NCBI RefSeq assembly: GCF_010119975.1 | Contig: NZ_CP048222.1 | Coordinates: forward strand, 8,098,501-8,162,500 | Source of the DNA: Rhodocytophaga rosea | Lineage (GTDB): Bacteria > Bacteroidota > Bacteroidia > Cytophagales > 172606-1 | Direction of reading: 5' to 3' | Length of the DNA: 64,000 bases | In this document: positions 1-64,000 of the stretch, piece by piece | How the letters are laid out: every line of letters starts with the position of its first letter | How positions within the stretch are numbered: the first letter of the stretch is position 1 | Position numbers and translations under genes: made by a program | The notes under the pieces: model-generated | What the model was told of the DNA's origin: nothing | The model's input: only the letters and a program-made list of their open reading frames with translations | Database searches by the model: none

Positions 1-72
1 AGACTTCATGGCATCAAAATATTCCCGGTAATCCTGTACCACCGGATAGTCAGCTAATAATTTCCCAGACAT
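1..72 (-). CDS. N-terminus of a protein running off the window edge
   Basis: An ATG at position 72 opens a frame that stays open to the window edge, giving 24 residues that start MSGKLLADYPVV. It begins 23 bases before the RNA ligase stop codon, in another frame, so the two are translationally coupled on one mRNA. Bacterial RNA ligases often sit beside a polynucleotide kinase or phosphoesterase, so a partner in RNA or DNA end repair is possible, but too little protein is visible to name it. The overlap is seen; the function is inference. Confidence 0.5.
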   Translation of the reverse strand, partial: MSGKLLADYPVVQDYREYFDAMKS

Positions 73-724
73 TTTGGTTATTCCTTAATTGATTCAATTC
101 TTTTACATCGTATTTCCAATGTTTGCTGGTTGTGATCTGGAAAGTGTCCGTAACAAATTTAGCCACAGACAGACTGAAATCCTTATACGAAAATCCTTCT
201 GCTATTCTCACCACAAATCCCTCTACCGGATCAGGCACCGAAGCAGAATATTGATGAAACGCATTCAGTATAGCTTGCCTGCTATATATTCCTTCATATA
301 TCACTGGAATAGGTTTTAGTTGTAATAGTTTACACCACTCTAATGTTTGTGGCCAGGATAAACAACTATTATTTTCATCCCACATGGAATAAACATAAAA
401 CAAGGTTTCCAGATGTGTATAATGAATGGTATGCTTGTAAAATAAGTTTTCTCCGCATAACCGCCAACCAGCTGGTATATCGTGGGTAATCATACTGCGA
501 AGCCGGTCGAGCCAGCGTTTGGATTCGTCCCAATCCGAATCAATAGAGCGGGCATGCAGATAATCGGAATAAACTGTTGTGTTTTCTCCATCCATTTTCT
601 CAGTTACTACGACAGGTTTACCAGCAAAGATCTCATCCGAAAGCAATACTTTATCATCTGCCCCTTTTTTGAGGGAGTAAGGCAGATGAAAGGTACGGGG
701 ATATTTAAAACGGGGTGGAGTCAT
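50..724 (-). CDS. RNA ligase family protein
   Basis: Predicted ATP-dependent RNA ligase of 224 residues, a cytoplasmic enzyme that would seal broken RNA ends through a covalent lysyl-AMP intermediate. The nucleotidyltransferase motifs are readable: motif I KMDGEN with the adenylated lysine near residue 43, an LFYVYSMWD block, motif IV as VEGFVVRI, and AKFV as motif V. There is no DNA-ligase OB fold or zinc finger, which favours the small RNA ligases (PF09414 type). It overlaps a downstream gene by 23 bases, probably its repair partner. The physiological substrate cannot be read from sequence. Confidence 0.85.
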   Translation of the reverse strand: MTPPRFKYPRTFHLPYSLKKGADDKVLLSDEIFAGKPVVVTEKMDGENTTVYSDYLHARSIDSDWDESKRWLDRLRSMITHDIPAGWRLCGENLFYKHTIHYTHLETLFYVYSMWDENNSCLSWPQTLEWCKLLQLKPIPVIYEGIYSRQAILNAFHQYSASVPDPVEGFVVRIAEGFSYKDFSLSVAKFVTDTFQITTSKHWKYDVKELNQLRNNQNVWEIIS

Positions 725-1002
725 GGAACAACGGGCAATTATCTTTTGTACAGATCCAGAAGTTTAAAAATAAGTAAATAATCAGAAGTGAACCTAGCAG
801 TTTCAAATGATTTCAGGAAAAAACTAACACACGTAATTCTGCTTAAAAAGCAAGTATGTGTATGATATTCTTATAATATGATGCGTGACATAGAATGGTT
901 CAGTAGAGTTTTTAGGATTATTGTTGATTTTGCATGTAGTATTATATGATAAATTATTGAATGAATCGTTATATGAATATTGTAAATAAACCACCATAAA
1001 AC

Positions 1003-1790
1003 ATGACTATTTTTTCAATCAATAAAGCTTCTATTGCAAAATTGGTCTGTAGCCCAATGGTTAGTAACATAATTGCTACAGTTTTCAACGACCGAATTCC
1101 AAATATCCGAAAGCTAGGGAGAGAGCCTTTCCGCTTCAGGCTTAAAAACCCCTATATACAAGGAAGACGGCTGGCTGAGGTATTCTGGGGTATCCATGAG
1201 AATAAAGAGATCCGTTTTATTCAGAAATATTTAAGGAAGGATACAGATACCATTGAATTAGGCAGTAGTGTAGGGGTGCTTTCCACCCATATCCGCTATA
1301 AAGTAAATGCGGATAAAAAATTTATTTCTGTCGAAGCAAATCCGAATTTAATCTCAACTATTGAGACAAATCTGAAACACAATTCTTTTGGCAAACCGTA
1401 TTTAGTTAATAATTATGCCTTGAGTTATGGGTCACCTATGGTGGAATTTGCTGTAAACGCCGATACTGGCGTATCGCAGATTTTCAGTAAGAACAATACC
1501 AGAAAAATATAGTAGAAGTAGTAAAAGTTAAGGCGATTACCTTGAGTGAATTGTTGAAAAAATTCGATGTATCTGAATTTGTACTGATTTCTGATATAGA
1601 AGGGGCTGAAATAGACTACATAATGAATGATGTACAGGCATTTAAAAATTGCAGGCAGTTAATTGTGGAATTACATGCCACAGAATATCAGGGTAAAAAA
1701 TATACTATTAATGATCTGAAAAAGTTGATTGTAGACCGTTTAGGATTTACCTATACAGATCATCTGGATGATGTGTATATTTTTAGTTGA
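1003..1790 (+). CDS. FkbM-family methyltransferase, interrupted by one frameshift
   Basis: SAM-dependent methyltransferase of the FkbM type, which O-methylates sugars or polyketides. The first part (1003-1512) has the SAM-binding block TIELGSSVGVLSTH and the acidic FISVEANP. The second part (from about 1509) carries the FkbM signature SDIEGAEIDY. The frames join if the A5 run at 1503-1507 is read as A6, giving ...NNTRKNIVEVVKVKAITLSELL... and a protein of about 262 residues. The defect matches ten other single-base homopolymer gaps in this window, so a sequencing error is more likely than a true pseudogene. No glycan genes lie directly beside it to suggest a substrate. Confidence 0.75.
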
Positions 1791-1980
1791 TAGTGTTCCA
1801 GCGGATATAATTTCTGTGGAAGGATTTGCTGGAGATTCACCGGGAAAAGTTTTCCGCAACAAAAGCAATTTGGTTTTGAATAGTTCACCTTGAATTTGAT
1901 CCACCTGTTGATCTATAATATACCAGAATCTCTTGTTAAGTTAAATGTGAATATTAAGAGTATACATTGATATATGTGCG

Positions 1981-2985
1981 TTACCTGGGCATTGCCAGAA
2001 CCTGTTCCCAGATAGATTCATCTACTGGTATTCCTCTTTCCTGATTTTCTTTTCTGGTTAGTAAGGTGCGTTCACCAGGATAATAAATGCCATCCGAATC
2101 TTCCAGCAGCGCAGCACTTTTCAGGTAGTCAGACAGTTCCTGGGTAATTTGTTGCACAAATGGCGTTTCAATGCGGCTGGCATCAAAACAGATAAATACC
2201 TGTGATAAGGCATATTCTGCTTCTTTTTTTCCAATGTCTGCTACAGCATTTCCCTGCGAAAGCAAGGCAGCCAGCATATCCAGTAGAATGGAAAGTCCGG
2301 AGCCTTTCCAGTAACCGATGGGCAAGGGCCGCTTGGAAGCAAGAATTTCTTTAGGGTCTTTGGTAAGCTCACCAGTCCGGGTAAATCCACCTTCGTAGGG
2401 AAGCATGCGGTTTTGGCGTTTATATACTTCCATTTTACCATACGAATACATTGACATGGCCGTGTCCAGAACGATGTGACTTCCATCTGGCCTTGGAACT
2501 GCCATTACCAGCGGATTATTACCGATCCGGTTATCTTTTCCACCCCATGGAGGCATGTTAGGAATGGTATTGGTAAAACAAATAGCAATGCAGTTTTTTT
2601 CCGCCGCCTGCCATCCATAGGTTCCGGCCCGCATCCAGTGATTGGTATTCCGGATGGCTACACAGCTCATTCCTGAAGATTTAGCCAGTTCAATGGCCCG
2701 GTCCATACACTGATATGCATTCAGATTTCCGGCACCCAGATTCCCTTCCCATTGTTCCCAGCTTCCAAAAGTATGTATCTTTTCAGGCGTAGCGTCAATA
2801 TCAATATAGCCTTTTTGAATATAGTCGATAAACAAAGGGAAACGGTTTAATCCATGCGAATACACTCCATCCAGCGTTGTTTCGGAAAATAATCGTGCGC
2901 ATAAACTGGCCCGATCCGGAGAAAACCCGATTTTTGCCAGAATGGCTGAAAGAGTACTATGTATTTGCTCGAAAGGAATACGCAT
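1981..2985 (-). CDS. yiaK: Ldh-family oxidoreductase, probable 3-dehydro-L-gulonate 2-dehydrogenase
   Basis: NAD(P)H-dependent oxidoreductase of the malate/L-lactate dehydrogenase-2 (YlbC/YiaK) family, cytoplasmic, 334 residues. The ATG at 2985 is chosen over an upstream TTG because MRIPFEQI is the normal family start. It also puts the SHG histidine at residue 44, the position of the catalytic histidine in E. coli YiaK. The family blocks DGVYSHGLNRFP, RNTNHWMRAGTYGW and PWGGKDNRIGNNP are present. YiaK reduces 2,3-diketo-L-gulonate in ascorbate/pentose catabolism. No other pathway gene is adjacent, so the exact substrate is inferred from family likeness only. Confidence 0.75.
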   Translation of the reverse strand: MRIPFEQIHSTLSAILAKIGFSPDRASLCARLFSETTLDGVYSHGLNRFPLFIDYIQKGYIDIDATPEKIHTFGSWEQWEGNLGAGNLNAYQCMDRAIELAKSSGMSCVAIRNTNHWMRAGTYGWQAAEKNCIAICFTNTIPNMPPWGGKDNRIGNNPLVMAVPRPDGSHIVLDTAMSMYSYGKMEVYKRQNRMLPYEGGFTRTGELTKDPKEILASKRPLPIGYWKGSGLSILLDMLAALLSQGNAVADIGKKEAEYALSQVFICFDASRIETPFVQQITQELSDYLKSAALLEDSDGIYYPGERTLLTRKENQERGIPVDESIWEQVLAMPR

Positions 2986-3090
2986 AAATATAGGTTTATT
3001 GGTCAATCGTCATTGGTCCGTAGTCAGGAATTACCTTAGCAGGCAAAATCTTAAGCGTGGCAATATACATTTATAAACTATTACAAATGA

Positions 3091-4470
3091 CTATTTTACT
3101 CCATATTCTGAAAGCAGATAGACAAGGGTTGCCATAGCAGCAGCGCCTAGTTCAATTTCCCGTTTATTAACTTTTTCAAATGTATCTTCTGCGGTATGAT
3201 GCAGATCGAAATAGCGCTGAGGGTCGGGTACATATCCTATCAATAATGTTCCCATTGGTTTCAGGGGGAGAATATCTGATCCGCTTTCTCCGGCCCGGAT
3301 GTCAGAGATTCCGTATGGTTTGAATAAGTTTTTCCAGGAACTCAATTTCTGAATCTGCCCGGATGATGCTTCTTCCAGGAAAAACTCCCTTGGGGTAAAT
3401 CCGCCCCGGTCAGATTCTATAGCAGCAATATGTTTTACAGGCTCTTTTGCAGCTATTTCTGCATATTTAGTTCCGCCTCTTAAGCCATTCTCTTCATTCA
3501 TAAATAGCACCGCCCTGACTGTCCGTTTAGGACGTATACCCAGGGTTTTGAACAGGCGCAAAACTTCCATAGATTGTACGCAGCCTGCACCATCATCGTG
3601 GGCACCTTCTCCCAGGTCCCATGAATCCAGGTGACCACCCACTACTACCACTTCCTCGGGCATGGAACTGCCTTTAATTTCGCCAATCACATTATAGGAT
3701 AATACATCCGGGAGCATTTTACATTGTGTCTGAACGTAAAACTGAATATCCGGGTCATCTTTTAATAATGAGCTGAGTAATTCGGCATCGGCCGTACTTA
3801 AGGCAACAGCAGGTAGTTGTGGTACATTGGGCGCATAGCGCAAACTACCGGTATGAGGTACATTGTCAATGAGCGTTGTCATGGAACGGACCACTACCCC
3901 TATAGCACCAAATCTGGCTGCCTGGGAGGCGCCGGTGCCTCTCTGGTTTACTGCTCCGATATAGGCATCGAAAGTATCGAAAAATGTAGCATCCAATGGA
4001 CGGTTGAAAAAAACGATTTTTCCGCTTATCTTATTTTTTCCTAATTGTTCCAGCTCTTCAAATGTTTTCACCTCCACTACTTTTCCGATTATCCCTGCCG
4101 GGCCTGTTCCAACGGAATTACCCAGGGCACACACATTTACCTGCCTGGAACCGATTTTTTTAGAATTGAGAATCGTAGCAAATTCTTTTGGGCCACGTAC
4201 CCAGTGAGGCACCATCACTTCCTGCAGATACACCCTGTCGAGTTGTAAAGTATCCATCACCTGCCGGGCAAATTCCACTGCGGCTGCCGCTTCCGGAGAA
4301 CCTGAAAGCCTGGGACCTATGTTTTTGCACAGGTAGTGCAGCCATTCATAGGTTTTTCCCTTCGCAAGACTTTCTGAATAAATTTTTTTGATAACTGATT
4401 CATCGTTTTGTTGGGCATTTGCTGAAGCAATACAAATAAACAGGAGACAATACAGGAAACAGTACTTCAT
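3091..4470 (-). CDS. Secreted M28-family metallopeptidase (carboxypeptidase Q-like)
   Basis: Zinc aminopeptidase/carboxypeptidase of the M28 family, 459 residues, exported. The start at 4470 gives a clear signal peptide (MKYCFLYCLLFICIASANAQ); an in-frame extension upstream would bury it. Metal-binding and catalytic blocks appear in order: GGHLDSWD, HDDGAG, MNEENGLRGG, ESDRGG and the final HTAEDTFEKV. A PA-like insert (residues about 130-260) precedes the catalytic part, as in plasma glutamate carboxypeptidase relatives. It probably trims peptides in the periplasm or outside the cell. It stands alone between unrelated genes. Confidence 0.9.
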   Translation of the reverse strand: MKYCFLYCLLFICIASANAQQNDESVIKKIYSESLAKGKTYEWLHYLCKNIGPRLSGSPEAAAAVEFARQVMDTLQLDRVYLQEVMVPHWVRGPKEFATILNSKKIGSRQVNVCALGNSVGTGPAGIIGKVVEVKTFEELEQLGKNKISGKIVFFNRPLDATFFDTFDAYIGAVNQRGTGASQAARFGAIGVVVRSMTTLIDNVPHTGSLRYAPNVPQLPAVALSTADAELLSSLLKDDPDIQFYVQTQCKMLPDVLSYNVIGEIKGSSMPEEVVVVGGHLDSWDLGEGAHDDGAGCVQSMEVLRLFKTLGIRPKRTVRAVLFMNEENGLRGGTKYAEIAAKEPVKHIAAIESDRGGFTPREFFLEEASSGQIQKLSSWKNLFKPYGISDIRAGESGSDILPLKPMGTLLIGYVPDPQRYFDLHHTAEDTFEKVNKREIELGAAAMATLVYLLSEYGVK

Positions 4471-4769
4471 AGGTGGAAGAAAATTTATAATCTGAAGTCC
4501 GAAAAATAATAAATTCTTCCGGCCTAAAAGTGTCCTGTCTGAAAAATAATCGGACACTATTGCAAAGAATAGTAAATATTGTTCACAAATCTTACTTCCT
4601 TTCAGCTAGCCCCAATACCATTCATATACCTGTTTTTATCATAAAACAAATATTTTTTGCAGACGTATGTTCAGGCATTAATATTGTAATATAATCATAA
4701 ACAAGGCCTGGAATAATATTTAAAATTTTTTTTAAAATTTATGGTTACCTGGCCTCGAAATTGACACTA
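4471..4769. other. AT-rich intergenic stretch
   Basis: About 300 bases between the peptidase start and a small ORF on the other strand. It should hold the peptidase promoter, but I could not place a convincing TTTG/TAnnTTTG pair. No RNA gene or repeat was recognised. Confidence 0.4.
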
Positions 4770-4877
4770 ATGTATATAAAACCAACTAAAACAATGAGAA
4801 CGATCAGCCAAACTGAAATTTTATTGAGACTTGCATTTATCCTTGTTGTGATGGGCAGTTTCTTTTTTACTGCTTAA
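4770..4877 (+). CDS. Possible small membrane peptide
   Basis: Open frame of 35 codons from the ATG at 4770, or 27 codons from the in-frame ATG at 4794, ending in TAA at 4875-4877. The C-terminal half (LLRLAFILVVMGSFFFTA) would form one transmembrane helix with a charged N-terminal leader. A hairpin follows about 130 bases downstream. No family is recognised. It may be a real micropeptide or chance; only the hydrophobic pattern and the downstream hairpin support it. Confidence 0.3.
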   Translation: MYIKPTKTMRTISQTEILLRLAFILVVMGSFFFTA

Positions 4878-5010
4878 GCAGAAAGCTCGCCTGACAAACC
4901 TGTTGCCTGACTAGATTTATTACATCCGGAGGGTGAATCCTGTTTTCTGATATAATCTATGACCAGATACAATAAACAAGCGAAATATTTGCTTTGCCTG
5001 ACAATCCCGA

Positions 5011-5078
5011 CAGACTTCTTTTTGTGTCTTGTCCGCTTCTAACCAAGTGACTATATTCCTCAAAGAAGTCTGCTTTTT
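5011..5078 (+). terminator. Hairpin with following T-run
   Basis: An 11-bp perfect inverted repeat (CAGACTTCTTT at 5011-5021 and its complement at 5062-5072) with a 40-base loop, followed by CTTTTTT. The T-run suggests termination for a transcript coming from the small ORF upstream. The loop is unusually long for a classic terminator. Confidence 0.4.
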
Positions 5079-5131
5079 TATATACACTTTACATGACAAA
5101 CCCCTACAGACTCAGTTGAAGTATTTGTTAC

Positions 5132-5551
5132 ATGAAGATTACACTTTTTCATTTATTGTTGATCGCCACTGCACTTTCTTTTATTGCCCATGTGGGTAAA
5201 GATAATGTTACTTCAGGCGCTTCTATAAAAACCAGAAAAGATCTGATCAGCCGGGTATGGAGGGTACAGCAAGTGCTGGTAAATCACTCCATTGACCAGA
5301 CTAATGATTTTAAGAATTCCCGGTTTGAGTTTATTAAAAATGGTACCTATACCTTCAGCCGGAAAGATGGCAAAGTACATGGAACCTGGGAACTCGTGCC
5401 GGATGAGCAAAAGCTGGTTCTGGATAAAGGTACCCCAGATGCGGATTCAATAGAGATCGTGATGCTGAGTGAAACGCAGTTGTATCTGTCTTTTCCAGAA
5501 AAATCTGCTAAGCTAGGTTCTGATATTTCCTTATTTAAACTTGCTTTATAA
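5132..5551 (+). CDS. Exported lipocalin-like protein
   Basis: A 139-residue protein with an N-terminal hydrophobic leader (MKITLFHLLLIATALSFIAHV). The short beta-rich body contains a W-x-V-QQVLVNH strand, FEFIKNGTYTFSRKDGKVHGTWEL and a C-terminal ISLFKLAL. This arrangement resembles the small lipocalin-like domains (Lipocalin_4 type) common in Bacteroidota. Ligand and role are unknown. It is monocistronic and is closed by a strong terminator just downstream. Confidence 0.65.
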   Translation: MKITLFHLLLIATALSFIAHVGKDNVTSGASIKTRKDLISRVWRVQQVLVNHSIDQTNDFKNSRFEFIKNGTYTFSRKDGKVHGTWELVPDEQKLVLDKGTPDADSIEIVMLSETQLYLSFPEKSAKLGSDISLFKLAL

Positions 5552-5603
5552 AACCTGTTTTTCGAGAATATATTCCGGAAGATAGGCTACAAAATATACA
5601 GTT

Positions 5604-5660
5604 GCCCTGCCTGACAGATGTGATTCATACTGTCAGGCAGGGCTCTTCTTTTATTTGATT
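5604..5660 (+). terminator. Rho-independent terminator
   Basis: A perfect 14-bp GC-rich stem (GCCCTGCCTGACAG at 5604-5617 paired with 5630-5643) with a 12-base loop, followed by a T-rich tract (TCTTCTTTT). It ends the lipocalin-like gene. Confidence 0.9.
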
Positions 5661-5813
5661 TTTTATGGTATAGCCAATGGTAACCATTACCTTATAGTTT
5701 GTATGCTTTCAGAAATTAGCGTCTATCGCAGAGAAGTATCTTATAGGTGGAACTGAACGCAAGGAGAAAATATACTATTGGGTGGAAGAATATATCTAAA
5801 TTCGCTTTAAACA

Positions 5814-6266
5814 ATGATTAAAAACCCTTTTATACTTCGACTTGCTTTTTTGTTATCTCTGTTTATTATATACTTATCCTCTTGCCGTTCCCATCAACTG
5901 ACTTCTCAAGCGGATGCTGATACAGGCAGGCAAGTTATATTTGGCAGCGGTGGTGGTTTTTCAGGCCAGGTGATTGAGTATACTTTGCTTGAGAATGGGC
6001 AGCTTTCCAGAACCAACAGTCTTTCCAAAGAGAAAATAATACTGAAAGCATTACCCAAAAAAGAAGCTCAATCTTACTTTGAACAAGCGGAGCAATTACA
6101 TCTGGGAACAATGAATTTTAAGCATCCGGGAAACCTGTATTATTTTATACGGTTGAAAAAGGGTGAAAAAGCAGAGGAAGTACTCTGGGGAAATACTGAT
6201 CACCCGGTTCCTGCACAGGTTCGAGCATTGTATGAATCCCTGGAAAATGATGCTGCCCAAAAATAG
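5814..6266 (+). CDS. Small lipoprotein of unknown function
   Basis: A 150-residue protein with a type II signal peptide ending in the lipobox YLSSC (cysteine near residue 24), so it is lipid-anchored. The body begins with a glycine-rich strand (FGSGGGFSGQVIEYTLLENGQL) and continues with a charged alpha/beta segment. Similar short lipoproteins with that GGGFSG-type opening are common in Bacteroidota, but no function is known. It ends four bases before the convergent DinB gene. Confidence 0.7.
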   Translation: MIKNPFILRLAFLLSLFIIYLSSCRSHQLTSQADADTGRQVIFGSGGGFSGQVIEYTLLENGQLSRTNSLSKEKIILKALPKKEAQSYFEQAEQLHLGTMNFKHPGNLYYFIRLKKGEKAEEVLWGNTDHPVPAQVRALYESLENDAAQK

Positions 6267-6269
6267 GAA

Positions 6270-6803
6270 TTAGATTTGTTTTGGCTGGGATAAAAACATT
6301 CTGTTCATAGCACTGATACTGGCCAGGTGATGATCGTCATGCTCGGCAACAAATACAAACAGATCAATGGTCCGCATGGGTGTTTTTAACCTCGGATGCA
6401 ATGCTGACAGGTAAATTTGTTCCTCAGTTAAGGCTTCCAGCTGGCTTACTGTCTGTGCTCTTAACTCCCTGAATTGTTGGGTTATTACTTCTGGTTTTTT
6501 CAGGTAATGTTGCCCCTGGTGGGTCCTGGTGTTGTTCAGATCGGTTGGACTTAATTCCTCTTTACCTTGTAATAGATCCTGCAGCCTGACTTGCCATAGG
6601 GTTTCCAGGTCGCTTAAATGGCCAATATGCTCCAGAATGGCCCATTTATTATCCGGTTTCAGGGTATAAAATGCAGGGTTGATCCCATTTAATTTTTCCT
6701 CTATCCTGGCTGGCGTACCAATTAACCGTTCCAGAATGGAAGGAAACGTATGCTGTATAGTTGAAAAGTCAAACTTTCTTTCAAACCAGTTAGTCTGTTT
6801 CAT
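6270..6803 (-). CDS. DinB-family protein
   Basis: A 177-residue four-helix-bundle protein of the DinB/YfiT superfamily. These carry three metal-binding histidines and often act as thiol-dependent transferases or hydrolases. The histidines fall in the ILEHIGHLSDLE helix (about residues 57-65) and in the C-terminal AEHDDHHLASI segment (about 155-165). The cellular substrate is unknown. It is monocistronic and convergent with the upstream lipoprotein. Confidence 0.8.
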   Translation of the reverse strand: MKQTNWFERKFDFSTIQHTFPSILERLIGTPARIEEKLNGINPAFYTLKPDNKWAILEHIGHLSDLETLWQVRLQDLLQGKEELSPTDLNNTRTHQGQHYLKKPEVITQQFRELRAQTVSQLEALTEEQIYLSALHPRLKTPMRTIDLFVFVAEHDDHHLASISAMNRMFLSQPKQI

Positions 6804-7106
6804 TAGTATCAGTGGTCAGAGGATAGTTAAATAATATTCAAAAAACAAACCGGTACATAAGTAGTTACAGAAGAAGCCACATATCGCACCACAACTTGGG
6901 TGGAATTATATGGAATAAGTATGATGCTAAGTTATAACGGCATCCTACATCCGCATACCAATATCAAAATAAGATAGTATAGACATAATGACGATAAAGG
7001 CGGTATAAAAGAAAATAATATCTTTATTAGTGAATGTGTTACTTGGTCTGCCTAAACAGAAGGACATAAACCAGAGTAAGTTTTTTTTCAACATACGTAT
7101 ACTCCA

Positions 7107-7150
7107 TTTCATCAAACGAGAAGAATTGAATACCCTCTCGTTTGATGAAA
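7107..7150 (-). terminator. Terminator-like hairpin after the T9SS protein
   Basis: A perfect 15-bp inverted repeat (7107-7121 with 7136-7150, loop 14) begins 7 bases past the stop of the large T9SS protein. There is no strong T-run, so it may be a 3' processing or stability hairpin rather than a strict intrinsic terminator. The 300 bases between it and the DinB gene hold no recognisable gene. Confidence 0.65.
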
Positions 7151-7157
7151 GTTTGAT

Positions 7158-10100
7158 TTAACGGATCAGCATGACACCACCCCGTTTTACAACGGCATCT
7201 CTGTCGGGGAAATCTACACTTTTGTAGCTGATCTTCCAGGCATAGCTGCCCACAGGTGCTGGTTTTCCCAGGTAATTGCCATCCCAGAATTCTGCCTGAT
7301 CAAGGCTGGCTGCTTTAGTGGAGAACACAATTTCGCCCCAGCGGTTAAAAACCTGCATTTCAAAATCGCTTACAAAGCCGCCAAATACTTTAAACGTATT
7401 ATTAAGGTCCTGTGAGTCGCCATTGGGGGAGAACGCATCTGGTACAAATACCTGCGGCTCACATTTATTTACTACTGTAATCTGTTCGGTTTTGGAACAA
7501 TTAGATGCATCTGAAATAATTACTTCATATACCCCAGGCTGACTGGCTATGGCTGTACGTTCCCGGCTATTGAGTTGCGGCCAGAAATATGTAAAACCTT
7601 CCCCAGGACCAGCATCCAGCGTAACCGGTCTTACTGGAATGGCATCTGTACACAAAGCTACTTCCCGGTTAGGAACATTGGTACGAATAGAAGGAAGTAC
7701 CGTTAACACCACTTCGTCCGTCACTACACAATTACCAATAGTTACTGTTACCGAATAGGTACCGGTTCTGGTTGGCCGGATTGTGGGTGTTGTTTCTGTG
7801 GTAGACCAGCGGTAGGTAGCGCCAGAATTAGTGGCATCAAGTAAGACTGAATCATCAATACAAATGGTACGGTCGGAGCCAAGATTGACAAGTGGTGAAC
7901 GGTTGATGGTCAGGGTAACTTGCCTGGCAGGGCTTTGGCATCCGTTTACAGTTTGTGTTACAAAGAAAGTAAAGGTGCCAGGGAGCGATCCGTTGCCTGT
8001 TATTGTCGGTAAAAAAGGACTGTTACTTCCTACCTGGGTAGCTAGTGTTGCATTGCTATACCAACGTATATTTTGGCCTGTTGCAGTCAGTTGCGGTATA
8101 CCACCGGTTGGACTGGAACAAACCGGAGCCGGATTGGAAGCCGCAGGTGCTGCAGGCGTAGGATTTATTACTACATCTACAAAATCCTCACTCACACATC
8201 CGAGGGCATTTCTTCCTCTTACCGTGTATCTGCCGGCAATGGTAGCTGTTATTTGGGCACCGGAAACAGTCGTGTTATTGGGAAGTGTCCAGATGTAGGT
8301 AGTATATCCTGCTGTAGTAGCATTCAAAATAACAGGTGTTCCTGCGCATACAGCTGCTGGAGTAGCGAGGTTTATTTGTGCAGGTGGTGTTGGGAATATT
8401 ACATTTACTGTACTTTCAGTAGAACAAGTAGCATCCGCCGGATTACTTACCCTCACTTTATAGGCACCATTAGAAGTTATATTGATGGATGGAGTTGTCT
8501 CAGTAAGTTGTACATTGTTTCTAAACCACTGAAACGTTGCACCAGCTACCCCACTGGAAACGGCAGTTACCGTACCATTCTGGCAACCTGTCTGAGTAAA
8601 TGAAGCAGTTACAGTAGGTTTTGCTTCTTGTCTTATTTCCAGGTTAGGTATTGAGAACTTGCATCCTGTAATATCGGTGATTTCCACGGCATATACGCCT
8701 GGAATTTCTGTGATCTGAGCAGTGTTGGCAGCAATTGGCTGGCCATTTCTTGTCCAGACATAACTTGCAATCGCTGGTCCTCCCGTCTGGGTAACCGTTA
8801 AAGTTCCGGTAGCTTCCGAACAACTTATATTATCAGAACTGGCGGTAGCTTGTAAGGTAGAAGAAGTTGAATTTATTGGAATGCTCAGAGATGTGGTACA
8901 TCCAGCGGCATTAGTTACGACTACATTATATACGCCAGGTGTTCCGGTAATATCTTCTGTGGTCGCATAGGCAACTCCCTCTTTTGTCCAGGCAAAGGTA
9001 AAAGGCCCTCCAGTTGCCGGAACAGTTAAATTAATAGATCCATTGGAACCAGCGCAATCAGCGGCATCTACTTTAGTGAAAGTAACTTGGGTTGGCTGGC
9101 TAATGGTAATGGTGATCTGATCTGGAACACTGCAAGTGGGTAGTAGCGGATCTGTTACAGTTACGCTATAAGTAGTGGTCACATTGGGTGAAACGGTAAT
9201 AGTCTGGGTAGTTGCGCCGGTATTCCAGCGATACGTAGAACCAGGACTGCCAGCATTCAGTAGTAAAGTTGATCCTGGCTGGCAAAGGGTAGTATCATTG
9301 CCCAGGAAATTAGCCGGCGGTCCGCTGAAGTTTACATTTACCGTTCCGATTTCTACGCACTGGCCTACTAAAACTGTAACCCGGTAGGCACCAGATAAAC
9401 CAGCAGGCACAACAAAGGTTTCTCCACCCCGGACTGAAACCCCATTGGGTTGGGTCCAGAAATAAGTAGCACCAGCAGGTCCGGTGGCATTGGTATAAGC
9501 ATCCAGTGTTACAGCCGTTCCGGTACACACCAGCTTGTTTGGACCCAGATTTACAGCTGGCGGACTTTGTAAAATGGTAATGGTCTGGGCAGGAATTACT
9601 TCGCCTTCTGGAATACAATCATTAAAAATAGTCAGTTCTACCGTATAAGTACCTGGGCCGGGGAAAGAATGCGTAGGATCTACGGTTGTATATTGAGTGC
9701 CATCAATACTCCATAAGTAAGTCGATTTCGTTGGATCGCCGCCTGCCCGGTCGGGCTGTGCCTGAAACTGGTATTGCACCTGTTCGCCTAATTCGGCACA
9801 CTGGGGTCCATCGAAACCAAAACTCTGCCCATAAGATTGTGAAGTGGAAGGTGAGTTATTAGGTAAACCCAGGCCGCTGGTACCCCCGGTAATGGCAAAC
9901 CCATTCTCCTCGAAATCCACTGCCGTGAGATCTGTAGCATTTGGATTATTTACCACACCCAGGCTGCTTCTGCCTTTAATAGCCATATAGATTTTCTGAT
10001 CCGGGCCAGCCTGCAGGCCTCCAAATTCCTGGTTGGAAGTAGCCAGGGTATCTTTACTCAAAGCAATTAGTAATGAATCTCCCAGAGACACATTATATCT

Positions 10101-11660
10101 CACCAGTTGGGAAGGATTGGTTGCATTTCCCCGTAAGGAAACATAGAGCTGGTCGCCGGAAAACTCCAGGCCATAGGCAGTAGGAGGGGCCGTACCCAGA
10201 TTCAGAGTTAGTGGATTGGATACTTCTCCGGTTGTGGTGTCAAAATCAAACACTTCGACCACATTCTGTGCCCCATTGGCGCCAGGTATCACCACAGCGA
10301 GTTTAGAGCCATCGGAGGAAATTTTCATATATCCTTCGCCTTTTACCGTTTCCGGACCATGAGAAGTTCCTACATCATAGGTTTCCGGAGTACCCACGCC
10401 TTGAGGGGTTAGCGGATATACACGGAAAGTATTACTGGCAAAATCATGGGTAATAATCCAGGTAGTAGCTGGTGCATTGGGATCGCTTGGATTTCCCTGA
10501 ACAGAGATCACCCGTTCTGTACTGGAACCGGAAAGCGGAATATTTTTCTGTATCACCTGTCCAAGCCCATCTTTCAGGCGCATATCCACTACACTATAGG
10601 ATAACTGCGAGCCGGTGGCTGTAGTTGTAATTTCACTGGTGGTAAACACATAATACACCGACTGGCAATCATTACAACCGGGCTGAGGCACAATGGTTAC
10701 TGTTTGCGTAGAGGACGTACTTCCATTTAATCCGTTTCCACCATCCAGTTCACGGGGAGTAGTAACGGCCACAGGTGGATTTTTACTCACATCCTGCATT
10801 GCAGTTCCGGTAGAGTCAAAAACTGTGATGCCATCCGTATAAAATAATAATTGTCCTTTGCTGTTAAGGACAGAAGAACTTCCTTCCGGTGCATTTATAT
10901 TCCGAAAAGTAAGGCCAGAAACGGCGGTTGGTTGACCTCCCGGAAAGCGGATACCTGCATTCGTACCAAAATACCATCTGGCTTGGTCTGTTTGTGGAGT
11001 TGGCTGGGAAGGATCAGGTTTATATAAGCGTACATTAAGTTTATTAATTCTGGTACAATTAGTGGACGGATCAGTGATTTCGAGAGAATAACAGCCTTCT
11101 TCTGTAATGGAAATGCTTGAATTTGTTTTTGTTGCATCTGTTACCCCAGGGCCAGACCACAAATAGATTGCGTTGGCGGGTGCGCTGCCACTTCTAAATA
11201 CAGGTGATAAAGTCTGAGGCACATCCTCTTTACAAAATTCCTCTTCCTGGGGACCCAGGTTTTCATCCATAGGGCCGATGGTAAATTCGCCAAACCCCAA
11301 TACTGGTACCGGATTACTGGAGCAGGGCGCCTGATTCACTCCATTCACCGATACAATTACCTGAACCGTGTAATTCCCCGGCTGCGTATAGGAGTAAGAA
11401 GCCGTAGGCACCGTAGTGGTATCTGCATCGGTAGTCACATTCGGATCGCCAAAATCCCAGAAATAGGTAACTCCTGGTCCTGGAGCAGTTGCTCCGGTAT
11501 AAAGAAACTGAGTGGGTGCTGTATTACAGGCATCTCCGGCACAGATCGGCGTATTCGGAAATGAGACACATTGTGCCTTTGCCTGGTACCCAGATAAGGT
11601 AATTATAAACAGTAAAATGAGAAAAAAACAAGCAGGTACTGTATTTGTCAGACGAAGCAT
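7158..11660 (-). CDS. Giant PKD-repeat surface protein with T9SS type B sorting domain
   Basis: Secreted protein of 1,500 residues. It has a signal peptide (about residues 1-29, ending YQAKAQ). A PKD domain follows at about 45-125 (TYFWDFGDP, TQPGNYTVQVIV). A long beta-propeller-like part at about 225-600 starts ARWYFGTNAGIRFPGG. A second PKD domain lies near 640-700, then many Ig/PKD-like modules each with a paired cysteine and an ATYxW strand. The last 90 residues are a gliding-motility-associated C-terminal domain (VFVPDAFSPNGDSQDLNN, MQVFNRWGEIVF, FWDGNYLGKPAPVGSYAWKI), which directs export and surface attachment by the type IX secretion system. It probably serves adhesion or cell-surface display. 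It is unlinked to T9SS machinery here. Confidence 0.92.
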   Translation of the reverse strand: MLRLTNTVPACFFLILLFIITLSGYQAKAQCVSFPNTPICAGDACNTAPTQFLYTGATAPGPGVTYFWDFGDPNVTTDADTTTVPTASYSYTQPGNYTVQVIVSVNGVNQAPCSSNPVPVLGFGEFTIGPMDENLGPQEEEFCKEDVPQTLSPVFRSGSAPANAIYLWSGPGVTDATKTNSSISITEEGCYSLEITDPSTNCTRINKLNVRLYKPDPSQPTPQTDQARWYFGTNAGIRFPGGQPTAVSGLTFRNINAPEGSSSVLNSKGQLLFYTDGITVFDSTGTAMQDVSKNPPVAVTTPRELDGGNGLNGSTSSTQTVTIVPQPGCNDCQSVYYVFTTSEITTTATGSQLSYSVVDMRLKDGLGQVIQKNIPLSGSSTERVISVQGNPSDPNAPATTWIITHDFASNTFRVYPLTPQGVGTPETYDVGTSHGPETVKGEGYMKISSDGSKLAVVIPGANGAQNVVEVFDFDTTTGEVSNPLTLNLGTAPPTAYGLEFSGDQLYVSLRGNATNPSQLVRYNVSLGDSLLIALSKDTLATSNQEFGGLQAGPDQKIYMAIKGRSSLGVVNNPNATDLTAVDFEENGFAITGGTSGLGLPNNSPSTSQSYGQSFGFDGPQCAELGEQVQYQFQAQPDRAGGDPTKSTYLWSIDGTQYTTVDPTHSFPGPGTYTVELTIFNDCIPEGEVIPAQTITILQSPPAVNLGPNKLVCTGTAVTLDAYTNATGPAGATYFWTQPNGVSVRGGETFVVPAGLSGAYRVTVLVGQCVEIGTVNVNFSGPPANFLGNDTTLCQPGSTLLLNAGSPGSTYRWNTGATTQTITVSPNVTTTYSVTVTDPLLPTCSVPDQITITISQPTQVTFTKVDAADCAGSNGSINLTVPATGGPFTFAWTKEGVAYATTEDITGTPGVYNVVVTNAAGCTTSLSIPINSTSSTLQATASSDNISCSEATGTLTVTQTGGPAIASYVWTRNGQPIAANTAQITEIPGVYAVEITDITGCKFSIPNLEIRQEAKPTVTASFTQTGCQNGTVTAVSSGVAGATFQWFRNNVQLTETTPSINITSNGAYKVRVSNPADATCSTESTVNVIFPTPPAQINLATPAAVCAGTPVILNATTAGYTTYIWTLPNNTTVSGAQITATIAGRYTVRGRNALGCVSEDFVDVVINPTPAAPAASNPAPVCSSPTGGIPQLTATGQNIRWYSNATLATQVGSNSPFLPTITGNGSLPGTFTFFVTQTVNGCQSPARQVTLTINRSPLVNLGSDRTICIDDSVLLDATNSGATYRWSTTETTPTIRPTRTGTYSVTVTIGNCVVTDEVVLTVLPSIRTNVPNREVALCTDAIPVRPVTLDAGPGEGFTYFWPQLNSRERTAIASQPGVYEVIISDASNCSKTEQITVVNKCEPQVFVPDAFSPNGDSQDLNNTFKVFGGFVSDFEMQVFNRWGEIVFSTKAASLDQAEFWDGNYLGKPAPVGSYAWKISYKSVDFPDRDAVVKRGGVMLIR

Positions 11661-12182
11661 TGGATAATGATTTGCACTAAAATAATGAAAAACCGGAAAG
11701 TTTATGAATGAAATTAGGGTTTCAGGTCGGTGTTTATTGTTTGGGTGGTCAAATTAAAACATTTCTTCCAGATTCAGGTAATGCCCGTCAACTCTGTTTT
11801 CTTATAACGTAGAGATAAAGTGCAATTATTTGAGGATAGTAGTAATTATTTTATTCAGCCAAGGCTTTTGCAAATAAGGTTTTGCTAAGTAACAAATATA
11901 ATTCATATACAGGGTGTAGAATGGTATAAATCAGCACTTTGAATGGAATAAATGCAACCCAAATCAGTTCTCAAAATGACAGGGGTTACTACCAGATAAA
12001 ATGGAAGGGTTTAATAGATGAATTGATTACTAAAGATGATGTTCATGTCTATTTTTGGTGAAAATATATAGTAGACAAAAAAGATCATCAGGTGAATGAT
12101 TTTATAAAAAATAAATAATCATTTTTTTGAATTGATATCGGCTGGAGGATTTATAGCAAGAGTATCTATATAACCTTCACTT
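11661..12182. other. 520-base intergenic stretch without a recognised gene
   Basis: AT-rich DNA between two minus-strand genes. It must contain the promoter of the T9SS protein. Short open frames are present but none has coding character; no RNA gene, hairpin or repeat was found. Confidence 0.5.
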
Positions 12183-12971
12183 TTACAAAGCGTCGAAATA
12201 ATCGGAGAAGTTGCCGGAGGGCTCATGAGCAGGAGAGAGGTTTTTATGAATGCTGATGGGTGTTTGTTTTCGTACCCGCACTATAATCATTCCTATTCCC
12301 ATGAGCAGGATCACTTCTCCTGCTAAAAAGAGCATCCAGTTAAAGGAGCCAGGGATATATTCCAGGGCTTCTGTAAATAAACTCTGGGAGGAAGAAAGAT
12401 TCCAGAGACTGGATAAGCCACCCTGCTGGGAAACAAAGAGTAAATAATCCCAAACAAAACTCAGGATACAAACCAGGCTGCCTAATGTAAATACCATCCA
12501 TTCCTTCTTATTGATCCGGATGCTATACCCCTGAGCATAGCCAAACATTATAAATAAGGCCAGTCCAATCATGGTAAGAGAAAGCAGGCAAGGCGCCACT
12601 ACCGGACCTACCCAGGGAACCGGAATGAGGAACAAAATATCCCAGGTGAGTAAAGATGCCGGCCAGTTAAGTAGTAGTTTCAGGAACACATAGTAAAAAA
12701 TATCCCAGATGGCAAAGGCGTAGATAAAAGCAGCAAAACGTTGAGCGGTGTTTTTGAAAGTAAGAACAGCTATTCCTGCGAGCATAACCATGGTGGCTGC
12801 TTCCCTTAAAAACTCAGTTACGGCAATACCTGGTTTGATTGGTGCAAGGGGAAAGTTAAACCCGTCCGGATAATATAATTCCCGCAAATAAACGACTACG
12901 GCTGTTTCGAGAAATCCCATGGCAATGCTGAATATGGTTAGCCATACAAGGATAGAATTAATCTTGTTCAT
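12183..12971 (-). CDS. Polytopic membrane protein of unknown function
   Basis: A 262-residue inner-membrane protein with about seven hydrophobic segments (for example ILVWLTIFSIAMGFLETAVVVY, FAAFIYAFAIWDIFYYVFLKLLL and WMLFLAGEVILLMGIGMIIVRV) and a short polar C-terminus. No family is recognised. Its start codon lies 31 bases past a TACTTTG-N5-CAAAGTA palindrome, and the winged-helix regulator gene lies just upstream on the same strand. It is therefore probably controlled by that regulator together with the membrane gene at 13332-13967. Confidence 0.7.
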   Translation of the reverse strand: MNKINSILVWLTIFSIAMGFLETAVVVYLRELYYPDGFNFPLAPIKPGIAVTEFLREAATMVMLAGIAVLTFKNTAQRFAAFIYAFAIWDIFYYVFLKLLLNWPASLLTWDILFLIPVPWVGPVVAPCLLSLTMIGLALFIMFGYAQGYSIRINKKEWMVFTLGSLVCILSFVWDYLLFVSQQGGLSSLWNLSSSQSLFTEALEYIPGSFNWMLFLAGEVILLMGIGMIIVRVRKQTPISIHKNLSPAHEPSGNFSDYFDAL

Positions 12972-13002
12972 AATAAATGTTATGTTAAGTAAAAATTAAA
13001 AG

Positions 13003-13021
13003 TACTTTGAATTACAAAGTA
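13003..13021. promoter_or_regulatory. Operator palindrome TACTTTG-N5-CAAAGTA (copy 1)
   Basis: Perfect 7-bp inverted repeat with a 5-base AATTA spacer, upstream of the membrane gene starting at 12971. The same arms and spacing recur at 13976-13994 before the first gene of the cassette. The likely ligand is the winged-helix protein encoded between the two sites. Confidence 0.65.
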
Positions 13022-13035
13022 AAAGAATAAAAAAA

Positions 13036-13335
13036 TTAACGGTTTCCTTTGATCAGATTTTCCAGGGCTTGTAAATGCGATTCAAAAGCTTTTTTGCCCT
13101 GATCGGTGGCCCTATAAGTTGTATTAGGTTTGCGTCCGATAAATTGTTTCCATACGGCAATATATTCAAGTTCTTCCAGGGCTTTCAGGTGAGAGGCCAG
13201 GTTGCCATCTGTCAGGTCTAATAATTCTTTCAGGCTATTAAAATCAATCTGCTCATTCACCATCAATACCGACATAATCCCCAATCGGGCCTTGCTTTCA
13301 AACGCCTTATTTATATTAACCAGTAAATCTTTCAT
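13036..13335 (-). CDS. Winged-helix transcriptional regulator
   Basis: A 99-residue DNA-binding protein with a single winged helix (ArsR/PadR-like; HTH_34 type). It shows LLVNINKAFESKARLGIMSVLMVNE, the recognition region LLDLTDGNLASHLKALEELEYI and the wing FIGRKPNTTYRATDQGKKAFESH. Such regulators act as homodimers on palindromes. Its ATG overlaps the stop of the upstream membrane gene by 4 bases (ATGA), so the two are co-translated. Two identical-arm palindromes flank the cassette, which suggests autoregulation. No metal or thiol sensor motif is visible, so the signal may come through the membrane partner. Confidence 0.85.
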   Translation of the reverse strand: MKDLLVNINKAFESKARLGIMSVLMVNEQIDFNSLKELLDLTDGNLASHLKALEELEYIAVWKQFIGRKPNTTYRATDQGKKAFESHLQALENLIKGNR

Positions 13336-13967
13336 CGTTCATATTTATAATACATTAAAGTGCCATACACAATGTGCAGTACACCAAAACCAATGGCCCA
13401 AAGTAATAAACCATATCCGGTAAAAAAAGAGCCGATCAAACCTAATACAATTTCACAAATTCCTAAATAGTGAACATCATGCAGGGTATATTTACTTCCA
13501 TTAATTAAGGCTAGTCCGTAAAATAACAGGGTAGTTGGAGCAATCAGACCAAAGCCCTGGTGATAGATTAGGGCAAGGCAAAATATTCCGCCAGTTGCCA
13601 GCGGAATAGCAACACTCATCAGCAAACGCCTGGAAGTAGGTGTCCAGATAGGTAAACCCTGTTTTTTAGCTTTCCGGGTGCTCAGGTATAAACAGGTAGC
13701 CAGGGCAAGTGTGAGTACAGCCAGGGCATTGGCAATAAAGAAAATACCTGTACTTCGGATGACCTGTTGGTTGTTATTCAAATAATCGTAATAAGCCGGC
13801 TGGAAAAAATCGAGTTTCAGATAAAAAAAGGCGAGTGCCGCACCGATCAGTGCATACACCCCTGCAAATACTCCCGAAAGTCCGCTCAGTGAAATAAACC
13901 GGGATGATTTTTCCATCATATTCCGGATTTCGTAGAGGGTATCTAAATGTTGGTCTTCCTGATTCAT
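13332..13967 (-). CDS. Membrane protein co-transcribed with winged-helix regulator
   Basis: A 211-residue protein from the ATG at 13967 (MNQEDQHLDTLYEIRNMM); the upstream in-frame extension would run through the operator and is rejected. After a cytoplasmic N-terminus of about 30 residues it has about six hydrophobic segments, among them FAGVYALIGAALAFFYL, ALAVLTLALATCLYL and VAIPLATGGIFCLALIY. The family is unknown, although this pairing of a membrane protein with a small winged-helix regulator is common in Bacteroidota. It overlaps the regulator start by 4 bases, and an operator lies 8 bases upstream of its start codon. Confidence 0.75.
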   Translation of the reverse strand: MNQEDQHLDTLYEIRNMMEKSSRFISLSGLSGVFAGVYALIGAALAFFYLKLDFFQPAYYDYLNNNQQVIRSTGIFFIANALAVLTLALATCLYLSTRKAKKQGLPIWTPTSRRLLMSVAIPLATGGIFCLALIYHQGFGLIAPTTLLFYGLALINGSKYTLHDVHYLGICEIVLGLIGSFFTGYGLLLWAIGFGVLHIVYGTLMYYKYER

Positions 13968-13975
13968 AAATAAAG

Positions 13976-13994
13976 TACTTTGTGTTCCAAAGTA
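13976..13994. promoter_or_regulatory. Operator palindrome TACTTTG-N5-CAAAGTA (copy 2)
   Basis: Same perfect 7-bp arms and 5-base spacing as 13003-13021, here with spacer TGTTC. It ends 8 bases before the ATG at 13967, so it overlaps the promoter -7 region and leader. A bound repressor would block the whole cassette. Confidence 0.7.
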
Positions 13995-14018
13995 AGCAAC
14001 TTTCCTTTTAATTTCCAA

Positions 14019-14564
14019 TTCTTGCTTATAAGATATTTATTACTCCTACATCGACTGGCGAATTCATGGTCTTTTATATGAAGCAGAATAGATAACACAT
14101 GTACAGAATTTGATTAGAACTTTGGATAATGCAAAAGTTCATTACCTGAAGCAGACTCAAACAATAGTTAGATTTAAAGGATGTGCCTGTTGGGTAAGTA
14201 ATACGCAGCTACCATGAAAGAAAGTAGGAGAGAGGATAAGGCTTTGTATAAACTATATCCCGAAGCACTTACTAAAACTAAAAACCAGCCAGAATAGATT
14301 AAATATATTCTGGCTGAGTCGCATCGCCTAATTAAAGGTACTTACTTTCAGTTAAAGAAGTTTATAGATCATCCGGTCAAAGAAAGTATAGGTAAAATCA
14401 ATGCATATGCTTCTAATTAAAATAAATCAAAATATTAGATATATATACAATACTTTAAATAGAAGCATATCCTGAGCAAATACATATGTGATTGTTTAAG
14501 CTTATTAAAATCTCTAATACAATTGTATACATTATGTAAATAGCAGCAATGAAATATGTTTCAA
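14019..14564. other. Intergenic stretch with one hairpin
   Basis: About 550 AT-rich bases without a convincing gene. An 11-bp inverted repeat (CAGCCAGAATA at 14286-14296 with 14306-14316) overlaps the end of a 27-codon open frame (14214-14297, MKESRREDKALYKLYPEA). This could be a gene remnant with its terminator, but the evidence is weak. Confidence 0.35.
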
Positions 14565-14605
14565 ACAATAATATACTTTTGTATTTTACAAAAGTATATT
14601 ATTGT
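14565..14605. repeat. Perfect 19-bp inverted repeat, 3-base loop
   Basis: Two 19-base arms (14565-14583 and 14587-14605) separated by TTT make a very stable AT-rich hairpin, 36 bases past the stop of the S24-like gene. It may be that gene's terminator. On the minus strand no T-run follows, so a protein-binding or transcript-protecting role is also possible. Confidence 0.7.
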
Positions 14606-14641
14606 AATTGTAAAATGTAATTAACAATTGTAAGTTTTACT

Positions 14642-14968
14642 TCATATAACTGCTTGTTTTAATATTTCATCTATACTATACATACTGTGAATATCATCTG
14701 CCATTATAGTTTGTGGCTCATGAGATGGATTATCGCTGTGTAGTTTCAATAATCCTTTATTTAATAGTTCATTTTCTTTAATCCGGCGGATCAATACTAA
14801 TCCACTATCGAGAATGATCGCATATACGCCATTACACTGGCTTGTCCAAGAATAAGTTTCTATGTACTGGCCTGCCAGCATACTACCTGGCATTAACTGA
14901 GGCATCATGGCAGTATCGTTGGTTATAAAAATGACTTGCTCATCAGAATAAATTAAATTCGCTTTCAT
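14642..14968 (-). CDS. S24/LexA-like fold protein, apparently without catalytic residues
   Basis: A 108-residue protein resembling the C-terminal peptidase half of LexA/phage repressors: the IFITNDTAMMPQLMPGSMLAGQYI segment, then NGVYAIILDSGLVLIRRIKENEL. In active S24 proteins a DSM serine and a lysine after the VYVV strand form the dyad. Here the serine position reads TAMMP, and the lysine position is arginine (LIRRI). The protein has no HTH half. It may be a stand-alone sensory or dimerisation module. Upstream, 15-15.6 kb has no clear partner gene. Confidence 0.6.
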   Translation of the reverse strand: MKANLIYSDEQVIFITNDTAMMPQLMPGSMLAGQYIETYSWTSQCNGVYAIILDSGLVLIRRIKENELLNKGLLKLHSDNPSHEPQTIMADDIHSMYSIDEILKQAVI

Positions 14969-15608
14969 TGACTGATATAATTATTTAAAGAGTTGGTTGA
15001 CTATTTGTTAGAATAGGTTAGACTATTTCAAAACCGGTAAACCAAGTTATTTTTTTTAGATGAAAGGATAATTCTGGTAACTGCTTAAACTGAAAACTGA
15101 GCGTAAGTTCTTAGCACATCAATGCAGGATAGTAAATTTTTTATGAAGCGTGAAACGCATTTTGATGGGCTTTCCTACATTTCTGTAAGGTGCAATAAAC
15201 AAGTGTCATTGATGCACAGAGGGTGTTTTTCTACACTTTTAAGGTATTTACCATGGCTCGATTATTTGAATACCCATTTGGAAAGCCCATGTTATTGTTA
15301 CTTAATGAGAATTTGAACATTTTCTTACCTGCCCATCAGATTACAGAATTTGCTAAAATTGCAGGCCAAAAAAATAGGAATAAATTTGCAGGAAAGCACT
15401 GGAATCTATTGTATTTAAACAGTAAGGTATAATATTTACATTCTGTAAAGAACTACCTGCTGATTTGGATAGAACCAAGCTTTTTTTAACAAAAGAGTGT
15501 TTTTATAAAAAATATACCGACAGCAGAATCTTATCAACATAGCTTTCGTTTTGTAAGTAGATTGTACTTTTTTGATTTAGATTGTATCCATTAAAATATA
15601 TATAAGGT
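14969..15608. other. 640-base intergenic stretch
   Basis: Contains the divergent control region of the S24-like gene and the NADH dehydrogenase. One open frame (15253-15432, 59 codons, MARLFEYPFGKPMLLLLNEN) has plausible composition but no recognised family and no clear ribosome site. It is left as possible only. Confidence 0.35.
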
Positions 15609-16976
15609 ATGAGTGAAACAGATGAATTCTCCATTAGAATACCCGAGACAAATAAACCAAGAATTGTGTTAATTGGCGGTGGATTTGGAGGACTGGAATT
15701 TGCCAAGTTACTTTCAGATGAAAATGTGCAGCTAGTCATGTTTGACCGGCACAATTATCACACATTTCAACCTTTGCTTTACCAGGTGGCAACCGCCGGT
15801 CTGGAACCCGATTCAATCGCCAGCCCTTTGCGCAAGCTATTTGACAAAAAAAAGAACTTTTATTTCCGGATGGCGCTGGTCAATGAAATTATTCCGGAGC
15901 AAAATACCATTCTGACTTCCATTGGCAAACTCAGGTATGATATCCTGGTGATCAGTGTCGGGACCAAAACCAATTATTTCGGAAACCAGGAACTTATCAA
16001 AAAATGCTTTCCTCTGAAGCAGATTCCACAGGCTTTGGACCTGAGAAGTAACATCCTGCAAAATTTTGAAAAAGCTGTGCTGGTCAATAATCCCGACGAC
16101 CTGAATGCCCTGATGAATTATACAGTCGTAGGAGGGGGGCCCACCGGGGTAGAACTGGCAGGTGCACTGGCTGAGTTAAAAAAGCATATTTTGCCAAGGG
16201 ATTATCCTGAACTGGATTTTAAGCAGATGAATATCTATTTGCTGGAGGGCTCACCCAGAATTCTGGCGGCTATGTCAGAGAAGTCATCCAAAGAAGCAAA
16301 AAAATACCTGGAAGACCTAGGGGTAATTGTGCGGGTGAATACGGTGGTGGAATCTTTTGATGGCCGTACCGTTTTCTTAAAGGATAAATCAACTATTACT
16401 TCTAATACTTTGGTTTGGGCAGCCGGCGTAACTGGAAATATGATTCCCGGTCTGGCTCCTGAAAGCATTGTAGGCAGAGCGAGCCGCCTCAAAGTGGATG
16501 AGTATAACCGGGTAGCCGGGTATAAAAATATTTATGCTATTGGTGATATTGCGGCTATGATCACACCGGAACTGCCTTTGGGCCATCCTATGGTCGCCCC
16601 AGTAGCTATGCAGCAGGGCAGACATTTAGCCAAAAATTTTAACCGGATATTCAATAAAAAAGAATCTCCCAAGCCATTTAAGTATTTCGACAAAGGTTCA
16701 ATGGCAACCATTGGCCGCAACCGGGCAGTAGTTGATATGCCGAAAGGCTTACACTTTAATGGCTTATTAGCCTGGTTTGTGTGGATGTTTGTTCACCTGA
16801 TGTATCTGATCGGATTCAGAAGTAAAATGGTTGTACTGCTCAACTGGATGTATGGCTATTTCACTTTCGATAAAAACACCAGGCTGATTATCCGTCCGTT
16901 TGTGAAGCCAAATAACCCGGTGATTAAAAATCCTGAAAAAGCGAGAGCTGTTTCGGGGTATGATACCGCAGTATAA
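15609..16976 (+). CDS. ndh: Type II NADH:quinone oxidoreductase
   Basis: Single-subunit FAD enzyme of 455 residues that passes electrons from NADH to the quinone pool at the inner membrane without pumping protons. The N-terminal FAD site is IVLIGGGFGGLEFAK (about residues 20-34). The NAD-binding Rossmann motif is TVVGGGPTGVELAGALAEL (about 172-190), and the FAD-closing motif is NIYAIGDIAAM (about 309-319). The family quinone-site block PLLYQVATAGLEPDSIASPLR is present. Its C-terminal helices (FNGLLAWFVWMFVHLMYLIGF) would anchor it in the membrane. It is monocistronic and shares a bidirectional terminator with citrate synthase. Confidence 0.92.
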   Translation: MSETDEFSIRIPETNKPRIVLIGGGFGGLEFAKLLSDENVQLVMFDRHNYHTFQPLLYQVATAGLEPDSIASPLRKLFDKKKNFYFRMALVNEIIPEQNTILTSIGKLRYDILVISVGTKTNYFGNQELIKKCFPLKQIPQALDLRSNILQNFEKAVLVNNPDDLNALMNYTVVGGGPTGVELAGALAELKKHILPRDYPELDFKQMNIYLLEGSPRILAAMSEKSSKEAKKYLEDLGVIVRVNTVVESFDGRTVFLKDKSTITSNTLVWAAGVTGNMIPGLAPESIVGRASRLKVDEYNRVAGYKNIYAIGDIAAMITPELPLGHPMVAPVAMQQGRHLAKNFNRIFNKKESPKPFKYFDKGSMATIGRNRAVVDMPKGLHFNGLLAWFVWMFVHLMYLIGFRSKMVVLLNWMYGYFTFDKNTRLIIRPFVKPNNPVIKNPEKARAVSGYDTAV

Positions 16977-17007
16977 TACAAATGTTAACTGAAGTAAATC
17001 ATGAATA

Positions 17008-17037
17008 AAAAAGGCCATATCTAGATATGGCCTTTTT
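17008..17037. terminator. Bidirectional terminator
   Basis: A perfect 30-base palindrome: 13-bp stem AAAAAGGCCATAT with a CTAG loop, with A and T tracts on both sides. It lies between the convergent ndh and citrate synthase genes and suits termination in both directions. Confidence 0.9.
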
Positions 17038-17062
17038 GTTTAAGTTAACGCATTTATATCAT

Positions 17063-18349
17063 TTATTTTCTTTCTTTGATACCCAGGTAATTCCGTTCCG
17101 TATAACCAGTATAGATTTGTCTGGGACGGCCAATTGGTTCTTTGGATTCTCGCATTTCTTTCCACTGGGCAATCCATCCGGGTAATCTTCCCAGGGCAAA
17201 CATCACCGTAAACATATTGGTAGGGATGCCTAATGCCCGGTAAATGATGCCAGAATAAAAGTCTACATTGGGATACAGTTTGCGTTCAATGAAGTATTCG
17301 TCGTGAAGGGCGGCTTCTTCCAGCTGCTGGGCAATATCCAGAACCGGGTCTTTAATACCAAGCTGGGTAAGTACCTGATCTGCGGCCTTTTTAATGATCT
17401 TTGCTCTTGGGTCGAAATTCTTATACACCCGATGACCAAAACCCATCAAGCGGAAACCACTGGCTTTGTTTTTAGCCATTTCAATGTATTTATTCGTATT
17501 CCCACCATCAGCTTTAATGGATTCCAGCATTTCAATTACTTCCTGATTAGCCCCTCCATGTAAAGGACCCCAGAGTGCATTAATACCTGCAGACACGGAA
17601 GAATATAAACTAGCCCTGGATGACCCCACCAGGCGGACAGTAGAAGTGGAACAATTCTGCTCATGGTCTGCATGCAGGATCAGTAATTTGTTCATGGCAT
17701 CAGCAATCACCGGATTTACTTCATATTCTTCCACAGGCAAGGCAAACATCATATAGAGGAAGTTAGAACAATAATCCAGGCGGTTCTTGGGATAATTTAC
17801 CGGATGCCCCATATGGTTTTTGTAAGACCAGGCAGCAATAGTGGGCATTTTGGCTAGTATCCGGATAATAGATAAATGTTCCTGTTCCGGATTCATATCG
17901 CCCACAGATTCCGGATAGAAGGCAGTAAGCGAACAAACCAGGGCAGATAAAATACCCATAGGATGGGCATTGATAGGAAATCCATCAAAGATTTTCTTCA
18001 TATCCTCATTCACCAGCGTATGAATGCGGATTTCCTGCAAAAATTTATCAAGCTCAGGCTGAGAAGGAAGTTCACCATATATCAGCAGATAGGCAACTTC
18101 CAGAAAAGTAGATTTTTCTGCAAGCTGCTCAATGGGATAACCTCTGTAGCGGAGAATGCCATTTTCTCCATCCAGAAAAGTGATGGCGCTTTTAGTAGAA
18201 CCGGTATTTTTAAATCCCCGGTCTAAGGTAATAAAACCACTCTGGTCTCTCAGGTCGCCAATATCAATAGCCTTTTCATGTTCGCTACCTTCCAGAACGG
18301 GTAATTTGTATGCATTGCCATTTAGGTGTATTTCTGCAAAATCTGCCAT
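17063..18349 (-). CDS. gltA: Citrate synthase
   Basis: Condenses acetyl-CoA and oxaloacetate to citrate, the entry step of the TCA cycle; cytoplasmic; 428 residues. The ATG at 18349 (MADFAEIHLNGNAYKLPVLE) is the normal family start; the in-frame extension upstream is leader. Catalytic blocks are GPLHGGANQEVIEML, MGFGHRVYKNFDPRA and the aspartate in PNVDFYSG. Length and the extended N-terminal beta domain match the type II (hexameric) bacterial enzymes. A good Bacteroidota promoter lies 116 bases upstream. Confidence 0.97.
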   Translation of the reverse strand: MADFAEIHLNGNAYKLPVLEGSEHEKAIDIGDLRDQSGFITLDRGFKNTGSTKSAITFLDGENGILRYRGYPIEQLAEKSTFLEVAYLLIYGELPSQPELDKFLQEIRIHTLVNEDMKKIFDGFPINAHPMGILSALVCSLTAFYPESVGDMNPEQEHLSIIRILAKMPTIAAWSYKNHMGHPVNYPKNRLDYCSNFLYMMFALPVEEYEVNPVIADAMNKLLILHADHEQNCSTSTVRLVGSSRASLYSSVSAGINALWGPLHGGANQEVIEMLESIKADGGNTNKYIEMAKNKASGFRLMGFGHRVYKNFDPRAKIIKKAADQVLTQLGIKDPVLDIAQQLEEAALHDEYFIERKLYPNVDFYSGIIYRALGIPTNMFTVMFALGRLPGWIAQWKEMRESKEPIGRPRQIYTGYTERNYLGIKERK

Positions 18350-18464
18350 AATTGGGTTGTATAGGTTAATAGTATGTACTGAAAGCCTGGATTGCCTCAC
18401 AACATAAAGACAGGTTCCTGCCGTGTTGTTTGGACAAGCCAAATTAGGAAAAAAATATCAGATG

Positions 18465-18495
18465 CAAAGATATTTACTATAGACTTGTTGTCAAA
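18465..18495 (-). promoter_or_regulatory. Promoter of citrate synthase
   Basis: On the minus strand, TTTG (18495-18492), a 19-base spacer and TATCTTTG (18472-18465) match the Bacteroidota primary sigma consensus TTTG...TAnnTTTG. This predicts a leader of about 110 bases before the ATG at 18349. The remaining 320 bases up to the Dabb gene hold nothing recognisable. Confidence 0.7.
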
Positions 18496-18815
18496 TTCCT
18501 GTATATTTTGTGTAAATAATAGGATTCTGATTCTATTACTAAAGTAGTAGAAAGGTATTATTATAAAAATCAATCGTTTATCTGAAATACTTAAACAAAA
18601 TAAATCCGGAGATTTTTTAATGTTTATCTAGCCTAATAGTTTCTAAATATACATTGCTGTGCAGCTTAACATCTCCTGGTGAAAGTGTTTGATATTTTTG
18701 TACATCAAATGCTAGGGCTAATGATTGCAGCTACACTAATAAAAACAACAATTCGCTTCCTGATAAAAAATATGCATTACTTTGCTTATCACTTCTACAA
18801 CCCATAAAATCAACT

Positions 18816-19130
18816 ATGACTCCAACTCATCCTAATGATAGAATCCGGCACACCGTTGTTTTTACGCTTAAACATATAAAAGGATCAAAGGCAGAAATGG
18901 ATTTTTTAGAAGCTGCCAGAAAGCTTGTTTCCATACCAGGTGTAGAAAGATTTGAGTGCTTACAACAAATAAGCTCTAAAAATAAATATACATTTGGGTT
19001 ATCAATGGAGTTTGCCAATCAACAGATATATGAGAGATACAATTCACATCCGGACCATGTAGCCTTTGTACAAGAGCGGTGGCTGAAGGAAGTAGAGGAT
19101 TTTATGGAGATAGATTACCAGGTAATCTGA
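18816..19130 (+). CDS. Stress-responsive A/B barrel (Dabb) domain protein
   Basis: A 104-residue single-domain protein of the Dabb family. It has the N-terminal strand IRHTVVFTLKHIKGSKAEMDFLEAA, VERFECLQQISSKNKYTFGLSMEFAN and the C-terminal helix SHPDHVAFVQERWLKEVEDFMEIDYQVI. These dimeric ferredoxin-like barrels occur in stress proteins and small enzymes; the bacterial substrate is unknown. It is convergent with the next gene. Confidence 0.85.
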   Translation: MTPTHPNDRIRHTVVFTLKHIKGSKAEMDFLEAARKLVSIPGVERFECLQQISSKNKYTFGLSMEFANQQIYERYNSHPDHVAFVQERWLKEVEDFMEIDYQVI

Positions 19131-19155
19131 TATTACTTACTAAATATTGTGTCAT

Positions 19156-19419
19156 TTACTTGTCCCGGGTGACTTTTCCCTTATTGTCCCAATGGCTTTT
19201 CAGAATGCGTTCACTGCCTGGTTCTCTTACAATGCGGCGGGCATAATGTTCTCCCCGGATGGAACCATCCTCATTTCTTTCTCCAATATAGAGATGTACG
19301 GCTTCACCGCGTTCGTTGGTCATGATGGTAATATCATTGCCGAGAAATATTTCATCAATCCGGCTGGAAGGTTCATAGACCTTATTTAACTTTTTCTCCA
19401 ATCTGGCACCAATAGGCAT
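19156..19419 (-). CDS. Small conserved-looking hypothetical protein
   Basis: An 87-residue soluble protein (MPIGARLEKKLNKVYEPSSRIDEI...). Its central strand pair ITIMTNERGEAVHLYIGERNEDGSIRGEHYARRIV looks like a small beta barrel, and the tail is basic. No domain is recognised and there is no signal peptide. Coding character (charged composition, sensible codon use) is good, so I believe it is a real gene of unknown function. Confidence 0.55.
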   Translation of the reverse strand: MPIGARLEKKLNKVYEPSSRIDEIFLGNDITIMTNERGEAVHLYIGERNEDGSIRGEHYARRIVREPGSERILKSHWDNKGKVTRDK

Positions 19420-19617
19420 ATTATTTACTAAATCTGGTTGCTTTAGCAGTATACGTATTGGCAGGGAAGTAGGTATTTCACTAACTCTGCTGAATAAGCT
19501 GAAGTGCTTAGATTATTTAATCCTTGTTCAATGCCTTTCCCTACTGTAGATTTATAACAATAATCACCCTTCATGATAGGGAATAGGAAGCAGCTAAGCA
19601 GATAGTCTATTTTAGTT

Positions 19618-20679
19618 TTACCCGGTTACAGGACTAAGTTTAGGTATCCTGCGGGTTCTTTCTTTCAATAAGCTTATTACCTGCTGTGGGGTTCTCTGGG
19701 GGTCACCGCTGATGTTTACAAAGTTTTTTTCAAGTACATCGTACCTCCCGCGCATCAGATAGAAAAATACTTCCAGAAATCCCATCCCATCAAATACAAT
19801 GGCCTGGTTATCTGCATATTCTTTTTTGTTTTTGAGAAAAAAGTTAGGATGTTCCGTCCAGTGCATATTAGGTTTAATATGGTGGCTGGTATGGTAGCCA
19901 TCGTTCCAGCACTTTTTATTATATGGTGTATTGATGCAGGTAATGCTGTTTTTAAAAGGGTTACCAGGGTCACTGGCATCTACAAATGCATGTTGTGTCC
20001 AGTTTCCAAGCATCATTATAAAACGTGAAATGAGAAAGGGTAGGATGAAAACCACCAGGGTTGCCTGCCAGTTTAGTATACTCAAGGCAATGCACATCAG
20101 AAAAAACAGAGATTCTCCCAGCACGGTATTTCTCAATAACTTCGTTCTGTTCTTTTTATAAAAATAGGAAGTCAGTTCTACAATTCCTCTAAAGAAGAAG
20201 TTTGAAAAGTAAGCCAGAAAGCTCCGGAAACTATCTCTCTGGTAAAACATCGTACTGCTTTTATCTGCAGGAAGGTTATTTTCCGGATGGTGCATGCCGA
20301 TGTGGTGACTGAAATAGGTTTCCGGAGTTTGTCCAAAGAAAGGGCCGATGAACCAGGGAAGGTAATAATTAGCCCAGTTCAGTTTTCGGTTGAACAGTTT
20401 CCGGTGGCAGGTACAATGCAGCATCAACCCCAGAGGACCTTTAAAATATAAGTTATTTAAACCAAAATACACAAGCGCAACTATCCACCATATCCAGTTT
20501 GCCAGAGGCATATATAAGACAGCAGCCAATGGGATCAGTACCAGCGTAATTTTTATAGTCAGATACACAAAAGGGAGGTCTCTTTTATCCAGCAGGTAGG
20601 ACAGCATCATTGTTTCAAATCTGTTATAGCTATCCTGTTGCAGATATACTGGATCATTGATTACCGGAAAGGTCTTCAT
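19618..20679 (-). CDS. Membrane fatty acid desaturase
   Basis: A 353-residue integral membrane di-iron enzyme expected to introduce a double bond (or hydroxyl) into acyl chains. Histidine boxes occur in the right order: HCTCHRKLF near residue 89, SHHIGMHHPENN near 124, and the late HTSHHIKPNMHWTEHP near 264. Hydrophobic segments flank them (LTIKITLVLIPLAAVLYMPL, WWIVALVYFGLNNLYF). It may adjust membrane fluidity or decorate lipids. It is monocistronic. Confidence 0.88.
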   Translation of the reverse strand: MKTFPVINDPVYLQQDSYNRFETMMLSYLLDKRDLPFVYLTIKITLVLIPLAAVLYMPLANWIWWIVALVYFGLNNLYFKGPLGLMLHCTCHRKLFNRKLNWANYYLPWFIGPFFGQTPETYFSHHIGMHHPENNLPADKSSTMFYQRDSFRSFLAYFSNFFFRGIVELTSYFYKKNRTKLLRNTVLGESLFFLMCIALSILNWQATLVVFILPFLISRFIMMLGNWTQHAFVDASDPGNPFKNSITCINTPYNKKCWNDGYHTSHHIKPNMHWTEHPNFFLKNKKEYADNQAIVFDGMGFLEVFFYLMRGRYDVLEKNFVNISGDPQRTPQQVISLLKERTRRIPKLSPVTG

Positions 20680-20968
20680 AGCGTTTAAAGGTTATAGATT
20701 TATTAAACGCTGTAGCGAGAAATAAAAAGAGGAAACAAATTTTTATAAAAAAATGTAAAGATTCTACAAAATAATAGTATTTATTTTAAATTGATACATT
20801 AACCTGTACTATTTCTAACGGGAAAAGGAAATCTGGGTTAAGAAAATATGCCGGACTTTTCTAGAGTTTTCACTATTAGCCTTGTTATGGTAGTATTACG
20901 ATAGTCCTGAATACAATAGCATTTTATTTTATGAACTCTACAAGAAATTTGTTGATAATAATTAACTA

Positions 20969-22070
20969 AGTAATTAAACACAATTAAGTATAATATTTTC
21001 ATCTACTTCAAGTTTTTTAAAATCAAGTTTAAAGTAAGTACCCAATCCTGAAAAGATGGTATAAAGTGCCTCCTTAAGCGCTTCTACAGACAGATAGTCT
21101 TCGGCTTTGAGCCAATGATATTTCACCTGCTTCCAAAATCGTTCGATCCTGTTAAGATGAGGACTATACTTAGGCAGCAAAAAGATGTATAATCCTTTCT
21201 GTTCCCATTCTTCTTTTTTGACTTCCCATAGGCCACATGTATGCCAGGAGGCGTTGTCTAAGACTATGACAGTAAACTTGGAAATAGATGTTGAGAAGGC
21301 CTCTACACATTCAATGATAAAGTCAGCGTTTAGACTCCCACTTTTCTGATAAGTAAGCAACTCATTATTTGTACTTAACAAGCCAAATACATTTATCCTT
21401 GTACTTCTTTGGGATAAAATAGGGGCGTGTTCGCCTTTTTTGATCCATCCATAAGGTACACAAGGGGTAAGGCAAAACCCTGATTCGTCTCCAAAATATA
21501 AATCTATACTGCCTGTCTGTGCCAAATAAAGCAAAGCATGTAATCGCTTGACTTTCTGCTCATATGCTTCTTTGTTTTGCAATGGCTTTATCCATTTACG
21601 GAAACGTTTCCATCGGTAGTCAATTTTTTTAAAAACCGCTTCAAGGTCATCTCACTCATAGCCGTGCCTAATTTAGCTTCTATCTCTCGCTTAGCTAATT
21701 TAAGTTGTTGTTTTTCTTTCTCTATGCTATTTTCCACTACTTCAACATGGGTAGCATTACTGGTAGTAAGGATGGGTTTTCTGCCTTTCCCTTTTTGGTT
21801 CTTTAACCCTACCACACCTGTTTTCTCAAAGCGATCAAACCACTTATAAATACTTAACTGACTTACTTGAAAAATGCTTGCTAACTTCTGTACTTGATAG
21901 CCTTGATTGGATAACAGTATACATTGGCAACGGTTACGTTCCTGATAACTTTTACTATCTTTATGAATCTTCTCTAAGTCTTGTTTTTGCTTGTCTGTAA
22001 TCTTCTTGATATAACGCATAAGCAAAGATACAATTTGCCAAAATCTTATACTTAATTGTGTACTCTTACT
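20969..22070 (-). mobile_element. IS630-family insertion sequence 1
   Basis: A 1,102-bp element. Its ends are imperfect inverted repeats (left AGTAATTAAACACAATTAAG..., right end read in complement AGTAAGAGTACACAATTAAG..., 26 of 31 bases alike over the first 31). TA dinucleotides flank both ends (20967-20968 and 22071-22072), as expected for IS630 insertion into TA. It encodes one transposase split by a frameshift. Its right-hand TA is also the left-hand TA of the next element. Confidence 0.85.
20974..22019 (-). CDS. IS630 transposase read through a -1 frameshift
   Basis: The first part (22019-21588) starts MRYIKKITDKQKQDL and carries an HTH/homeodomain-like N-terminus (VQKLASIFQVSQLSIYKWFDRFEK). 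The second part (to 20974) carries the DDE catalytic core (LYFGDESGF, VIVLDNASWH, SPHLNRIERFW). The frames join at A_AAA_AAA (T7 at 21624-21630 on the plus strand). After a -1 slip the protein reads LKK-IDYRWKRFRKWIKPLQNK, about 348 residues, the normal IS630 length. A true slippery site is likely; a homopolymer under-call of the kind seen elsewhere in this window would look the same. Confidence 0.85.
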
Positions 22071-22072
22071 TA

Positions 22073-23250
22073 GTAGTCTATAAACATTAAATAGTCGGGT
22101 ATAGTTTTTTGAGTTTAACCCTGGCATCTTGATTGGTGAACTGCCAATTAGCTTTTACTGCTTTGTTATTTCTGCTCTCCTGCCAGGCGCTTAGCTGTTT
22201 TATTAACTCATCCTCTGTGGCAATGTGCCTGTCAAGGCAATCTCTTTGTAACACTGATAGCTCTATTTCTGCCATATTGAGCCAACTGCCATGAGCCGGG
22301 GTAAAGATAAACTCTATCCTGTCTAAATACGCTTTAGCTTTCTCAGGTTGATAAAGTTCATAAAAAGCACTTGGTTTGTGAGCCGACAAGTTATCCTCTA
22401 CTAAAGTGATTTTCTCGCATGCTTTGTAAGTAGTATCCAACAACCGGCTTAGAATCTTTACCCAGGTGAAACGGTTGTGGTTTTGCTCCACAAAACAATA
22501 TCGTTTACCGGCTAATGGCTCAAAGACCATATAGATATCACGCACTCCATGTCTTGTATAGATACTGTCCTGATACTGTTTTCCATCTTTGCCTATGAAG
22601 TGTTTGCTTTCAATAAGTTGTTTGGGTGATTCATCCAAAGTGACCAGCAGCTGCTTTTCATCATATGGCCTTTCATAGACTGAAATCACTTTTTCCATTT
22701 GATAAACAAACCCTGCATTTTGTTTAGGGGGGATCACCCACATGGGCCTCAGCCAAGGCTTAAGCTCATTTTTTTTAACAGGCTTGCCACACTCGTATGG
22801 GAAATGGAGTCAATCACCTTGAGTTCTACTAATCTGTCTGCCAGCAGTTGCAGTTTCCATTTTGCCTGTCCTTGAGGCGGCTCACTACAGACTAATGCCA
22901 GCAGATGCGCTTCTACCTTCCCATCTATCTTTTTGTCGCTTCTTAATTTTCTTGTTTTCTTATCAAACATGCCCATGCCCTGCTCACAAAAACACTTACG
23001 GATACGCTCCACACTTCTGGTAGATAATTTATAAGTTTCTGCCAACTCAGTCTCACTTTGCCTGCCTGTTGTTTCATCGCTGGCTAACAGCACATAGGCT
23101 TTTTGAATATCTTTGGCCTTTCGGCTGCCTTTATTTATCCAACTACTTAAGATCCTTCTTTCTTCAGCACTGAGGGTAATTCGATAAATGACCATGGCTT
23201 TTTTGATCAAATTACCTAATTTACCTGACATCTTATATTTTATGAACTAC
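22073..23250 (-). mobile_element. IS630-family insertion sequence 2
   Basis: A 1,178-bp element directly abutting the first. Left end GTAGTCTATAAACATT and right end (complement) GTAGTTCATAAAATAT form imperfect inverted repeats, with TA at 22071-22072 and 23251-23252. Its transposase differs from that of element 1, so the pair is not a tandem duplication. Its right end lies 23 bases from the mobile-element attachment core at 23274. Confidence 0.82.
22087..23231 (-). CDS. IS630 transposase (second type), read through a -1 frameshift
   Basis: The N-terminal part (23231-22749; a later ATG at 23195 is equally possible) has an HTH domain (ETELAETYKLSTRSVERIRKCF). The second part has the DDE core: LLVTLDESPKQLIES, KITLVEDNLSAHKPS and HGSWLNMAEIELSVL. 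The frames meet at an A8 run (plus-strand T8, 22769-22776). A -1 slip on A_AAA_AAA gives LLKK-NELKPWLRPMWVIPP and about 381 residues. It belongs to the IS630 branch with a long N-terminus. Confidence 0.83.
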
Positions 23251-23273
23251 TAGTCAAATTCTAAAGTAATAAA

Positions 23274-23289
23274 ATTACTTTCCGATACA
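23274..23289. repeat. Distal attachment-site core (att)
   Basis: ATTACTTTCCGATACA, identical and in the same orientation as the end of mnmE at 35926-35941, 12.65 kb away. Neighbouring bases differ on both sides, so the match marks the exchange core rather than a longer homology. It is read as the distal junction left by site-specific integration. Confidence 0.82.
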
Positions 23290-23350
23290 AAAAGTAATAA
23301 TTTGATTTAATATATTGATTTTAAATGCATTATGTCAGATATGAATAGTA

Positions 23351-23370
23351 TGAGGTACAAATAAGGTACA
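23351..23370. repeat. Arm-like repeat inside the distal end
   Basis: TGAGGTACAAATAAGGTACA, matching 19 of 20 bases with 35785-35804 at the other end, in the same orientation. It starts 61 bases inside the attachment core. Paired repeats like this near both ends usually bind the integrase N-terminal arm domain. Confidence 0.65.
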
Positions 23371-23400
23371 GCTTATCAAAAAGTATTAATAAATGTTAAC

Positions 23401-24090
23401 CTATTTTAAACCAACTATCCAGTATCGCATTTTGCCATCAGAATCCTTTCTATATTCAATCATGTACTCATCCAAGTTAACTGCTACACCTGTTTTAGCC
23501 GTTTTGTTAACGTCTACCCATACTTGTCTTAATTCGTTTCCTAATAAATCCTTTTCTATAATCAAAGCTCTTCTACTACCATCTTCATATTCAAAAATTT
23601 CTTCAAAATATGCTTTTGAAAATCTTGATGCCTGAGTAGTGGTTGTATATTTAGGTATATCTGTTCCACACTTATTGGAATTTTTTAAAAGTGTTTTAAA
23701 CTCTCTTGAATAATTTTCAATTAATGCTTCTTCACCTTTTATTACAATAATGTTTTCCCTTTTTACTCTCATATTAGCTGCGTATGTCCAATTATAAGAC
23801 CCAGTAATTACTATTTTTCTATCAATCACACAAAATTTATGATGATGATCATTCCAGAATATTTGTCCTCCAGTTTCTAAGAAATTGCCGTAATCAAATC
23901 CATTATTAAGATTAATTTCATCCTTGACGAGTATAATTTGAACTATAAGTCCATTAGCGGCTTTGCTCAGTAGAATATCCAATAAGTATTTATCAGTGAT
24001 CCAGGCAACAGCTACGTAAATATCAAACTCAGCTTTGTTTAGTTGCTCAAGAATAATATTTCTAATGTCACCAAAATGGGGTTCAATCAT
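23401..24090 (-). CDS. Phospholipase D-like nuclease domain protein
   Basis: A 229-residue soluble protein with one PLD domain: IYVAVAWITDKYLLDILL and the HKD-type motif HHKFCVIDRKIVITGSYNWT (about residues 83-102). A C-terminal extension of about 100 residues (ending GKMRYWIVGLK) is of unknown fold. Single-HKD proteins work as dimers and in bacteria are often nucleases, several in defence or restriction systems. It is the last gene of the element before its distal att site, and the putAbiC-type gene lies just upstream. Defence nuclease is inference. Confidence 0.75.
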   Translation of the reverse strand: MIEPHFGDIRNIILEQLNKAEFDIYVAVAWITDKYLLDILLSKAANGLIVQIILVKDEINLNNGFDYGNFLETGGQIFWNDHHHKFCVIDRKIVITGSYNWTYAANMRVKRENIIVIKGEEALIENYSREFKTLLKNSNKCGTDIPKYTTTTQASRFSKAYFEEIFEYEDGSRRALIIEKDLLGNELRQVWVDVNKTAKTGVAVNLDEYMIEYRKDSDGKMRYWIVGLK

Positions 24091-24200
24091 TCTATTTGAT
24101 TTATTAGAACGTTACAAGCTTTAATCCTTTTTATAATTTAATTGAAAGGAGTTTTAATTTGAGTTCATCCTAACTAAATGTGATGGCTTTTTGATCTTTT

Positions 24201-25064
24201 CTAATAGTCATTTCTTACACTTTCCTTCCATTTAGCTTTATATTGATCGAAATTTTCGTTGGTCAACTTAAGTTTATAAAACTCCTTTATTGATTTTAAA
24301 AAAATATTTGCTGTTATAAGTACTCCTACTTCTAGTTGGGTTTTTGTATAGTCTTCTGCTAATAAGTATTTAAACTCCAATTCGTTAACTTCTGACATGC
24401 GTTCTATTACACCCATGTTTATAAAGCCAATATTCACAAAAAATAAATTTTTTAAGTCATTTAATTGATCAGCTTCTAGGTTAGTTTTAAAAATTAACCT
24501 TTTCATAACTTCAACAGAATTGTATGCATTATGAGCAAATTTTTCAATTTGTGATTTATTAGTAGAATAAATCTTCAATAACTTTAAAATTGCTTCTTTC
24601 ATTTCTGCCGTATACTGTTCTTCTGTTTTATCAATGGGGTGGTAAACTTCATTTTTATTATCATCTAAAAATAATATTGCATCATTTCCAACGTATGTTT
24701 TCCCATTATAGATGATTGTTAGGTCACTTATTGACCGCTCAAAACGGTCAAGTTGACTATAAACAAGGGTAGTTGTTCTATTCAATAAAAATTCTTTTCT
24801 GGTTTCTTGCATTTCAGTTCTCTGTAGGCTCAACTCTGTTCGTTGAATTAAAATAGTTACAATAACACCTGTAAATGCTAAGCCGGAGAAAATAGCATTA
24901 AGTGCTCCGAATGTATCGCCAAATGTTCCACTTACGGACCAGTTAGAAAAAAAATGATTGATTATAAATGGAAAGATGATTGATATGATTATCATTCCAA
25001 GCGAAATAAAAATAAAAATCAAAAGATAATTATCAGATTCTATTTTGTCTTTTGTGTGGCTCAT
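24201..25064 (-). CDS. Putative phage abortive-infection protein (putAbiC type)
   Basis: A 287-residue protein with two N-terminal membrane helices (YLLIFIFISLGMIIISIIFPFII and FGALNAIFSGLAFTGVIVTILI). The hallmark GTFGDTFGALNAIFSGLAF segment is followed by a coiled LQRTEMQETRKEF helix and a long cytoplasmic alpha-helical domain. This arrangement is that of the putAbiC family (PF16872), proposed to act in phage exclusion. A copy of the element's 24-bp near-palindrome lies 77 bases upstream of its start. It is probably cargo that protects the host; activity is not demonstrated. Confidence 0.75.
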   Translation of the reverse strand: MSHTKDKIESDNYLLIFIFISLGMIIISIIFPFIINHFFSNWSVSGTFGDTFGALNAIFSGLAFTGVIVTILIQRTELSLQRTEMQETRKEFLLNRTTTLVYSQLDRFERSISDLTIIYNGKTYVGNDAILFLDDNKNEVYHPIDKTEEQYTAEMKEAILKLLKIYSTNKSQIEKFAHNAYNSVEVMKRLIFKTNLEADQLNDLKNLFFVNIGFINMGVIERMSEVNELEFKYLLAEDYTKTQLEVGVLITANIFLKSIKEFYKLKLTNENFDQYKAKWKESVRNDY

Positions 25065-25140
25065 TTTATAGGTGTTTCCCTTTATTAACTTTTAGCCATC
25101 CATTAGTATGTCTGGGCAGACAATCGAAATATACAAAATA

Positions 25141-25164
25141 AATTAACCTAGAATATTAAGGTTT
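25141..25164. repeat. 24-bp near-palindrome, copy 1
   Basis: AATTAACCTA...TTAAGGTTT: arms AACCT and AGGTT around an AT-rich centre. It matches 28293-28316 and 28993-29016 at most positions. It lies upstream of the putAbiC gene and could be an operator for element genes or an internal recombination site. Confidence 0.55.
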
Positions 25165-25317
25165 AGAGTATTTCTAGCTAAATTTTCTTCCAAGAATTTT
25201 TAGGGAATTGTTTACATTTTTAAATGATCAACTTTCTGATGCTTTTCCTCAGAATTTAATTCTCTCAGCACTCATTTGGTGGGCTAGTTTAGATAAATCT
25301 ATTTGTAATGGTTTTGT

Positions 25318-26250
25318 CTATCTTTTAATCATTGCTACCTCAGGCACTCTTATCCATTTTATCTTCACATCACCGGTTAACCCTTCTTTTAGGCTTTTTT
25401 CAGTGTTTTCACGCAAATTGATCAAGTCGTCCTCAAAAATTTCTACACCTGCATAAGATGTAATATAAGCATCATTTGAGGTATTTCCTGAGAAAAATAA
25501 ATTATCTAAGTAGTTGATTGCAGTTTCTATTCTCCAAGGCTCAGGTCTATAGCCTCCATGAATATAATAGTTTGTCCAACTATGAATTTGCTTTATAACT
25601 TGAAAATCAAAATCTTTTGTTCTATAAAAGCGTCTATTTTTCTCAAGTGTATTAAAACATCTTTCAGTTGTTCTAATATCAGGTTTGTTATTTACAAGTA
25701 GATAATCAATTCCAAGAATTCTTTTAATCTTATATTCAATACTTTGCCTTACAATGAATGGCGCAGATGAGGCTAAAACTATTTTTTCTCCACCATGTAT
25801 TCCTGGCTTGCCATTCCAAAATATGTTTTTGGATAATTCATTATAGAAATTAGATGGATGAATGTTTGTATTTAAAATCAACCACTTGTAATCTTGATTT
25901 TTATCAAATTGATAAATATAGGGTCTTAAATCACAAATGAAGTTGGTTAACATCTCATTACATACTTCATTCATTCCATCGGTCTCAATTTTAGAAATTA
26001 CCCTCTTCAAACTTGATTTCGCAGCGAATAAATTCGCTTTGCAGTAGTTGTTATAGTCTCTAGGTTTATCTACCTCATGAGTGAAAACCCATTGATAAAT
26101 GAAATTATCTTTTAAACCTTTTGGACAAACATTACTGCAAAGTGTTTCTAAATACTCTTTAAAATCTATAATACTATCTTTTATATTGTTAAATTCGATA
26201 TTCTTATCACTCCTTAATAAAAGAAATGCATTATAAGCTTCTTTATTCAT
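25318..26250 (-). CDS. Cassette protein of unknown function
   Basis: A 310-residue soluble protein with no signal peptide or membrane segment. It is mostly helical, with a distinctive C-terminal part: FIVRQSIEYKIKRILGIDYLL, then IHSWTNYYIHGGYRPEPWRIETAINYL. The late histidine-rich helix pair recalls HEPN-like and Abi-like proteins, but the R-x4-6-H motif is not clear. It is a single-gene cassette: an attC-like repeat (26285-26357) ends about 35 bases before its ATG. Function unknown. Confidence 0.6.
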   Translation of the reverse strand: MNKEAYNAFLLLRSDKNIEFNNIKDSIIDFKEYLETLCSNVCPKGLKDNFIYQWVFTHEVDKPRDYNNYCKANLFAAKSSLKRVISKIETDGMNEVCNEMLTNFICDLRPYIYQFDKNQDYKWLILNTNIHPSNFYNELSKNIFWNGKPGIHGGEKIVLASSAPFIVRQSIEYKIKRILGIDYLLVNNKPDIRTTERCFNTLEKNRRFYRTKDFDFQVIKQIHSWTNYYIHGGYRPEPWRIETAINYLDNLFFSGNTSNDAYITSYAGVEIFEDDLINLRENTEKSLKEGLTGDVKIKWIRVPEVAMIKR

Positions 26251-26284
26251 TCTGTATAATTAATGTTCTAATGGATCAAAGCTT

Positions 26285-26357
26285 CTCGCATACTAGCCTC
26301 TCTGAGGTATAGCTATGTGCTGAGATAGGGCTAGTTGGCGTCGAAGCTGGTGTTAGC
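26285..26357 (-). repeat. attC-like cassette repeat A
   Basis: On the plus strand: CTCGCATAC, 40 bases that can fold as an imperfect hairpin (TAGCC...GGGCTA arms with extra unpaired bases), GTTGGCGTCGAAGCTGG, TGTTAGC. The same order and spacing occur at 27213-27283 and 27824-27900. It sits between the 310-residue gene and the upstream two-gene cassette. Confidence 0.6.
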
Positions 26358-26366
26358 TGCAGTAGC

Positions 26367-26840
26367 TTATTCAATCGGTCTCCTTAAATTGTTTTTTAGT
26401 GTGTCAATTTCAAGATTAAAATCTGCAATTTTAGCTTTCAATTGCTCAATCTGTAAAATCGTTGCCGTGTCAAAGAAATAAGATCGTCCTCTACGAAGGT
26501 ATTGAATAGAAGTGTCTTGAATAAAAATTAAGTCGTTTGAACTCTTTTTAGCAGCATCTTGTAGTTTAACAATTTCTTGAGTTCTTTTAAAATCAGCTTG
26601 GTTTGAAAAATAATTTGCAAAGACCCACAAAGCTAATAGACATGCTATTATCGTAGGTATGATAGAAATGAAAAAGTTAGTTTTCTTAAAAAAACTAAAG
26701 CTTTTTTCACTTTTTAACCGCGGGGTTAAGTACTTTACTTTTTCTCGGATTTCTTTAGCCACTGCGGTTTCATTATTTTCCAACGCTTGGCTAATTAAAG
26801 AAAAAAGCTCCCTTATTTCTTTCAAAAATCTTTTAGTCAT
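26367..26840 (-). CDS. Single-pass membrane protein with coiled coil
   Basis: A 157-residue protein with a charged helical N-terminus (FLKEIRELFSLISQALENN), one transmembrane helix (about residues 50-75, FFISIIPTIIACLLALWVFANYF) and a C-terminal coiled coil (ILQIEQLKAKIADFNLEIDTLKNNL). No family is recognised. It starts 6 bases after the stop of the next gene upstream (26847-27176), so the two are made together and probably form one complex. Both lie between attC-like repeats A and B. Confidence 0.6.
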   Translation of the reverse strand: MTKRFLKEIRELFSLISQALENNETAVAKEIREKVKYLTPRLKSEKSFSFFKKTNFFISIIPTIIACLLALWVFANYFSNQADFKRTQEIVKLQDAAKKSSNDLIFIQDTSIQYLRRGRSYFFDTATILQIEQLKAKIADFNLEIDTLKNNLRRPIE

Positions 26841-26846
26841 GTGTTT

Positions 26847-27176
26847 CTATTTATCATACATAATTTCAGCTTCGGCGTCAGTCAAAGAAGTTTTCCAAAG
26901 CAACTCGTCTAACGAGTTCAGCTTACGAAATTTAGGGTAATGGAAGCCTTGTGAGACAACCGATAAAAAGGGGGCAAACAATGCAGCAGCCACCTCTAAG
27001 AAACGGAAAAAAGTCTCGTTCGTTGTGGCGGCGTCTACAAACATCTTATTGAAAATAAACCCTAAAGCGAAAAGGCTAAGGGAATTTACTAAAGCATAGA
27101 TGATATTTATCAATAGGACTTCATACTGGAAATCGCTTATTTGCTCTGAGATTAATTCTGGGTTACAATCTTGCAT
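26847..27176 (-). CDS. Small two-helix membrane protein
   Basis: A 109-residue protein with two membrane segments (VLLINIIYALVNSLSLFALGFIF and FLEVAAALFAPFLSVVSQGF), then a polar tail (YPKFRKLNSLDELLWKTSLTDAEAEIM). No family is recognised. It is the first gene of a two-gene cassette with 26367-26840, and its ATG is preceded by attC-like repeat B. A membrane toxin, an immunity protein or a small effector are all possible; nothing in the sequence decides between them. Confidence 0.6.
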   Translation of the reverse strand: MQDCNPELISEQISDFQYEVLLINIIYALVNSLSLFALGFIFNKMFVDAATTNETFFRFLEVAAALFAPFLSVVSQGFHYPKFRKLNSLDELLWKTSLTDAEAEIMYDK

Positions 27177-27212
27177 AACGGAATTTTTATTGCTGCTAAT
27201 GTATCAAAAAAT

Positions 27213-27283
27213 CCCGCATACCGTGTGCTGTGCTAAGCCTATGCTGTAGTGCACCGGTTGGCGGCCTGAATTTGGTGTTGGGC
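27213..27283 (-). repeat. attC-like cassette repeat B
   Basis: CCCGCATACC, about 34 bases of imperfect dyad (CCGTGTGC against GTGCACCGG), GTTGGCG at 27257, and GTTGGGC at 27277-27283. The last matches the GTTRRRY box of integron cassette sites. Internal spacings are close to those of repeats A and C. Confidence 0.62.
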
Positions 27284-27312
27284 GTTCGTCTTTTGTCTTT
27301 ATTTAATATTTA

Positions 27313-27789
27313 TTACTGCTTTGGTCCCTTAAGCAATTTTACTAGGTTATCCCTTTCTTCAATGGTGGGTTGGAAGTCTGGCACCAACTCAACTGCTCTC
27401 TGGAAGTCTTGCAAGGCTTTCTCCAACTGTCCTCGTTTTTTATAAAAATAAGCTCGGCTCCGGAGGGTGTAGGGATTATGCACATCAAAAGTTACGGCTT
27501 GGTTATAGTCGGATTCAGCCTGTTTAAATTCGTGTAATTGTTCATGTAAAGCAGCTAGGTTTAAATAAGTAACCGCATTTTGTCGATCTAAAGCTAAGGC
27601 CTTGCCAAAATAAGCAAAGGCTTCTTCTTTTTGGCCAAGTTCCCAATAAGCTACGCCCAAATTATTAAATCCATGCGTAGTGGGGCCGGTGTGCATCAAC
27701 GCTTTCAACTCACCAATAAATGCTTCGTAATCTTCTTCCTCGTCGTAGAGCAAGACACGAAAAGACTTCTCTAAATATAGTTCGCTCAT
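27313..27789 (-). CDS. TPR-repeat protein in a cassette
   Basis: A 158-residue soluble protein made of tetratricopeptide repeats: FNNLGVAYWELGQKEEAFAYFGKALALD, VTYLNLAALHEQLHEFKQAESDYNQAV and YTLRSRAYFYKKRGQLEKALQDFQRAVELVP. Such repeats are protein-binding scaffolds; the partner is unknown. It forms a one-gene cassette bounded by attC-like repeats C (before) and B (after). Its low-complexity scaffold nature gives no direct hint of function. Confidence 0.75.
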   Translation of the reverse strand: MSELYLEKSFRVLLYDEEEDYEAFIGELKALMHTGPTTHGFNNLGVAYWELGQKEEAFAYFGKALALDRQNAVTYLNLAALHEQLHEFKQAESDYNQAVTFDVHNPYTLRSRAYFYKKRGQLEKALQDFQRAVELVPDFQPTIEERDNLVKLLKGPKQ

Positions 27790-27823
27790 ATTTCAATCGA
27801 TGATGCCCAATGGGCCATGGCTT

Positions 27824-27900
27824 CCCGCATACCTGTCCCGATGTGTTGGAGCCCTGTGATGAGCAAGGGCTGGTTGGCGGGCGAAGCTGGCGTTGGCAAC
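27824..27900 (-). repeat. attC-like cassette repeat C
   Basis: CCCGCATACC at 27824-27833, an AGCCCT-N10-AGGGCT hairpin inside, GTTGGCG at 27873-27879, CGAAGCTGG, and GTTGGC plus AAC at the end. It lies between the TPR gene start and the stop of the 96-residue gene. It is the best-conserved of the three copies. Confidence 0.65.
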
Positions 27901-27905
27901 TGTTT

Positions 27906-28196
27906 TTACTTTTTTAATGTGCCATCCTCATTAATAAACTTGAATTGGTAACTCTGGTCAACCTCTTTTCCTCCCATTTGTATGAATGAACCAAACAGAC
28001 CTCTATGATCTTCAGAATCAAATTCTGCGTTCGTATCCCATCGAATCAGACCGTACATCTTAGAATCGGTTCTTTTGTGTTTTACTCCATTTACATCTAT
28101 ATCATAGACTTCGTCCAATTCCCAACAATCCTGTAGAACTATTCCATATTCACCATTTAAGTATACCTTCATCCCTGGGTAAAAATCGTTAGTCAT
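27906..28196 (-). CDS. Small hypothetical protein (96 residues)
   Basis: Soluble, acidic, beta-rich protein: FYPGMKVYLNGEYGIVLQDCWELDEVYDIDVNG, then YGLIRWDTNAEFDSEDHRGLFGSFIQMGG. No family is recognised; size and acidity would fit an immunity or antitoxin protein, but there is no partner evidence. The stop codon is 5 bases from attC-like repeat C. Upstream lie a cluster of ATACCCGAAA repeats and the second copy of the 24-bp near-palindrome, probably its control region. Confidence 0.55.
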   Translation of the reverse strand: MTNDFYPGMKVYLNGEYGIVLQDCWELDEVYDIDVNGVKHKRTDSKMYGLIRWDTNAEFDSEDHRGLFGSFIQMGGKEVDQSYQFKFINEDGTLKK

Positions 28197-28217
28197 ATCT
28201 TTATAGTTGCCAACATG

Positions 28218-28281
28218 TGGATACCCGAAAGTAAACTAAGTAGTTTCGGGTATCCAGCTAATTAGGACGAATACCCGAAAG
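28218..28281. promoter_or_regulatory. Cluster of ATACCCGAAA repeats
   Basis: A 13-bp perfect inverted repeat (TGGATACCCGAAA at 28218-28230 with 28244-28256, loop 13) plus a third copy, ATACCCGAAAG, at 28271-28281 in direct orientation to the first. Three copies within 64 bases ahead of the 96-residue gene suggest binding sites for a dimeric regulator; an attenuating hairpin is the alternative. Confidence 0.5.
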
Positions 28282-28292
28282 AAATTTATAAA

Positions 28293-28316
28293 AAATAACC
28301 GAAAATATTAAGGTTT
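28293..28316. repeat. 24-bp near-palindrome, copy 2
   Basis: AAATAACCGA...TTAAGGTTT, 7 bases past the stop of the 209-residue gene and 97 bases upstream of the 96-residue gene start. One base of the left arm differs (CCG instead of CCT). Confidence 0.55.
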
Positions 28317-28323
28317 GCAGTAA

Positions 28324-28953
28324 TTAAAACTTGTGGTTCTTTCCGAGTATTTTTTGCAGGGAAACGGGCATACTCTCCAAACTCCATCGTAAATGATCAG
28401 CTTCCCACTGTTTTGTTTCTAAATTTTGTACCCTCAATGCTCTTTTAGTTGGTTTTCCTTTATAGGTAGTAGGTTTACGTAATTCTTCAAGACGTTTTAG
28501 CTGCCTATCTAATTTCCAATAACGGCTATTATGGCGGTCTTTTTTTGAGCAGGTTTGTAAAGAATAGTATATTCTGTTCTTGTAACTGTTTCGGGATTTA
28601 TAAATATGGCTACCATAAGTCCGGTACAATATCCGGCAAGGAAGGCCAGTTTCAGGGCATAAAAAGTACATTACTTCGCCCTTACCCAGATTAGATGGAT
28701 AAACAACCAGTTGAATTTTATAATCATATTCAAACTTTTTACCGCTGTGGTATTCTGTTAAGATATATTTAAGTCGTACATATTTTTCATCTGGTTTATA
28801 GACACTTTCAACAATTGCGGAACTTCCATTTGTCCATGTTAATGAACCAGTCACATGTGAACCCTTTTGAATCAATTTATCTCTTAAAAGCAATTTTAAC
28901 TCAAGTTTGCAAACTTCATTAGTTGTTACTGCTCCTGTGCTGTGACGTCCCAT
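28324..28953 (-). CDS. Element-encoded hypothetical protein (209 residues)
   Basis: Basic soluble protein with a beta-rich first half (GSHVTGSLTWTNGSSAIVES, YDYKIQLVVYPSNLGKGEVMYFLC) and a possible half zinc site (FLCPETGLPC). The second half is a strongly basic helical region (KLDRQLKRLEELRKPTTYKGKPTKRALR). The basic tail fits nucleic-acid binding. No family is recognised. It is bracketed by copies 2 and 3 of the 24-bp near-palindrome and lies in the replication-side half of the element. Confidence 0.6.
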   Translation of the reverse strand: MGRHSTGAVTTNEVCKLELKLLLRDKLIQKGSHVTGSLTWTNGSSAIVESVYKPDEKYVRLKYILTEYHSGKKFEYDYKIQLVVYPSNLGKGEVMYFLCPETGLPCRILYRTYGSHIYKSRNSYKNRIYYSLQTCSKKDRHNSRYWKLDRQLKRLEELRKPTTYKGKPTKRALRVQNLETKQWEADHLRWSLESMPVSLQKILGKNHKF

Positions 28954-28992
28954 AATAATTCTTTTTTAAAGTTGTCGCTTATATTCATTTTA

Positions 28993-29016
28993 AAATAACC
29001 TAAACTACTAAGGTTT
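28993..29016. repeat. 24-bp near-palindrome, copy 3
   Basis: AAATAACCTA...CTAAGGTTT, 40 bases upstream of the 209-residue gene start. With copies 1 and 2 this makes three matching sites of equal length, each upstream of a minus-strand gene. Confidence 0.55.
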
Positions 29017-29112
29017 CTTTGTATTAATTATTCGGATGGGAACAAAAACCTTTGAGTACACTAGTTAAAAACCTAAATCTTTAAAGCTACTATCCCAGTT
29101 TTTATCTTTGTC

Positions 29113-29643
29113 TTAATGTTGGATTTCTGTCTTTGGCATAACATAAGGCATTAACTTACACAAAACATTCAATCGTTGTACCGGTTCTAAATCTTTGAGG
29201 GTATCCGGTAACTTTTCAAGTTCTTTATGTACTTGTTCTTTTAGAATATCCTGTATGTTTGATACTAATGATTTTTCAGGTTTTAACTCTGCTTTTAATT
29301 TGCTTTCCTGGCTTTTTAGTAATCTATAAACCGGCATAAGGTCGTAATCAAATTCAGAAATTCTCAAGTATTTGCAAACCCAATGTAATGCGAATATTTT
29401 CTGGCCGGTTGTTAGGCTTTTTTCTTCAATTTCATTATTAAACATCCATACAGCTTTAATTGGGCTCTGGTAATGTTCAGAAAAGATATCAATTGATCTA
29501 CTGAATAATAGCAGAGGTAATTCAGGGTGTTCAAATGATTTTTCTGTTAAGACTTCACAAATCATTTTAAGAGTAAAATCATTCCAATGCTGATTTTGGG
29601 TATTGTAATAGCTTTCCAGTGCATTTAATAGTTCTGTGTTCAT
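29113..29643 (-). CDS. Element-encoded hypothetical protein (176 residues)
   Basis: Soluble, largely helical protein (MNTELLNALESYYNTQNQHW..., KSLTTGQKIFALHWVCKYLRISEFDYDLMPVYRLL) with a charged C-terminal helix. No family is recognised. It starts 11 bases after the stop of the DUF6371 primase-like gene on the same strand, so it is probably part of the replication operon and may be an accessory subunit. Confidence 0.55.
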   Translation of the reverse strand: MNTELLNALESYYNTQNQHWNDFTLKMICEVLTEKSFEHPELPLLLFSRSIDIFSEHYQSPIKAVWMFNNEIEEKSLTTGQKIFALHWVCKYLRISEFDYDLMPVYRLLKSQESKLKAELKPEKSLVSNIQDILKEQVHKELEKLPDTLKDLEPVQRLNVLCKLMPYVMPKTEIQH

Positions 29644-29654
29644 ATCCTTTATGA

Positions 29655-30983
29655 TTATTTAATTAATTGATGTTTTAAGAGTTGCAAACGGTTTAGGTAT
29701 GGCAGAAAAGTTTTGTTGCCATTATTAAATTTGATAGCGGTTAAGTGAGCATCAATAAATAGGGGTAAGTTGGTTATACTATTTCCGGGACTTAGGGAAA
29801 TGGTTTGTAATGGATTAGGCAGGTTAATAAAGAATTGTTCAAGTTCTTGTATTTCTTGCTCCCAGGTTTGTTTTACTTTTTTTATTTCAGGTATGATCAG
29901 GTTTTCGTTTTCAGGAATAATAGCATTTTTTAACCTTTTAATGGAAATTTCTGAAAAGTCAGGAGTTTCCAGGTTTTTTAGCTCCAGTATGTGGCTTTCA
30001 TTAGTATTCTTATCAAAACCATTTATAAACTCCCGGTAATCATATTTTATTAAATAGTCAGCTAAATCTAATCCTTGTTGCCTCTCTGCCTGTGTTGCTT
30101 TCCTCTCCAATAAGTTTGATACTTGAATGGTAGTTATAGAAGAGAGTTCTTTTGCTTTCTGGCTCCATTTTTCATAACCGTTGAGATCTGGAAAAAGGGT
30201 TACATTCCGGCCTGCAAGTACTCTGCATTTTTGTTTATTTAGATTATTCAGGCTCCCGGCTGCAAGCCAGATAAACTCCGGAAAATATACACTGGCAATT
30301 ATTGCTGTTTTTTCACTTTCAACAATAGCAACGGGTTTTTGTGGTTCGGATCTTAGTAAGTGTTCTCCAAATAAGCATTGATTTAAAACGAGTTGTGGCT
30401 GTTTTAACTGCTTATGTACCCAGGTAATGTGATTGAATGGCTGTTTTACTCTTTTGCCTGTAATAGGGCTGTAAAGCATTATTTTACCTGTTCTTATTCT
30501 GCCTTTACAATCTATCTGCCAGAATATGGTGGCTCCGGTTTCGCTTTCATAACCTGGGTAATCTTTGCTTGTAAACCTTTTCTTTGAACTGCCTATAAAA
30601 TACCTGCTTATTACTTTTTCAGTAGTTTCTTTACCAAACTGGCCGGTAAGATACTTTATGAAGGTGTTGCTGATATACTCTTTCAGACTTGTTTTAAAAG
30701 CCTCCACATGAATATAAGAATAGGGTAGGGGCTCTTGCTTTTTTATAGGAAGGTTGTTTTGTGGCGTTGAAAATTGAATAAAGTTATTGTCCTGGAAATA
30801 TTGCCTGGGTGTAAGATGATAACCACAATTACTTTCACGATTACAACGGCCAACGGTAGGGTTTATGTGTTTGCCTGTTTCCGTATCAACGTAAAGGCTG
30901 AATGTCCGGGCTCTTTTGCAACCCGGGCAACTGTACCGGCTGCTGATACCTTTGTATGGCTCTAAGATGTAACGATGTTCCAT
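29655..30983 (-). CDS. DUF6371/primase-like protein with CHC2-type zinc finger
   Basis: A 442-residue protein from the ATG at 30983 (MEHRYILEPYKGISSRYSCP). Near the N-terminus are zinc ligands CPGCKRARTF and, later, CNRESNCGYH, as in CHC2 primases. The middle has a toprim-like segment (PVAIVESEKTAIIASVYFPEFIWLAAGSLNNLN and VTLFPDLNGYEKW) with E and D-x-N in place of D-x-D. It probably makes primers for element replication. It neighbours the DUF3987 gene, the usual partner in Bacteroidota elements. An upstream in-frame start at 31052 is less likely. Confidence 0.78.
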   Translation of the reverse strand: MEHRYILEPYKGISSRYSCPGCKRARTFSLYVDTETGKHINPTVGRCNRESNCGYHLTPRQYFQDNNFIQFSTPQNNLPIKKQEPLPYSYIHVEAFKTSLKEYISNTFIKYLTGQFGKETTEKVISRYFIGSSKKRFTSKDYPGYESETGATIFWQIDCKGRIRTGKIMLYSPITGKRVKQPFNHITWVHKQLKQPQLVLNQCLFGEHLLRSEPQKPVAIVESEKTAIIASVYFPEFIWLAAGSLNNLNKQKCRVLAGRNVTLFPDLNGYEKWSQKAKELSSITTIQVSNLLERKATQAERQQGLDLADYLIKYDYREFINGFDKNTNESHILELKNLETPDFSEISIKRLKNAIIPENENLIIPEIKKVKQTWEQEIQELEQFFINLPNPLQTISLSPGNSITNLPLFIDAHLTAIKFNNGNKTFLPYLNRLQLLKHQLIK

Positions 30984-31199
30984 TGGTAATTTATTATTTA
31001 CATATTTATATTTTAACTTATGTAAATCTCTGGTTGCACTCCTTGCATTCATTACACTTGTGTTTACATTTTTAAATATGTATGTAACAGTTTGATTTTT
31101 AATAAACTATAAATTAACATTTGTTAAAATGTAGATAATTAAAAGGAGTTTTAGAATTTTCTGAAAATGATATAATTATAATGGGTGCGAAAGTGGTTG

Positions 31200-32627
31200 T
31201 TAATATTTCTTTTCGTATTCTCCTGTTTTTATTCTGATAAACAAATCTTTGTCATTGAGGAAATATTTAAAGGTACGTTCGGGTATTCCTAAATAATGTG
31301 CTATCTCTAAACCGGTTGAGGTTGTGAAATTATCCGGCAATAGTTCGTACAGGTTTCTTTTATCTGTACTAAGTTTATCAACCGGGCTGCTTCCTGAAAT
31401 TATGGTGTGTACTTTTGTTGCTGTATTCCTGAAGTATTCAATAAGTTGCATGGCTCCTGTAGCTGCTTTGATGCCTACATTTTCCAATTTACTTTCTCCA
31501 CAGGCATAGTACAGCAATTCAAGAATTAAAGCCAACCGTAATACATACATTTCCAGTTTGCTGTAGATACTGGCCGTATGGTCGTTTTGTGCATTTCTGA
31601 TCAGGTTGGTATTGCTTCTTTCCCAGGCGGCCAGGGCTTGTTTGGCTTCTGTAGTAAGTGATAATATACCAGGGTTTGGTGTATAATTCTCATCTATTAA
31701 TAGAGGTAATTCAAGCACATTATTTAGTATGGTATGCCAGTTATCAAAAACCTGGGTTGACAGTTCCTTATCACTCCAGTACTCCTTCTGCAAGTTGTCA
31801 GGGAAAGAAAACAGTATACGGTCAATAAATCCGTTCTGGCTCCGGTTATCCTTTGCCATAGTGTCAAGTATACCGTTCTGAATTGTGCCACAAACAGAAA
31901 TAAAAGGCAAAGGAATAAATACTGGTTCGCTTGTTTTGCGGTCAATGGTTATGGGTTTTCCGCTCCAGCAACTAAGCCAGAATTCCTGTTCAGCTCCTTT
32001 GTGATACCGGTTGAAATTTTTAAACCAGCCTGCCAGTTCATCAGCATACACACCCAACCCTCTCATATTGAATCTGTGTACCTCTGCCAGGGCTTCCGGT
32101 GTAAAGTCTGATACAATAAATTTTTGCCATGCAGGCTTTACAGGTTCGTCTATAACTTGTTGGGTCCGTTCCTTCTTTGATAGCTTGCAGGCTTTATCAA
32201 ATTCAGTTTTCAGTTTCTGATACTCCCGGAATGTTTGCTTATCCCTTTCAACAATGGGTTTTATGGAAAAGGTAAGAGGGTGGCTTTTAATAGTTCCTGC
32301 TGGTCCTACAATAGCCAGGTATAGTACAGTACTCTCATTCCATCCATTCTTTACTTGCAGCTTGTACGTGTTGCCAGTAGCAACTGAAACAGCATACAAC
32401 ATGGAACAGCCTGTAAAATCGACCGGAAAATTTAAACTTTCTTTTGTTGCTTTGATTATCTGCTGTACGGCCTGTGGGAATACCTCAACCGGAAAAGGGT
32501 TGTTTTGCTTTACAGTTTGTTCAGTAGCCCGGCTGTACTGCTGCCGGGCTTCATTCTGCAAATCTTCCATATTGATACCATTCCCAATATTGTATTTTTC
32601 AAAATCAAATTCTGGTCTGGGCTCCAT
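31200..32627 (-). CDS. DUF3987-domain replication protein
   Basis: A 475-residue protein of the DUF3987/YfjI group: helicase-like P-loop proteins found in phages, satellites and islands. Seen are VLYLAIVGPAGTIKSHPLTF (Walker A near residue 110), the Walker B-like GLGVYADELAGWFKNFN, and PLPFISVCGTIQNGILDTM. The C-terminal part is helical with a small winged-helix tail (TSTGLEIAHYLGIPERTFKYFL). It probably unwinds or loads at the element origin. Its start overlaps the stop of the upstream HTH gene by 23 bases. Confidence 0.82.
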   Translation of the reverse strand: MEPRPEFDFEKYNIGNGINMEDLQNEARQQYSRATEQTVKQNNPFPVEVFPQAVQQIIKATKESLNFPVDFTGCSMLYAVSVATGNTYKLQVKNGWNESTVLYLAIVGPAGTIKSHPLTFSIKPIVERDKQTFREYQKLKTEFDKACKLSKKERTQQVIDEPVKPAWQKFIVSDFTPEALAEVHRFNMRGLGVYADELAGWFKNFNRYHKGAEQEFWLSCWSGKPITIDRKTSEPVFIPLPFISVCGTIQNGILDTMAKDNRSQNGFIDRILFSFPDNLQKEYWSDKELSTQVFDNWHTILNNVLELPLLIDENYTPNPGILSLTTEAKQALAAWERSNTNLIRNAQNDHTASIYSKLEMYVLRLALILELLYYACGESKLENVGIKAATGAMQLIEYFRNTATKVHTIISGSSPVDKLSTDKRNLYELLPDNFTTSTGLEIAHYLGIPERTFKYFLNDKDLFIRIKTGEYEKKY

Positions 32628-32940
32628 GTTGAAAAATGCTTAATTGTTGAGGTATGGAAGGAGGGGGAAACTTTGCTTTATCGGTGGTAAGATACCATGC
32701 TTTAAAGCCTGTATGCTTGCAAGAAGTTTTATAAAGCTCTTTTAATAAGCCTTCTTTCTCAAGATCCCGTTTGTACCGGCAAATATTTTTTTGAGGTACG
32801 CCAGTTGCATGGGAAACCATAGAAGCAGTTGCAATGTGCTTTTGCAAATACTCAAATATGGTTTGCAGTTGGTTGAGGTGCTTTGTATTTTTGCCCTGTC
32901 CTTTATCAAATTCGGGGCTGTTCGGTTGGGTCGCTTCCAT
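32605..32940 (-). CDS. Winged-helix DNA-binding protein
   Basis: A 111-residue basic protein with a helix-turn-helix in the middle (LQTIFEYLQKHIATASMVSHATGVPQKNICRYKRDLEKEGLL) and a wing (GFKAWYLTTDKAKF). It is co-transcribed with, and overlaps, the DUF3987 gene. A role in controlling or initiating element replication is likely but inferred from position. Confidence 0.65.
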   Translation of the reverse strand: MEATQPNSPEFDKGQGKNTKHLNQLQTIFEYLQKHIATASMVSHATGVPQKNICRYKRDLEKEGLLKELYKTSCKHTGFKAWYLTTDKAKFPPPSIPQQLSIFQHGAQTRI

Positions 32941-32951
32941 CGTTCAGTCCC

Positions 32952-33302
32952 TTATTTTTTACAGTTAGACAAATAATTTTCAGCTTCATTGGCTGTTTCT
33001 ACCAGTGTTTTCCTACGACCTGATTTAAGCCATTGATCAATTTCTGATTTTAGGAAAAAAAGCTTTTTTGCTCTTTTGTGAAAGGGTATTACTGAACTAT
33101 GTACCCATCCGTATACAGTAGCTTTTACCGGTTTGTCAGGAAGGTATTCACATAATTCAGTGAGGTCAAACCATTGGTCTGAATTTAGTTGTGATAGGTC
33201 AGGCTTTTTACTTGTGTAAAAGTTTTCAAGTTCCTGCCTAAATATGAGTCTTATTTCAGGAATTGAAAGTTGGGTGAATAATACATTTTCCATTTGTGCC
33301 AT
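32952..33302 (-). CDS. Helix-turn-helix (excisionase-type) protein
   Basis: A 116-residue protein with a C-terminal HTH_17/MerR-like domain: WFDLTELCEYLPDKPVKATVYGWVHSSVIPFHKRAKKLFFLKSEIDQWL. Proteins of this kind in Bacteroidota elements act as excisionase or as regulators of replication. It is 11 bases upstream of the next HTH gene on the same strand. The start could also be the ATG nine bases further in (MENVLFTQLS). Confidence 0.7.
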   Translation of the reverse strand: MAQMENVLFTQLSIPEIRLIFRQELENFYTSKKPDLSQLNSDQWFDLTELCEYLPDKPVKATVYGWVHSSVIPFHKRAKKLFFLKSEIDQWLKSGRRKTLVETANEAENYLSNCKK

Positions 33303-33379
33303 TAGTTATTTTGTTTTATGGCACAAATATTTACCTGGAAAATAGGGTTAGGGATACTCTATAGAGTACCCTATATTTT

Positions 33380-34102
33380 CTATTTTTCCTTAGATTTCTT
33401 CTTTTCGTTGTGAGCAATATCAATTTCATTATCAATCATTCCAACAATTTCATTTAATTGAACCATCTGGAATAGTGGCTTAATAATTTCTAAATCTTTA
33501 ATTAATTCTTTATCTGTTTTAAAATTTGGAACCTTTCGTAGCTTATTATAAAAATCTGAATTTGTAATTTCTGTAAATTCTTTGCCTATAATTAAATGAA
33601 GAAATTTAGCGATTGGTGAAACATCAATATTCTTACGAGGTTCAAGTCCATTACTTTTGAAGAAATAGTAGAATATTAAAACAATTTGGCTATTAGTATA
33701 ATTTTCAAATGATTGTTGTTTTTTCTCCTTACAATCAAGGGTCATGCAATTGTCATAAAAACAAATTGCTCTTTCTGCCATGGTAAGAGCAATTTTATTT
33801 CTTTTAATTGTATCCCTAATCTGTTGCTTATCAATATCATTATTATCATTTTCTTCTAAATAATATTCATTTACGTTAATTGCTGATCTGAAACACTCAC
33901 GGCTTGAGTATAGAAATTGCATTTTTTCCATTCTGTTAGTACACTTATTCAACTTATGTTTTATAAAGTCTTTTGCTAAATCGACGCTATGATCTAATAC
34001 ATCACAAACAAAAACATTGTCGTCATCAAAATCTATATTAGATAAAATTGGCTTCTCAGTTCTAAAAAGATTCAGTATAAATTGATCTAAAGTATTTTCC
34101 AT
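33380..34102 (-). CDS. Hypothetical protein next to the integrase
   Basis: A 240-residue acidic helical protein. The C-terminal half (NYTNSQIVLIFYYFFKSNGLEPR, IAKFLHLIIGKEFTEITNSDFYNKLR, EIIKPLFQMVQLNEIVGMIDNEI) resembles the C-terminal part of RteC-like and other unnamed proteins often seen beside integrases in Bacteroidota elements. That likeness is from memory and weak. It lies between the integrase and the HTH/replication genes. Confidence 0.55.
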   Translation of the reverse strand: MENTLDQFILNLFRTEKPILSNIDFDDDNVFVCDVLDHSVDLAKDFIKHKLNKCTNRMEKMQFLYSSRECFRSAINVNEYYLEENDNNDIDKQQIRDTIKRNKIALTMAERAICFYDNCMTLDCKEKKQQSFENYTNSQIVLIFYYFFKSNGLEPRKNIDVSPIAKFLHLIIGKEFTEITNSDFYNKLRKVPNFKTDKELIKDLEIIKPLFQMVQLNEIVGMIDNEIDIAHNEKKKSKEK

Positions 34103-34135
34103 TTTTCTTTAAGTTATTATTAGTATAATAAAATA

Positions 34136-35278
34136 TTATAATTCCAGTATAATCTTATCTGCTGCCTCCCGTTTGGTTTGGTCAATGATCTTGGCGTATA
34201 TCTGGGTGGTTTTCAGTTCCCGGTGTCCAAGCATTTTTGAAACAGTGTAAATATCTGTTCCCTTACTTAGTTGCAGGGTTGCGAAGGTGTGCCGGAAACA
34301 ATGAAAAGTAATGTCTTTTGAAATGCCTGCCTTTACCAACCATTTGTATAGATGCTGGTTGCTATAGGCAGAATAATATAAGCCATCAAATACTTTGGTT
34401 CTAGGCTCTTTCCTTTCACCCAATAAGCTGTAAGCCTGCCTAGAAATGGGTAATACCTCGAATCCTTTGGTTTTCTTTTGCTTAAAGTGTATAAAGAAAC
34501 CTTGCCCTTCAATGTATTCTATTTCAGACCAAAGTAGCTTTTCAATATCTGAAAAACGTAAGCCAGTAAGTGCCGAAAACAAGGCTGCTTGTTTTAGTAG
34601 AGGCATGGTACATTCTGTTTTTGCAAGTGCGTTCAGTTCTTCCAGGGTTAAGAAATTACGCTGTGTTTCGGCCTGCTTAACAGGTTCTATTTTTGCGTTG
34701 AGGTCAGTTTGCAAATACCCATCCTTATAGGCTTGCTTTAAAGCTGCTTTCAGCTTATTAAAATAGGAGTGTGCAGAATTCTGGGAAAGGGTGGTTTTTG
34801 TACTCCTAGTACTTTTAGCTGTTAATAGGTAATCTCTGAAATCATTACAGAACTTTTCGTTCAGGTCGGCAAATTTCAATTGGCCTTTGGTAAAGGCATT
34901 TAGGAAATGGTAAGCAGAAATCCAGTTATCATGGTTGGAAGCCTTACGTTTATCTGCCAGGGTTTTAAAGTAGCCAATAAAGCAGGTTTCACCACGTTGT
35001 TTTATTTTCAGTTGCTCCTTTTCGTATCCGGTGTAAATTTCCGGTTTATTTAATTCATTATCCCGTTTCTGCCTGATCTGCTGCGCCAGTTGCATGGTTT
35101 CTTTGTTATGCTGCTTATCAATAGGATTTTTTGATTTATCCATCAAATAAAGCCCTAAGAATTCTCTGCGAGTTGGTAGGCCGGTTTGAGGGTGGGAGAT
35201 AGGTGGGTAAAAATCCAGGTACAAGCTTTGCCGGTTCCCTGAAATGGGTTTTTGCCTTAATTTTACTTGAGTTGTCAT
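34136..35278 (-). CDS. Tyrosine-type site-specific integrase
   Basis: A 380-residue tyrosine recombinase that would join the element to the 3' end of mnmE and release it again. It has an N-terminal arm-binding domain, a SAM-like core-binding domain (about 100-200) and a catalytic domain. Catalytic residues are the arginine of ALTGLRFSDIEKL, the HCFRHTFATL box (H-x-x-R), histidine in LGHRELKTTQIY and the tyrosine in that segment. It lies 650 bases from the att core at mnmE, with only the zinc-finger/HTH gene between. Matching arm-like repeats occur at both element ends. Confidence 0.93.
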   Translation of the reverse strand: MTTQVKLRQKPISGNRQSLYLDFYPPISHPQTGLPTRREFLGLYLMDKSKNPIDKQHNKETMQLAQQIRQKRDNELNKPEIYTGYEKEQLKIKQRGETCFIGYFKTLADKRKASNHDNWISAYHFLNAFTKGQLKFADLNEKFCNDFRDYLLTAKSTRSTKTTLSQNSAHSYFNKLKAALKQAYKDGYLQTDLNAKIEPVKQAETQRNFLTLEELNALAKTECTMPLLKQAALFSALTGLRFSDIEKLLWSEIEYIEGQGFFIHFKQKKTKGFEVLPISRQAYSLLGERKEPRTKVFDGLYYSAYSNQHLYKWLVKAGISKDITFHCFRHTFATLQLSKGTDIYTVSKMLGHRELKTTQIYAKIIDQTKREAADKIILEL

Positions 35279-35322
35279 GTGTCCTTTATTTGTTATGCAG
35301 CGAGTGCAAAGAATGCAACTTG

Positions 35323-35682
35323 TTAAGAGTGATAAGAAAACAGCCTGTCAATCTGAGAGCGTTGTATAATAGTTCGTTTACCTGCTTTTCCAGCCTTCAT
35401 TTCCCCTCGTTCCATCATCCGGTAAATGGTGCGCCTGCTTATTCCTAATAGTTTGCAGGCATCAGCTATACTTAAAAATTCTTTGGCTCTTAATTCTTCA
35501 ATCGGCCTGCTTATAATTTTCTGTGTTTCCTTATTACTGGCCTCAACCTTTGAGTTGCGTTGTCTCACTTTATAAGCCCGTTTAGCGCAATTATCACTAC
35601 AGTACTGAGTAACTGTTGTACGGGCTGTAAAATCATTGCCACAATGCTGGCAAATCCTTTGTACCTTAATATTTGAACTCAT
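35323..35682 (-). CDS. Zinc-finger plus HTH protein, probable excisionase
   Basis: A 119-residue protein. Residues about 10-35 form a four-cysteine zinc site (CQHCGNDF...YCSDNC). Residues 70-118 form an excisionase-type HTH_17 domain ([34 protein letters not shown]). It is transcribed just before the integrase. Direct repeats (35698-35729) and arm-like sites lie immediately upstream, as expected for a protein that steers excision and represses its own promoter. Confidence 0.78.
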
Positions 35683-35697
35683 AAGTGTGCCTGATTA

Positions 35698-35729
35698 TGT
35701 CTTACTGTGTCTATGTGTGTCTTACTGTG
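35698..35729. repeat. 12-bp direct repeats upstream of the HTH gene
   Basis: TGTCTTACTGTG occurs at 35698-35709 and 35718-35729, 20 bases apart (about two helical turns). The first copy starts 16 bases from the ATG at 35682. This is typical spacing for cooperative binding of a small excisionase or repressor. Confidence 0.55.
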
Positions 35730-35755
35730 CCATCATTTCGCCTAAAAAACGGGTT

Positions 35756-35805
35756 GAGGTACAAATAATACTTTTCAACCCGCTTGAGGTACAACTAAGG
35801 TACAA
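35756..35805. repeat. Arm-like repeats inside the integrase end
   Basis: GAGGTACAA at 35756-35764 and 35786-35794, and AAGGTACAA at 35797-35805. The last two form TGAGGTACAACTAAGGTACA, nearly identical to 23351-23370. A 7-bp inverted repeat (CGGGTTG/CAACCCG) surrounds the first copy. Likely integrase arm sites. Confidence 0.65.
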
Positions 35806-35860
35806 ACTATACCAAAACAAAGCAATACTAACTATAAATAAATATTAGTGATAGACATAA

Positions 35861-35881
35861 AAAAAGCCCTAAAATAGGGCT
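35861..35881 (-). terminator. Terminator after mnmE
   Basis: AGCCCT/AGGGCT 6-bp stem with a 5-base loop. On the minus strand it is followed by a run of seven T. It lies 45 bases past the mnmE stop but inside the element, so the element supplies a replacement terminator and insulates itself from mnmE read-through. Confidence 0.75.
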
Positions 35882-35925
35882 ATAGTGAGGTTTTTACTAA
35901 GTTTGTTATGTGTGTATTATGGTAG

Positions 35926-35941
35926 ATTACTTTCCGATACA
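35926..35941. repeat. Attachment-site core at the end of mnmE
   Basis: ATTACTTTCCGATACA; on the minus strand it reads through the codons for the final C-I-G-K and the stop of MnmE. The identical sequence at 23274-23289 marks the other end of the element. Because the core includes the stop codon, insertion leaves the MnmE protein unchanged. Confidence 0.85.
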
Positions 35942-37303
35942 GAACTTGGAAAAAATAGTATCCAGCAGATCCTCAGTTGTTATTTCACCTGTGATCTCGC
36001 CCAGGTATCGCAATGCATGCCGGATGTCGAGGGCAAGCAGATCGCCGGTGCGGTTTTGATTGATAGAGCCTAACACCTGGTCAAGTGCCACATATGTTTG
36101 CCTCAGGCTTTCATAATGGCGTACATTGGTGATTAGTGTATCTCCGGTTTTAAGCTGACCGGCATGGACCATAGCCAGCATCCGGTTTTTTAAAGCGGCA
36201 ATATTATCTTTCTCTGATGCCGAAATCATGATTATTTCATCTGAATTCAGCCAACTGGGAATAGATTTTACTTTGGTGAGTTGATCTGTTTTATTGGCGA
36301 CTAGTATTAAGGGAAGATTTAATTTACGAATATCAACTAATTCTTCTTCAAGGCTTTCCTGATCTATAAGGGTACTGTCAAATAGATACAGAATTAAGGA
36401 AGCCTGTTTCATTTTCTGACGGGTGCGTTCCACACCAATGGCTTCAATAGTATCAGTGGTATGCCTTAAGCCAGCTGTGTCGATCAACCGGAAACGGATG
36501 CCTTCAATCATTAATTCGTCTTCAATTACATCACGGGTAGTGCCTGGAATTTCAGATACAATCGCCTTTTCTTCATTAAAGAGGACATTAAGTAATGTAG
36601 ATTTTCCAGCATTCGGCTTTCCGGCAATAACGGTAGGCACTCCATTTTTAATCACATTGCCGAGTTGAAAGGACTCAATCAGGTCTTTGGTTACGGATTG
36701 TATATTGAGTACTAATTTTTGCAGGTCATGGCGGCTGGCAAATTCAACATCTTCTTCTCCAAAATCGAGTTCAAGTTCAATTAATGAGGCAAAATAGATA
36801 AGCTGTTCCCGCAATTTTTTAATCTGCTGCGAAAACCCCCCTCGCATCTGGTGGATTGCTGCCTGGTGAGATGCCTCAGAATCAGAGGAAATCAAATCGG
36901 CTATTGCTTCCGCTTGTGTCAGATCAAACTGGCCGTTCAAGAAAGCCCGTTGGGTGAATTCGCCTGGTTTAGCCAGCCTTGCGCCGTGTTTTAATAATAG
37001 TTGCAGGATTCGTTTTACAATAAAATCCGACCCATGACAGGAAATTTCTACCACATCTTCTTTGGTAAAGGATGTTGGAGCTTTAAATATTGACACTAGT
37101 ACTTCATCAATAATCTGATCTCCATCCCGAATGGTGCCAAAATGGATGGTGTGAGATGCCTGTCTGGTAAGATCTTTTCCTTTAAAAATTTGATTACAAA
37201 GCAGTATCGCTTCTTTCCCTGAAACCCTGATCACAGCAATAGCTGCAATACCCGAAGCAGTGGCAGGAGCTACTATTGTATCGTCGAATGAAAAATGATT
37301 CAA
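35927..37303 (-). CDS. mnmE: tRNA modification GTPase MnmE
   Basis: With MnmG it makes the 5-carboxymethylaminomethyl/taurine-type modification of wobble uridine 34; cytoplasmic; 458 residues. It has an N-terminal formyl-THF-binding domain (TIVAPATASGIAAIAVIRVSG). The helical domain is split by a GTPase domain with G1 GKPNAGKSTLL, the G2/G3 region IPGTTRDVIEDEL and DTAGLRHT, and G4 NKTD. The C-terminal CIGK carries the catalytic cysteine. The 3' end is the attachment site of the integrative element. The gene is intact and full length. Confidence 0.97.
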   Translation of the reverse strand: MNHFSFDDTIVAPATASGIAAIAVIRVSGKEAILLCNQIFKGKDLTRQASHTIHFGTIRDGDQIIDEVLVSIFKAPTSFTKEDVVEISCHGSDFIVKRILQLLLKHGARLAKPGEFTQRAFLNGQFDLTQAEAIADLISSDSEASHQAAIHQMRGGFSQQIKKLREQLIYFASLIELELDFGEEDVEFASRHDLQKLVLNIQSVTKDLIESFQLGNVIKNGVPTVIAGKPNAGKSTLLNVLFNEEKAIVSEIPGTTRDVIEDELMIEGIRFRLIDTAGLRHTTDTIEAIGVERTRQKMKQASLILYLFDSTLIDQESLEEELVDIRKLNLPLILVANKTDQLTKVKSIPSWLNSDEIIMISASEKDNIAALKNRMLAMVHAGQLKTGDTLITNVRHYESLRQTYVALDQVLGSINQNRTGDLLALDIRHALRYLGEITGEITTEDLLDTIFSKFCIGK

Positions 37304-37831
37304 GCTGAAATGAAATTAGTCTGTGTATAAAAGGTACACTTAACAGAATACCCGAGGGTTAAATTTATACACAAACAAGGAAGTAGGAGGGAAGGTTCTA
37401 TATTTTTTCGTAACAGAGGTATTTCAAGAAAGTATTCAAACATATTGGTGTCAAAATGCTTTCTTAAAAGTGTTCATTATTTTGATATTTTCATAATAAT
37501 ATATGGCCGTAATATGCTTAATAACACATATTTATTAATATTAATTTTAAGTATTAATTTAAGTGTTATTTGTTTACTACAGGCATTATATGGGAAGAAT
37601 AATTATCATATTGAGGATAATAGCTTTTATATCCTAGTAGCCTTGCGAATGGTGAAATAAAGTAAGTTGCTGTTATGGTCTCATAAATATTTCGATCACC
37701 TATGATCTCCCATATACTCGTTGCGTACGTCTGAAGGTGAGAATCTAAAGGAAAGTAAATATTTTTTTCCATGTAAGCATGAATAGCAGTGCTTACTAAA
37801 GATAGAATATTTTGCGCAGTTGTAAAATTGA
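37304..37831. other. Intergenic stretch with a possible short ORF
   Basis: About 530 bases between the mnmE start and the last permease gene. A minus-strand frame of 68 codons (37772-37566, MEKNIYFPLDSHLQTYATSI) has protein-like composition and may be a remnant or a real small gene; no family is recognised. The mnmE promoter must also lie here. Confidence 0.3.
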
Positions 37832-38714
37832 TTAAACTTTCGCCAGCTGCGGTTTCTGGCGTAGTTGCTTGATAATAATTCCCTGTTGAGGAGAAAATAA
37901 AACGGATAGCAAAAATAACAAACCGGAAATAGCAGCCATCGCTCCGGCAATTGACCCATCCAGCCAAACTGCCAAAAGATAGCCTAATGCAGAAGTAACG
38001 ATCCCGATTAAAGAAGAGAGAATCAGCATTTGCTTAAAATTGTGTGTAAGCAGGTAAGCAGTGGCAGGTGGCGCTACTAAAAAAGCAACTACTAATATTG
38101 CGCCTACAGATTCAAAGGCTGCAACCGTTGTCAGAGAAACGGCGCCCATGAGTAGGTAATGCCATAATAAGGTAGAGATACCAATAGAAGCCGCAAACCC
38201 AGGATCGAAGGTAGTTAAGAATAGGGTTTATATCCTGTTACAATAAATAATATTATGATAAGTAGAGTAATGCCCATTAGCCATACTGTTTTTGGGCCTA
38301 TATTCAGTCCATCAGCAGTAATAATTAAATCGAGGGGATATAAGCGATTTCTCCATACAGCACACAATCCTGATCCAGGTCTACTTGTCCGGCAAATACA
38401 GTAATTAAAATCACGCCAAGGGCAAACAGCCAGGTAAATGTTACTCCAATAGAAGCATCTGTTTGTAAGCGGGCTTTGGTATGGAAAAACTCAATCAGGA
38501 AGGTACACAATACGCCTAGAATACCAGCTCCCAGTAACATAGGCACCGAATCCCGGCTGCCGGTGAAAAGGAACGCTAAAACAATGCCCGGTAGTACAGC
38601 ATGGGAAATGGCATCTCCAACCATTGCCATTTTTCGCAATATGAGGTAACAGCCCAGCAGGCTGCAACAAACAGCAACCAGAGAGCCAGCTAATATTATC
38701 CAGAATGCATTCAT
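37832..38714 (-). CDS. mntD: Metal ABC transporter permease (MntD/TroD type), two frameshifts
   Basis: Integral membrane permease of the ABC-3 family, about 294 residues after correction, starting MNAFWIILAGSLVAVCC. The N-terminal part has LRKMAMVGDAISHAVLPGIVLAF; the C-terminal part has TTVAAFESVGAILVVAFLVAPPATAYLL. The frames join if the G4 run at 38334-38337 and the G3 run at 38224-38226 each gain one base, giving IPLDLIITADGLNIGPK and later GYKPLFLTTFDPGFAAS. These are the same kind of homopolymer defect seen elsewhere, so I treat the gene as intact. It is last in the mnt-like operon and pairs with the permease at 38794. Confidence 0.8.
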
Positions 38715-38793
38715 ATACGTTAAGTCTTTAGTAGGTTGTCGGGAGTTTCTGGTATGTCTACATTCATTTCTGAGAATTTGTAAAGACCAGAAA

Positions 38794-40080
38794 CTATTTA
38801 GGAATTTGTGAATTGTGTGGATCAAGATCCGGGTATTGCAACTGCTCCATTATTTTTTCTTCCAGCTCAGGGGTAATCACATGTTCTATATTTTCTGCAT
38901 CCTCATGTACATGGTCTGGTGCCAGGTGGAGGTATTTTGTAAGGTATAATTCCCATAAGCGGTGGAGGCGGGTGATCCGTTTGCCGCGTTCTTTTCCTTC
39001 TTTGGTAAGCTTCCAGGTATGCCCACTTTTTTCCAGGTATCCTTCACTGGCTAATCTTTTTAAGCCGGATAATAAAATTGGTTTTTCAATTCTTCTTTTT
39101 TCCAATAATTGAGCTATTGTATGAGGAATATAAAATTGTTTGTCTTTTTCGTTGAGGTGAAAGAAAGTCTTCAGAATATTTTCGTCTACGATCTGCCGCC
39201 TGTTTTTTTGTTGGCGTTGCCATCTGGCAAAAATTCCTTTTCCTGGCGCCAGTATAAACGAACCCACTGCAATTACAGAAATCACCATTACCATCCAGGG
39301 ACCAGTAGGCATGGCAGGAGAGAGGTACGATATGTAGGCTCCGGTAAGGGCAGAAAATGCTCCGAATGCAGCGGACAGCAAAAGCATTACCAGCAATTTA
39401 TCTGTCCAGAATCTGGCGGCAGCGGCAGGCGTGATCAGAATTGCCGCCATTAATACGACACCTACTGCCTGTATTCCGGTAACAACAGATAATACGGTAA
39501 GGCTGGTAAGCAACCATTCTAATCTTCTGACTGGCAAACCAATGGATCTGGCAAAGTTTTCATCAAAACATAATAGTTTGAATTCTTTATAAAACAGCCA
39601 TACTACCAGAAGCAATAATAAGCTTACACTTGAAAATACAATAACATCTTCCTGAACCATCGAAGCAGCCTTTCCAAATAGAAATTTATCCAGGCCAGAT
39701 TGTGAGGCATTTCCTTGTTGCTGGATGGCAGTGAGCAATAATATACCAATTCCGAAGAATACAGATAACACCAGTCCTATAGCAGTATCTTCTTTTATTT
39801 TGGTTCTGGAAGTGATCAGGTCAATGCAGATCAGGGATAGCCAGCCAGTAGCAAATGCGCCGATTAGTAGCAGGAGAGGATTTTTCTGTTCACTGATTAT
39901 GAAAGCGAGACATACACCAGGTAATACAGAATGAGCAATAGCATCTCCGATCAAGGCTCGTTTTCTTAGCAATGCAAAACATCCCACGATGGCTGCACTT
40001 GCAGATAGCAGCATAGAGCCAAAGGTCACAAACCGTATGTTCGGATCTGAAAAGGAGAAGAATTCAATGAAGTTGTTCAT
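38794..40080 (-). CDS. mntC: Metal ABC permease fused to a DtxR/MntR-like domain
   Basis: A 428-residue protein from the ATG at 40080 (MNNFIEFFSFSDPNIRFVTF). Residues about 1-290 are an ABC-3 permease with eight or nine helices (LLRKRALIGDAIAHSVLPGVCLAFI, GIQAVGVVLMAAILITPAAAARFW). After a basic linker (WQRQQKNRRQ), residues about 300-428 form a winged helix plus a DtxR-like dimer domain (LLSGLKRLASEGYLEKSGHTWKLTKEGKE, then LAPDHVHEDAENIEHVITPELEEKI). The cytoplasmic domain could sense metal and gate transport. Its spacing of 7 bases from the ATPase gene shows co-translation. Confidence 0.85.
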   Translation of the reverse strand: MNNFIEFFSFSDPNIRFVTFGSMLLSASAAIVGCFALLRKRALIGDAIAHSVLPGVCLAFIISEQKNPLLLLIGAFATGWLSLICIDLITSRTKIKEDTAIGLVLSVFFGIGILLLTAIQQQGNASQSGLDKFLFGKAASMVQEDVIVFSSVSLLLLLVVWLFYKEFKLLCFDENFARSIGLPVRRLEWLLTSLTVLSVVTGIQAVGVVLMAAILITPAAAARFWTDKLLVMLLLSAAFGAFSALTGAYISYLSPAMPTGPWMVMVISVIAVGSFILAPGKGIFARWQRQQKNRRQIVDENILKTFFHLNEKDKQFYIPHTIAQLLEKRRIEKPILLSGLKRLASEGYLEKSGHTWKLTKEGKERGKRITRLHRLWELYLTKYLHLAPDHVHEDAENIEHVITPELEEKIMEQLQYPDLDPHNSQIPK

Positions 40081-40087
40081 TGCTTTT

Positions 40088-40888
40088 TTATTTAGCGGGT
40101 AGTTGTTCTCTGGCAGGAAACTGGTTTTTCTGTAATAAATCGCCAACCCGTGAGAGTACGGTGAGTTTTCCACCATATGTTTCCTGTAATAATTCTGGTG
40201 TAAATACCTGCTCTGTTGGTCCGGAAGCCACCAGCCGGACGTTGAGTAAAATGATCCAGTTGAAGTATTCCTGCGCCGATTGTAAATCGTGGTGTACAAC
40301 TACAACTGTTTTCCCCTGGTTACGCATTTCCTGTAAAATCTGTACGATGGCACTTTCGGTAGCGATATCTACGCCGGCAAAAGGCTCATCCAGGCAATAC
40401 AGGTCTGCATCCTGAGCCAGGGCTCTTGCTAAAAATACCCGTTGCTGTTGTCCGCCGGATAACTGTGAAATCTGCCGGTTGGCAAAAGATTCCATCCCTA
40501 CTTTTTTTAGACATTCCCAGGCAGCTTCTTTATCCGATTTTCTGATGGTTTGAAATAAACCTAATTTACCATACCTGCCCATCAGTACTACATCTAAGAC
40601 GGAAGCTGGAAAGTCCCAGTCAACTGACTCACGCTGGGGAACATAGCTTATCTGCTGGCGTACTTTGGCAATCGGCTGATTAAAGATCTTAACAAATCCG
40701 CTTCCGGTTGGGACCAGATCCATGATGGCTTTGAGTAGGGTAGATTTACCTGCACCGTTCGGCCCGATGATACCTACCAGTGATCCTGATGGAATAGTCA
40801 GGTCTACATTCCATAATACTGGTTTCTTATCATAGCTTACCGTTAGATCGTGTACTTCTATTACCGGTTTTTCTACCTGAATGATCAT
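40088..40888 (-). CDS. mntB: Metal ABC transporter ATP-binding protein
   Basis: A 266-residue ATPase that powers uptake of divalent metal through the two permeases. It has Walker A GPNGAGKSTLLKAI (about 40-53), Q-loop YVPQRESVDWDFP, signature LSGGQQQRVFLARAL, Walker B DLYCLDEPFAGVD and switch histidine VVVHHDL. The VDWDFP segment after the Q-loop is typical of Mn/Zn/Fe (TroB/MntB) transporters. It is the third gene of the regulator-binding-protein-ATPase-permease-permease operon. The transported metal is inferred. Confidence 0.92.
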   Translation of the reverse strand: MIIQVEKPVIEVHDLTVSYDKKPVLWNVDLTIPSGSLVGIIGPNGAGKSTLLKAIMDLVPTGSGFVKIFNQPIAKVRQQISYVPQRESVDWDFPASVLDVVLMGRYGKLGLFQTIRKSDKEAAWECLKKVGMESFANRQISQLSGGQQQRVFLARALAQDADLYCLDEPFAGVDIATESAIVQILQEMRNQGKTVVVVHHDLQSAQEYFNWIILLNVRLVASGPTEQVFTPELLQETYGGKLTVLSRVGDLLQKNQFPAREQLPAK

Positions 40889-40912
40889 ATAAATTATAGT
40901 TTCTTTGATTAT

Positions 40913-41842
40913 TTATTTTAAAGCCGCTACTATGGTTTCTATGTTTGCTTTCACCATACCAATATATGTGCCTTCGGGAGTGCCAGGGTTACCCATGGCA
41001 TCTGAGTAGAGGTTTCCGCCTATTTTTACCTGGTGTCCTCTGGCTTTACAACCTTCTACTACTGCTTCAATGGATTTTTGTGGAACAGATGATTCTACAA
41101 AAACAGCTTTTATTTTTCTGTTTACTATGAGTTGTACCAGCTCGGATACATCTTTTAGTCCGAATTCAGATAGGGTTGAAATACCTTGCAGTCCTTTCAC
41201 TTCAATTTCATAAGCTTTGCCAAAATACCCGAATGCATCGTGGGCGGTAATTAGCACTCGTTGTGAAGGAGGAATTTCGCTGATTCTTCGTTTGGCATAT
41301 TGGTGCAATGAGTCCAGTTCAATCAGGTATTTCATGGTATTTTCTGCATAATAGGCGGCATTACCTGAATCCTTTTGTTGCAGTATCTTGCTTGCAAAAG
41401 CTATACACTGTTGCCATTTCTGCACATCAAACCAGATGTGGGGATCATAACTTTCTGTGCTGCCCGGGATTTTAGTGAGTGATGAATGATCTATATCCTG
41501 GCTTACGGGTAATACAGTTTTGGCTTTGGCCAACTTTTTAAAGATTTCCTGTAGCTTTCCTTCCAGATGCAAGCCATTGTAAAAGATGATATCTGACTCA
41601 GTCAATTTATTTACATCTCCATAGGTAGCTTTGTATAAATGCGGATCAACACCTGGCCCCATTAAAGCTGATACGTTGGCTGAGTCTTTTACAATGTTTT
41701 TTACACCGTCTGCAATCATACCTGTTGTCGTAACAATATTTAGTTTTCCAGAGCTTTCTTTTTTCTTTACATCGCAGCTTGCTAAAAAGGCTAAAGTGAT
41801 TACTAAAAATATTGTTACTAAAGTTGTTTGTGTGTTGGTCAT
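40913..41842 (-). CDS. mntA: Metal ABC transporter substrate-binding lipoprotein (TroA/MntA type)
   Basis: A 309-residue lipoprotein anchored in the periplasm; the ATG at 41842 gives the signal LVTIFLVITLAFLASC with its lipobox. Cluster A-I metal site residues appear in order: VDPHLYKATYGDV, YDPHIWFDVQKW, then AHDAFGYFGKAYEIEVKGLQG and, at the end, GGNLYSDAMG with an aspartate ligand. This H-H-E/H-D pattern fits manganese, zinc or iron. The start lies one base after the regulator stop (TAGGATG), so the two are coupled. Confidence 0.9.
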   Translation of the reverse strand: MTNTQTTLVTIFLVITLAFLASCDVKKKESSGKLNIVTTTGMIADGVKNIVKDSANVSALMGPGVDPHLYKATYGDVNKLTESDIIFYNGLHLEGKLQEIFKKLAKAKTVLPVSQDIDHSSLTKIPGSTESYDPHIWFDVQKWQQCIAFASKILQQKDSGNAAYYAENTMKYLIELDSLHQYAKRRISEIPPSQRVLITAHDAFGYFGKAYEIEVKGLQGISTLSEFGLKDVSELVQLIVNRKIKAVFVESSVPQKSIEAVVEGCKARGHQVKIGGNLYSDAMGNPGTPEGTYIGMVKANIETIVAALK

Positions 41843-41843
41843 C

Positions 41844-42515
41844 CTAATCCAGCGTGTATATGTTTTGTGCAATATCCTTTGAAATAATGATAAGCCGGTT
41901 TTTATTCACCTTTATTTCCAGAGATTGATCAAATTCAATTTTGTCCATAATTTCAATATGTGCGCCTATATTTACTCCTATTTTATCCAGATAGCGTAAA
42001 AACAGGGGAGAAGTTTCCTTTACACCTACCACATCACCACTGTCGCCTATTTTCATATCAATCAGATATACTTGTTTTTTATTAGTTAATTCACCTTTAT
42101 CATTAGGTATGGGATCTCCATGTGGGTCGTATTGGGGAAACTCCAGGAATTTATCTAATCTGTTAATTAATTCATCAGATTGAATATGTTCCAGCTGTTC
42201 TGCGATATCATGTACCTGATCCCAGCTGAATTGTAGTTTGTCGACCAGAAAAACCTCCCATAATCTGTGTTTGCGTATTACTAATAATGCTTTTGCCTCG
42301 CCTTCAGGTGTAAGGGTGACGCCCTGATATTTTACGTAGTTAATAAGTCCTTTAGCAGCTAGTTTTTTAAGCATATCGCTTACTGATGCAGGTTTTGTTT
42401 GAGTAAGATCTGCTATTTCATTGGTTGTAACTTCCTGGTCTATATTGGTTGTATTTGCTTTAGAAGCTCTATAGATAAGTTTTATATAGTTTTCCTCTGT
42501 GAAACTTAGTGGCAT
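41844..42515 (-). CDS. mntR: DtxR-family metal-dependent transcriptional regulator
   Basis: A 223-residue metalloregulator. The N-terminal winged helix is TNEIADLTQTKPASVSDMLKKLAAKGLINYVKYQGVTL. The metal-binding dimer domain (LVDKLQFSWDQVHDIAEQLEHIQSDELINRLDKFL) has the E-x2-H pattern, and there is a C-terminal FeoA/SH3-like domain (ETSPLFLRYLDKIGVNIGAHIEIM). It should repress the transporter operon it heads when metal is plentiful. A promoter with an overlapping imperfect palindrome lies directly upstream. MntR rather than IdeR function is inferred from the linked transporter. Confidence 0.9.
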   Translation of the reverse strand: MPLSFTEENYIKLIYRASKANTTNIDQEVTTNEIADLTQTKPASVSDMLKKLAAKGLINYVKYQGVTLTPEGEAKALLVIRKHRLWEVFLVDKLQFSWDQVHDIAEQLEHIQSDELINRLDKFLEFPQYDPHGDPIPNDKGELTNKKQVYLIDMKIGDSGDVVGVKETSPLFLRYLDKIGVNIGAHIEIMDKIEFDQSLEIKVNKNRLIIISKDIAQNIYTLD

Positions 42516-42530
42516 TGCTTTCTATTTTTG

Positions 42531-42562
42531 TAAATATATAAAACTTTTTAGTCGTATCAAAA
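42531..42562 (-). promoter_or_regulatory. Promoter and possible operator of the mnt-like operon
   Basis: Minus strand: TTTG (42561-42558), 19 bases, TATATTTA (42538-42531), close to the Bacteroidota TTTG/TAnnTTTG consensus. An imperfect palindrome TTTTGA-N5-CTAAAA (42562-42546) covers the -33 box and would be a reasonable site for the DtxR-family protein. The leader would be only about 10-15 bases. Confidence 0.45.
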
Positions 42563-42644
42563 TATTTATTATTAGTAACTTAAAAGTAAATTACATTTCA
42601 ATAAATATACTATTTTATTTAGTAATTATGAATAATTTTACTAT

Positions 42645-43808
42645 TTAAATTAGCATTGTTTTACAATTTTTACTAATTTTGGTAGTATTGTAAGAGTTTA
42701 CTAAATAGTGTAAAAGACTTTTCTCTTTATCCCACAAAAGCAGTGCTTTACTAAAAGAGCCTTTATAAAAATCCATTGTCAGTATATCTAATATAAGCTT
42801 ATTACTATCAACAGACCGATAATTAATTTCCAAACAAGCCCTAAATGGATCACAGTATGCCTTCCAAGTCTTGTTAAAAGGCAACAAAATAGGTAATTCA
42901 TAATACATATATTCATTTAGTTTTGTAGGCAGCTTATTAATTGTACTCTTATTGTATTGATAGGCTACTAAGCCTATATCAGCGTCCTGAATTTTCTCTA
43001 TAATAACGGAATGGGGGACCAAAGTATCTCCACCAATTATTTGTATAAACCAATGTGAGGCTATATAACTTTTTACTTTAGCTAACACCTTAGCATCGGC
43101 ACAATATCCAATGATAGTTAAATGAAATCTATGATCAGCCTGATTTAGTTGTACGGTTAAATCAATGGCCTCAAAAATACCATACGCTTCCGCAATAGTT
43201 CCGCTATACAACAAATGATATATGGAACGATTTTTCTTCTGAACCCTTTGTGAAGTGTAATTACTTATTGGAGGAACAAACTTATTTTCCAGAATGGTGA
43301 ACTTGTTTCCCAGAAAAGGTAACTCTGATTGATAGCTTCGTTCAGCCAGTATAAAATGCGATATAAATGGAGATGATATCCATTCTATGGTTCTTAAAAA
43401 ATATCCAATAACATAATTTAAGGGTCGTCTAAATTTTTTTAAATAGATCGAATTATACATATAATTTTCTTGTACGTCATATAATATTTTCGATCCAAAT
43501 ATTATTTTGTATATGCACGTAACTATCAGTAAATCAGCACTATTAACTATTATTATATTAGGTTTAACTTTATGTAATATTTTATAATAATCCCAAGACA
43601 AAACAAATCTTTTAAACGATAATCTCGAGAAGTTAAAAACAGGATAAAAGGAGATGTTTTGTTCTACCGGAATGTGGCTTGCCCGAAAACCAATAATATG
43701 AATATGGTATTCCAGGTGACTAGCAAGTGTACGGGCAAATTTTTCATACATTCTTGTATCATCTACTGGTTTTAATACAGAAGCAATTACTACATTTGTT
43801 TTTTTCAT
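42645..43808 (-). CDS. Glycosyltransferase (GT4-like, GT-B fold)
   Basis: A 387-residue cytoplasmic or membrane-associated glycosyltransferase. The N-terminal half resembles GT4 enzymes: NVVIASVLKPVDDTRMYEKFARTLA and the ILYDVQENYMYN block. The C-terminal half has IYHLLYSGTIAEAYGIFEAIDLTVQL and DADIGLVAYQYNKSTINKLPTKLNEYMYYELPILLP, where the E-x7-E nucleotide-sugar site would be. The acceptor and sugar are unknown. It is not part of a visible polysaccharide cluster; dapD starts 36 bases away in the other direction. Confidence 0.82.
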   Translation of the reverse strand: MKKTNVVIASVLKPVDDTRMYEKFARTLASHLEYHIHIIGFRASHIPVEQNISFYPVFNFSRLSFKRFVLSWDYYKILHKVKPNIIIVNSADLLIVTCIYKIIFGSKILYDVQENYMYNSIYLKKFRRPLNYVIGYFLRTIEWISSPFISHFILAERSYQSELPFLGNKFTILENKFVPPISNYTSQRVQKKNRSIYHLLYSGTIAEAYGIFEAIDLTVQLNQADHRFHLTIIGYCADAKVLAKVKSYIASHWFIQIIGGDTLVPHSVIIEKIQDADIGLVAYQYNKSTINKLPTKLNEYMYYELPILLPFNKTWKAYCDPFRACLEINYRSVDSNKLILDILTMDFYKGSFSKALLLWDKEKSLLHYLVNSYNTTKISKNCKTMLI

Positions 43809-43844
43809 TTCTTACCTTTAAACCTTACCATAATTAATGAATTT

Positions 43845-44659
43845 ATGGAAATAAAAGAAATCATTGAGCAAGCCTGGAACAACCGGGAATATTTGAAAGA
43901 AAGAAATACTGAAGTAGCCATTAAAACGCTCATCGAAGAATTAGATGCTGGTATCAGAAGAGTAGCCGAGCCTCTTGAGAACGGAGAATGGCAAGTTAAC
44001 GATTGGATAAAAAAAGCAATTATTCTCTATTTTCCAATCCAGCAGATGAAAGTAATTGAGCTGAGCCCATTTGAATACCACGATAAAATGGCATTAAAAC
44101 AAGGCTATAAATTAAAAGATGTACGGGTGGTGCCACCGGCTACAGCCAGATATGGAGCCTTTCTGAATAAAGGAGTAATATTAATGCCATCGTATGTAAA
44201 TATAGGTGCCTATGTAGATAGTAATACCATGGTGGATACCTGGGCGACGGTTGGGAGCTGTGCACAAGTAGGTAAAAATGTTCACATCAGTGGGGAGTAG
44301 GTATAGGAGGGGTGCTCGAACCAGTACAGGCCTCCCCGGTGATTATTGAAGATGGGGCATTTCTGGGTTCCAGATGTATTATCGTAGAAGGAGTTAGAGT
44401 AGGGAAAGAAGCTGTATTGGGTGCCAACGTAACGCTTACCCAAAGCACTAAAATTATAGATGTAACCGGAGATAGTCCAGTAATGCATCAGGGGTTTGTG
44501 CCTCCAAGGAGCGTTGTAATTCCGGGAAGTTATACCAAAAAATTTCCTGCCGGAGAGTACCAGGTGCCCTGTGCGCTGATTATTGGCAAAAGAAAAGAAA
44601 GCACAGATTTAAAAACTTCTTTAAATGATGCCCTGAGAGAAAATAGTGTAGCAGTATAA
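43845..44659 (+). CDS. dapD: Tetrahydrodipicolinate N-succinyltransferase, one frameshift
   Basis: Lysine/meso-diaminopimelate pathway enzyme that succinylates tetrahydrodipicolinate; trimeric left-handed beta-helix protein, about 271 residues after correction. The first frame carries the N-terminal helical domain and the hexapeptide start (VPPATARYGAFLNKGVILMPSYVNIGAYVDSNTMVDTWATVGSCAQ). The second carries LEPVQASPVIIEDGAFLGSRCIIVEGVRVGKEAVLGANVTLT. The frames meet at the G4 run 44292-44295, which should be G5 (HISGGVGIGGVLEP). Because the gene is normally essential, a base-call error is the best explanation. Confidence 0.93.
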
Positions 44660-44660
44660 T

Positions 44661-44698
44661 AAAAGCTGGAAGATACAAATTTATATCTTCCAGCTTTT
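44661..44698. terminator. Bidirectional terminator
   Basis: A 15-bp perfect stem (AAAAGCTGGAAGATA at 44661-44675 with 44684-44698) and 8-base loop between the convergent dapD and hydroxyacyl-CoA dehydrogenase genes. A and T tracts on both sides allow termination in both directions. Confidence 0.9.
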
Positions 44699-44703
44699 GA
44701 TTT

Positions 44704-45594
44704 CTACTTGGCAAACCTGGGTGCCACAATTAATTCTTTACTACCCTTTTGCCATACATAAAAACCAACACCATTTTTAGCACCAGTATGGCCTGCCTGC
44801 ACCATATTTACAAGCAAAGGACAAGGGGCATATTTAGGATTTCCGAATCCTTGATATAAGACCTGCAATATTGACAAACACACATCCAGGCCAATAAAAT
44901 CTGCCAGTTGTAAAGGCCCCATCGGATGTGCCATCCCAAGTTTCATTACGGTATCTATTTCCTCCACACCTGCTACTCCCTCATATAAAGAATAGATGGC
45001 CTCATTGATCATGGGCATTAAAATCCGGTTGGCAACAAACCCAGGGTAGTCGTTTACTTCAGTAGGAACTTTATCTAACTTGCGGGAAAGATCCATTACT
45101 ACGGATGCCGTAGCATCAGAAGTGGCATATCCCCGGATCACCTCTACTAATTTCATAACCGGTACTGGATTCATAAAGTGCATCCCTATTACTTTCTCAG
45201 GCCGGTTGGTTACCGAAGCAATCTTTGTGATAGAAATCGATGAAGTATTGCTGGCTAAAATTGATTCAGGTTTACAGAATTGATCTAATTGTTTGAATAC
45301 TTCGAGTTTTAAGTCAATACGTTCTGTGGCAGCCTCCACTACAAGATCTGCCTGTTGAGCACCTTCTTTCATGTTTGTATGTGTAGAAATATTTGATAAA
45401 GCCTGCTCTTTATCTATTGCTGTAATCTGTTCTTTGCTTACTTGCCTATCGAGATTAGTACCTATAGTTTGTATGGCTTTATCTAAGGCTTGCCTGGAAA
45501 TATCCACAAGTGAAACTTTATATCCTTTTAATGCGAATACATGTGCAATGCCATTGCCCATCGTTCCACTTCCGATTACTGCAATATTTTTCAT
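44704..45594 (-). CDS. 3-hydroxybutyryl-CoA/3-hydroxyacyl-CoA dehydrogenase
   Basis: NAD-dependent oxidation of L-3-hydroxyacyl-CoA in fatty-acid or butanoate metabolism; cytoplasmic; 296 residues from the ATG at 45594 (MKNIAVIGSGTMGNGIAHVFA). Seen are the Rossmann GSGTMGNGIA motif, the SNTSSISITKIAS segment, catalytic GMHFMNPVPVMKLVEVI with its histidine, and the C-terminal domain PGFVANRILMPMINEA and GMAHPMGPLQLADFIGLD. Length and motifs match single-domain Hbd/PaaH proteins. It is monocistronic and divergent from the fluoride channel. Confidence 0.93.
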   Translation of the reverse strand: MKNIAVIGSGTMGNGIAHVFALKGYKVSLVDISRQALDKAIQTIGTNLDRQVSKEQITAIDKEQALSNISTHTNMKEGAQQADLVVEAATERIDLKLEVFKQLDQFCKPESILASNTSSISITKIASVTNRPEKVIGMHFMNPVPVMKLVEVIRGYATSDATASVVMDLSRKLDKVPTEVNDYPGFVANRILMPMINEAIYSLYEGVAGVEEIDTVMKLGMAHPMGPLQLADFIGLDVCLSILQVLYQGFGNPKYAPCPLLVNMVQAGHTGAKNGVGFYVWQKGSKELIVAPRFAK

Positions 45595-45650
45595 ACAATT
45601 CAGTTTAAATAATATACAAATATATACGAGCAATTTTCTATTTTTACTGC

Positions 45651-46028
45651 ATGAAAGAATTTCTGGCTGTTTTTATTGGAGGGGGTATCGGAAGCCTCGC
45701 CCGCTATGGGATCAGTAAAGGCATGTCAGGCTATTCTCATACTTTTCCTTTTGCTACGCTGCTGGCTAATATGCTAAGTTGCTTTATAGCTGGAATGGTT
45801 ATCTCCTTTGTAGAACAAAAATTCATTTCGCATCCCACCGTAAAAGTATTCTTACTGGTTGGCTTTTGTGGGGGCTTCAGCACATTTTCTGCTTTAATCC
45901 GCGAAAGCCTGCTCATGATGGAAGAAGACCGGGCCGGGCCAATGCTACTGTATAATCTGCTTAGTATCATATTAGGTTTAGTAGCTATCCTCAGCGGCGT
46001 TTGGCTGGGGAAAATTTTAGTGCGCTGA
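45651..46028 (+). CDS. crcB: Fluoride channel FluC/CrcB
   Basis: A 125-residue membrane protein with four helices that forms a dual-topology dimer and expels fluoride. It has the family opening GGGIGSLARYGIS, the asparagine-bearing TLLANMLSCFIAG helix and the pore block VGFCGGFSTFSALIRESL with its phenylalanine box. It is co-transcribed with the CvfB-like gene, whose ATG starts one base after this stop (TGACATG). No fluoride riboswitch fold was recognised in the short upstream region. Confidence 0.93.
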   Translation: MKEFLAVFIGGGIGSLARYGISKGMSGYSHTFPFATLLANMLSCFIAGMVISFVEQKFISHPTVKVFLLVGFCGGFSTFSALIRESLLMMEEDRAGPMLLYNLLSIILGLVAILSGVWLGKILVR

Positions 46029-46029
46029 C

Positions 46030-46890
46030 ATGGATCAAAAGGAAAGTCCTACATCTATAGCCATTGGCCAATACCATACCCTGGAAGTTATTAAAATCCT
46101 GGATTTTGGCTTGTACCTCGCTCACGGCCTGGATGAAATACTTTTGCCTATACGGTATATTCCTGAAGGAACGCAGGTAGGGGATAAGCTATATGTTTTT
46201 ATTTACCGCGACTCTGAAGACCGTGTGATTGCCACTACAGAAAAACCGCTGGCAACTGCTAACTCGTTCGCTTGTCTGCGGGTAACCGATGCTAACAGTT
46301 ATGGTGTTTTTCTGGATTGGGGACTGGTGAAAGATTTATTTATGCCTTTCTCCGAACAGCACAAAAAATTAATTCCCGGAAGAAATTATCTGGTATGGGT
46401 ATATGTAGATCCGGAAACCGACCGGGTTATGTGTAGTGCCAGACTAGAGAAATTTTTACAAACAGATACATCCGCCTTGCAGGAAAACCAGCTGGTAGAA
46501 CTGCTCATCTGGGAGTTCACAGATATGGGGATAAAAGTTGTAGTAGAACAAAAGTACTCCGGTGTACTCTATCACAACGAAGTGTTTGAAACGCTCTATG
46601 TGGGAGACCAAGTAAACGGATATATCAAGAAGATCCGGGAAGATGGAAAGCTCGATGTAGTTCTTCGCAAAAAAGGATATGCTGAAGTGATAGACGCCAA
46701 AGAAGAAATCATGCAACAATTAAAAAAGAGCCAGGGATTTCTGCCACTTACGGATAATAGTTCTCCCCAAGAGATTTATGAACGTTTACAGATGAGTAAA
46801 AAAACATTCAAAAAAGCGGTAGGGGGATTATTAAAAGATGGACAACTTTCGCTTAGCAAAGACGGGATCTACTTTATAGAGCCGGAATAA
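46030..46890 (+). CDS. S1-domain RNA-binding protein, CvfB/YitL-like
   Basis: A 286-residue cytoplasmic protein with three tandem S1/OB domains (KILDFGLYLAHGLDEILLPIRY; VTDANSYGVFLDWGLVKDLFMPF; ITDMGIKVVVEQKYSGVLYHNEVF) and a C-terminal winged helix (IYERLQMSKKTFKKAVGGLLKDGQL). This is the CvfB layout; in other bacteria CvfB proteins affect RNA and virulence regulation. It is tightly linked downstream of crcB and upstream of a YkgJ protein, so all three probably share an mRNA. Confidence 0.88.
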   Translation: MDQKESPTSIAIGQYHTLEVIKILDFGLYLAHGLDEILLPIRYIPEGTQVGDKLYVFIYRDSEDRVIATTEKPLATANSFACLRVTDANSYGVFLDWGLVKDLFMPFSEQHKKLIPGRNYLVWVYVDPETDRVMCSARLEKFLQTDTSALQENQLVELLIWEFTDMGIKVVVEQKYSGVLYHNEVFETLYVGDQVNGYIKKIREDGKLDVVLRKKGYAEVIDAKEEIMQQLKKSQGFLPLTDNSSPQEIYERLQMSKKTFKKAVGGLLKDGQLSLSKDGIYFIEPE

Positions 46891-46911
46891 TTTTTCTGCC
46901 TAAATTGCAGC

Positions 46912-47403
46912 ATGCAAATTGATATTTCCGGTTTACATCAGCTCGCAAGCCAGGCAAGTGCCAGTACAAAAAAGTTATTTAAAAAATTAAAGCAGCGTAC
47001 ACCTGCTAACTTAGATCAACAGGTTGAGCAGTTTCATGAGGAAGTATTTTCCTATACCGATTGCCTGACTTGTGCCAATTGCTGTAAAACCACCAGTCCG
47101 GTTTTTACAAGTAAAGACATTGAAAGAATTGCCAGGCATCTTCGCCTCAAACCGGGTCAGTTCATTCATCAATATTTACATATAGATGAAGAAGGAGATT
47201 ATGTTTTAAATACAGCGCCTTGTCCCTTTCTCCATGCTGATCATACTTGCCAGATATATGAACAGCGGCCAAGTGCCTGTCAGCAATATCCGCACACCAA
47301 CCGAAAGAAATTCCACCAGATTTTAGACCTCACCGTCTGCAACACCTATATATGTCCGGCAGCTTTTCAAATAGTGGAAAAGCTAAAGAAGCTATATACC
47401 TAA
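46912..47403 (+). CDS. YkgJ-family cysteine cluster protein
   Basis: A 163-residue protein with the YkgJ/UPF0153 cysteine pattern CLTCANCCKTTSPVFTSKDIERIA, then CPFLHADHTCQIYEQRPSACQQYPH and a later CNTYICPAA. It probably binds a metal (zinc or an Fe-S cluster). Function in the cell is unknown. It follows the CvfB-like gene by 21 bases and is probably the last gene of that operon. Confidence 0.88.
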   Translation: MQIDISGLHQLASQASASTKKLFKKLKQRTPANLDQQVEQFHEEVFSYTDCLTCANCCKTTSPVFTSKDIERIARHLRLKPGQFIHQYLHIDEEGDYVLNTAPCPFLHADHTCQIYEQRPSACQQYPHTNRKKFHQILDLTVCNTYICPAAFQIVEKLKKLYT

Positions 47404-47763
47404 CTTGCCCTAATATCCTCTATACAACTTATGTTTAATAACCTTTTCTAAAATCAAATTTAGTATCCTAACGAATCTTTTTAGAGCTTCAACTTCTTTG
47501 GGAATACATTATTAATATTTATTTTCTTTGATGAGTAGTAGTATCTGCACTTTTATAAATAAAAAATATTGTTTACTTACTTACCTATCAAGCTTTCTTA
47601 ATATGTATACTGCAATTTTATTTAGTATAATAATTTAGCTGCATAATTAACAATTATTAATTCAATTTCATTAATAAACATAAGTAAATTATCGGGAAAT
47701 ATTATGTGGTTACAATTTTAAAATATACATTTGTCATAATCCAGTTAACTCACTTATTATATT
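47404..47763 (+). other. Intergenic region upstream of the XRE regulator
   Basis: 360 AT-rich bases. A TACATTTG (-7 type, TAnnTTTG) at 47726-47733 is placed to drive the XRE regulator. The upstream -33 box is weak, so the promoter call is tentative. No hairpin or RNA gene was recognised. Confidence 0.45.
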
Positions 47764-48159
47764 ATGCTTAACACAAAAATCAAACAATTGTTACTATTTA
47801 AGGATATGTCACCGTCCAGGTTTGCAGATGAAATAGGTGTACAGCGTGCTATCATTTCACACATACTCTCCGGACGCAACAGACCAAGCCTGGAAGTGGT
47901 ACAAAAAATTATCCGTCGGTTTCCTGAATTAGGCATGGACTGGATCATTGAAGAAGATGATACTTTGGATGAAGGGGAAATTATCGATAAAAACCAGCCA
48001 GCTCAGCCTGCATCTGCCATCACTGTCAAAACAGATTCTTTAAAAGATCAGCCTTTAAAAGAGTATCAAGCAAACCAGGAAATCGTGGCAGAACGAAAAA
48101 TTGAAAAAATTCTCATTTTTTATTCAGACAAAACCTTTACAGAATACCGTCCGGGATGA
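47764..48159 (+). CDS. XRE-family transcriptional regulator
   Basis: A 131-residue protein. The N-terminal Cro/CI-type HTH is MLNTKIKQLLLFKDMSPSRFADEIGVQRAIISHILSGRNRPSLEVVQKII. It is followed by an acidic linker, and the C-terminal tail ends RKIEKILIFYSDKTFTEYRPG. The tail pattern (KILIFYSDKTFTEYRP) is a typical short C-terminal strand in Bacteroidota regulators of this type. Targets are unknown; the next gene is on the same strand 92 bases on and could be in the same transcript. Confidence 0.85.
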   Translation: MLNTKIKQLLLFKDMSPSRFADEIGVQRAIISHILSGRNRPSLEVVQKIIRRFPELGMDWIIEEDDTLDEGEIIDKNQPAQPASAITVKTDSLKDQPLKEYQANQEIVAERKIEKILIFYSDKTFTEYRPG

Positions 48160-48251
48160 GATGAAGTTATATATTTTTTTCTACAAGAGTGCTTTCATTG
48201 TGAAAGTTCGGGTAGGGTAGTATATTTATATTCCCATAAACCTGAATCTGC

Positions 48252-49004
48252 ATGAATGAATCTTACCCATTTGAAGAACGCTTAGTAAGTTATTTGTATG
48301 AAACATTTCCTGATGCTCAGGATATACCCAATGAGCAAATGTTGAGCACAGTGCTTAATTTGCTCGAAAAAGCATCACACTATGGTTTTGAAGCGGAAGA
48401 TGACCAGGCGGTTTATATAGTAACGGCCTATCTGCTGGGTGTTGATTTTGACAACGAGTTTCCGGCAGCCGCACATATTCTAACTGATCCTGCATTCTCT
48501 GCTGCTGAGAAAGCAGAACAATTACAAACCTGGACACAGGAATTACTTAAAACCCTGGAAGAAGAACAGGCTACCACAACCATTCTTCCTCCACAGGAAC
48601 CCATTCCACACGCTGCTACCATAGATACTTACCTGGAGATGCAGGAAGATTCTGCCCCTTTTCGTGAAAAAGCGGAATGGGTCGTTCAACTCCTTATTTC
48701 CGGAAATATCACAGGATTTAAAGAAAATTTCAGCCCGAACTTTCTACGGCAACTCGGCGCAGCAGAAGTAGAAAAAGTGTGTACTACTATTTTTCTGCCT
48801 TTTTTTTCGGGTGCTGAAAAACTGAGCAATTCTGCCACGGTGACTATGACGACGGATGCGTTTGGAAGTACTGGTTATGCGTTTTACTTATCTTTTATAA
48901 ACCAACATGAAGAAAAGCATTTTGTTATTTATATGGTGAGTGAAGACAACCGGATTGTAGTGGCTAACCTGTTGCCTAACAAAACCTATCAGGATATGCA
49001 TTGA
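48252..49004 (+). CDS. Hypothetical acidic protein
   Basis: A 250-residue soluble acidic protein without signal or membrane segments. The N-terminal helical half contains TVLNLLEKASHYGFEAEDDQAVYIVTAYLLGVDFDNEFPAAAHIL. The C-terminal half is a small alpha/beta domain (LISGNITGFKENFSPNFLRQLG, ending IVVANLLPNKTYQDMH). No family is recognised. A fragment of a second copy of its C-terminus survives at 55083-55139, so the gene was once duplicated locally. Confidence 0.65.
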   Translation: MNESYPFEERLVSYLYETFPDAQDIPNEQMLSTVLNLLEKASHYGFEAEDDQAVYIVTAYLLGVDFDNEFPAAAHILTDPAFSAAEKAEQLQTWTQELLKTLEEEQATTTILPPQEPIPHAATIDTYLEMQEDSAPFREKAEWVVQLLISGNITGFKENFSPNFLRQLGAAEVEKVCTTIFLPFFSGAEKLSNSATVTMTTDAFGSTGYAFYLSFINQHEEKHFVIYMVSEDNRIVVANLLPNKTYQDMH

Positions 49005-49062
49005 AGTTCCTGCACAGCTATCTTACTTTTAGTCACTTTTGTATTCTATAACCTGTCATCCT

Positions 49063-49440
49063 ATGAAATGCATGTACTTTCCATTTATATTAATTCTGCT
49101 GCTTACTAGCTCGTTCACCACTAGTACACCCACAAATTCGTTTTCCGGCCTGCATTTTTTCAATGTTGCAGATGTGAAAGAATACGAAGGTATCTATTCT
49201 TTTCAGGAAGATAGCCCGGTACGTAAGTATACGATCACGAGTAAGGACAATGACTTATATGGAGAAGCCGACAGTTATGGAGCTAATAAGTTAGTCAAAC
49301 AAGCTGAAGCGGATACGTTTGTTTCTACAAGTACCTATGGGTCTACCATTATTTTTACCAGAGATGGCAGTACAAAGAAAGTTACCGGTCTGCGCTTGAT
49401 TATACAAGGCAATACTTTACAGGCCAGCCGGGACAAATAA
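49063..49440 (+). CDS. Exported DUF3471-like small protein
   Basis: A 125-residue protein from the ATG at 49063 with a signal peptide (MKCMYFPFILILLLTSSFTT). The body FFNVADVKEYEGIYSFQEDSPVRKYTITSKDNDLYGEADS, then GSTIIFTRDGSTKKVTGLRLIIQGNTLQASR, resembles DUF3471-type beta domains found after beta-lactamase-fold proteins. Role unknown. It is convergent with, and 14 bases from, the GH2-like gene. Confidence 0.7.
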   Translation: MKCMYFPFILILLLTSSFTTSTPTNSFSGLHFFNVADVKEYEGIYSFQEDSPVRKYTITSKDNDLYGEADSYGANKLVKQAEADTFVSTSTYGSTIIFTRDGSTKKVTGLRLIIQGNTLQASRDK

Positions 49441-49454
49441 TTAAATGATTGGAT

Positions 49455-50860
49455 CTATGGAATTACATAGAAAGGTATGTTTGCCGTGGCTACATGATGA
49501 TGGCCATCGAGTACATATACAAACATCCGGTAGGGACCTTCTACGGGAGGGGCTTTAAACTGTATCTGCGCCTGATTAATGGAGCTCATATATAACCCTT
49601 TAATAATTTCAGGTTTTGTTTCCCCTTCACCGCCTTCATTTAATTCATATCCTGTTAACTCTGGTAATATTTCCCATCTATATTGAAGGGAATCCTCGGC
49701 ATCAAAGGCTTTGATTGAAGCTGTATGTATGGATGTAGCATCCAGTACAACATTATCCTGGGGCATTTTACCATTGATCTGCAAGGGTTCAACAACAGGG
49801 CTGCTGTTTACTGGTGGTTTTCCTGTCCACAGGTAATGCAGGGCGTCAACCATTGATAATTCCTCCCCGGTGTCTATAAACATACTAAACCAGGTATGAG
49901 TCCTTTCCTGTTTTACATCCCACATAAATACATAGGAACCCAGGCAAAATGCTGTATCTTTTCCTATAGAAGCTTCATACCGCTCCTTATAAATCTGAGC
50001 TTTCCGGGTGCTGGTTTCTTCCAGAGATACATCCCAGGCAGTACGGGGGCTTCCCAGTATCCGGTAGGTCCCCATTCTGTTACCACATAGGGACCAGTCC
50101 AGCCATAGGATTGAATGGATTTAGAAAGTCTGGGCAGCGCTCCAAAAATATTAATAGAGAGAATATCAATTTCAGGACATACATAGCTTATTAGCTGGAT
50201 TAATTTTGATGGTCCAGCCAGCATGGTAGAAGTGGGGTGATTGGGATCTACCTCATGAATCATTGCTGCTACTTCATTTACAGCCTGCCAGAGTTTAAGG
50301 GTGGAATAAATATGTTTAAAATCGGTGATGTAAAATTTAGAGGACATATAGTTTAATTCGTTGCCAACGCCCCACATTAATAAAGCGGGATGATCCTTAT
50401 ACGTTTTTACTATTTCTGTTAGCTCCTGAAGTTGTTTTTCTACCGCCCCGGCATCAGAATAATCAAAGCCTTGCCTGGGATGGGCGAGTTCTAAACCCAG
50501 GGTAACCGTTAGTCCATATTTGTGTGCTTCATCCAGCACTTGTTTGGCGTCATTTGTATTCCATACACGTATGGAATTTCCACCATTTGCCTGTAATCTG
50601 TCGAAGTGGTGGTGCCCCCCGGCGCCTTTAATAAAATAAGGTTTCCCATGCCTGAATAACTGATATCTATTATCAAAATACCGGACCTCAACTGTTTTTG
50701 TTGATCCCTCAGTACCAGCATATTTCCTCTGGTTTGTACTACAGGCGGCTAAAAGCACAAGTGTAAGATATGTCAGCAGATTACAATATAGTACAAACAT
50801 GGTGTTCCTATTTTTAGACGTTGTAAGTGCCTTAATCATAGGTGATTTAATAGTGATCAT
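49455..50860 (-). CDS. GH2-like glycoside hydrolase lipoprotein, one frameshift
   Basis: Probable lipoprotein of about 468 residues with the lipobox VLLAAC; the start could be 50860, 50839 or 50800. It has a TIM-barrel like that of GH2 enzymes: GNSIRVWNTNDAKQVLDEAHKYGLTV, acid/base glutamate in LMWGVGNELNYM, nucleophile glutamate in VVTEWGPTGYW, and a C-terminal beta domain ending GHHHVATANIPFYVIP. The frames meet at the G5 run 50045-50049 (should be G6), giving GYWEAPRTAWDVS. It is divergent from the synthase fusion, and its catalytic and C-terminal parts resemble the end of that protein. It probably trims the same polymer. Confidence 0.82.
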
Positions 50861-51033
50861 TATCTGAAAATTTATACCGCTTTATGTTAATAACAATATA
50901 CCAAATTCAGCTGGGCCAAATCAACATCAGCGTATTGAAACAGAAAGTAGCTGTATGATTTTTTATTCTTGAATAACCTTTTTAAGCCATTCTACCCTTT
51001 AATTATAACATAGAATTTCTACCACACTCCCAG

Positions 51034-54000
51034 ATGTTAAAGATTGCAGCATATTCTAAAAATAGAGAAACAATCATCCGGGCACATCGACCTAAAAAAG
51101 GAGAGATGACCACCATGCGATTATTAATCGCTTGTGGCCTTTTTTTTATGTGCTTATTCCTCTGGTGGTTTGTAACGTATGTAGAAGTTGGGCATCCGGT
51201 ATTGTACTGGTTACTTACAGCTGGGCTTGCCTTTAAGTTACTGCGGATGTTGCATGAATGGTATCATTATGTAGCCATCAGCATACCAAAGAAACCAGTA
51301 ACACATAAACAATGGAGTGTAGATATCCTGACAACATTTTGCGCTGGCGAGCCCTATGACATGATGATAAATACGCTGGAAGCCTGTCAGAAGATAACAT
51401 ATCCTCACACCACCTATTTATGCGACGAATCAGACGATGCCCTGCTTAAACAGGTGTGTGCAGATCTGGGAGTAATCCATATAACCAGAAAAAATAAAAT
51501 TGATGCCAAAGCCGGAAATATTAATAATGCACTCAAACTGGCAACCGGCGAAATTTGTGTGGTATTGGACCCTGATCATACGCCTGTTCCTGAATTTTTA
51601 GACCGGGTTTTACCCTATTTTGAAGATCCTCAAATTGGATATGTGCAGGTAGTACAAGCCTATTATAACCAGCTGGAAAATAACCTGGTGGCCAAAGGAG
51701 CGGCGCAACAAACATATAGTTTCTACGGCCCAATGATGATGTGCATGAATGAATACGGAACCGCTCAGTCTATTGGTGCGAACTGTACTTTCAGAAGGGC
51801 TGCGCTGGATTCGATCGGGGGGCATGCAGCCGGATTATCTGAAGATATGCATACAGCCATGCGAATTCATGCCAAAGGCTGGAAATCGGTGTATGTACCG
51901 GAAATCCTGACCAGGGATTAGTACCGGCAACTATGTCGGCGTATTATAAGCAGCAATTAAAATGGTCAAGAGGTACTTTTGAACTGCTCTTTACAACCTA
52001 TTTTGAGTTATTCCGCCATTTTACCTGGCGTCAAAAAATCCACTATTTTACGCTTCCGCTTTATTATTTATTTGGCCTGTTTGGGCTGATTGACATACTC
52101 ATTCCAATAATTGCCCTGCTTACTTCTCAAATGCCATGGGAAGTAAATTTTGTTGCATTCAGCCTCTACTTTACACCCTTATTTGCTTTCTCATTGCTGA
52201 TTCGGCAGTATTCTCAGAAATGGTTTCTGGAAAAACATGAAAGGGGTATCCATATGCTGGGAGGGTTGCTCCGGAGCGGCACCTGGTGGATTTACCTGAT
52301 GGGCTTGTTTTATACAATATTCCGGGTCAAAGTCCCTTACATTCCTACGCCCAAAGATGATAAACCTGTAAACAGCTGGCTATTAAGTACGCCTAATATT
52401 ATTGCTTGCCTGGTGAGTATGGCAGCAATAGTGTACGGCTTATCCGTCGACTGGAGCCCTTATAGCTTCCTGATGGCAAGTTTTGCTGGTATCAATGCCT
52501 TAATTCTAGGTTTTATCGCTTTGTTAGGGCAGCATAAACTATTGATCAATATTTATACTACACTTTCAAAGAGTGACCATTTCGATACCTATATTTCCTC
52601 TCTAAGAAGTCATCTTTGGAAAACGAGTCACTTTATATTTAATATTGTTAGAAATGGAGCTGCTGTCTATGGACTATTAATTGTGATTTTATTCGGCAGT
52701 TATTTTTTCCTGCATCAAAAACCAACAATAGATTTTACCAGAACAGAACCTCCTGTATTTAAAGAAACAGGGGGATTCTACTCTGGAATTTATATGCCGC
52801 AGATCGACAGTGCGCTCAATCTGCAGCCGCTGCAACAAGTAGAAACAAATACAGCACATTCTTTTGGCATTGTATCTACCTATATCGCATGGGGCCGTAC
52901 AGCATTACACATTTCCCGGATGCATTATACCAGCAGATCTATCAGAAAGGGCAGTACCTATGATTACCTGGGAACCTTTTACAAATAGCTTCTCCTATAA
53001 TGCGAAATATCCAGGGTTGCAACAAAATAAAGACTTCTGTAAAGCTGTTATCAATGGAGCTTTAGATGAATATATTGAGGCTTTTGCCTTAAAAATCAAA
53101 GCACTTGAAAAACCAGTATTTATCCGGTTTGCCCATGAACCAGATAATCCGGTATATCCCTGGTCAGCCACCGGCGGAAATACTGCAGATGACTATAAAG
53201 CTTCCTGGCAACATGTAGTAAAGGTGTTTGTAAACCTGGGTATCACCAATGTAACCTGGGTATGGAATCCCTGGAATCCTTCTACTATAGATGAATATTA
53301 TCCAGGCAAACAATATGTGGACTGGATCGGGCTGACAGCATTAAATTATGGAAAAGCTTCATATGACGGGCAATGGCGAAGTTTTAAACAGATTTATTCT
53401 CCCATTCGAAAGAAAATACGAAGGCTTTCCAAACCAGTGATGCTGGCCGAATTTGGAACTACTGCCTATGGGGGAGACCAGGCAGCCTGGCTTACAGAGG
53501 CTACCCAGTTTATTACTGAATCAATCCCGGAAATAAAGTCTCTGGTATTTTTCTATAGCAACCGGGATAGATACTGGATCAATTCCTGGCGGCCCGATTC
53601 TACCACCCGGTTTATTGACTGGACATTCGGACAATCAAAACCTGTGTTTGATGCAGCTAAAAATGCACTAACTGTGCTTCCAAAGCCGTCCTATATTTCT
53701 TCTGTACAATCTCCATTACTAACAACAGCCAGCCATACAAATAGCATTTCAGGCAAAGCCGGTAACTATTCACTCAGAGTAGATGGAAAGCCATTTTATA
53801 TACAAGGCGTAGCGTATAATCCAGCCCATGACTGGAGAGACGGCGATTATCCGCTCAGCAAAAAACAATTAATTGCTGATTTTTCAGCCATTAAAGCGAT
53901 GGGCGCTAATACCATCCGTAGATATCATCCCGGTGTATATGACCGGAATATTTTGAATACGGCCAGTGAGCATGATCTGAAAGTATTGTACGGTTTCTGG

Positions 54001-54988
54001 TTTGATCCTGAAGTAGATTATTATAAAGATTCCCTGCAAGTTCAACAATACATCCAGCGGATTGTAAAACTGGTAGAACAACACAAAGACCATCCGGCAA
54101 TACTGGGCTGGGGATAGGCAATGAAGCATCTGGCTTGCTCAAACATTATTATGCACAGCCATATCTTGGGCAAGTGCGCAAAGCCTATATGCAAATGATC
54201 GAGCAGATCGCCCAGCGTATCCATCAAATTGATCCAAAACACCCGGTATTAACTGCCCTGGAACACAGCTGGCAGCTTCCTCAGGAAATAGTTGCTTTCC
54301 GGGAACATGTTCCTTCAGTAGATATTATTGGTGTAAATTCTTATTACCGGCAACAGATAAGCCAGCTGGATACTTTATTTAAACAATTTGATCCAACCCG
54401 GCCTTACCTGGTATCTGAATTCGGGCCGAAAGGTTACTGGAATCCTGATTATTCTACATTTAAAAACGATACGTTATTGATGGAAGATTCAGATCATAAG
54501 AAGGCAATCTGGTACAGCACGCAGTGGGACAGATACGTGATTTCTAAAAAAGGCAATAATATTGGGGCATAGCTTTTTGCTGGCGGGATCGAATGGAAGG
54601 AACCGCTACCTGGTATGGGCTCACAGATACTGAAGGCAGACGTAAACCAGCTTATTATGCCCTGAGCACCCTGTGGACAAATCGCAAACAAAAATCTCCC
54701 TTACATGATGTACATATTAAAGGTCCTTCAGAAGAACTGGAACCTGGCAAAACCTATGAATTCAAAGCCATTACAGAAAATAACATCAGCAAAACTGCCC
54801 GTTACCAATGGTACTTATGCGAAAATGAATATCTGGACCGCACAGGAAAAGTAGTACAGCTGGCAGGCGGAATGCGGGCAAAAGTAACTTTTCCCAAAGA
54901 ACCTTCTAAATACAGGCTGTATCTGTATATCCATGATGGCAAAGGGAATGTAGTGACAGCTTCAGAGCCAGTTCCAGTTTCAAATTGA
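51034..54988 (+). CDS. GT2 synthase fused to GH26-like and GH2-like domains, five frameshifts
   Basis: After correcting five single-base homopolymer gaps (G runs at 51914, 52891, 52949, 54110 and 54564) one frame runs the full length, about 1,319 residues. Residues about 20-75 hold membrane helices. Residues about 95-335 are a cellulose-synthase-like GT2 domain (DPDHTPVPEFLDRV, LSEDMHTAM, QQLKWSRG). Further membrane helices continue to about 560. At about 582-882 is a GH26-like domain (PVFIRFAHEPDN, VMLAEFGTTAYGG). At about 912-1216 is a GH2-like barrel (GWGIGNEASG, YLVSEFGPKGYW), then a beta domain. The protein would make, export and trim a beta-linked glucan or mannan. Confidence 0.8.
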
Positions 54989-55623
54989 TTCGTAGACTTT
55001 TGTTAGAAACCCAATGGATAACCAGTTTAGAAATTTCAAATGGCTTGCTTCAATTATGCCGTCTTTGGCTTATTATATAAATAACCGGATTTTGGTAGGC
55101 AATCTGTTGCCTAATAAAAGCTATCAGCACATATCCTAACGAAACAGACAGTAAGATAGATTTTTAGCTAAATTACGTTAGCAGCTCAACCGTTTAACTA
55201 CAACATTATTTACTGATTTTTATACGCTTCATCCGGCACCCGTTTGACATCATTTCTTTACAGGTCTAATCTGTCATAGGTTTGTAAGTTAGGACATCGG
55301 ATATTTTCCTCAGGGTATACTATTTCATCTGTTCTTTTTTTCATCTGAGGAAGGTCGTTTATTCTTATTTGGTATTATTTGTTTCTTATATCACGAGTGT
55401 AAGATAGAATAACTTATTACAATTCAAAACCAGGCCGTGACGCCTAATTTTAGATTTCATAAAAGAATCTTCGGACAAATTAGGAAAGTTGACTAGATAT
55501 CCATCAGTGTTTACCTCATTGTAATTATATTCAAAAAACGCTCTTAGATTATTTACCTCAAAGTAACTTCCTAACGATTTGTGAAAGAGTAATCAGTTTT
55601 TTAGCCAGTATTTATACGCGCTT
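54989..55623. other. Intergenic stretch with a gene remnant
   Basis: 635 bases with no intact gene. The only recognisable part is a short remnant at 55083-55139 (listed separately). The rest is AT-rich with no clear repeat, hairpin or RNA gene. Confidence 0.5.
55083..55139 (+). pseudogene. Remnant of a second copy of the 48252-49004 gene
   Basis: Reads NRILVGNLLPNKSYQHIS then stop, against NRIVVANLLPNKTYQDMH then stop at the end of the intact gene at 48252-49004: 12 of 18 residues identical. Only the C-terminal tip can be followed. It is a leftover of a duplicated or deleted paralogue. Confidence 0.7.
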
Positions 55624-55980
55624 ATGAAAAAATATATTATTATTACTATTTTCATTTTCATTAGTTTTTACGCACCATGTCAAGTAAATAATTCTCTTAA
55701 TGGTGTATCTCAGACAAATTTCACGTATGCGGATACATTAATACTCCACTATACCAACCAACAGCAACTCATTAAACCAGTTTCCAATACAACAATTAAA
55801 AGTTTAGGAGAAAATTTTTCAGCAAGTTCTTGTCAGGATTCATTAAAAACAGGCAATAAAACAGATCAGTATATAAAAAAAGAGGAACCATTTACTTTAT
55901 ATTTTACAAATAGTAAGTTAGAAAAGTCTATCTTGTGTCTGTATAATAGTAAATATGGATTTTGGGAATATTATCTCTAA
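55624..55980 (+). CDS. Small exported protein of unknown function
   Basis: A 118-residue protein with a signal peptide (MKKYIIITIFIFISFYAPCQ). The mature part is polar and serine/threonine/asparagine-rich (TNQQQLIKPVSNTTIKSLGENFSASSCQDSLKTGNKTDQYIKKEEPFTLYF). It contains two cysteines (SCQDS and ILCLYNSK) that could pair. No family is recognised. It is AT-rich and monocistronic. Confidence 0.5.
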   Translation: MKKYIIITIFIFISFYAPCQVNNSLNGVSQTNFTYADTLILHYTNQQQLIKPVSNTTIKSLGENFSASSCQDSLKTGNKTDQYIKKEEPFTLYFTNSKLEKSILCLYNSKYGFWEYYL

Positions 55981-56169
55981 AATACGCATACCTATTTCTG
56001 GATAAAGTCTTCCTTCTTATTCTTTGTTTGGTTATTCATTTGTTATATAATTTATATTATGTTAAGTAAACTTTTCAATAAACCTACCCGTGCAACTTTT
56101 CTTTCCCTACCCACTCACTTTACTCATTACCTCTACTCTATGAGAATATCCCTGAAGCGTTATAAAAAA

Positions 56170-56203
56170 TCAAAGCCATCCTGTTCGCACAAGATGGCTT
56201 TGA
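56170..56203 (-). terminator. Terminator of the TPR protein
   Basis: 11-bp stem (TCAAAGCCATC at 56170-56180 with 56193-56203), 12-base loop. On the minus strand it is followed by a T6 run. It lies 20 bases past the TPR gene stop. Confidence 0.9.
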
Positions 56204-56222
56204 AATAAAGTGATATTTAAAA

Positions 56223-57350
56223 TTAATTCAACGTTTCGATTTCTTTTACAATTTTAGCTTCTTCCGTTTTCATTTCAAGCACTTTATAAATACTTGCCAA
56301 TGGCTGGAGAATATTCAGATTGGTAGCATCTAGTTGATATGCTTTCTGGAAATAAGGTAATGCTGCTTTGAAGTGAACTTTTAATTGTTCTTCCAGTTTT
56401 TTTCCTTCTTTCTGATAGGTTTTCAGATCCATATTATTGATGTTCTTGCTGATATCTGCACCTTTGTTATAATGCATTACGCCCATACTCAGGTTAGCAT
56501 CTACGCTGTTTGGATCAAGTTCAATGGCTTTTGTATAAGCAGCAGCTGCCCCTTCCGGATCACCAGTCTGTTCAGAAAGGATTCCCATATTCAGATGATA
56601 CGTAGGATTATTAGGCTCACGTTTGATGGCCTCCTCCAGGTTGGCTTTGGCTTCAGCAGTTTTACCAGTTGCAATATAGAGGTTGAACTCCTCAGACTTC
56701 ATTGTTTTGTCGCCTGGAAATTTGGCAGTACCTTTCTTTAAAACCTCTAGTGCCAGGTCATTTTTCTGCTGGCTTCTGTAGATAGATGCCAGAGTGGTAT
56801 AAATATCAGGCATATTGGTACCGATCTTAATCAGGTTTTCAAAACTTGCCGCAGCTTTGTCATAATCTTTTAATTGCTGCGCGGTAATACCGGCATATAA
56901 TGGTGCCAGTGTATCTGTTGGGTTAGCAGTTGTAGCCATTTCAAACAAAGGCAATGCACCGGTATAATCACCATTCTTATACTTCTGGGCACCGGCAAAG
57001 AAGTGCATTTGTTTCAAAGATTCTTCGGCTTGTTTGGAATAGGTTTTACCAGGTTCCAATTGTACAGCTTTTTTATACGCATCATAGGCAACCACCGTCG
57101 CATTGGTGTCCAGTTTACTGTACATACCGGTTTGATCTGCGGCAATACCTCTGTAAATTTCACCTTTCAGGAACCAGGTTTTGGCTTTATTACCAGTTTT
57201 TTCATGCACGGAGGCTTTATCTATGGATTCTTTAGCTGCATCAAGCTTTCCCGATGCAAAATTAGATTCTGCACTCATTACCGCTCCCGCTTGTGCAAAA
57301 GCACCGAAAGAGGCTAACATACATGCACCAGCTAAAATAACTTTTTTCAT
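56223..57350 (-). CDS. Secreted/periplasmic TPR-repeat protein
   Basis: A 375-residue protein with a signal peptide (MKKVILAGACMLASFGAFAQA). Tetratricopeptide repeats fill the rest, among them TWFLKGEIYRGIAAD, ALPLFEMATTANPTDTLAPLYAGITAQQLKDYDKAAASFENLIK, YHLNMGILSEQTGDPEGAAAAYTKAIELDPNSVDANLSMGVMHYNKGAD and LPYFQKAYQLDATNLNILQPLASIY. These scaffold proteins mediate protein-protein contacts in the envelope; the partner is unknown. It lies downstream of gyrA on the same strand, but a hairpin separates them. Confidence 0.85.
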   Translation of the reverse strand: MKKVILAGACMLASFGAFAQAGAVMSAESNFASGKLDAAKESIDKASVHEKTGNKAKTWFLKGEIYRGIAADQTGMYSKLDTNATVVAYDAYKKAVQLEPGKTYSKQAEESLKQMHFFAGAQKYKNGDYTGALPLFEMATTANPTDTLAPLYAGITAQQLKDYDKAAASFENLIKIGTNMPDIYTTLASIYRSQQKNDLALEVLKKGTAKFPGDKTMKSEEFNLYIATGKTAEAKANLEEAIKREPNNPTYHLNMGILSEQTGDPEGAAAAYTKAIELDPNSVDANLSMGVMHYNKGADISKNINNMDLKTYQKEGKKLEEQLKVHFKAALPYFQKAYQLDATNLNILQPLASIYKVLEMKTEEAKIVKEIETLN

Positions 57351-57450
57351 AATGTTTAGAAGGGGGTTATAAATATAGGTTTAGAGATAATAAATGATTT
57401 AACGCAAAATAAAGATTAGAAAACTTCAAAAATAACAAATAAATATCTAA

Positions 57451-57494
57451 TTCACATCATCTGTCCAATATTCTTGCCAGACAGATGATGTGAA
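57451..57494 (-). terminator. Hairpin after gyrA
   Basis: A perfect 14-bp inverted repeat (TTCACATCATCTGT at 57451-57464 with 57481-57494), 16-base loop, 8 bases beyond the gyrA stop. No strong T-run follows. It is probably the gyrA terminator. Confidence 0.7.
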
Positions 57495-57502
57495 ATTACT
57501 AA

Positions 57503-60145
57503 TTATTCCTGCTCAGCATCAGCAACATCAGTATCACTTCCATTACTCTCGCCGCCATCGACGCCACTGCTTTCTTCTCTTTCCTCAGCTTCTGATTCTT
57601 CAATCCGTTCGATTTTGGCAACTGAAGATATTTCATCATTTTCGTTCAACCGGATCAACTTTACACCTTGAGTAGCTCGTCCCATCACACGAAGGTCAGA
57701 TACGGCCAGACGAATGGTAATTCCTGATTTATTTATGATCATCAGCTCATCAGAATCTGTTACTTCTTTGATAGCAACCAGATGGCCGGTTTTATCAGTA
57801 ATATTAAAGGTTTTTACTCCTTTTCCGCCCCGGTTGGTCAGACGGTAATCTTCAACTGAGGAACGTTTTCCAAATCCTTTTTCAGATACTACCAGTAACT
57901 GTGCATCTGCACGGCTGATACATACCATTCCTACTACTTTATCCTCTTCATCTGAAAGTGTAATACCTATCACACCAGCAGCTACCCTTCCCATCGGCCT
58001 TACTCTTTGTTCGTTAAAGCGGATTGCCATACCAGATTGCAGGGCAATTACAATGTCGTTGGTACCATTGGTAAGGGCCACATCCAGCAAACGGTCGCCC
58101 TCATTAATAGTTATTGCATTGATACCAGCCTGCCTGGGTCTGGAATATGCCTCCAGGGATGTTTTCTTGATCGTACCCTGCTCGGTACACATGATCAGGT
58201 AATTATTGTTTACATAATCAGCATCATCCAGGGTTTTCACATTGATCACAGCCCGTACTTTATCGGAAGCGTCTATCTGGATCAGATTCTGAATCGCTCT
58301 GCCTTTAGACACTTTACTTCCTTCCGGAATGGCATATACTTTCAGCCAGAATACTTTTCCGCTTTCCGTAAAGATCATCAGGTAGTTGTGATTGGTCGCC
58401 GTGAACAGATGTTCGGTAAAATCATCTTCTTTGGTAGAAACCCCTCTGGAACCTACGCCCCCTCTGCCCTGTGTACGGTATTCATTGAGCGGGGTACGTT
58501 TGATATATCCTTCATGAGAGATCGTGATCAGCATTTCTTCATCAGCAATCATATCTTCCATTGTGAACTCATCAGCCGCATGCACGATCTGGGTCCGGCG
58601 CTTATCTCCATAACGTTCTTTCATTTCTGAAAGCTCGTCGGTAATAATCTGCATACGTAAGGGCTCGTTAGAAAGAATCTCATTCAAACGCTTGATTAAG
58701 GATTCTACTTCATCGTACTCCTTTTCTATCTTATCCCGTTCCAAACCGGTTAAGCGCTGTAAACGCATTTCCAGAATAGCTTTAGCCTGCACTTCAGTCA
58801 GTACATTGGGAACAACATTTGCAGAGCCATTTTTTTCTGTTTCATCACTGCTAAATTCTTCAATGCCGATAACCCCCATTTTACGGTAGATATCACGCAC
58901 ATTAAAGCCTTTCCCCTGCATCAGCCCCAGTTTGGCTTCTTCCGGATCGCGGGAAGAACGGATGAGCGATATCACGGCATCCAGGTTATCGAGGGCAATG
59001 AGCAAACCCACTAAAATGTGTGCCCGTTTCTGTGCTTCTTTTAATTCGTATCTGGTACGGCGCACCACTACTTCGTGGCGGTGTTCTACAAAATACTTGA
59101 TCTGCTCCTTTAGATTCAGCGTAACCGGACGGCCTTTTACCAGGGCTACATTGTTCACACCAAAAGAAGATTGCAGCGCCGTATATTTATAAAGATTATT
59201 AAGGACGACACTTGGTACCGCATCCCGTTTCAAATCATATACCACCCGGTATCCATCCCGGTCAGATTCATCGCGTATGTCAGAAATGCCTTCTATTTTC
59301 TTCTCATTGATCAACTGGGCCGTTTTTTCGATCATACTCGCCTTATTAACCATATAAGGGATCTCAGTAACAATGATCTGTTCCTTGCCTGAAGGAGTCG
59401 TATCAAAGGCAGCATTTCCCCGCATCACAATCCGTCCCCGGCCGGTTTCAAAAGCAGATTTTACACCCTGGAATCCATAAATAATCCCTCCGGTCGGAAA
59501 ATCCGGAGCTTTTACAAATTCCATCAACTCGGCAATAGTAATTTCACTATTTTTAATATAGGCGATAATTCCATCAATTACTTCCGAAAGATTATGTGGA
59601 GCCATATTGGTAGCCATTCCTACGGCAATGCCTGAAGTACCATTAATCAGCAGATTAGGAACTTTTGCAGGCAATACAGTCGGCTCTGTAAGCGAATCAT
59701 CGAAGTTGGATTGAAAATCTACTGTTTCCTTATAAATGTCAGTAAGCATTTCTTCCGCAATACGCTTCAAACGGGCTTCTGTATAACGCATGGCAGCAGG
59801 TGCATCGCCATCTACAGAACCAAAATTACCCTGCCCATCAACTAGTGGATATCTCAGCGACCAGTCCTGGGCCATACGGACCATGGTATCATATACAGAA
59901 GAATCGCCATGCGGATGGAATTTACCCAGCACCTCCCCTACAATTCTGGCTGACTTTTTATAAGGTTTGTTATAATTAACTCCCAATTCGGCCATCCCGA
60001 AAAGTACCCGGCGGTGAACCGGTTTTAACCCATCGCGGACATCAGGCAAAGCCCTGGAAATGATCACAGACATTGAATAATCAATGTATGCCCCACGCAT
60101 TTCGTCTTCGATATTAATGGGAATTATATTTTCTCCTTCTGCCAT
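57503..60145 (-). CDS. gyrA: DNA gyrase subunit A
   Basis: The breakage-reunion subunit of gyrase, which with GyrB introduces negative supercoils; 880 residues. The catalytic tyrosine is residue 121 ([10 protein letters not shown]). The quinolone-determining region reads [20 protein letters not shown], with serine and aspartate at the E. coli S83 and D87 positions, so it looks quinolone-sensitive. The GyrA-box equivalent is QGRGGVG, which differs from QRRGGKG in two residues. The C-terminal beta-pinwheel ends in an acidic tail ([10 protein letters not shown]). It is full length and intact. Confidence 0.97.
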
Positions 60146-60454
60146 ATATGCAATAAAAATTTGGTAAGAATAAGCTGCAATTTACGAATTTAATTGCAAA
60201 AAATCACGCTTTTATCCCCTTATTCCGCTATGAAAAGCAAGTAAATTACTTAGTATTTACACTGATGGAAATAAGGCAAGTAAATTATTTTTGCTGATGA
60301 ATATTAGCAGATCTTAAGGCAAAATTTAACAGGCATCATTCACTTCTTCCGCTCAATTTATCAACCGGAATGAGCTATACCTGAACAGAGTTTTTTGGAG
60401 TGCTCCACTCCTGCTCAGTTAATAAAAAATGAAGATAAGATTATAATAGAAATC
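60146..60454. other. Intergenic region before gyrA
   Basis: About 310 bases holding the gyrA promoter region. No convincing -33/-7 pair, repeat or RNA gene was identified. Confidence 0.4.
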
Positions 60455-60484
60455 AAAAAAGACGGCTTAAAAGCCGTCTTTTTT
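60455..60484 (-). terminator. Terminator overlapping the end of the lipoprotein gene
   Basis: Stem GACGGCTT/AAGCCGTC (60461-60468 with 60471-60478) flanked by A and T tracts that extend it. The stop codon of the lipoprotein gene (60467-60469) lies in the hairpin, so the last codons K-D-G-F form one arm. Confidence 0.85.
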
Positions 60485-61053
60485 TTCTGCGGGTGCTTTT
60501 TTGTCTGGTTTGGCTGGCGGTTCTTCCTGCATTTCCTCCTCTAATGGCGGCTCTTCTGCTTTTTTAGATTTTTTGGAGCGCAGCTTATTAAAGAAACCTT
60601 TTTTCTTTTGAGGTTCTACGCCTGTAGAATCCGGGGCTGCATTTTGTGCATCTGTGATCTGCTCCTCTCCTTCCGGCGCTTTTTCTCTGTCTTTCCTGGA
60701 ATTACGAGGCTTATATTTTGGCTTTTTGTAATCGTATTTATACCCTGGCTTATACCCCTCTCCTATCTTTGGATTTTTATTCTTTTTCCACCAGCGAACG
60801 CCCCGATATTCAGTTCCTCTATTTCCCCCTGCATTCTCCTCGTCATCATTTTTTCCTTTATTTCCTTTCTCAGCAATATTGGTAGCACCTGTTTCCAGTT
60901 CAAAATCCTTTGGGGCGGTGGGGCTTCTTTCCAGTTTTCGCCGCCGTGCCGGTGTTTCATCCGTACATAACATGTAGGAATAGTACATCTGGGCGGTCTA
61001 CAGGCATCAGTTACCAGCATCAAAAGTACTATGATGTATACACTATATTTCAT
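60467..61053 (-). CDS. Basic lipoprotein with an acidic tail, one frameshift
   Basis: About 195 residues after correction. The N-terminus (MKYSVYIIVLLMLVTDAC) is a type II signal peptide, and the mature part starts CRPPRCTIPTCYVRMKHRHGG. The second frame continues KDFELETGATNIAEKGNKGK, then a Lys/Tyr/Pro-rich region (EYRGVRWWKKNKNPKIGEGYKP, GYKYDYKKPKYKPR) and a charged tail (EEPPAKPDKK). The frames join by adding one base to the G4 run at 60912-60915 (or 60920-60923). It is probably an envelope-associated, nucleic-acid- or peptidoglycan-binding protein; no family is known. Confidence 0.65.
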
Positions 61054-61310
61054 TTCAACGCTCTATATAAGATACTGTTTTATGGACTTTTACGGCCAGG
61101 TTTCCCGTGAGTATAAGATTATTTCCCCAAAGTATAGGAAACTCTCTGTTTTTATAACGTAAAACCTGTTAAAAATTGTAAAAGGGCACAATCCGGTTAC
61201 AGTATACTACCTGAGTAGCAGCGTTGCAAATGAGATTTGAACAGAAACATACATCTGTTAACAGTCTAAAGGCCTATGTCTCCAGACGATACAGAGTTAC
61301 TGCTAGTTTT

Positions 61311-62024
61311 TTACGCCTTCACCATAGCTACCAGCGCATTTCCCTGCAAAATGGGAATTACCTGATATTCATCTTCCCGGATGCAGAACTCAATGTCTCT
61401 GGCCAGATTTAACCTATGGAGGCGTTTCACGTGTGAGGAAGAAGCCATAGATTTGAGCATATTGTATTTGGCACAGCCATAAATGGTATGCGCCCCCAAA
61501 GTAGCATCGTCTTCAATCAGAAATTCATCCTTCAGTTCATCCACCACAGCACCGGCAAATAAAGTATCTTCCAGATTCACACGGCCTTTCCAGCCCGCAC
61601 ACAGAATCAGCACATCATGTGGCTGGCTTCGCAGGTATTCAACTACGGCTGTCTTATTGAGGAAAGAACCTATAATAACCTGTATGGCTTCTCTGGATCT
61701 GGTGATTGCCAGTGTTCCGTTGGTTGTGGTCATGGCTATGGTTTTTCCTTTCAGGTGCTCCTGCATATAACTGAAGGGAGAATTATCGAGCTCGAAACCA
61801 TCGGCTTTTTTGGCATCCCGTTCGGCAGCTGAGATATATCCCTGCGCTTGTAAGGCACGGCATTCTTCCAGGGTAGCAACAGGTATTATTTTCTCTACAC
61901 CATGAGCCAGGGCGGTAGTCATACAAGAGGTAGCACGGAGAATATCTACAACTACCACTATGCGGTCTGTAAGCTCATACAAATGTAACAGCTCTGGTGT
62001 GAGACAAATATCAATTTTTTTCAT
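61311..62024 (-). CDS. comB: 2-phosphosulfolactate phosphatase
   Basis: Mg-dependent phosphatase of the ComB family, 237 residues, cytoplasmic. ComB removes phosphate from 2-phosphosulfolactate to give sulfolactate, a step known from coenzyme M synthesis. Family blocks: VVVVDILRATSCMTTALAHG, AERDAKKADGFELDNSP, TTTNGTLAI, LILCAGWKGRVNLEDTLFAGA and GCAKYNMLK. In Bacteroidota the product could feed other sulfonate metabolism, perhaps sulfonolipids; that is inference. It lies 85 bases downstream of gcvT on the same strand. Confidence 0.92.
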   Translation of the reverse strand: MKKIDICLTPELLHLYELTDRIVVVVDILRATSCMTTALAHGVEKIIPVATLEECRALQAQGYISAAERDAKKADGFELDNSPFSYMQEHLKGKTIAMTTTNGTLAITRSREAIQVIIGSFLNKTAVVEYLRSQPHDVLILCAGWKGRVNLEDTLFAGAVVDELKDEFLIEDDATLGAHTIYGCAKYNMLKSMASSSHVKRLHRLNLARDIEFCIREDEYQVIPILQGNALVAMVKA

Positions 62025-62109
62025 GTGTGATTGAATAGATAAGCAGGGAGCAGTGCCTTATTGAAGTATTGACTAGTAGTTTTCAACACAGGTTAATGGC
62101 TGACTGTTT

Positions 62110-63210
62110 TTAAACTTTATAGAAGGGAAGTTTTACAATTTTTGCTTTTAAAGGTTTATTTCGGATGCTGATATATATTTCTGTATCTGGTTTTGTATAC
62201 GCCGTTTGTAAATAGCCCATTCCAATACCAGTCTGCAGCGAAGGTGATTGGGTACCAGAGGTAACCACTCCTATTTTATCACCAGCTTCATTTATAATGT
62301 CATAATGACTCCTAGGAATTCCCCTGTCAATCATGGTAAAGGCCACCAGCTTTTTGTCTACACCTTTTTCTTTTTGAGACTGCAGGTTTGCCGCATTCAC
62401 AAAAGGTTTATTGAACTTAGTAATCCAGCCCAATCCGGCTTCTAAGGGAGAAGTGGTATCGTCGATATCATTTCCATACAGGCAATAGCCCATCTCCAGG
62501 CGCAGGGTATCTCTGGCACCCAGGCCAATCGGTTTGATTCCATAAGAAGCGCCAGCCTGAAAAATTTTATTCCAGATCTCCGGTGCATAGGCATTAGGCA
62601 GGTAAATTTCAAATCCACCAGCACCTGTATATCCGGTTGCAGAAATAATAATGTCATCTACTCCGGCAAAGGTTGCTTTCACAAAAGTATAATATTCCAT
62701 CTGCGCTAAATTCACAGTTGTCAGAGATTGAAGCGTCTCAGCCGCTTTTGGCCCCTGTACCGCAAACAGGCTGATCTGGTCAGAGATATTTTCCATCGCT
62801 ACCCCTTCCCTATTGTGGGAAACAATCCAGTTCCAGTCTTTTTCAATATTGGAAGCATTCACCACCAGCATATATTTTTCACTGTTCAACTGGTATACGA
62901 GCAGATCGTCTACAATTCCTCCGGTAGCATTGGGCAGGCAAGTATATTGAATTTTGCCGTTATAGAGTTTGGAAGCATCATTGGTAGTAACCCGCTGGAT
63001 CAACTCAAGGGCTTTGGGGCCAGAAAGCATAAATTCGCCCATGTGCGATACATCAAATACCCCTACAGCCGTACGGACTGTAGTATGTTCTTCAATATCA
63101 GATGAGTAACGGACAGGCATATAGTAGCCGGCAAAGGGCACCATTTTAGCACCTAAGCTAACATGCAGGTCATGTAAAGCTACTTTTTTGAGGGCAGTGG
63201 TTTCAATCAT
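62110..63210 (-). CDS. gcvT: Glycine cleavage system aminomethyltransferase (T protein)
   Basis: Transfers the methylene group from the H-protein-bound aminomethyl unit to tetrahydrofolate, releasing ammonia; 366 residues from the ATG at 63210 ([20 protein letters not shown]). Typical segments: [26 protein letters not shown] with the folate-site aspartate region, [34 protein letters not shown] and [15 protein letters not shown]. An upstream TTG start is not needed. gcvH and gcvP are not in this window. It is upstream of comB in one orientation. Confidence 0.95.
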
Positions 63211-63547
63211 AGAATCACTTGGGTTAACAAGCCGCAAAGGTAAACAAATTCAGCACGAAGTATTAAAAAAATCCTCGCTTAATAATCAGTGATTTCCTAC
63301 ATGTCGCTCGGTTAACATCAAGTGAATCGTACCTAAGAAGGTTAGAAAAACTCCAACGGCAAAGGCCTTTGTAAAAGTAAACTAATCAGAAAATAATAGA
63401 ACTAACTTTTTTTAACCTCGTTAACTCTACACATACCGGACAGGCTTTATATTTTTTTGATATTTTTTATGCTTCTATACAGAAATAAAATTTGAATATA
63501 AGCCTGTACGGCAAACAACCATGTTTTTAACCAAAAATAATTCAGTT
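63211..63547. other. Divergent control region between gcvT and the OmpA-like gene
   Basis: 337 AT-rich bases between divergent genes. It must contain both promoters, but no clear TTTG/TAnnTTTG pair or palindrome was resolved. Confidence 0.4.
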
Positions 63548-64000
63548 ATGGCAGAAATTAATATTGAACCAAAAAAGAAAGGTTTCAACTGGCTATGGAT
63601 TCTGGGAATCCTGGCACTGGTAGGAATTGTAGGCTGGCTTTTATCCCGCGATCGAAATATAGAATCTGATGCTGCAGCGATGCGCAATGATGCCGAAACC
63701 ATTGAAAATGGCGTAAGTACCGGCGCTGCAGATATGTGGCGGGATGTAGATTTGAACGTGCCCAGAATAAACCATCCTGAAATTAAAATCAATTCCTCTG
63801 ATTTTGAGCTTCGGGGAAATGATATGTATACCGTGTATTCCATGGGTGAAAAGCTATTGTTTGATACAGACCAGGCTACTATTCGCAGCGATGCCAGAGA
63901 GAATCTCGAGCAGATTGTTGCCTCCATCGACCAGCGGTATGGACAAGGGCAAATCAGAATATATGGCCATGCAGATGCCAGAGCAGATGCGGAGCATAAC
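63548..64000 (+). CDS. OmpA-like domain protein, cut by the window end
   Basis: Frame open to the end of the window, 151 codons visible. From the ATG at 63548 (an in-frame ATG at 63521 is possible) it reads MAEINIEPKKKGFNWLWI. One membrane helix follows (WLWILGILALVGIVGWLL), then a polar region. From about residue 95 there is an OmpA-like peptidoglycan-binding domain (EKLLFDTDQATIRSDARENLEQIVASI, then QIRIYGHADARADAEHN). It probably ties an inner-membrane or envelope structure to peptidoglycan. The C-terminus lies outside the window. Confidence 0.85.
   Translation, partial: MAEINIEPKKKGFNWLWILGILALVGIVGWLLSRDRNIESDAAAMRNDAETIENGVSTGAADMWRDVDLNVPRINHPEIKINSSDFELRGNDMYTVYSMGEKLLFDTDQATIRSDARENLEQIVASIDQRYGQGQIRIYGHADARADAEHN

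Follow-up and report, generated by a model that had tools for sequence, protein, structure and literature searches.

SGI1 elements are described as inserting at the 3′ end of trmE/mnmE (PMC8409611) and as carrying a cassette array that is the In104 integron segment (PMC3285670). The window analyzed here, a stretch of 64,000 nucleotides from Rhodocytophaga rosea, contains an island that has the same insertion site and also carries cassettes, whereas it is found in another phylum and is 12.65 kb long; the comparison with the SGI1 family covers the insertion site only. Integrons in Bacteroidota are known at the level of the phylum (PMC8618304, PMC9668308, PMC9024848), and no description of arrays like the present ones was found in the literature examined. 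In these three papers, integron arrays and CALIN usually have one ORF per cassette, a single orientation, covarying hairpins and an R′/R″ match to the next cassette, all of which apply here. The differences are that sites of the window type have CA|TT or CG|TT at the crossover, no IntI scores over the cut-off, and the recombinase examined lacks the IntI-specific stretch.

Two genes lie at the outer end of the island, encoding a membrane protein and a phospholipase D (PLD)-family protein. PLDc_2 nucleases (Nuc, and the Zucchini/mitochondrial cardiolipin hydrolase type) have one HKD motif, as the window protein does, and align with its N-terminal 135 or so residues, whereas the window protein adds about 90 C-terminal residues and has an unusual partner gene. 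The putAbiC family shares with the membrane protein a membrane module of two helices at the N-terminus, which has a GTFGDTFGALNA-type motif, a similar size and the status of an accessory gene of mobile elements, but its proteins have PF16872 in the C-terminal part, where the window protein gives no detectable match. SNIPE is a membrane-bound anti-phage nuclease (PMC13190303). The likeness to SNIPE is one of idea alone, that of a membrane-held nuclease cutting DNA during injection; SNIPE is treated there as one membrane-bound nuclease, whereas the window has separate membrane and nuclease genes.

An integrative island at the 3′ end of mnmE

The two genes form the outermost transcription unit of an integrative island of 12,652 bp at the 3′ end of mnmE (TIGR00450, 407 bits). 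Its features are as follows.

23275-23289 (+): att repeat, outer end (TTACTTTCCGATACA), exact 15-bp copy
23352-23370 (+): putative integrase arm site, outer end, by repeat match
23401-24090 (-): PLD-family (single HKD) gene, 229 aa, outermost gene of the island; PF13091, E = 2.6e-22
24201-25064 (-): gene for a two-helix membrane protein, 287 aa, with a putAbiC-like N-terminal module and a divergent helical C-terminal part
25140-25163 (-): putative operator/promoter, a palindrome 76 bp upstream of the gene for the membrane protein
25318-26271 (-): open cassette 4, a 310-aa ORF of unknown family after a cassette start (covariance-model search and box analysis)
26272-27199 (-): cassette 3 (109-aa ORF 26847-27176, 157-aa ORF 26367-26840), attC-like site 26261-26360, 90.3 bits by covariance model
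27200-27810 (-): cassette 2 (TPR protein 27313-27789), closed by attC-like site 27189-27285, 66.7 bits by covariance model
27811-28213 (-): cassette 1 (96-aa ORF 27906-28196), closed by attC-like site 27800-27900, 93.5 bits by covariance model
28292-28315 (-): putative operator, copy 2, upstream of the first cassette
28324-28953 (-): orphan gene (209 aa) preceded by a putative operator of its own; homologues in few genomes
28992-29015 (-): putative operator, copy 3, 39 bp upstream of the 209-aa gene
29655-32627 (-): island core, DUF6371/zinc-ribbon and DUF3987 proteins (Pfam)
34136-35278 (-): tyrosine integrase with arm-binding domain (PF00589, PF13102, PF17293)
35786-35804 (+): putative integrase arm site, inner end, by repeat match
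35927-35941 (+): att repeat, inner end, exact copy of TTACTTTCCGATACA, formed by the last codons and stop of mnmE

Thus, direct repeats of the target site, an integrase near one end and an empty site in a relative are all present, as is required of an integrative island. By chance, a mean of 0.09 such 15-bp repeats would be expected even when up to 2 mismatches are allowed, and the arm-site repeat occurs nowhere else in the window. In the sister genome, the sole other genome of the genus examined, the island is absent after mnmE, which is followed by a gene read as glycosyltransferase-like and then by citrate synthase. The GC content of the pair is 0.296, against 0.390 for the window. The first-pass annotation had described the two genes as lying side by side at the element end away from the integrase, as the outer cargo of an integrative element. 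Indeed, they stand on one strand (-) and 110 bp apart, the repeats and the integrase put them at the far end, and the att repeats, arm sites and empty site support the reading as cargo.

HTH proteins are also encoded between the att repeats, and the core genes probably have a replication-type role. No relaxase or transfer gene was recognized in the island by Pfam scans, and Rfam gave no match in it. Homologues of the 209-aa gene were found in 10 of the 296 sampled genomes of the phylum, the own genome included. Just outside the island, two adjacent IS630-family elements occupy 20974-23231, between its outer end and a desaturase-like gene; the interval from mnmE to citrate synthase of the sister genome has neither.

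The 24-bp pattern AACCTTARTANTNTNGGTTAWTTT of the palindromic element, with up to 2 mismatches, occurs 3 times in the window and in none of 100 shuffles. At the same stringency, it occurs 3 times in the whole 8.98-Mb genome, each time in the island and upstream of a gene, and the reversed control gave 0. One copy precedes the membrane gene and none precedes the PLD gene. The pattern probably serves as a promoter-operator with a regulatory role, and read in this way it would bring the pair under the programme of the island itself. The SOS box consensus of Bacteroidetes is given as CTAA-N5-TTAG (PMC8565304). The three copies read CTTA-GTAGT-TTAG, CTTA-ATATT-CTAG and CTTA-ATATT-TTCG; the likeness is partial and no copy fits both dyad halves, so that control by DNA damage (SOS) can only be guessed at. 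A looser palindrome (CCTWA, 4-6 bases, TWAG) lies 40 bp before the 209-aa homologue in locus L147 and 27 bp before that in L148. It is also intergenic in L145, L149 and L151, and is missing from 4 of the 9 loci scanned. Since only these 4 are without it, the looser palindrome is a frequent motif, and its recurrence before 209-aa homologues is suggestive only. Operator-related palindromes in intergenic DNA of other genomes are found at L147:10408, L148:10173, L151:12236 and L145:9670.

Integron-type cassettes and candidate recombinases

Next to the pair, three small cassettes of unknown genes had been reported from a first reading of the DNA. This holds and can be sharpened: there are three cassettes closed by attC-like sites and one open cassette, for which the covariance-model search found no closing site. 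The start of cassette 1, TTGGCAAC at 28213, is the exact partner of the R″ box of its own site, and the boxes match at 5/6 in cassettes 2 and 3, that is, in both neighbor pairs of the window. Both ORFs of cassette 3 have hydrophobic segments. The same search found no attC-like site on either side of the membrane/PLD pair, so these two genes do not form a cassette. The stretch from the operator to the first cassette (28214-28291) contains TTTCGGGTAT repeats in direct and inverted orientation. CACATG|TT, the first junction, is found again where the L126 array begins, and the stretch is possibly an attI-like site.

The covariance model was built from ten site copies. With it, the own genome yielded at least 62 sites and the sister genome at least 113; in ten further genomes, none was found among the 150 candidates scored per genome. 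Because of this number of candidates, the counts are lower bounds and the zeros are weak. Site statistics were taken from 80 sites, 78 of them distinct. Pairing is kept in 86.8% of cells versus 62.3% when shuffled, and falls to about 41% if the partner is slid by one base. The covariation score is 0.634 versus 0.206 for shuffled sites, where the alignment was fitted to the structure, which favors the score; in the first, unfitted alignment, 10 of 19 pairs were changed on both sides. Neighboring sites are on one strand in all cases (69/69). Of the 63 intervals shorter than 2.5 kb, 60 have their longest ORF in the sense of the sites.

R′/R″ complementarity that passes from cassette to cassette is the trace expected of single-cassette insertion by an integron. 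With boxes read at fixed positions of the covariance model, the six bases after the crossover TT were compared with the complementary box of the next site. They match at 5/6 or better in 44 of 63 neighbors, 34 of these perfectly, versus 2 of 78 within one site; over 6,006 ordered pairs, the rate is 4.2%. Of all the signs, this one is decisive. Thus, the arrays show what is asked of integron cassettes: tandem order, one strand, structure-conserved sites and R′/R″ complementarity between neighbors. The crossover context is CA|TT in 45 and CG|TT in 26 of the 78 sites. Arrays of one-ORF cassettes with attC-like sites, each on one strand, also lie elsewhere on the chromosome (C1:614300-626546, L125; 1285943-1290333, L126; 8729894-8731574, L117).

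A complete integron should have an IntI with its specific additional domain, and this was not found. No protein of the own or the sister genome exceeds the cut-off of TIGR02249 (integron integrase). Two chromosomal arrays (L125 and L126) are headed, in the direction of the cassettes, by two recombinases, one of 356 and one of 596 aa. The former scores 225.1 with NF040815, named "site-specific tyrosine recombinase/integron integrase" (cut-off 220), and 217.5 with TIGR02249 (cut-off 265); the latter scores 229.9 and 210.8. In the alignment of the 356-aa protein (L126:13618-14688) with IntI4 (2a3v), chain residues 14-183 and 251-319 are aligned and 184-250 are skipped; in place of these 67 residues, the recombinase has 24. 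Its alignment with XerA (5hxy) shows no such break. The 596-aa protein skips a profile stretch of about 179-242, the structural alignment having been made for the 356-aa protein only. We place the IntI-specific domain in the skipped stretch of IntI4. This domain is called necessary in PMC9668308, with earlier work cited. Their position in two arrays suggests that the array-head recombinases may act on the attC-like sites. This adjacency is known for the two arrays of the own genome only, because the recombinase contig of the sister genome (L160) is just 9.2 kb long and has no site in it.

A further tyrosine recombinase, of 321 aa, is present in about eight near-identical copies in the genome. 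Followed by an IS91-family transposase, it lies at L125:5523-7657, L126:702-2635 and 10622-12756, and L127:1294-3428. In two cases, the match to this recombinase begins 149 bp after a site (495615/495764 and 617005/617154), and this spacing is a hint that it targets the sites.

Together, an integron type with no canonical IntI can be proposed, albeit tentatively and with more doubt than belief. Its CA|TT or CG|TT hairpins would be recombined by a XerA-like recombinase at the heads of large chromosomal arrays, and the island would export cassettes from these arrays and drive them, together with the pair, from one island-specific and possibly DNA-damage-responsive operator.

The PLD protein and the membrane protein

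The PLD gene had been annotated as encoding a single-HKD protein, and this proved correct. The protein has the PLDc_2 domain (PF13091, 79.5 bits against a cut-off of 27) and an intact, single HxKx4Dx6GS motif, HHKFCVIDRKIVITGS, at residue 83, which together define the superfamily. At E ≤ 0.001, the only related proteins of solved structure are chains of mitochondrial cardiolipin hydrolase, of the Zucchini type (E = 7.8e-8). Nuclease or phosphodiesterase chemistry is what the family would lead one to expect. The C-terminal stretch of about 90 residues has no recognized domain, and the single-sequence AF2 model of the protein is poor (pLDDT 42.6). Relatives were found in 54 of the 296 sampled genomes, the own genome included, most of them matching residues 1-140 alone. 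Membership in DISARM or Dpd is not indicated: PADLOC gave weak scores only, the best being 27 bits for DrmC, with 19.1 bits for DpdK, DpdK of NCBIfam scored 18.4 against a cut-off of 100, and no DISARM or Dpd partner gene was found among the island ORFs scanned.

The other protein was first called a putAbiC-type membrane protein. The membrane part of this claim stands, and the family assignment holds in part. Hydrophobic segments at residues 8-41 and 51-75 make anchoring in the membrane well supported. The N-terminal 90 or so residues match ORFs that carry PF16872 in three genomes (G046 on contig C6, G210 and G275), and it is from these three ORFs that the module is called typical of putAbiC. 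PF16872 itself (22-bit cut-off) did not match the window protein at E ≤ 1, and a six-frame search of the own genome gave 0 matches; it matched in 24 of the 296 genomes. Because the N-terminal module is common to both but PF16872 is undetected, the protein may be regarded as a putAbiC-like variant rather than a proven member. It was itself matched in 10 of the 296 genomes, the own one included. Full-length relatives have 58-61% identity (three records, titled Maribacter, Flagellimonas and Sporocytophaga), and a fourth locus matches the N-terminal part alone. Conserved columns across the full-length relatives span the whole protein. Given the module common to PF16872 ORFs, this identity and conservation over the whole length, the protein on sequence grounds belongs to a coherent family of its own, which combines the membrane module of putAbiC with a C-terminal part that is either different or has diverged strongly.

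No domain was detected in the C-terminal part. The AF2 model is mostly helical and of medium confidence (pLDDT 74.8, pTM 0.60). Foldseek gave no match with it at E ≤ 0.001 in PDB or BFVD, and the VIA structure search gave generic helical bundles only (Z ≤ 6.5), a result that is uninformative for helical bundles. Of the four plasmid records that match the N-terminal stretch, two bear the annotation "putative phage abortive infection protein". In viral contigs, no relatives were found with each protein as a single query; an alignment query found four loci with the N-terminal module, none with an HKD neighbor by motif.

If the two families work together, they could be expected to recur as neighbors, and the first-pass annotation had offered this as a check. 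The outcome was mostly negative. No PLD gene lies beside a full-length relative of the membrane protein (0/3), a test left incomplete by short flanks at two loci (288 bases upstream in L015, about 2.7 kb downstream in L013). At the third, L014, a two-HKD, cardiolipin-synthase-like gene lies 3.5 kb away on the opposite strand and was read as housekeeping. More widely, a PLDc_2 gene was found within 6 kb in 2 of 35 putAbiC or N-module loci, against 0.27 expected under uniform placement. These loci came from 30 genomes, 28 by PF16872 search and 7 by search with the membrane protein, and several lie near contig ends, for which the expected value is uncorrected. In G257, the order is putAbiC, two unknown genes and the PLD gene, and the genes beside them were interpreted as encoding a helicase and a restriction-modification pair; this PLD protein gave no BLASTP alignment with that of the window. 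In G039, the PLD protein has two domains and about 1,100 aa. Neither is clearly of the same family as the window PLD protein. In G084, the gene 17 bp after a putAbiC gene resembles PLD genes in its motif alone. Thus, putAbiC-type genes can occupy defence-like neighborhoods. At L013:6010-8887, ParA-like and SIR2_2 genes come immediately after the gene for a full-length relative of the membrane protein, another possible defence neighborhood.

Possible functions of the pair

The pair had been said not to be a recognized combination, and it is indeed not an established system: no system-level match was found in PADLOC, NCBIfam or Pfam, and no such pair of a putAbiC or abortive-infection gene with a PLD gene appears in the titles or abstract starts searched in one open-access library. 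A defence role is plausible from the resemblance of the families, and phage-defence cargo that works as a coupled unit is the preferred reading. This reading draws on the intact HKD motif, the PLDc_2 family and the single-HKD phosphodiesterases among solved relatives, and on the membrane module, common to annotated phage-abortive-infection proteins and found in the four viral contigs. The SIR2_2 neighborhood of the full-length relative, the arrangement of the two genes (one strand, 110-bp gap, operator before the first only), and the island ends, empty sister site and low GC content of the pair also favor it.

A coupled membrane-sensor/nuclease mechanism against phages can be imagined, with a probability somewhat below even. 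Two N-terminal helices would place the membrane protein in the inner membrane, and its helical cytosolic part may sense infection or the entry of DNA. The PLD protein would be a phosphodiesterase of the Nuc/Zucchini type, expected to form a dimer, and may cut nucleic acid at or near the membrane, either phage DNA as it enters or nucleic acid of the host cell. Of these steps, the coupling between the proteins is the most doubtful. Membrane sensing with adjacent cutting of nucleic acid is preferred by analogy with membrane-held nuclease defence (SNIPE, PMC13190303). Three points weaken this coupled mechanism: the families show no recurrent linkage (0/3, and 2/35 with a PLD family that is not clearly the same), the C-terminal part of the membrane protein has neither a domain nor a convincing structural match, and the 110-bp gap leaves room for a separate promoter of the PLD gene.

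Equally likely, the two are independent cargo genes, a stand-alone infection-exclusion or abortive membrane protein and a separate nuclease. The full-length relatives without a PLD neighbor, the N-module relatives in viral contigs without an HKD neighbor, and the wide occurrence of PLD relatives that mostly cover residues 1-140 all agree with this, whereas the common strand, close spacing and single operator copy ahead of both genes speak for a unit. Nuc, one of the PLD relatives, is encoded on plasmid pKM101, and PLD relatives were found on 1,273 plasmid records, of which 1,021 are predicted to be conjugative. The PLD protein might then serve the spread of the island itself, like nucleases of conjugative plasmids, rather than defence; this is improbable, as the Pfam scans recognized no relaxase or transfer gene in the island and the PLD gene sits with the cargo, away from the integrase and core genes. 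That both genes are passengers which at present do nothing, and persist only because the island is a recent arrival, would suit the low GC content, the finding that the one sister genome examined has no such island and the lack of an orthologous pair elsewhere, but it is the least credible explanation, with both frames intact, the HKD motif complete, and residues of the membrane protein conserved in relatives from three other genera retained.

In kind, the locus is ordinary, with defence-like cargo carried on a mobile island. The membrane protein is a variant, and no precedent for the pairing was found in the literature titles and abstract starts or the databases named above. The shared operator confined to the island and the integron-type cassettes without a canonical integrase add to its interest. 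If the pair works as preferred here, this would be a defence of two genes in which one provides the membrane anchor and the other the nuclease, and a case of defence genes under the control of the island itself. If the proposal for the cassettes is true, at least 62 integron-type sites without a recognized integrase would mean that cassettes can recombine without need for the IntI-specific domain, and such cassettes might help to explain why few integrons were reported in this phylum by an integron-finding study.

Follow-up and report, generated by a model that had tools for sequence, protein, structure and literature searches.

We report that a gene of Rhodocytophaga rosea encodes, in one chain, a processive family 2 glycosyltransferase (GT2), a GH26 domain and a GH158 domain, and that it lies beside a second, separate GH158 gene. 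It is probable that this single inner-membrane enzyme both makes and edits a beta-glucan, with a product that contains beta-1,3 bonds and would most likely be a mixed-linkage beta-1,3/1,4-glucan. The domain architecture, folds, catalytic residues, gene pairing and recurrence among relatives were computed; the sugar and its linkage we infer solely from the glycoside hydrolase families.

A single synthase gene broken by assembly error

The window analysed is a 64,000-nucleotide stretch within a single 8.98-Mb contig (the whole genome is ~9 Mb). In its list of open reading frames (ORFs) the synthase appears as five pieces, which are tiled in order by the intact Rhodocytophaga aerolata protein used as a tblastn query:

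51034-51921, plus strand, piece 1 (R. aerolata residues 3-272)
51933-52988, plus strand, piece 2 (residues 276-599)
52864-54117, plus strand, piece 3 (residues 599-1000)
54135-54572, plus strand, piece 4 (residues 1001-1166)
54593-54988, plus strand, piece 5 (residues 1152-1291)

Consecutive pieces are separated by one-base frame steps, and the breaks lie near 51918, 52893, 52957, 54112 and 54566. All five are one base short beside a run of G or C, and three fall inside G/C runs of at least four, which account for 0.8% of the locus bases. The separate GH158 gene on the minus strand has one break of the same kind, near 50045 beside a G run, and dapD (43845-44659, plus strand), which is single copy in the genome, is cut, where one base is lacking next to a G run, into two halves that correspond to the beginning and the end of the dapD model. 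As dapD serves the lysine and peptidoglycan precursor pathway, its true loss is unlikely. Since both genes are broken alike, the breaks in the synthase reflect assembly error rather than a dead gene; the synthase gene is one long frame, interrupted only where bases are missing from the sequence, and the assembly seems prone to one-base shortages at G/C runs. Taken at face value, the assembly's five stops or frame steps would point to a true pseudogene or to several separate genes, but we regard this as highly improbable given the uniform character of the breaks, the like damage to dapD, the retention of all catalytic residues in the window and the intact single frame of the relatives.

The first-pass annotation had treated the stops as sequence errors and had proposed one frame of about 1,300 residues joining a GT2 to two glycoside hydrolases, and both proposals are borne out here, the latter also by matches in the PDB. 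The span it gave, 51034-54988, takes in all the synthase pieces and misses the partner GH158 gene. With the frame restored, the locus is divided as follows:

49455..50860, minus strand, gene of the separate GH158 lipoprotein, in divergent orientation to the synthase; its two ORFs match R. aerolata GH158
50861..51033, no strand, intergenic stretch of 173 bp between the divergent synthase and GH158 genes, an order repeated in many relatives
51034..51930, plus strand, N-terminal membrane segment and GT2 catalytic domain (Pfam Glyco_tranf_2_3, E 5.4e-20)
51931..52750, plus strand, end of GT2, gating loop PYIPTPK and membrane helices, the presumed channel (hydropathy, QQLKW, BcsA-fold model)
52751..53690, plus strand, GH26 domain of the lichenase (CtLic26A) type (Pfam GH26, E 3e-12; CtLic26A, E 8e-29)
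53740..54988, plus strand, GH158 domain, its C-terminal part Ig-like (in the R. aerolata counterpart, a GH158 match at E 6.5e-25 and a fold Z of 39.2)

Two other features of the window were recorded. An Mn/Zn ABC transporter operon (37566-42515, minus strand) consists of overlapping ORF pieces with one permease split, and its ORF 38794-40299 also bears an MntR/DtxR-like C-terminal part. An IS630-type transposase (20974-22743, minus strand) is likewise in overlapping pieces.

A BcsA-like GT2 with membrane helices

The R. aerolata protein was modelled twice with AlphaFold2 on the basis of 35 relatives, and both models were confident (mean pLDDT 88.0 and 89.5; pTM 0.85 and 0.89). The GT2 domain and channel of the model superpose on E. 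coli BcsA with Z 36.9 and an rmsd of 2.5 over 468 aligned residues, and more poorly on barley CslF6 (Z 22.9); the PDB sequence match is to BcsA (E 2e-37). In the window the DxD motif is DPD (51568-51576), the ED motif lies within SEDMHT and the conserved QQLKW is found at 51951-51965. Across 55 relatives the GT2 aspartates are conserved save for one substitution at the first D, and the Q..W motif is kept in all, with K at the usual R position in 55/55. Hydropathy gives two helices ahead of the GT2 domain and about five behind it, with five segments in the piece 51931..52750, and together with the model would place the GH domains outside the membrane. The domain is thus a processive, BcsA-like GT2 by its D,D,D and Q..W residues, membrane helices and fold, as had been suggested from QQLKW and the helices.

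The R. aerolata relative nevertheless falls below the NCBIfam equivalog cut-offs for BcsA (TIGR03030, 186/699 bits; PRK11498, 152/992 bits). A Pfam scan of the relatives gave no PilZ match, no BcsB was found in the window's own genome, and that genome holds one GT2 of the synthase type. We drew no conclusion on linkage from the GT2 motifs, as the TED position varies between T, S, A and C; we know of no sequence rule that gives linkage from GT2.

GH26 and GH158 domains point to a beta-glucan

The middle domain, previously described as GH26-like, is a GH26 by its Pfam match, which is above the cut-off, and by both catalytic glutamates (codons 53137-53139, acid/base, and 53449-53451, nucleophile), and it can be refined to the lichenase type. 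Both glutamates align to those of CtLic26A, the Clostridium thermocellum lichenase (Endoglucanase H), which supplies all the top GH26 matches in the PDB (E 8e-29 for the window, E 1e-25 for R. aerolata); the next GH26 is a mannanase, at E 3.8e-8. The modelled R. aerolata domain superposes on CtLic26A with Z 31.2 over 269 residues. A lichenase requires 1,4 bonds adjacent to 1,3 bonds.

The third domain had been called GH2-like, an assignment that did not survive comparison of sequence and fold. The R. aerolata domain matches GH158, an endo-beta-1,3-glucanase family, in the PDB, and its model gives Z 39.2 over 374 residues, the GH158 length, with GH158(Pro) 9p26 and Z 37.3 with BuGH158, against ~27 for GH2 enzymes; the Pfam matches, to GH2_C or GH72, are weak and at the level of the clan. 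It has the TIM barrel, Ig-like domain, N-E pair and nucleophile E of GH158. In the window the N, E and E are all kept, with the Asn-Glu codons at 54120-54125 and the nucleophile Glu at 54417-54419. The triad of the R. aerolata domain aligns to that of BuGH158 (PMC7157763). One PDB entry of GH158(Pro) was soaked with a mixed-linkage oligosaccharide, which marks an interest in that substrate rather than an activity. At the level of sequence, chance is excluded for all three domains by their PDB E values (2e-37 for BcsA, 1e-25 to 8e-29 for lichenase and 6.5e-25 for GH158).

The BcsA fold alone fits cellulose, and the GH26 family includes mannanases. It could hence be argued that the product is a cellulose-like beta-1,4-glucan or a mannan and that the GH domains merely clear misdirected chains, the more so as the nearest GT2 folds and sequences are those of cellulose synthases. 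We consider this improbable: the GT2 lies far under the cellulose synthase cut-off, BcsB is missing from the genome and PilZ from the relatives scanned, and GH158 misfits a beta-1,4 polymer, yet is always kept. Of the two polymers raised by the first-pass annotation, beta-glucan is favoured and mannan disfavoured, because the third domain is a GH158, a glucan-specific family, and the GH26 is of the lichenase type.

The partner GH158 gene and its surroundings

The separate GH158 is the only gene that recurs beside the synthase across lineages, and it is present at nearly all the relatives' loci fetched. Its two ORFs are 46% and 42% identical to the R. aerolata GH158, which itself matches GH158 in the PDB at E 1.3e-71; it has a lipobox (LAAC) and an intact triad. 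In the window and many relatives the two genes are divergent with a gap of about 70-400 bp, and the stretch 50861..51033 is possibly, from its position, a control region shared by both. In Flavobacteriia the separate GH158 and the start of the synthase share ~11 bp, an overlap suggestive of co-translation of the two. A search of the 9-Mb genome gave no GH158 match beyond the fused and separate copies, and this speaks against GH158 serving digestion in this organism. Genes of the Poly_export/SLBB (polysaccharide-export) and Wzc types adjoin the synthase in seven to eight loci, R. aerolata included; no outer-membrane exporter recurs beside it in the relatives' loci.

Relatives with the same domain order

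A search for the same order of domains, as the first-pass annotation had advised, found GT2-GH26-GH158 in one intact frame in more than 50 Bacteroidota genomes (for example Rhodocytophaga, Cesiribacter, Algoriphagus, Aquiflexum, Pontibacter and Christiangramia), spread over Cytophagales, other Bacteroidia and Flavobacteriia. Such frames occur at 52 of the 80 named loci of one scan, with 1,002 to 1,356 residues, the shortest running off their contigs. About a dozen of 395 sampled genomes of the class had a match of the synthase type in an open frame of more than 1,200 residues; the architecture is recurrent, not universal, in the class. In a quick GT2 tree, with an unannotated Sinorhizobium meliloti pSymB GT2 as outgroup (L120 8636-10645, a candidate BgsA), the window synthase groups nearer to Pontibacter and MAG copies than to R. 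aerolata of its own genus, a hint of horizontal transfer or of a swap of paralogues.

In Cesiribacter andamanensis (L038:4340-8250) the protein is split into a GT2 ORF and a GH26-GH158 ORF in different frames, through either sequence error or a real split. Verrucomicrobia MAGs (L091, L092, L093 and L111) carry a fusion of GH18-like, polysaccharide deacetylase and GT2 parts (1,092-1,099 residues), closely followed by a gene for a separate GH26, another pairing of a synthase with GH26.

Loss and retention of catalytic residues

Among 55 aligned three-domain proteins (54 distinct, as L023 duplicates the L056 contig; in two truncated rows the nucleophile column is missing), the GH26 catalytic pair is lost in 17 and the fused GH158 triad in 14, and both are lost in 0/55. 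The fused triad is kept at loci with no adjacent separate GH158, and the separate GH158 has N-E-E intact in every full-length copy. Five two-domain relatives (L027-L030 and L034; GT2 with a degenerate GH26, 821-867 aa) lack the third domain and have lost the GH26 pair, and each lies beside an intact separate GH158. Mapped on the quick GT2 tree, the losses take no fewer than seven steps for GH26 and no fewer than five for the fused GH158; they cluster by lineage, and the pattern in which at least one site is kept is spread over few independent lineages. Read most simply, these alignments suggest that the step which the system cannot lose would be cleavage at beta-1,3 bonds. About a third of the relatives have lost GH26 catalysis, which rules out a 1,3/1,4 step as a general feature.

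The same retention may be read in favour of a pure beta-1,3-glucan, linear or cyclic and periplasmic, with GH158 and GH26 acting as transglycosylases. GH158 is the catalytic part retained at every locus, and BuGH158 is strictly beta-1,3-specific and poor on mixed-linkage glucan (PMC7157763), which would fit such a polymer and counts against the mixed-linkage reading; there is also a precedent in the Pseudomonas GT2-GH17 protein, the proposed maker of a cyclic beta-1,3-glucan with its GH17 part as transglycosylase (PMC10237404). We nonetheless judge a pure beta-1,3 product unlikely, given that the GH26 is by far closest to lichenase and that no transferase activity of GH158 is known in the literature searched.

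Discussion

Our preferred model is that of a mixed-linkage glucan made and edited by one enzyme. GT2 synthases of the BcsA fold elongate their chain in the cytoplasm and extrude it. GH26 and GH158 belong to the retaining clan GH-A, and retaining enzymes can hydrolyse or transfer. In the proposed mechanism the cytoplasmic GT2 would add glucose from UDP-glucose and push the chain through its own membrane channel. Outside the membrane the chain would meet the GH26 lichenase-type and GH158 endo-beta-1,3-glucanase-type domains, with the second GH158 lipoprotein nearby. These enzymes may cut, or cut and re-join, the chain at or beside beta-1,3 bonds, and such editing might set its length, release it, branch it or close it.

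GH5_46 is a family with GT2 fusions, for which the literature search yielded nothing useful. We found no description of a GT2 fused to GH26 or GH158 in the literature searched, which took in few subscription journals, in agreement with the earlier remark that this order of domains was not recognised as that of a described enzyme.

The closest parallel is the Pseudomonas BcsA-like Orphan / NdvB GT2-GH17 protein, in which one membrane protein combines a processive BcsA-like GT2 with a retaining domain of clan GH-A whose presumed role, as proposed here, is to edit the chain outside (PMC10237404). It differs in having GH17 in place of GH26 and GH158, in its N-terminal GH domain and in the lack of a partner GH158 gene; no relative scanned here gave a GH17 match. 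More loosely, the cyclic beta-1,2-glucan synthase (GT2-GH189-GH94) also has three parts, with a GT2 that elongates and two GH-family domains that close and trim, whereas its GH families and folds are different, it is about twice as long, its product is beta-1,2-linked and its synthesis is protein-primed (PMC11842490). BcsA shares the GT2 fold, channel, D,D,D and Q..W motif, and differs from the synthase described here, which has no PilZ, no BcsB in the genome, a QxxKW motif, fused GH domains and a score below the NCBIfam cut-off. The synthase would work like the Pseudomonas protein, yet is a member neither of that group, nor of the cyclic beta-1,2-glucan synthases, nor of BcsA by curated cut-off.

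Set beside it by description, RiGT2 of Romboutsia ilealis, a mixed-linkage glucan synthase, is also a bacterial processive GT2 with a possibly shared product class, and differs in its PilZ domain, the lack of reported GH domains and its Gram-positive host (PMC10374906). CtLic26A and BuGH158 agree with the GH26 and GH158 domains in fold and catalytic residues, but are degradative enzymes free of any synthase. In Actinoplanes wps-1, a GT2 and a GH26 occur as separate proteins in a Wzx/Wzy cluster (PMC13390465).

More tentatively, and with rather less confidence than we place in the activity of the single enzyme, we suggest a previously undescribed family, widespread in Bacteroidota, of mixed-linkage beta-glucan synthases that edit their own product and have a partner GH158. 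Their hydrolase sites may be able to replace one another, so that different lineages drop different sites, yet none drops them all.

As members of known families, the two fused hydrolases serve as an inbuilt label for the product, which makes the polymer predictable and testable. The relatives form a natural set of variants, with GH26 active, GH158 active or both, in which the role of a synthase-bound glucanase can be asked. If our proposal is true, Bacteroidota would join the small number of bacteria in which synthesis of beta-1,3 or mixed-linkage glucan is known.
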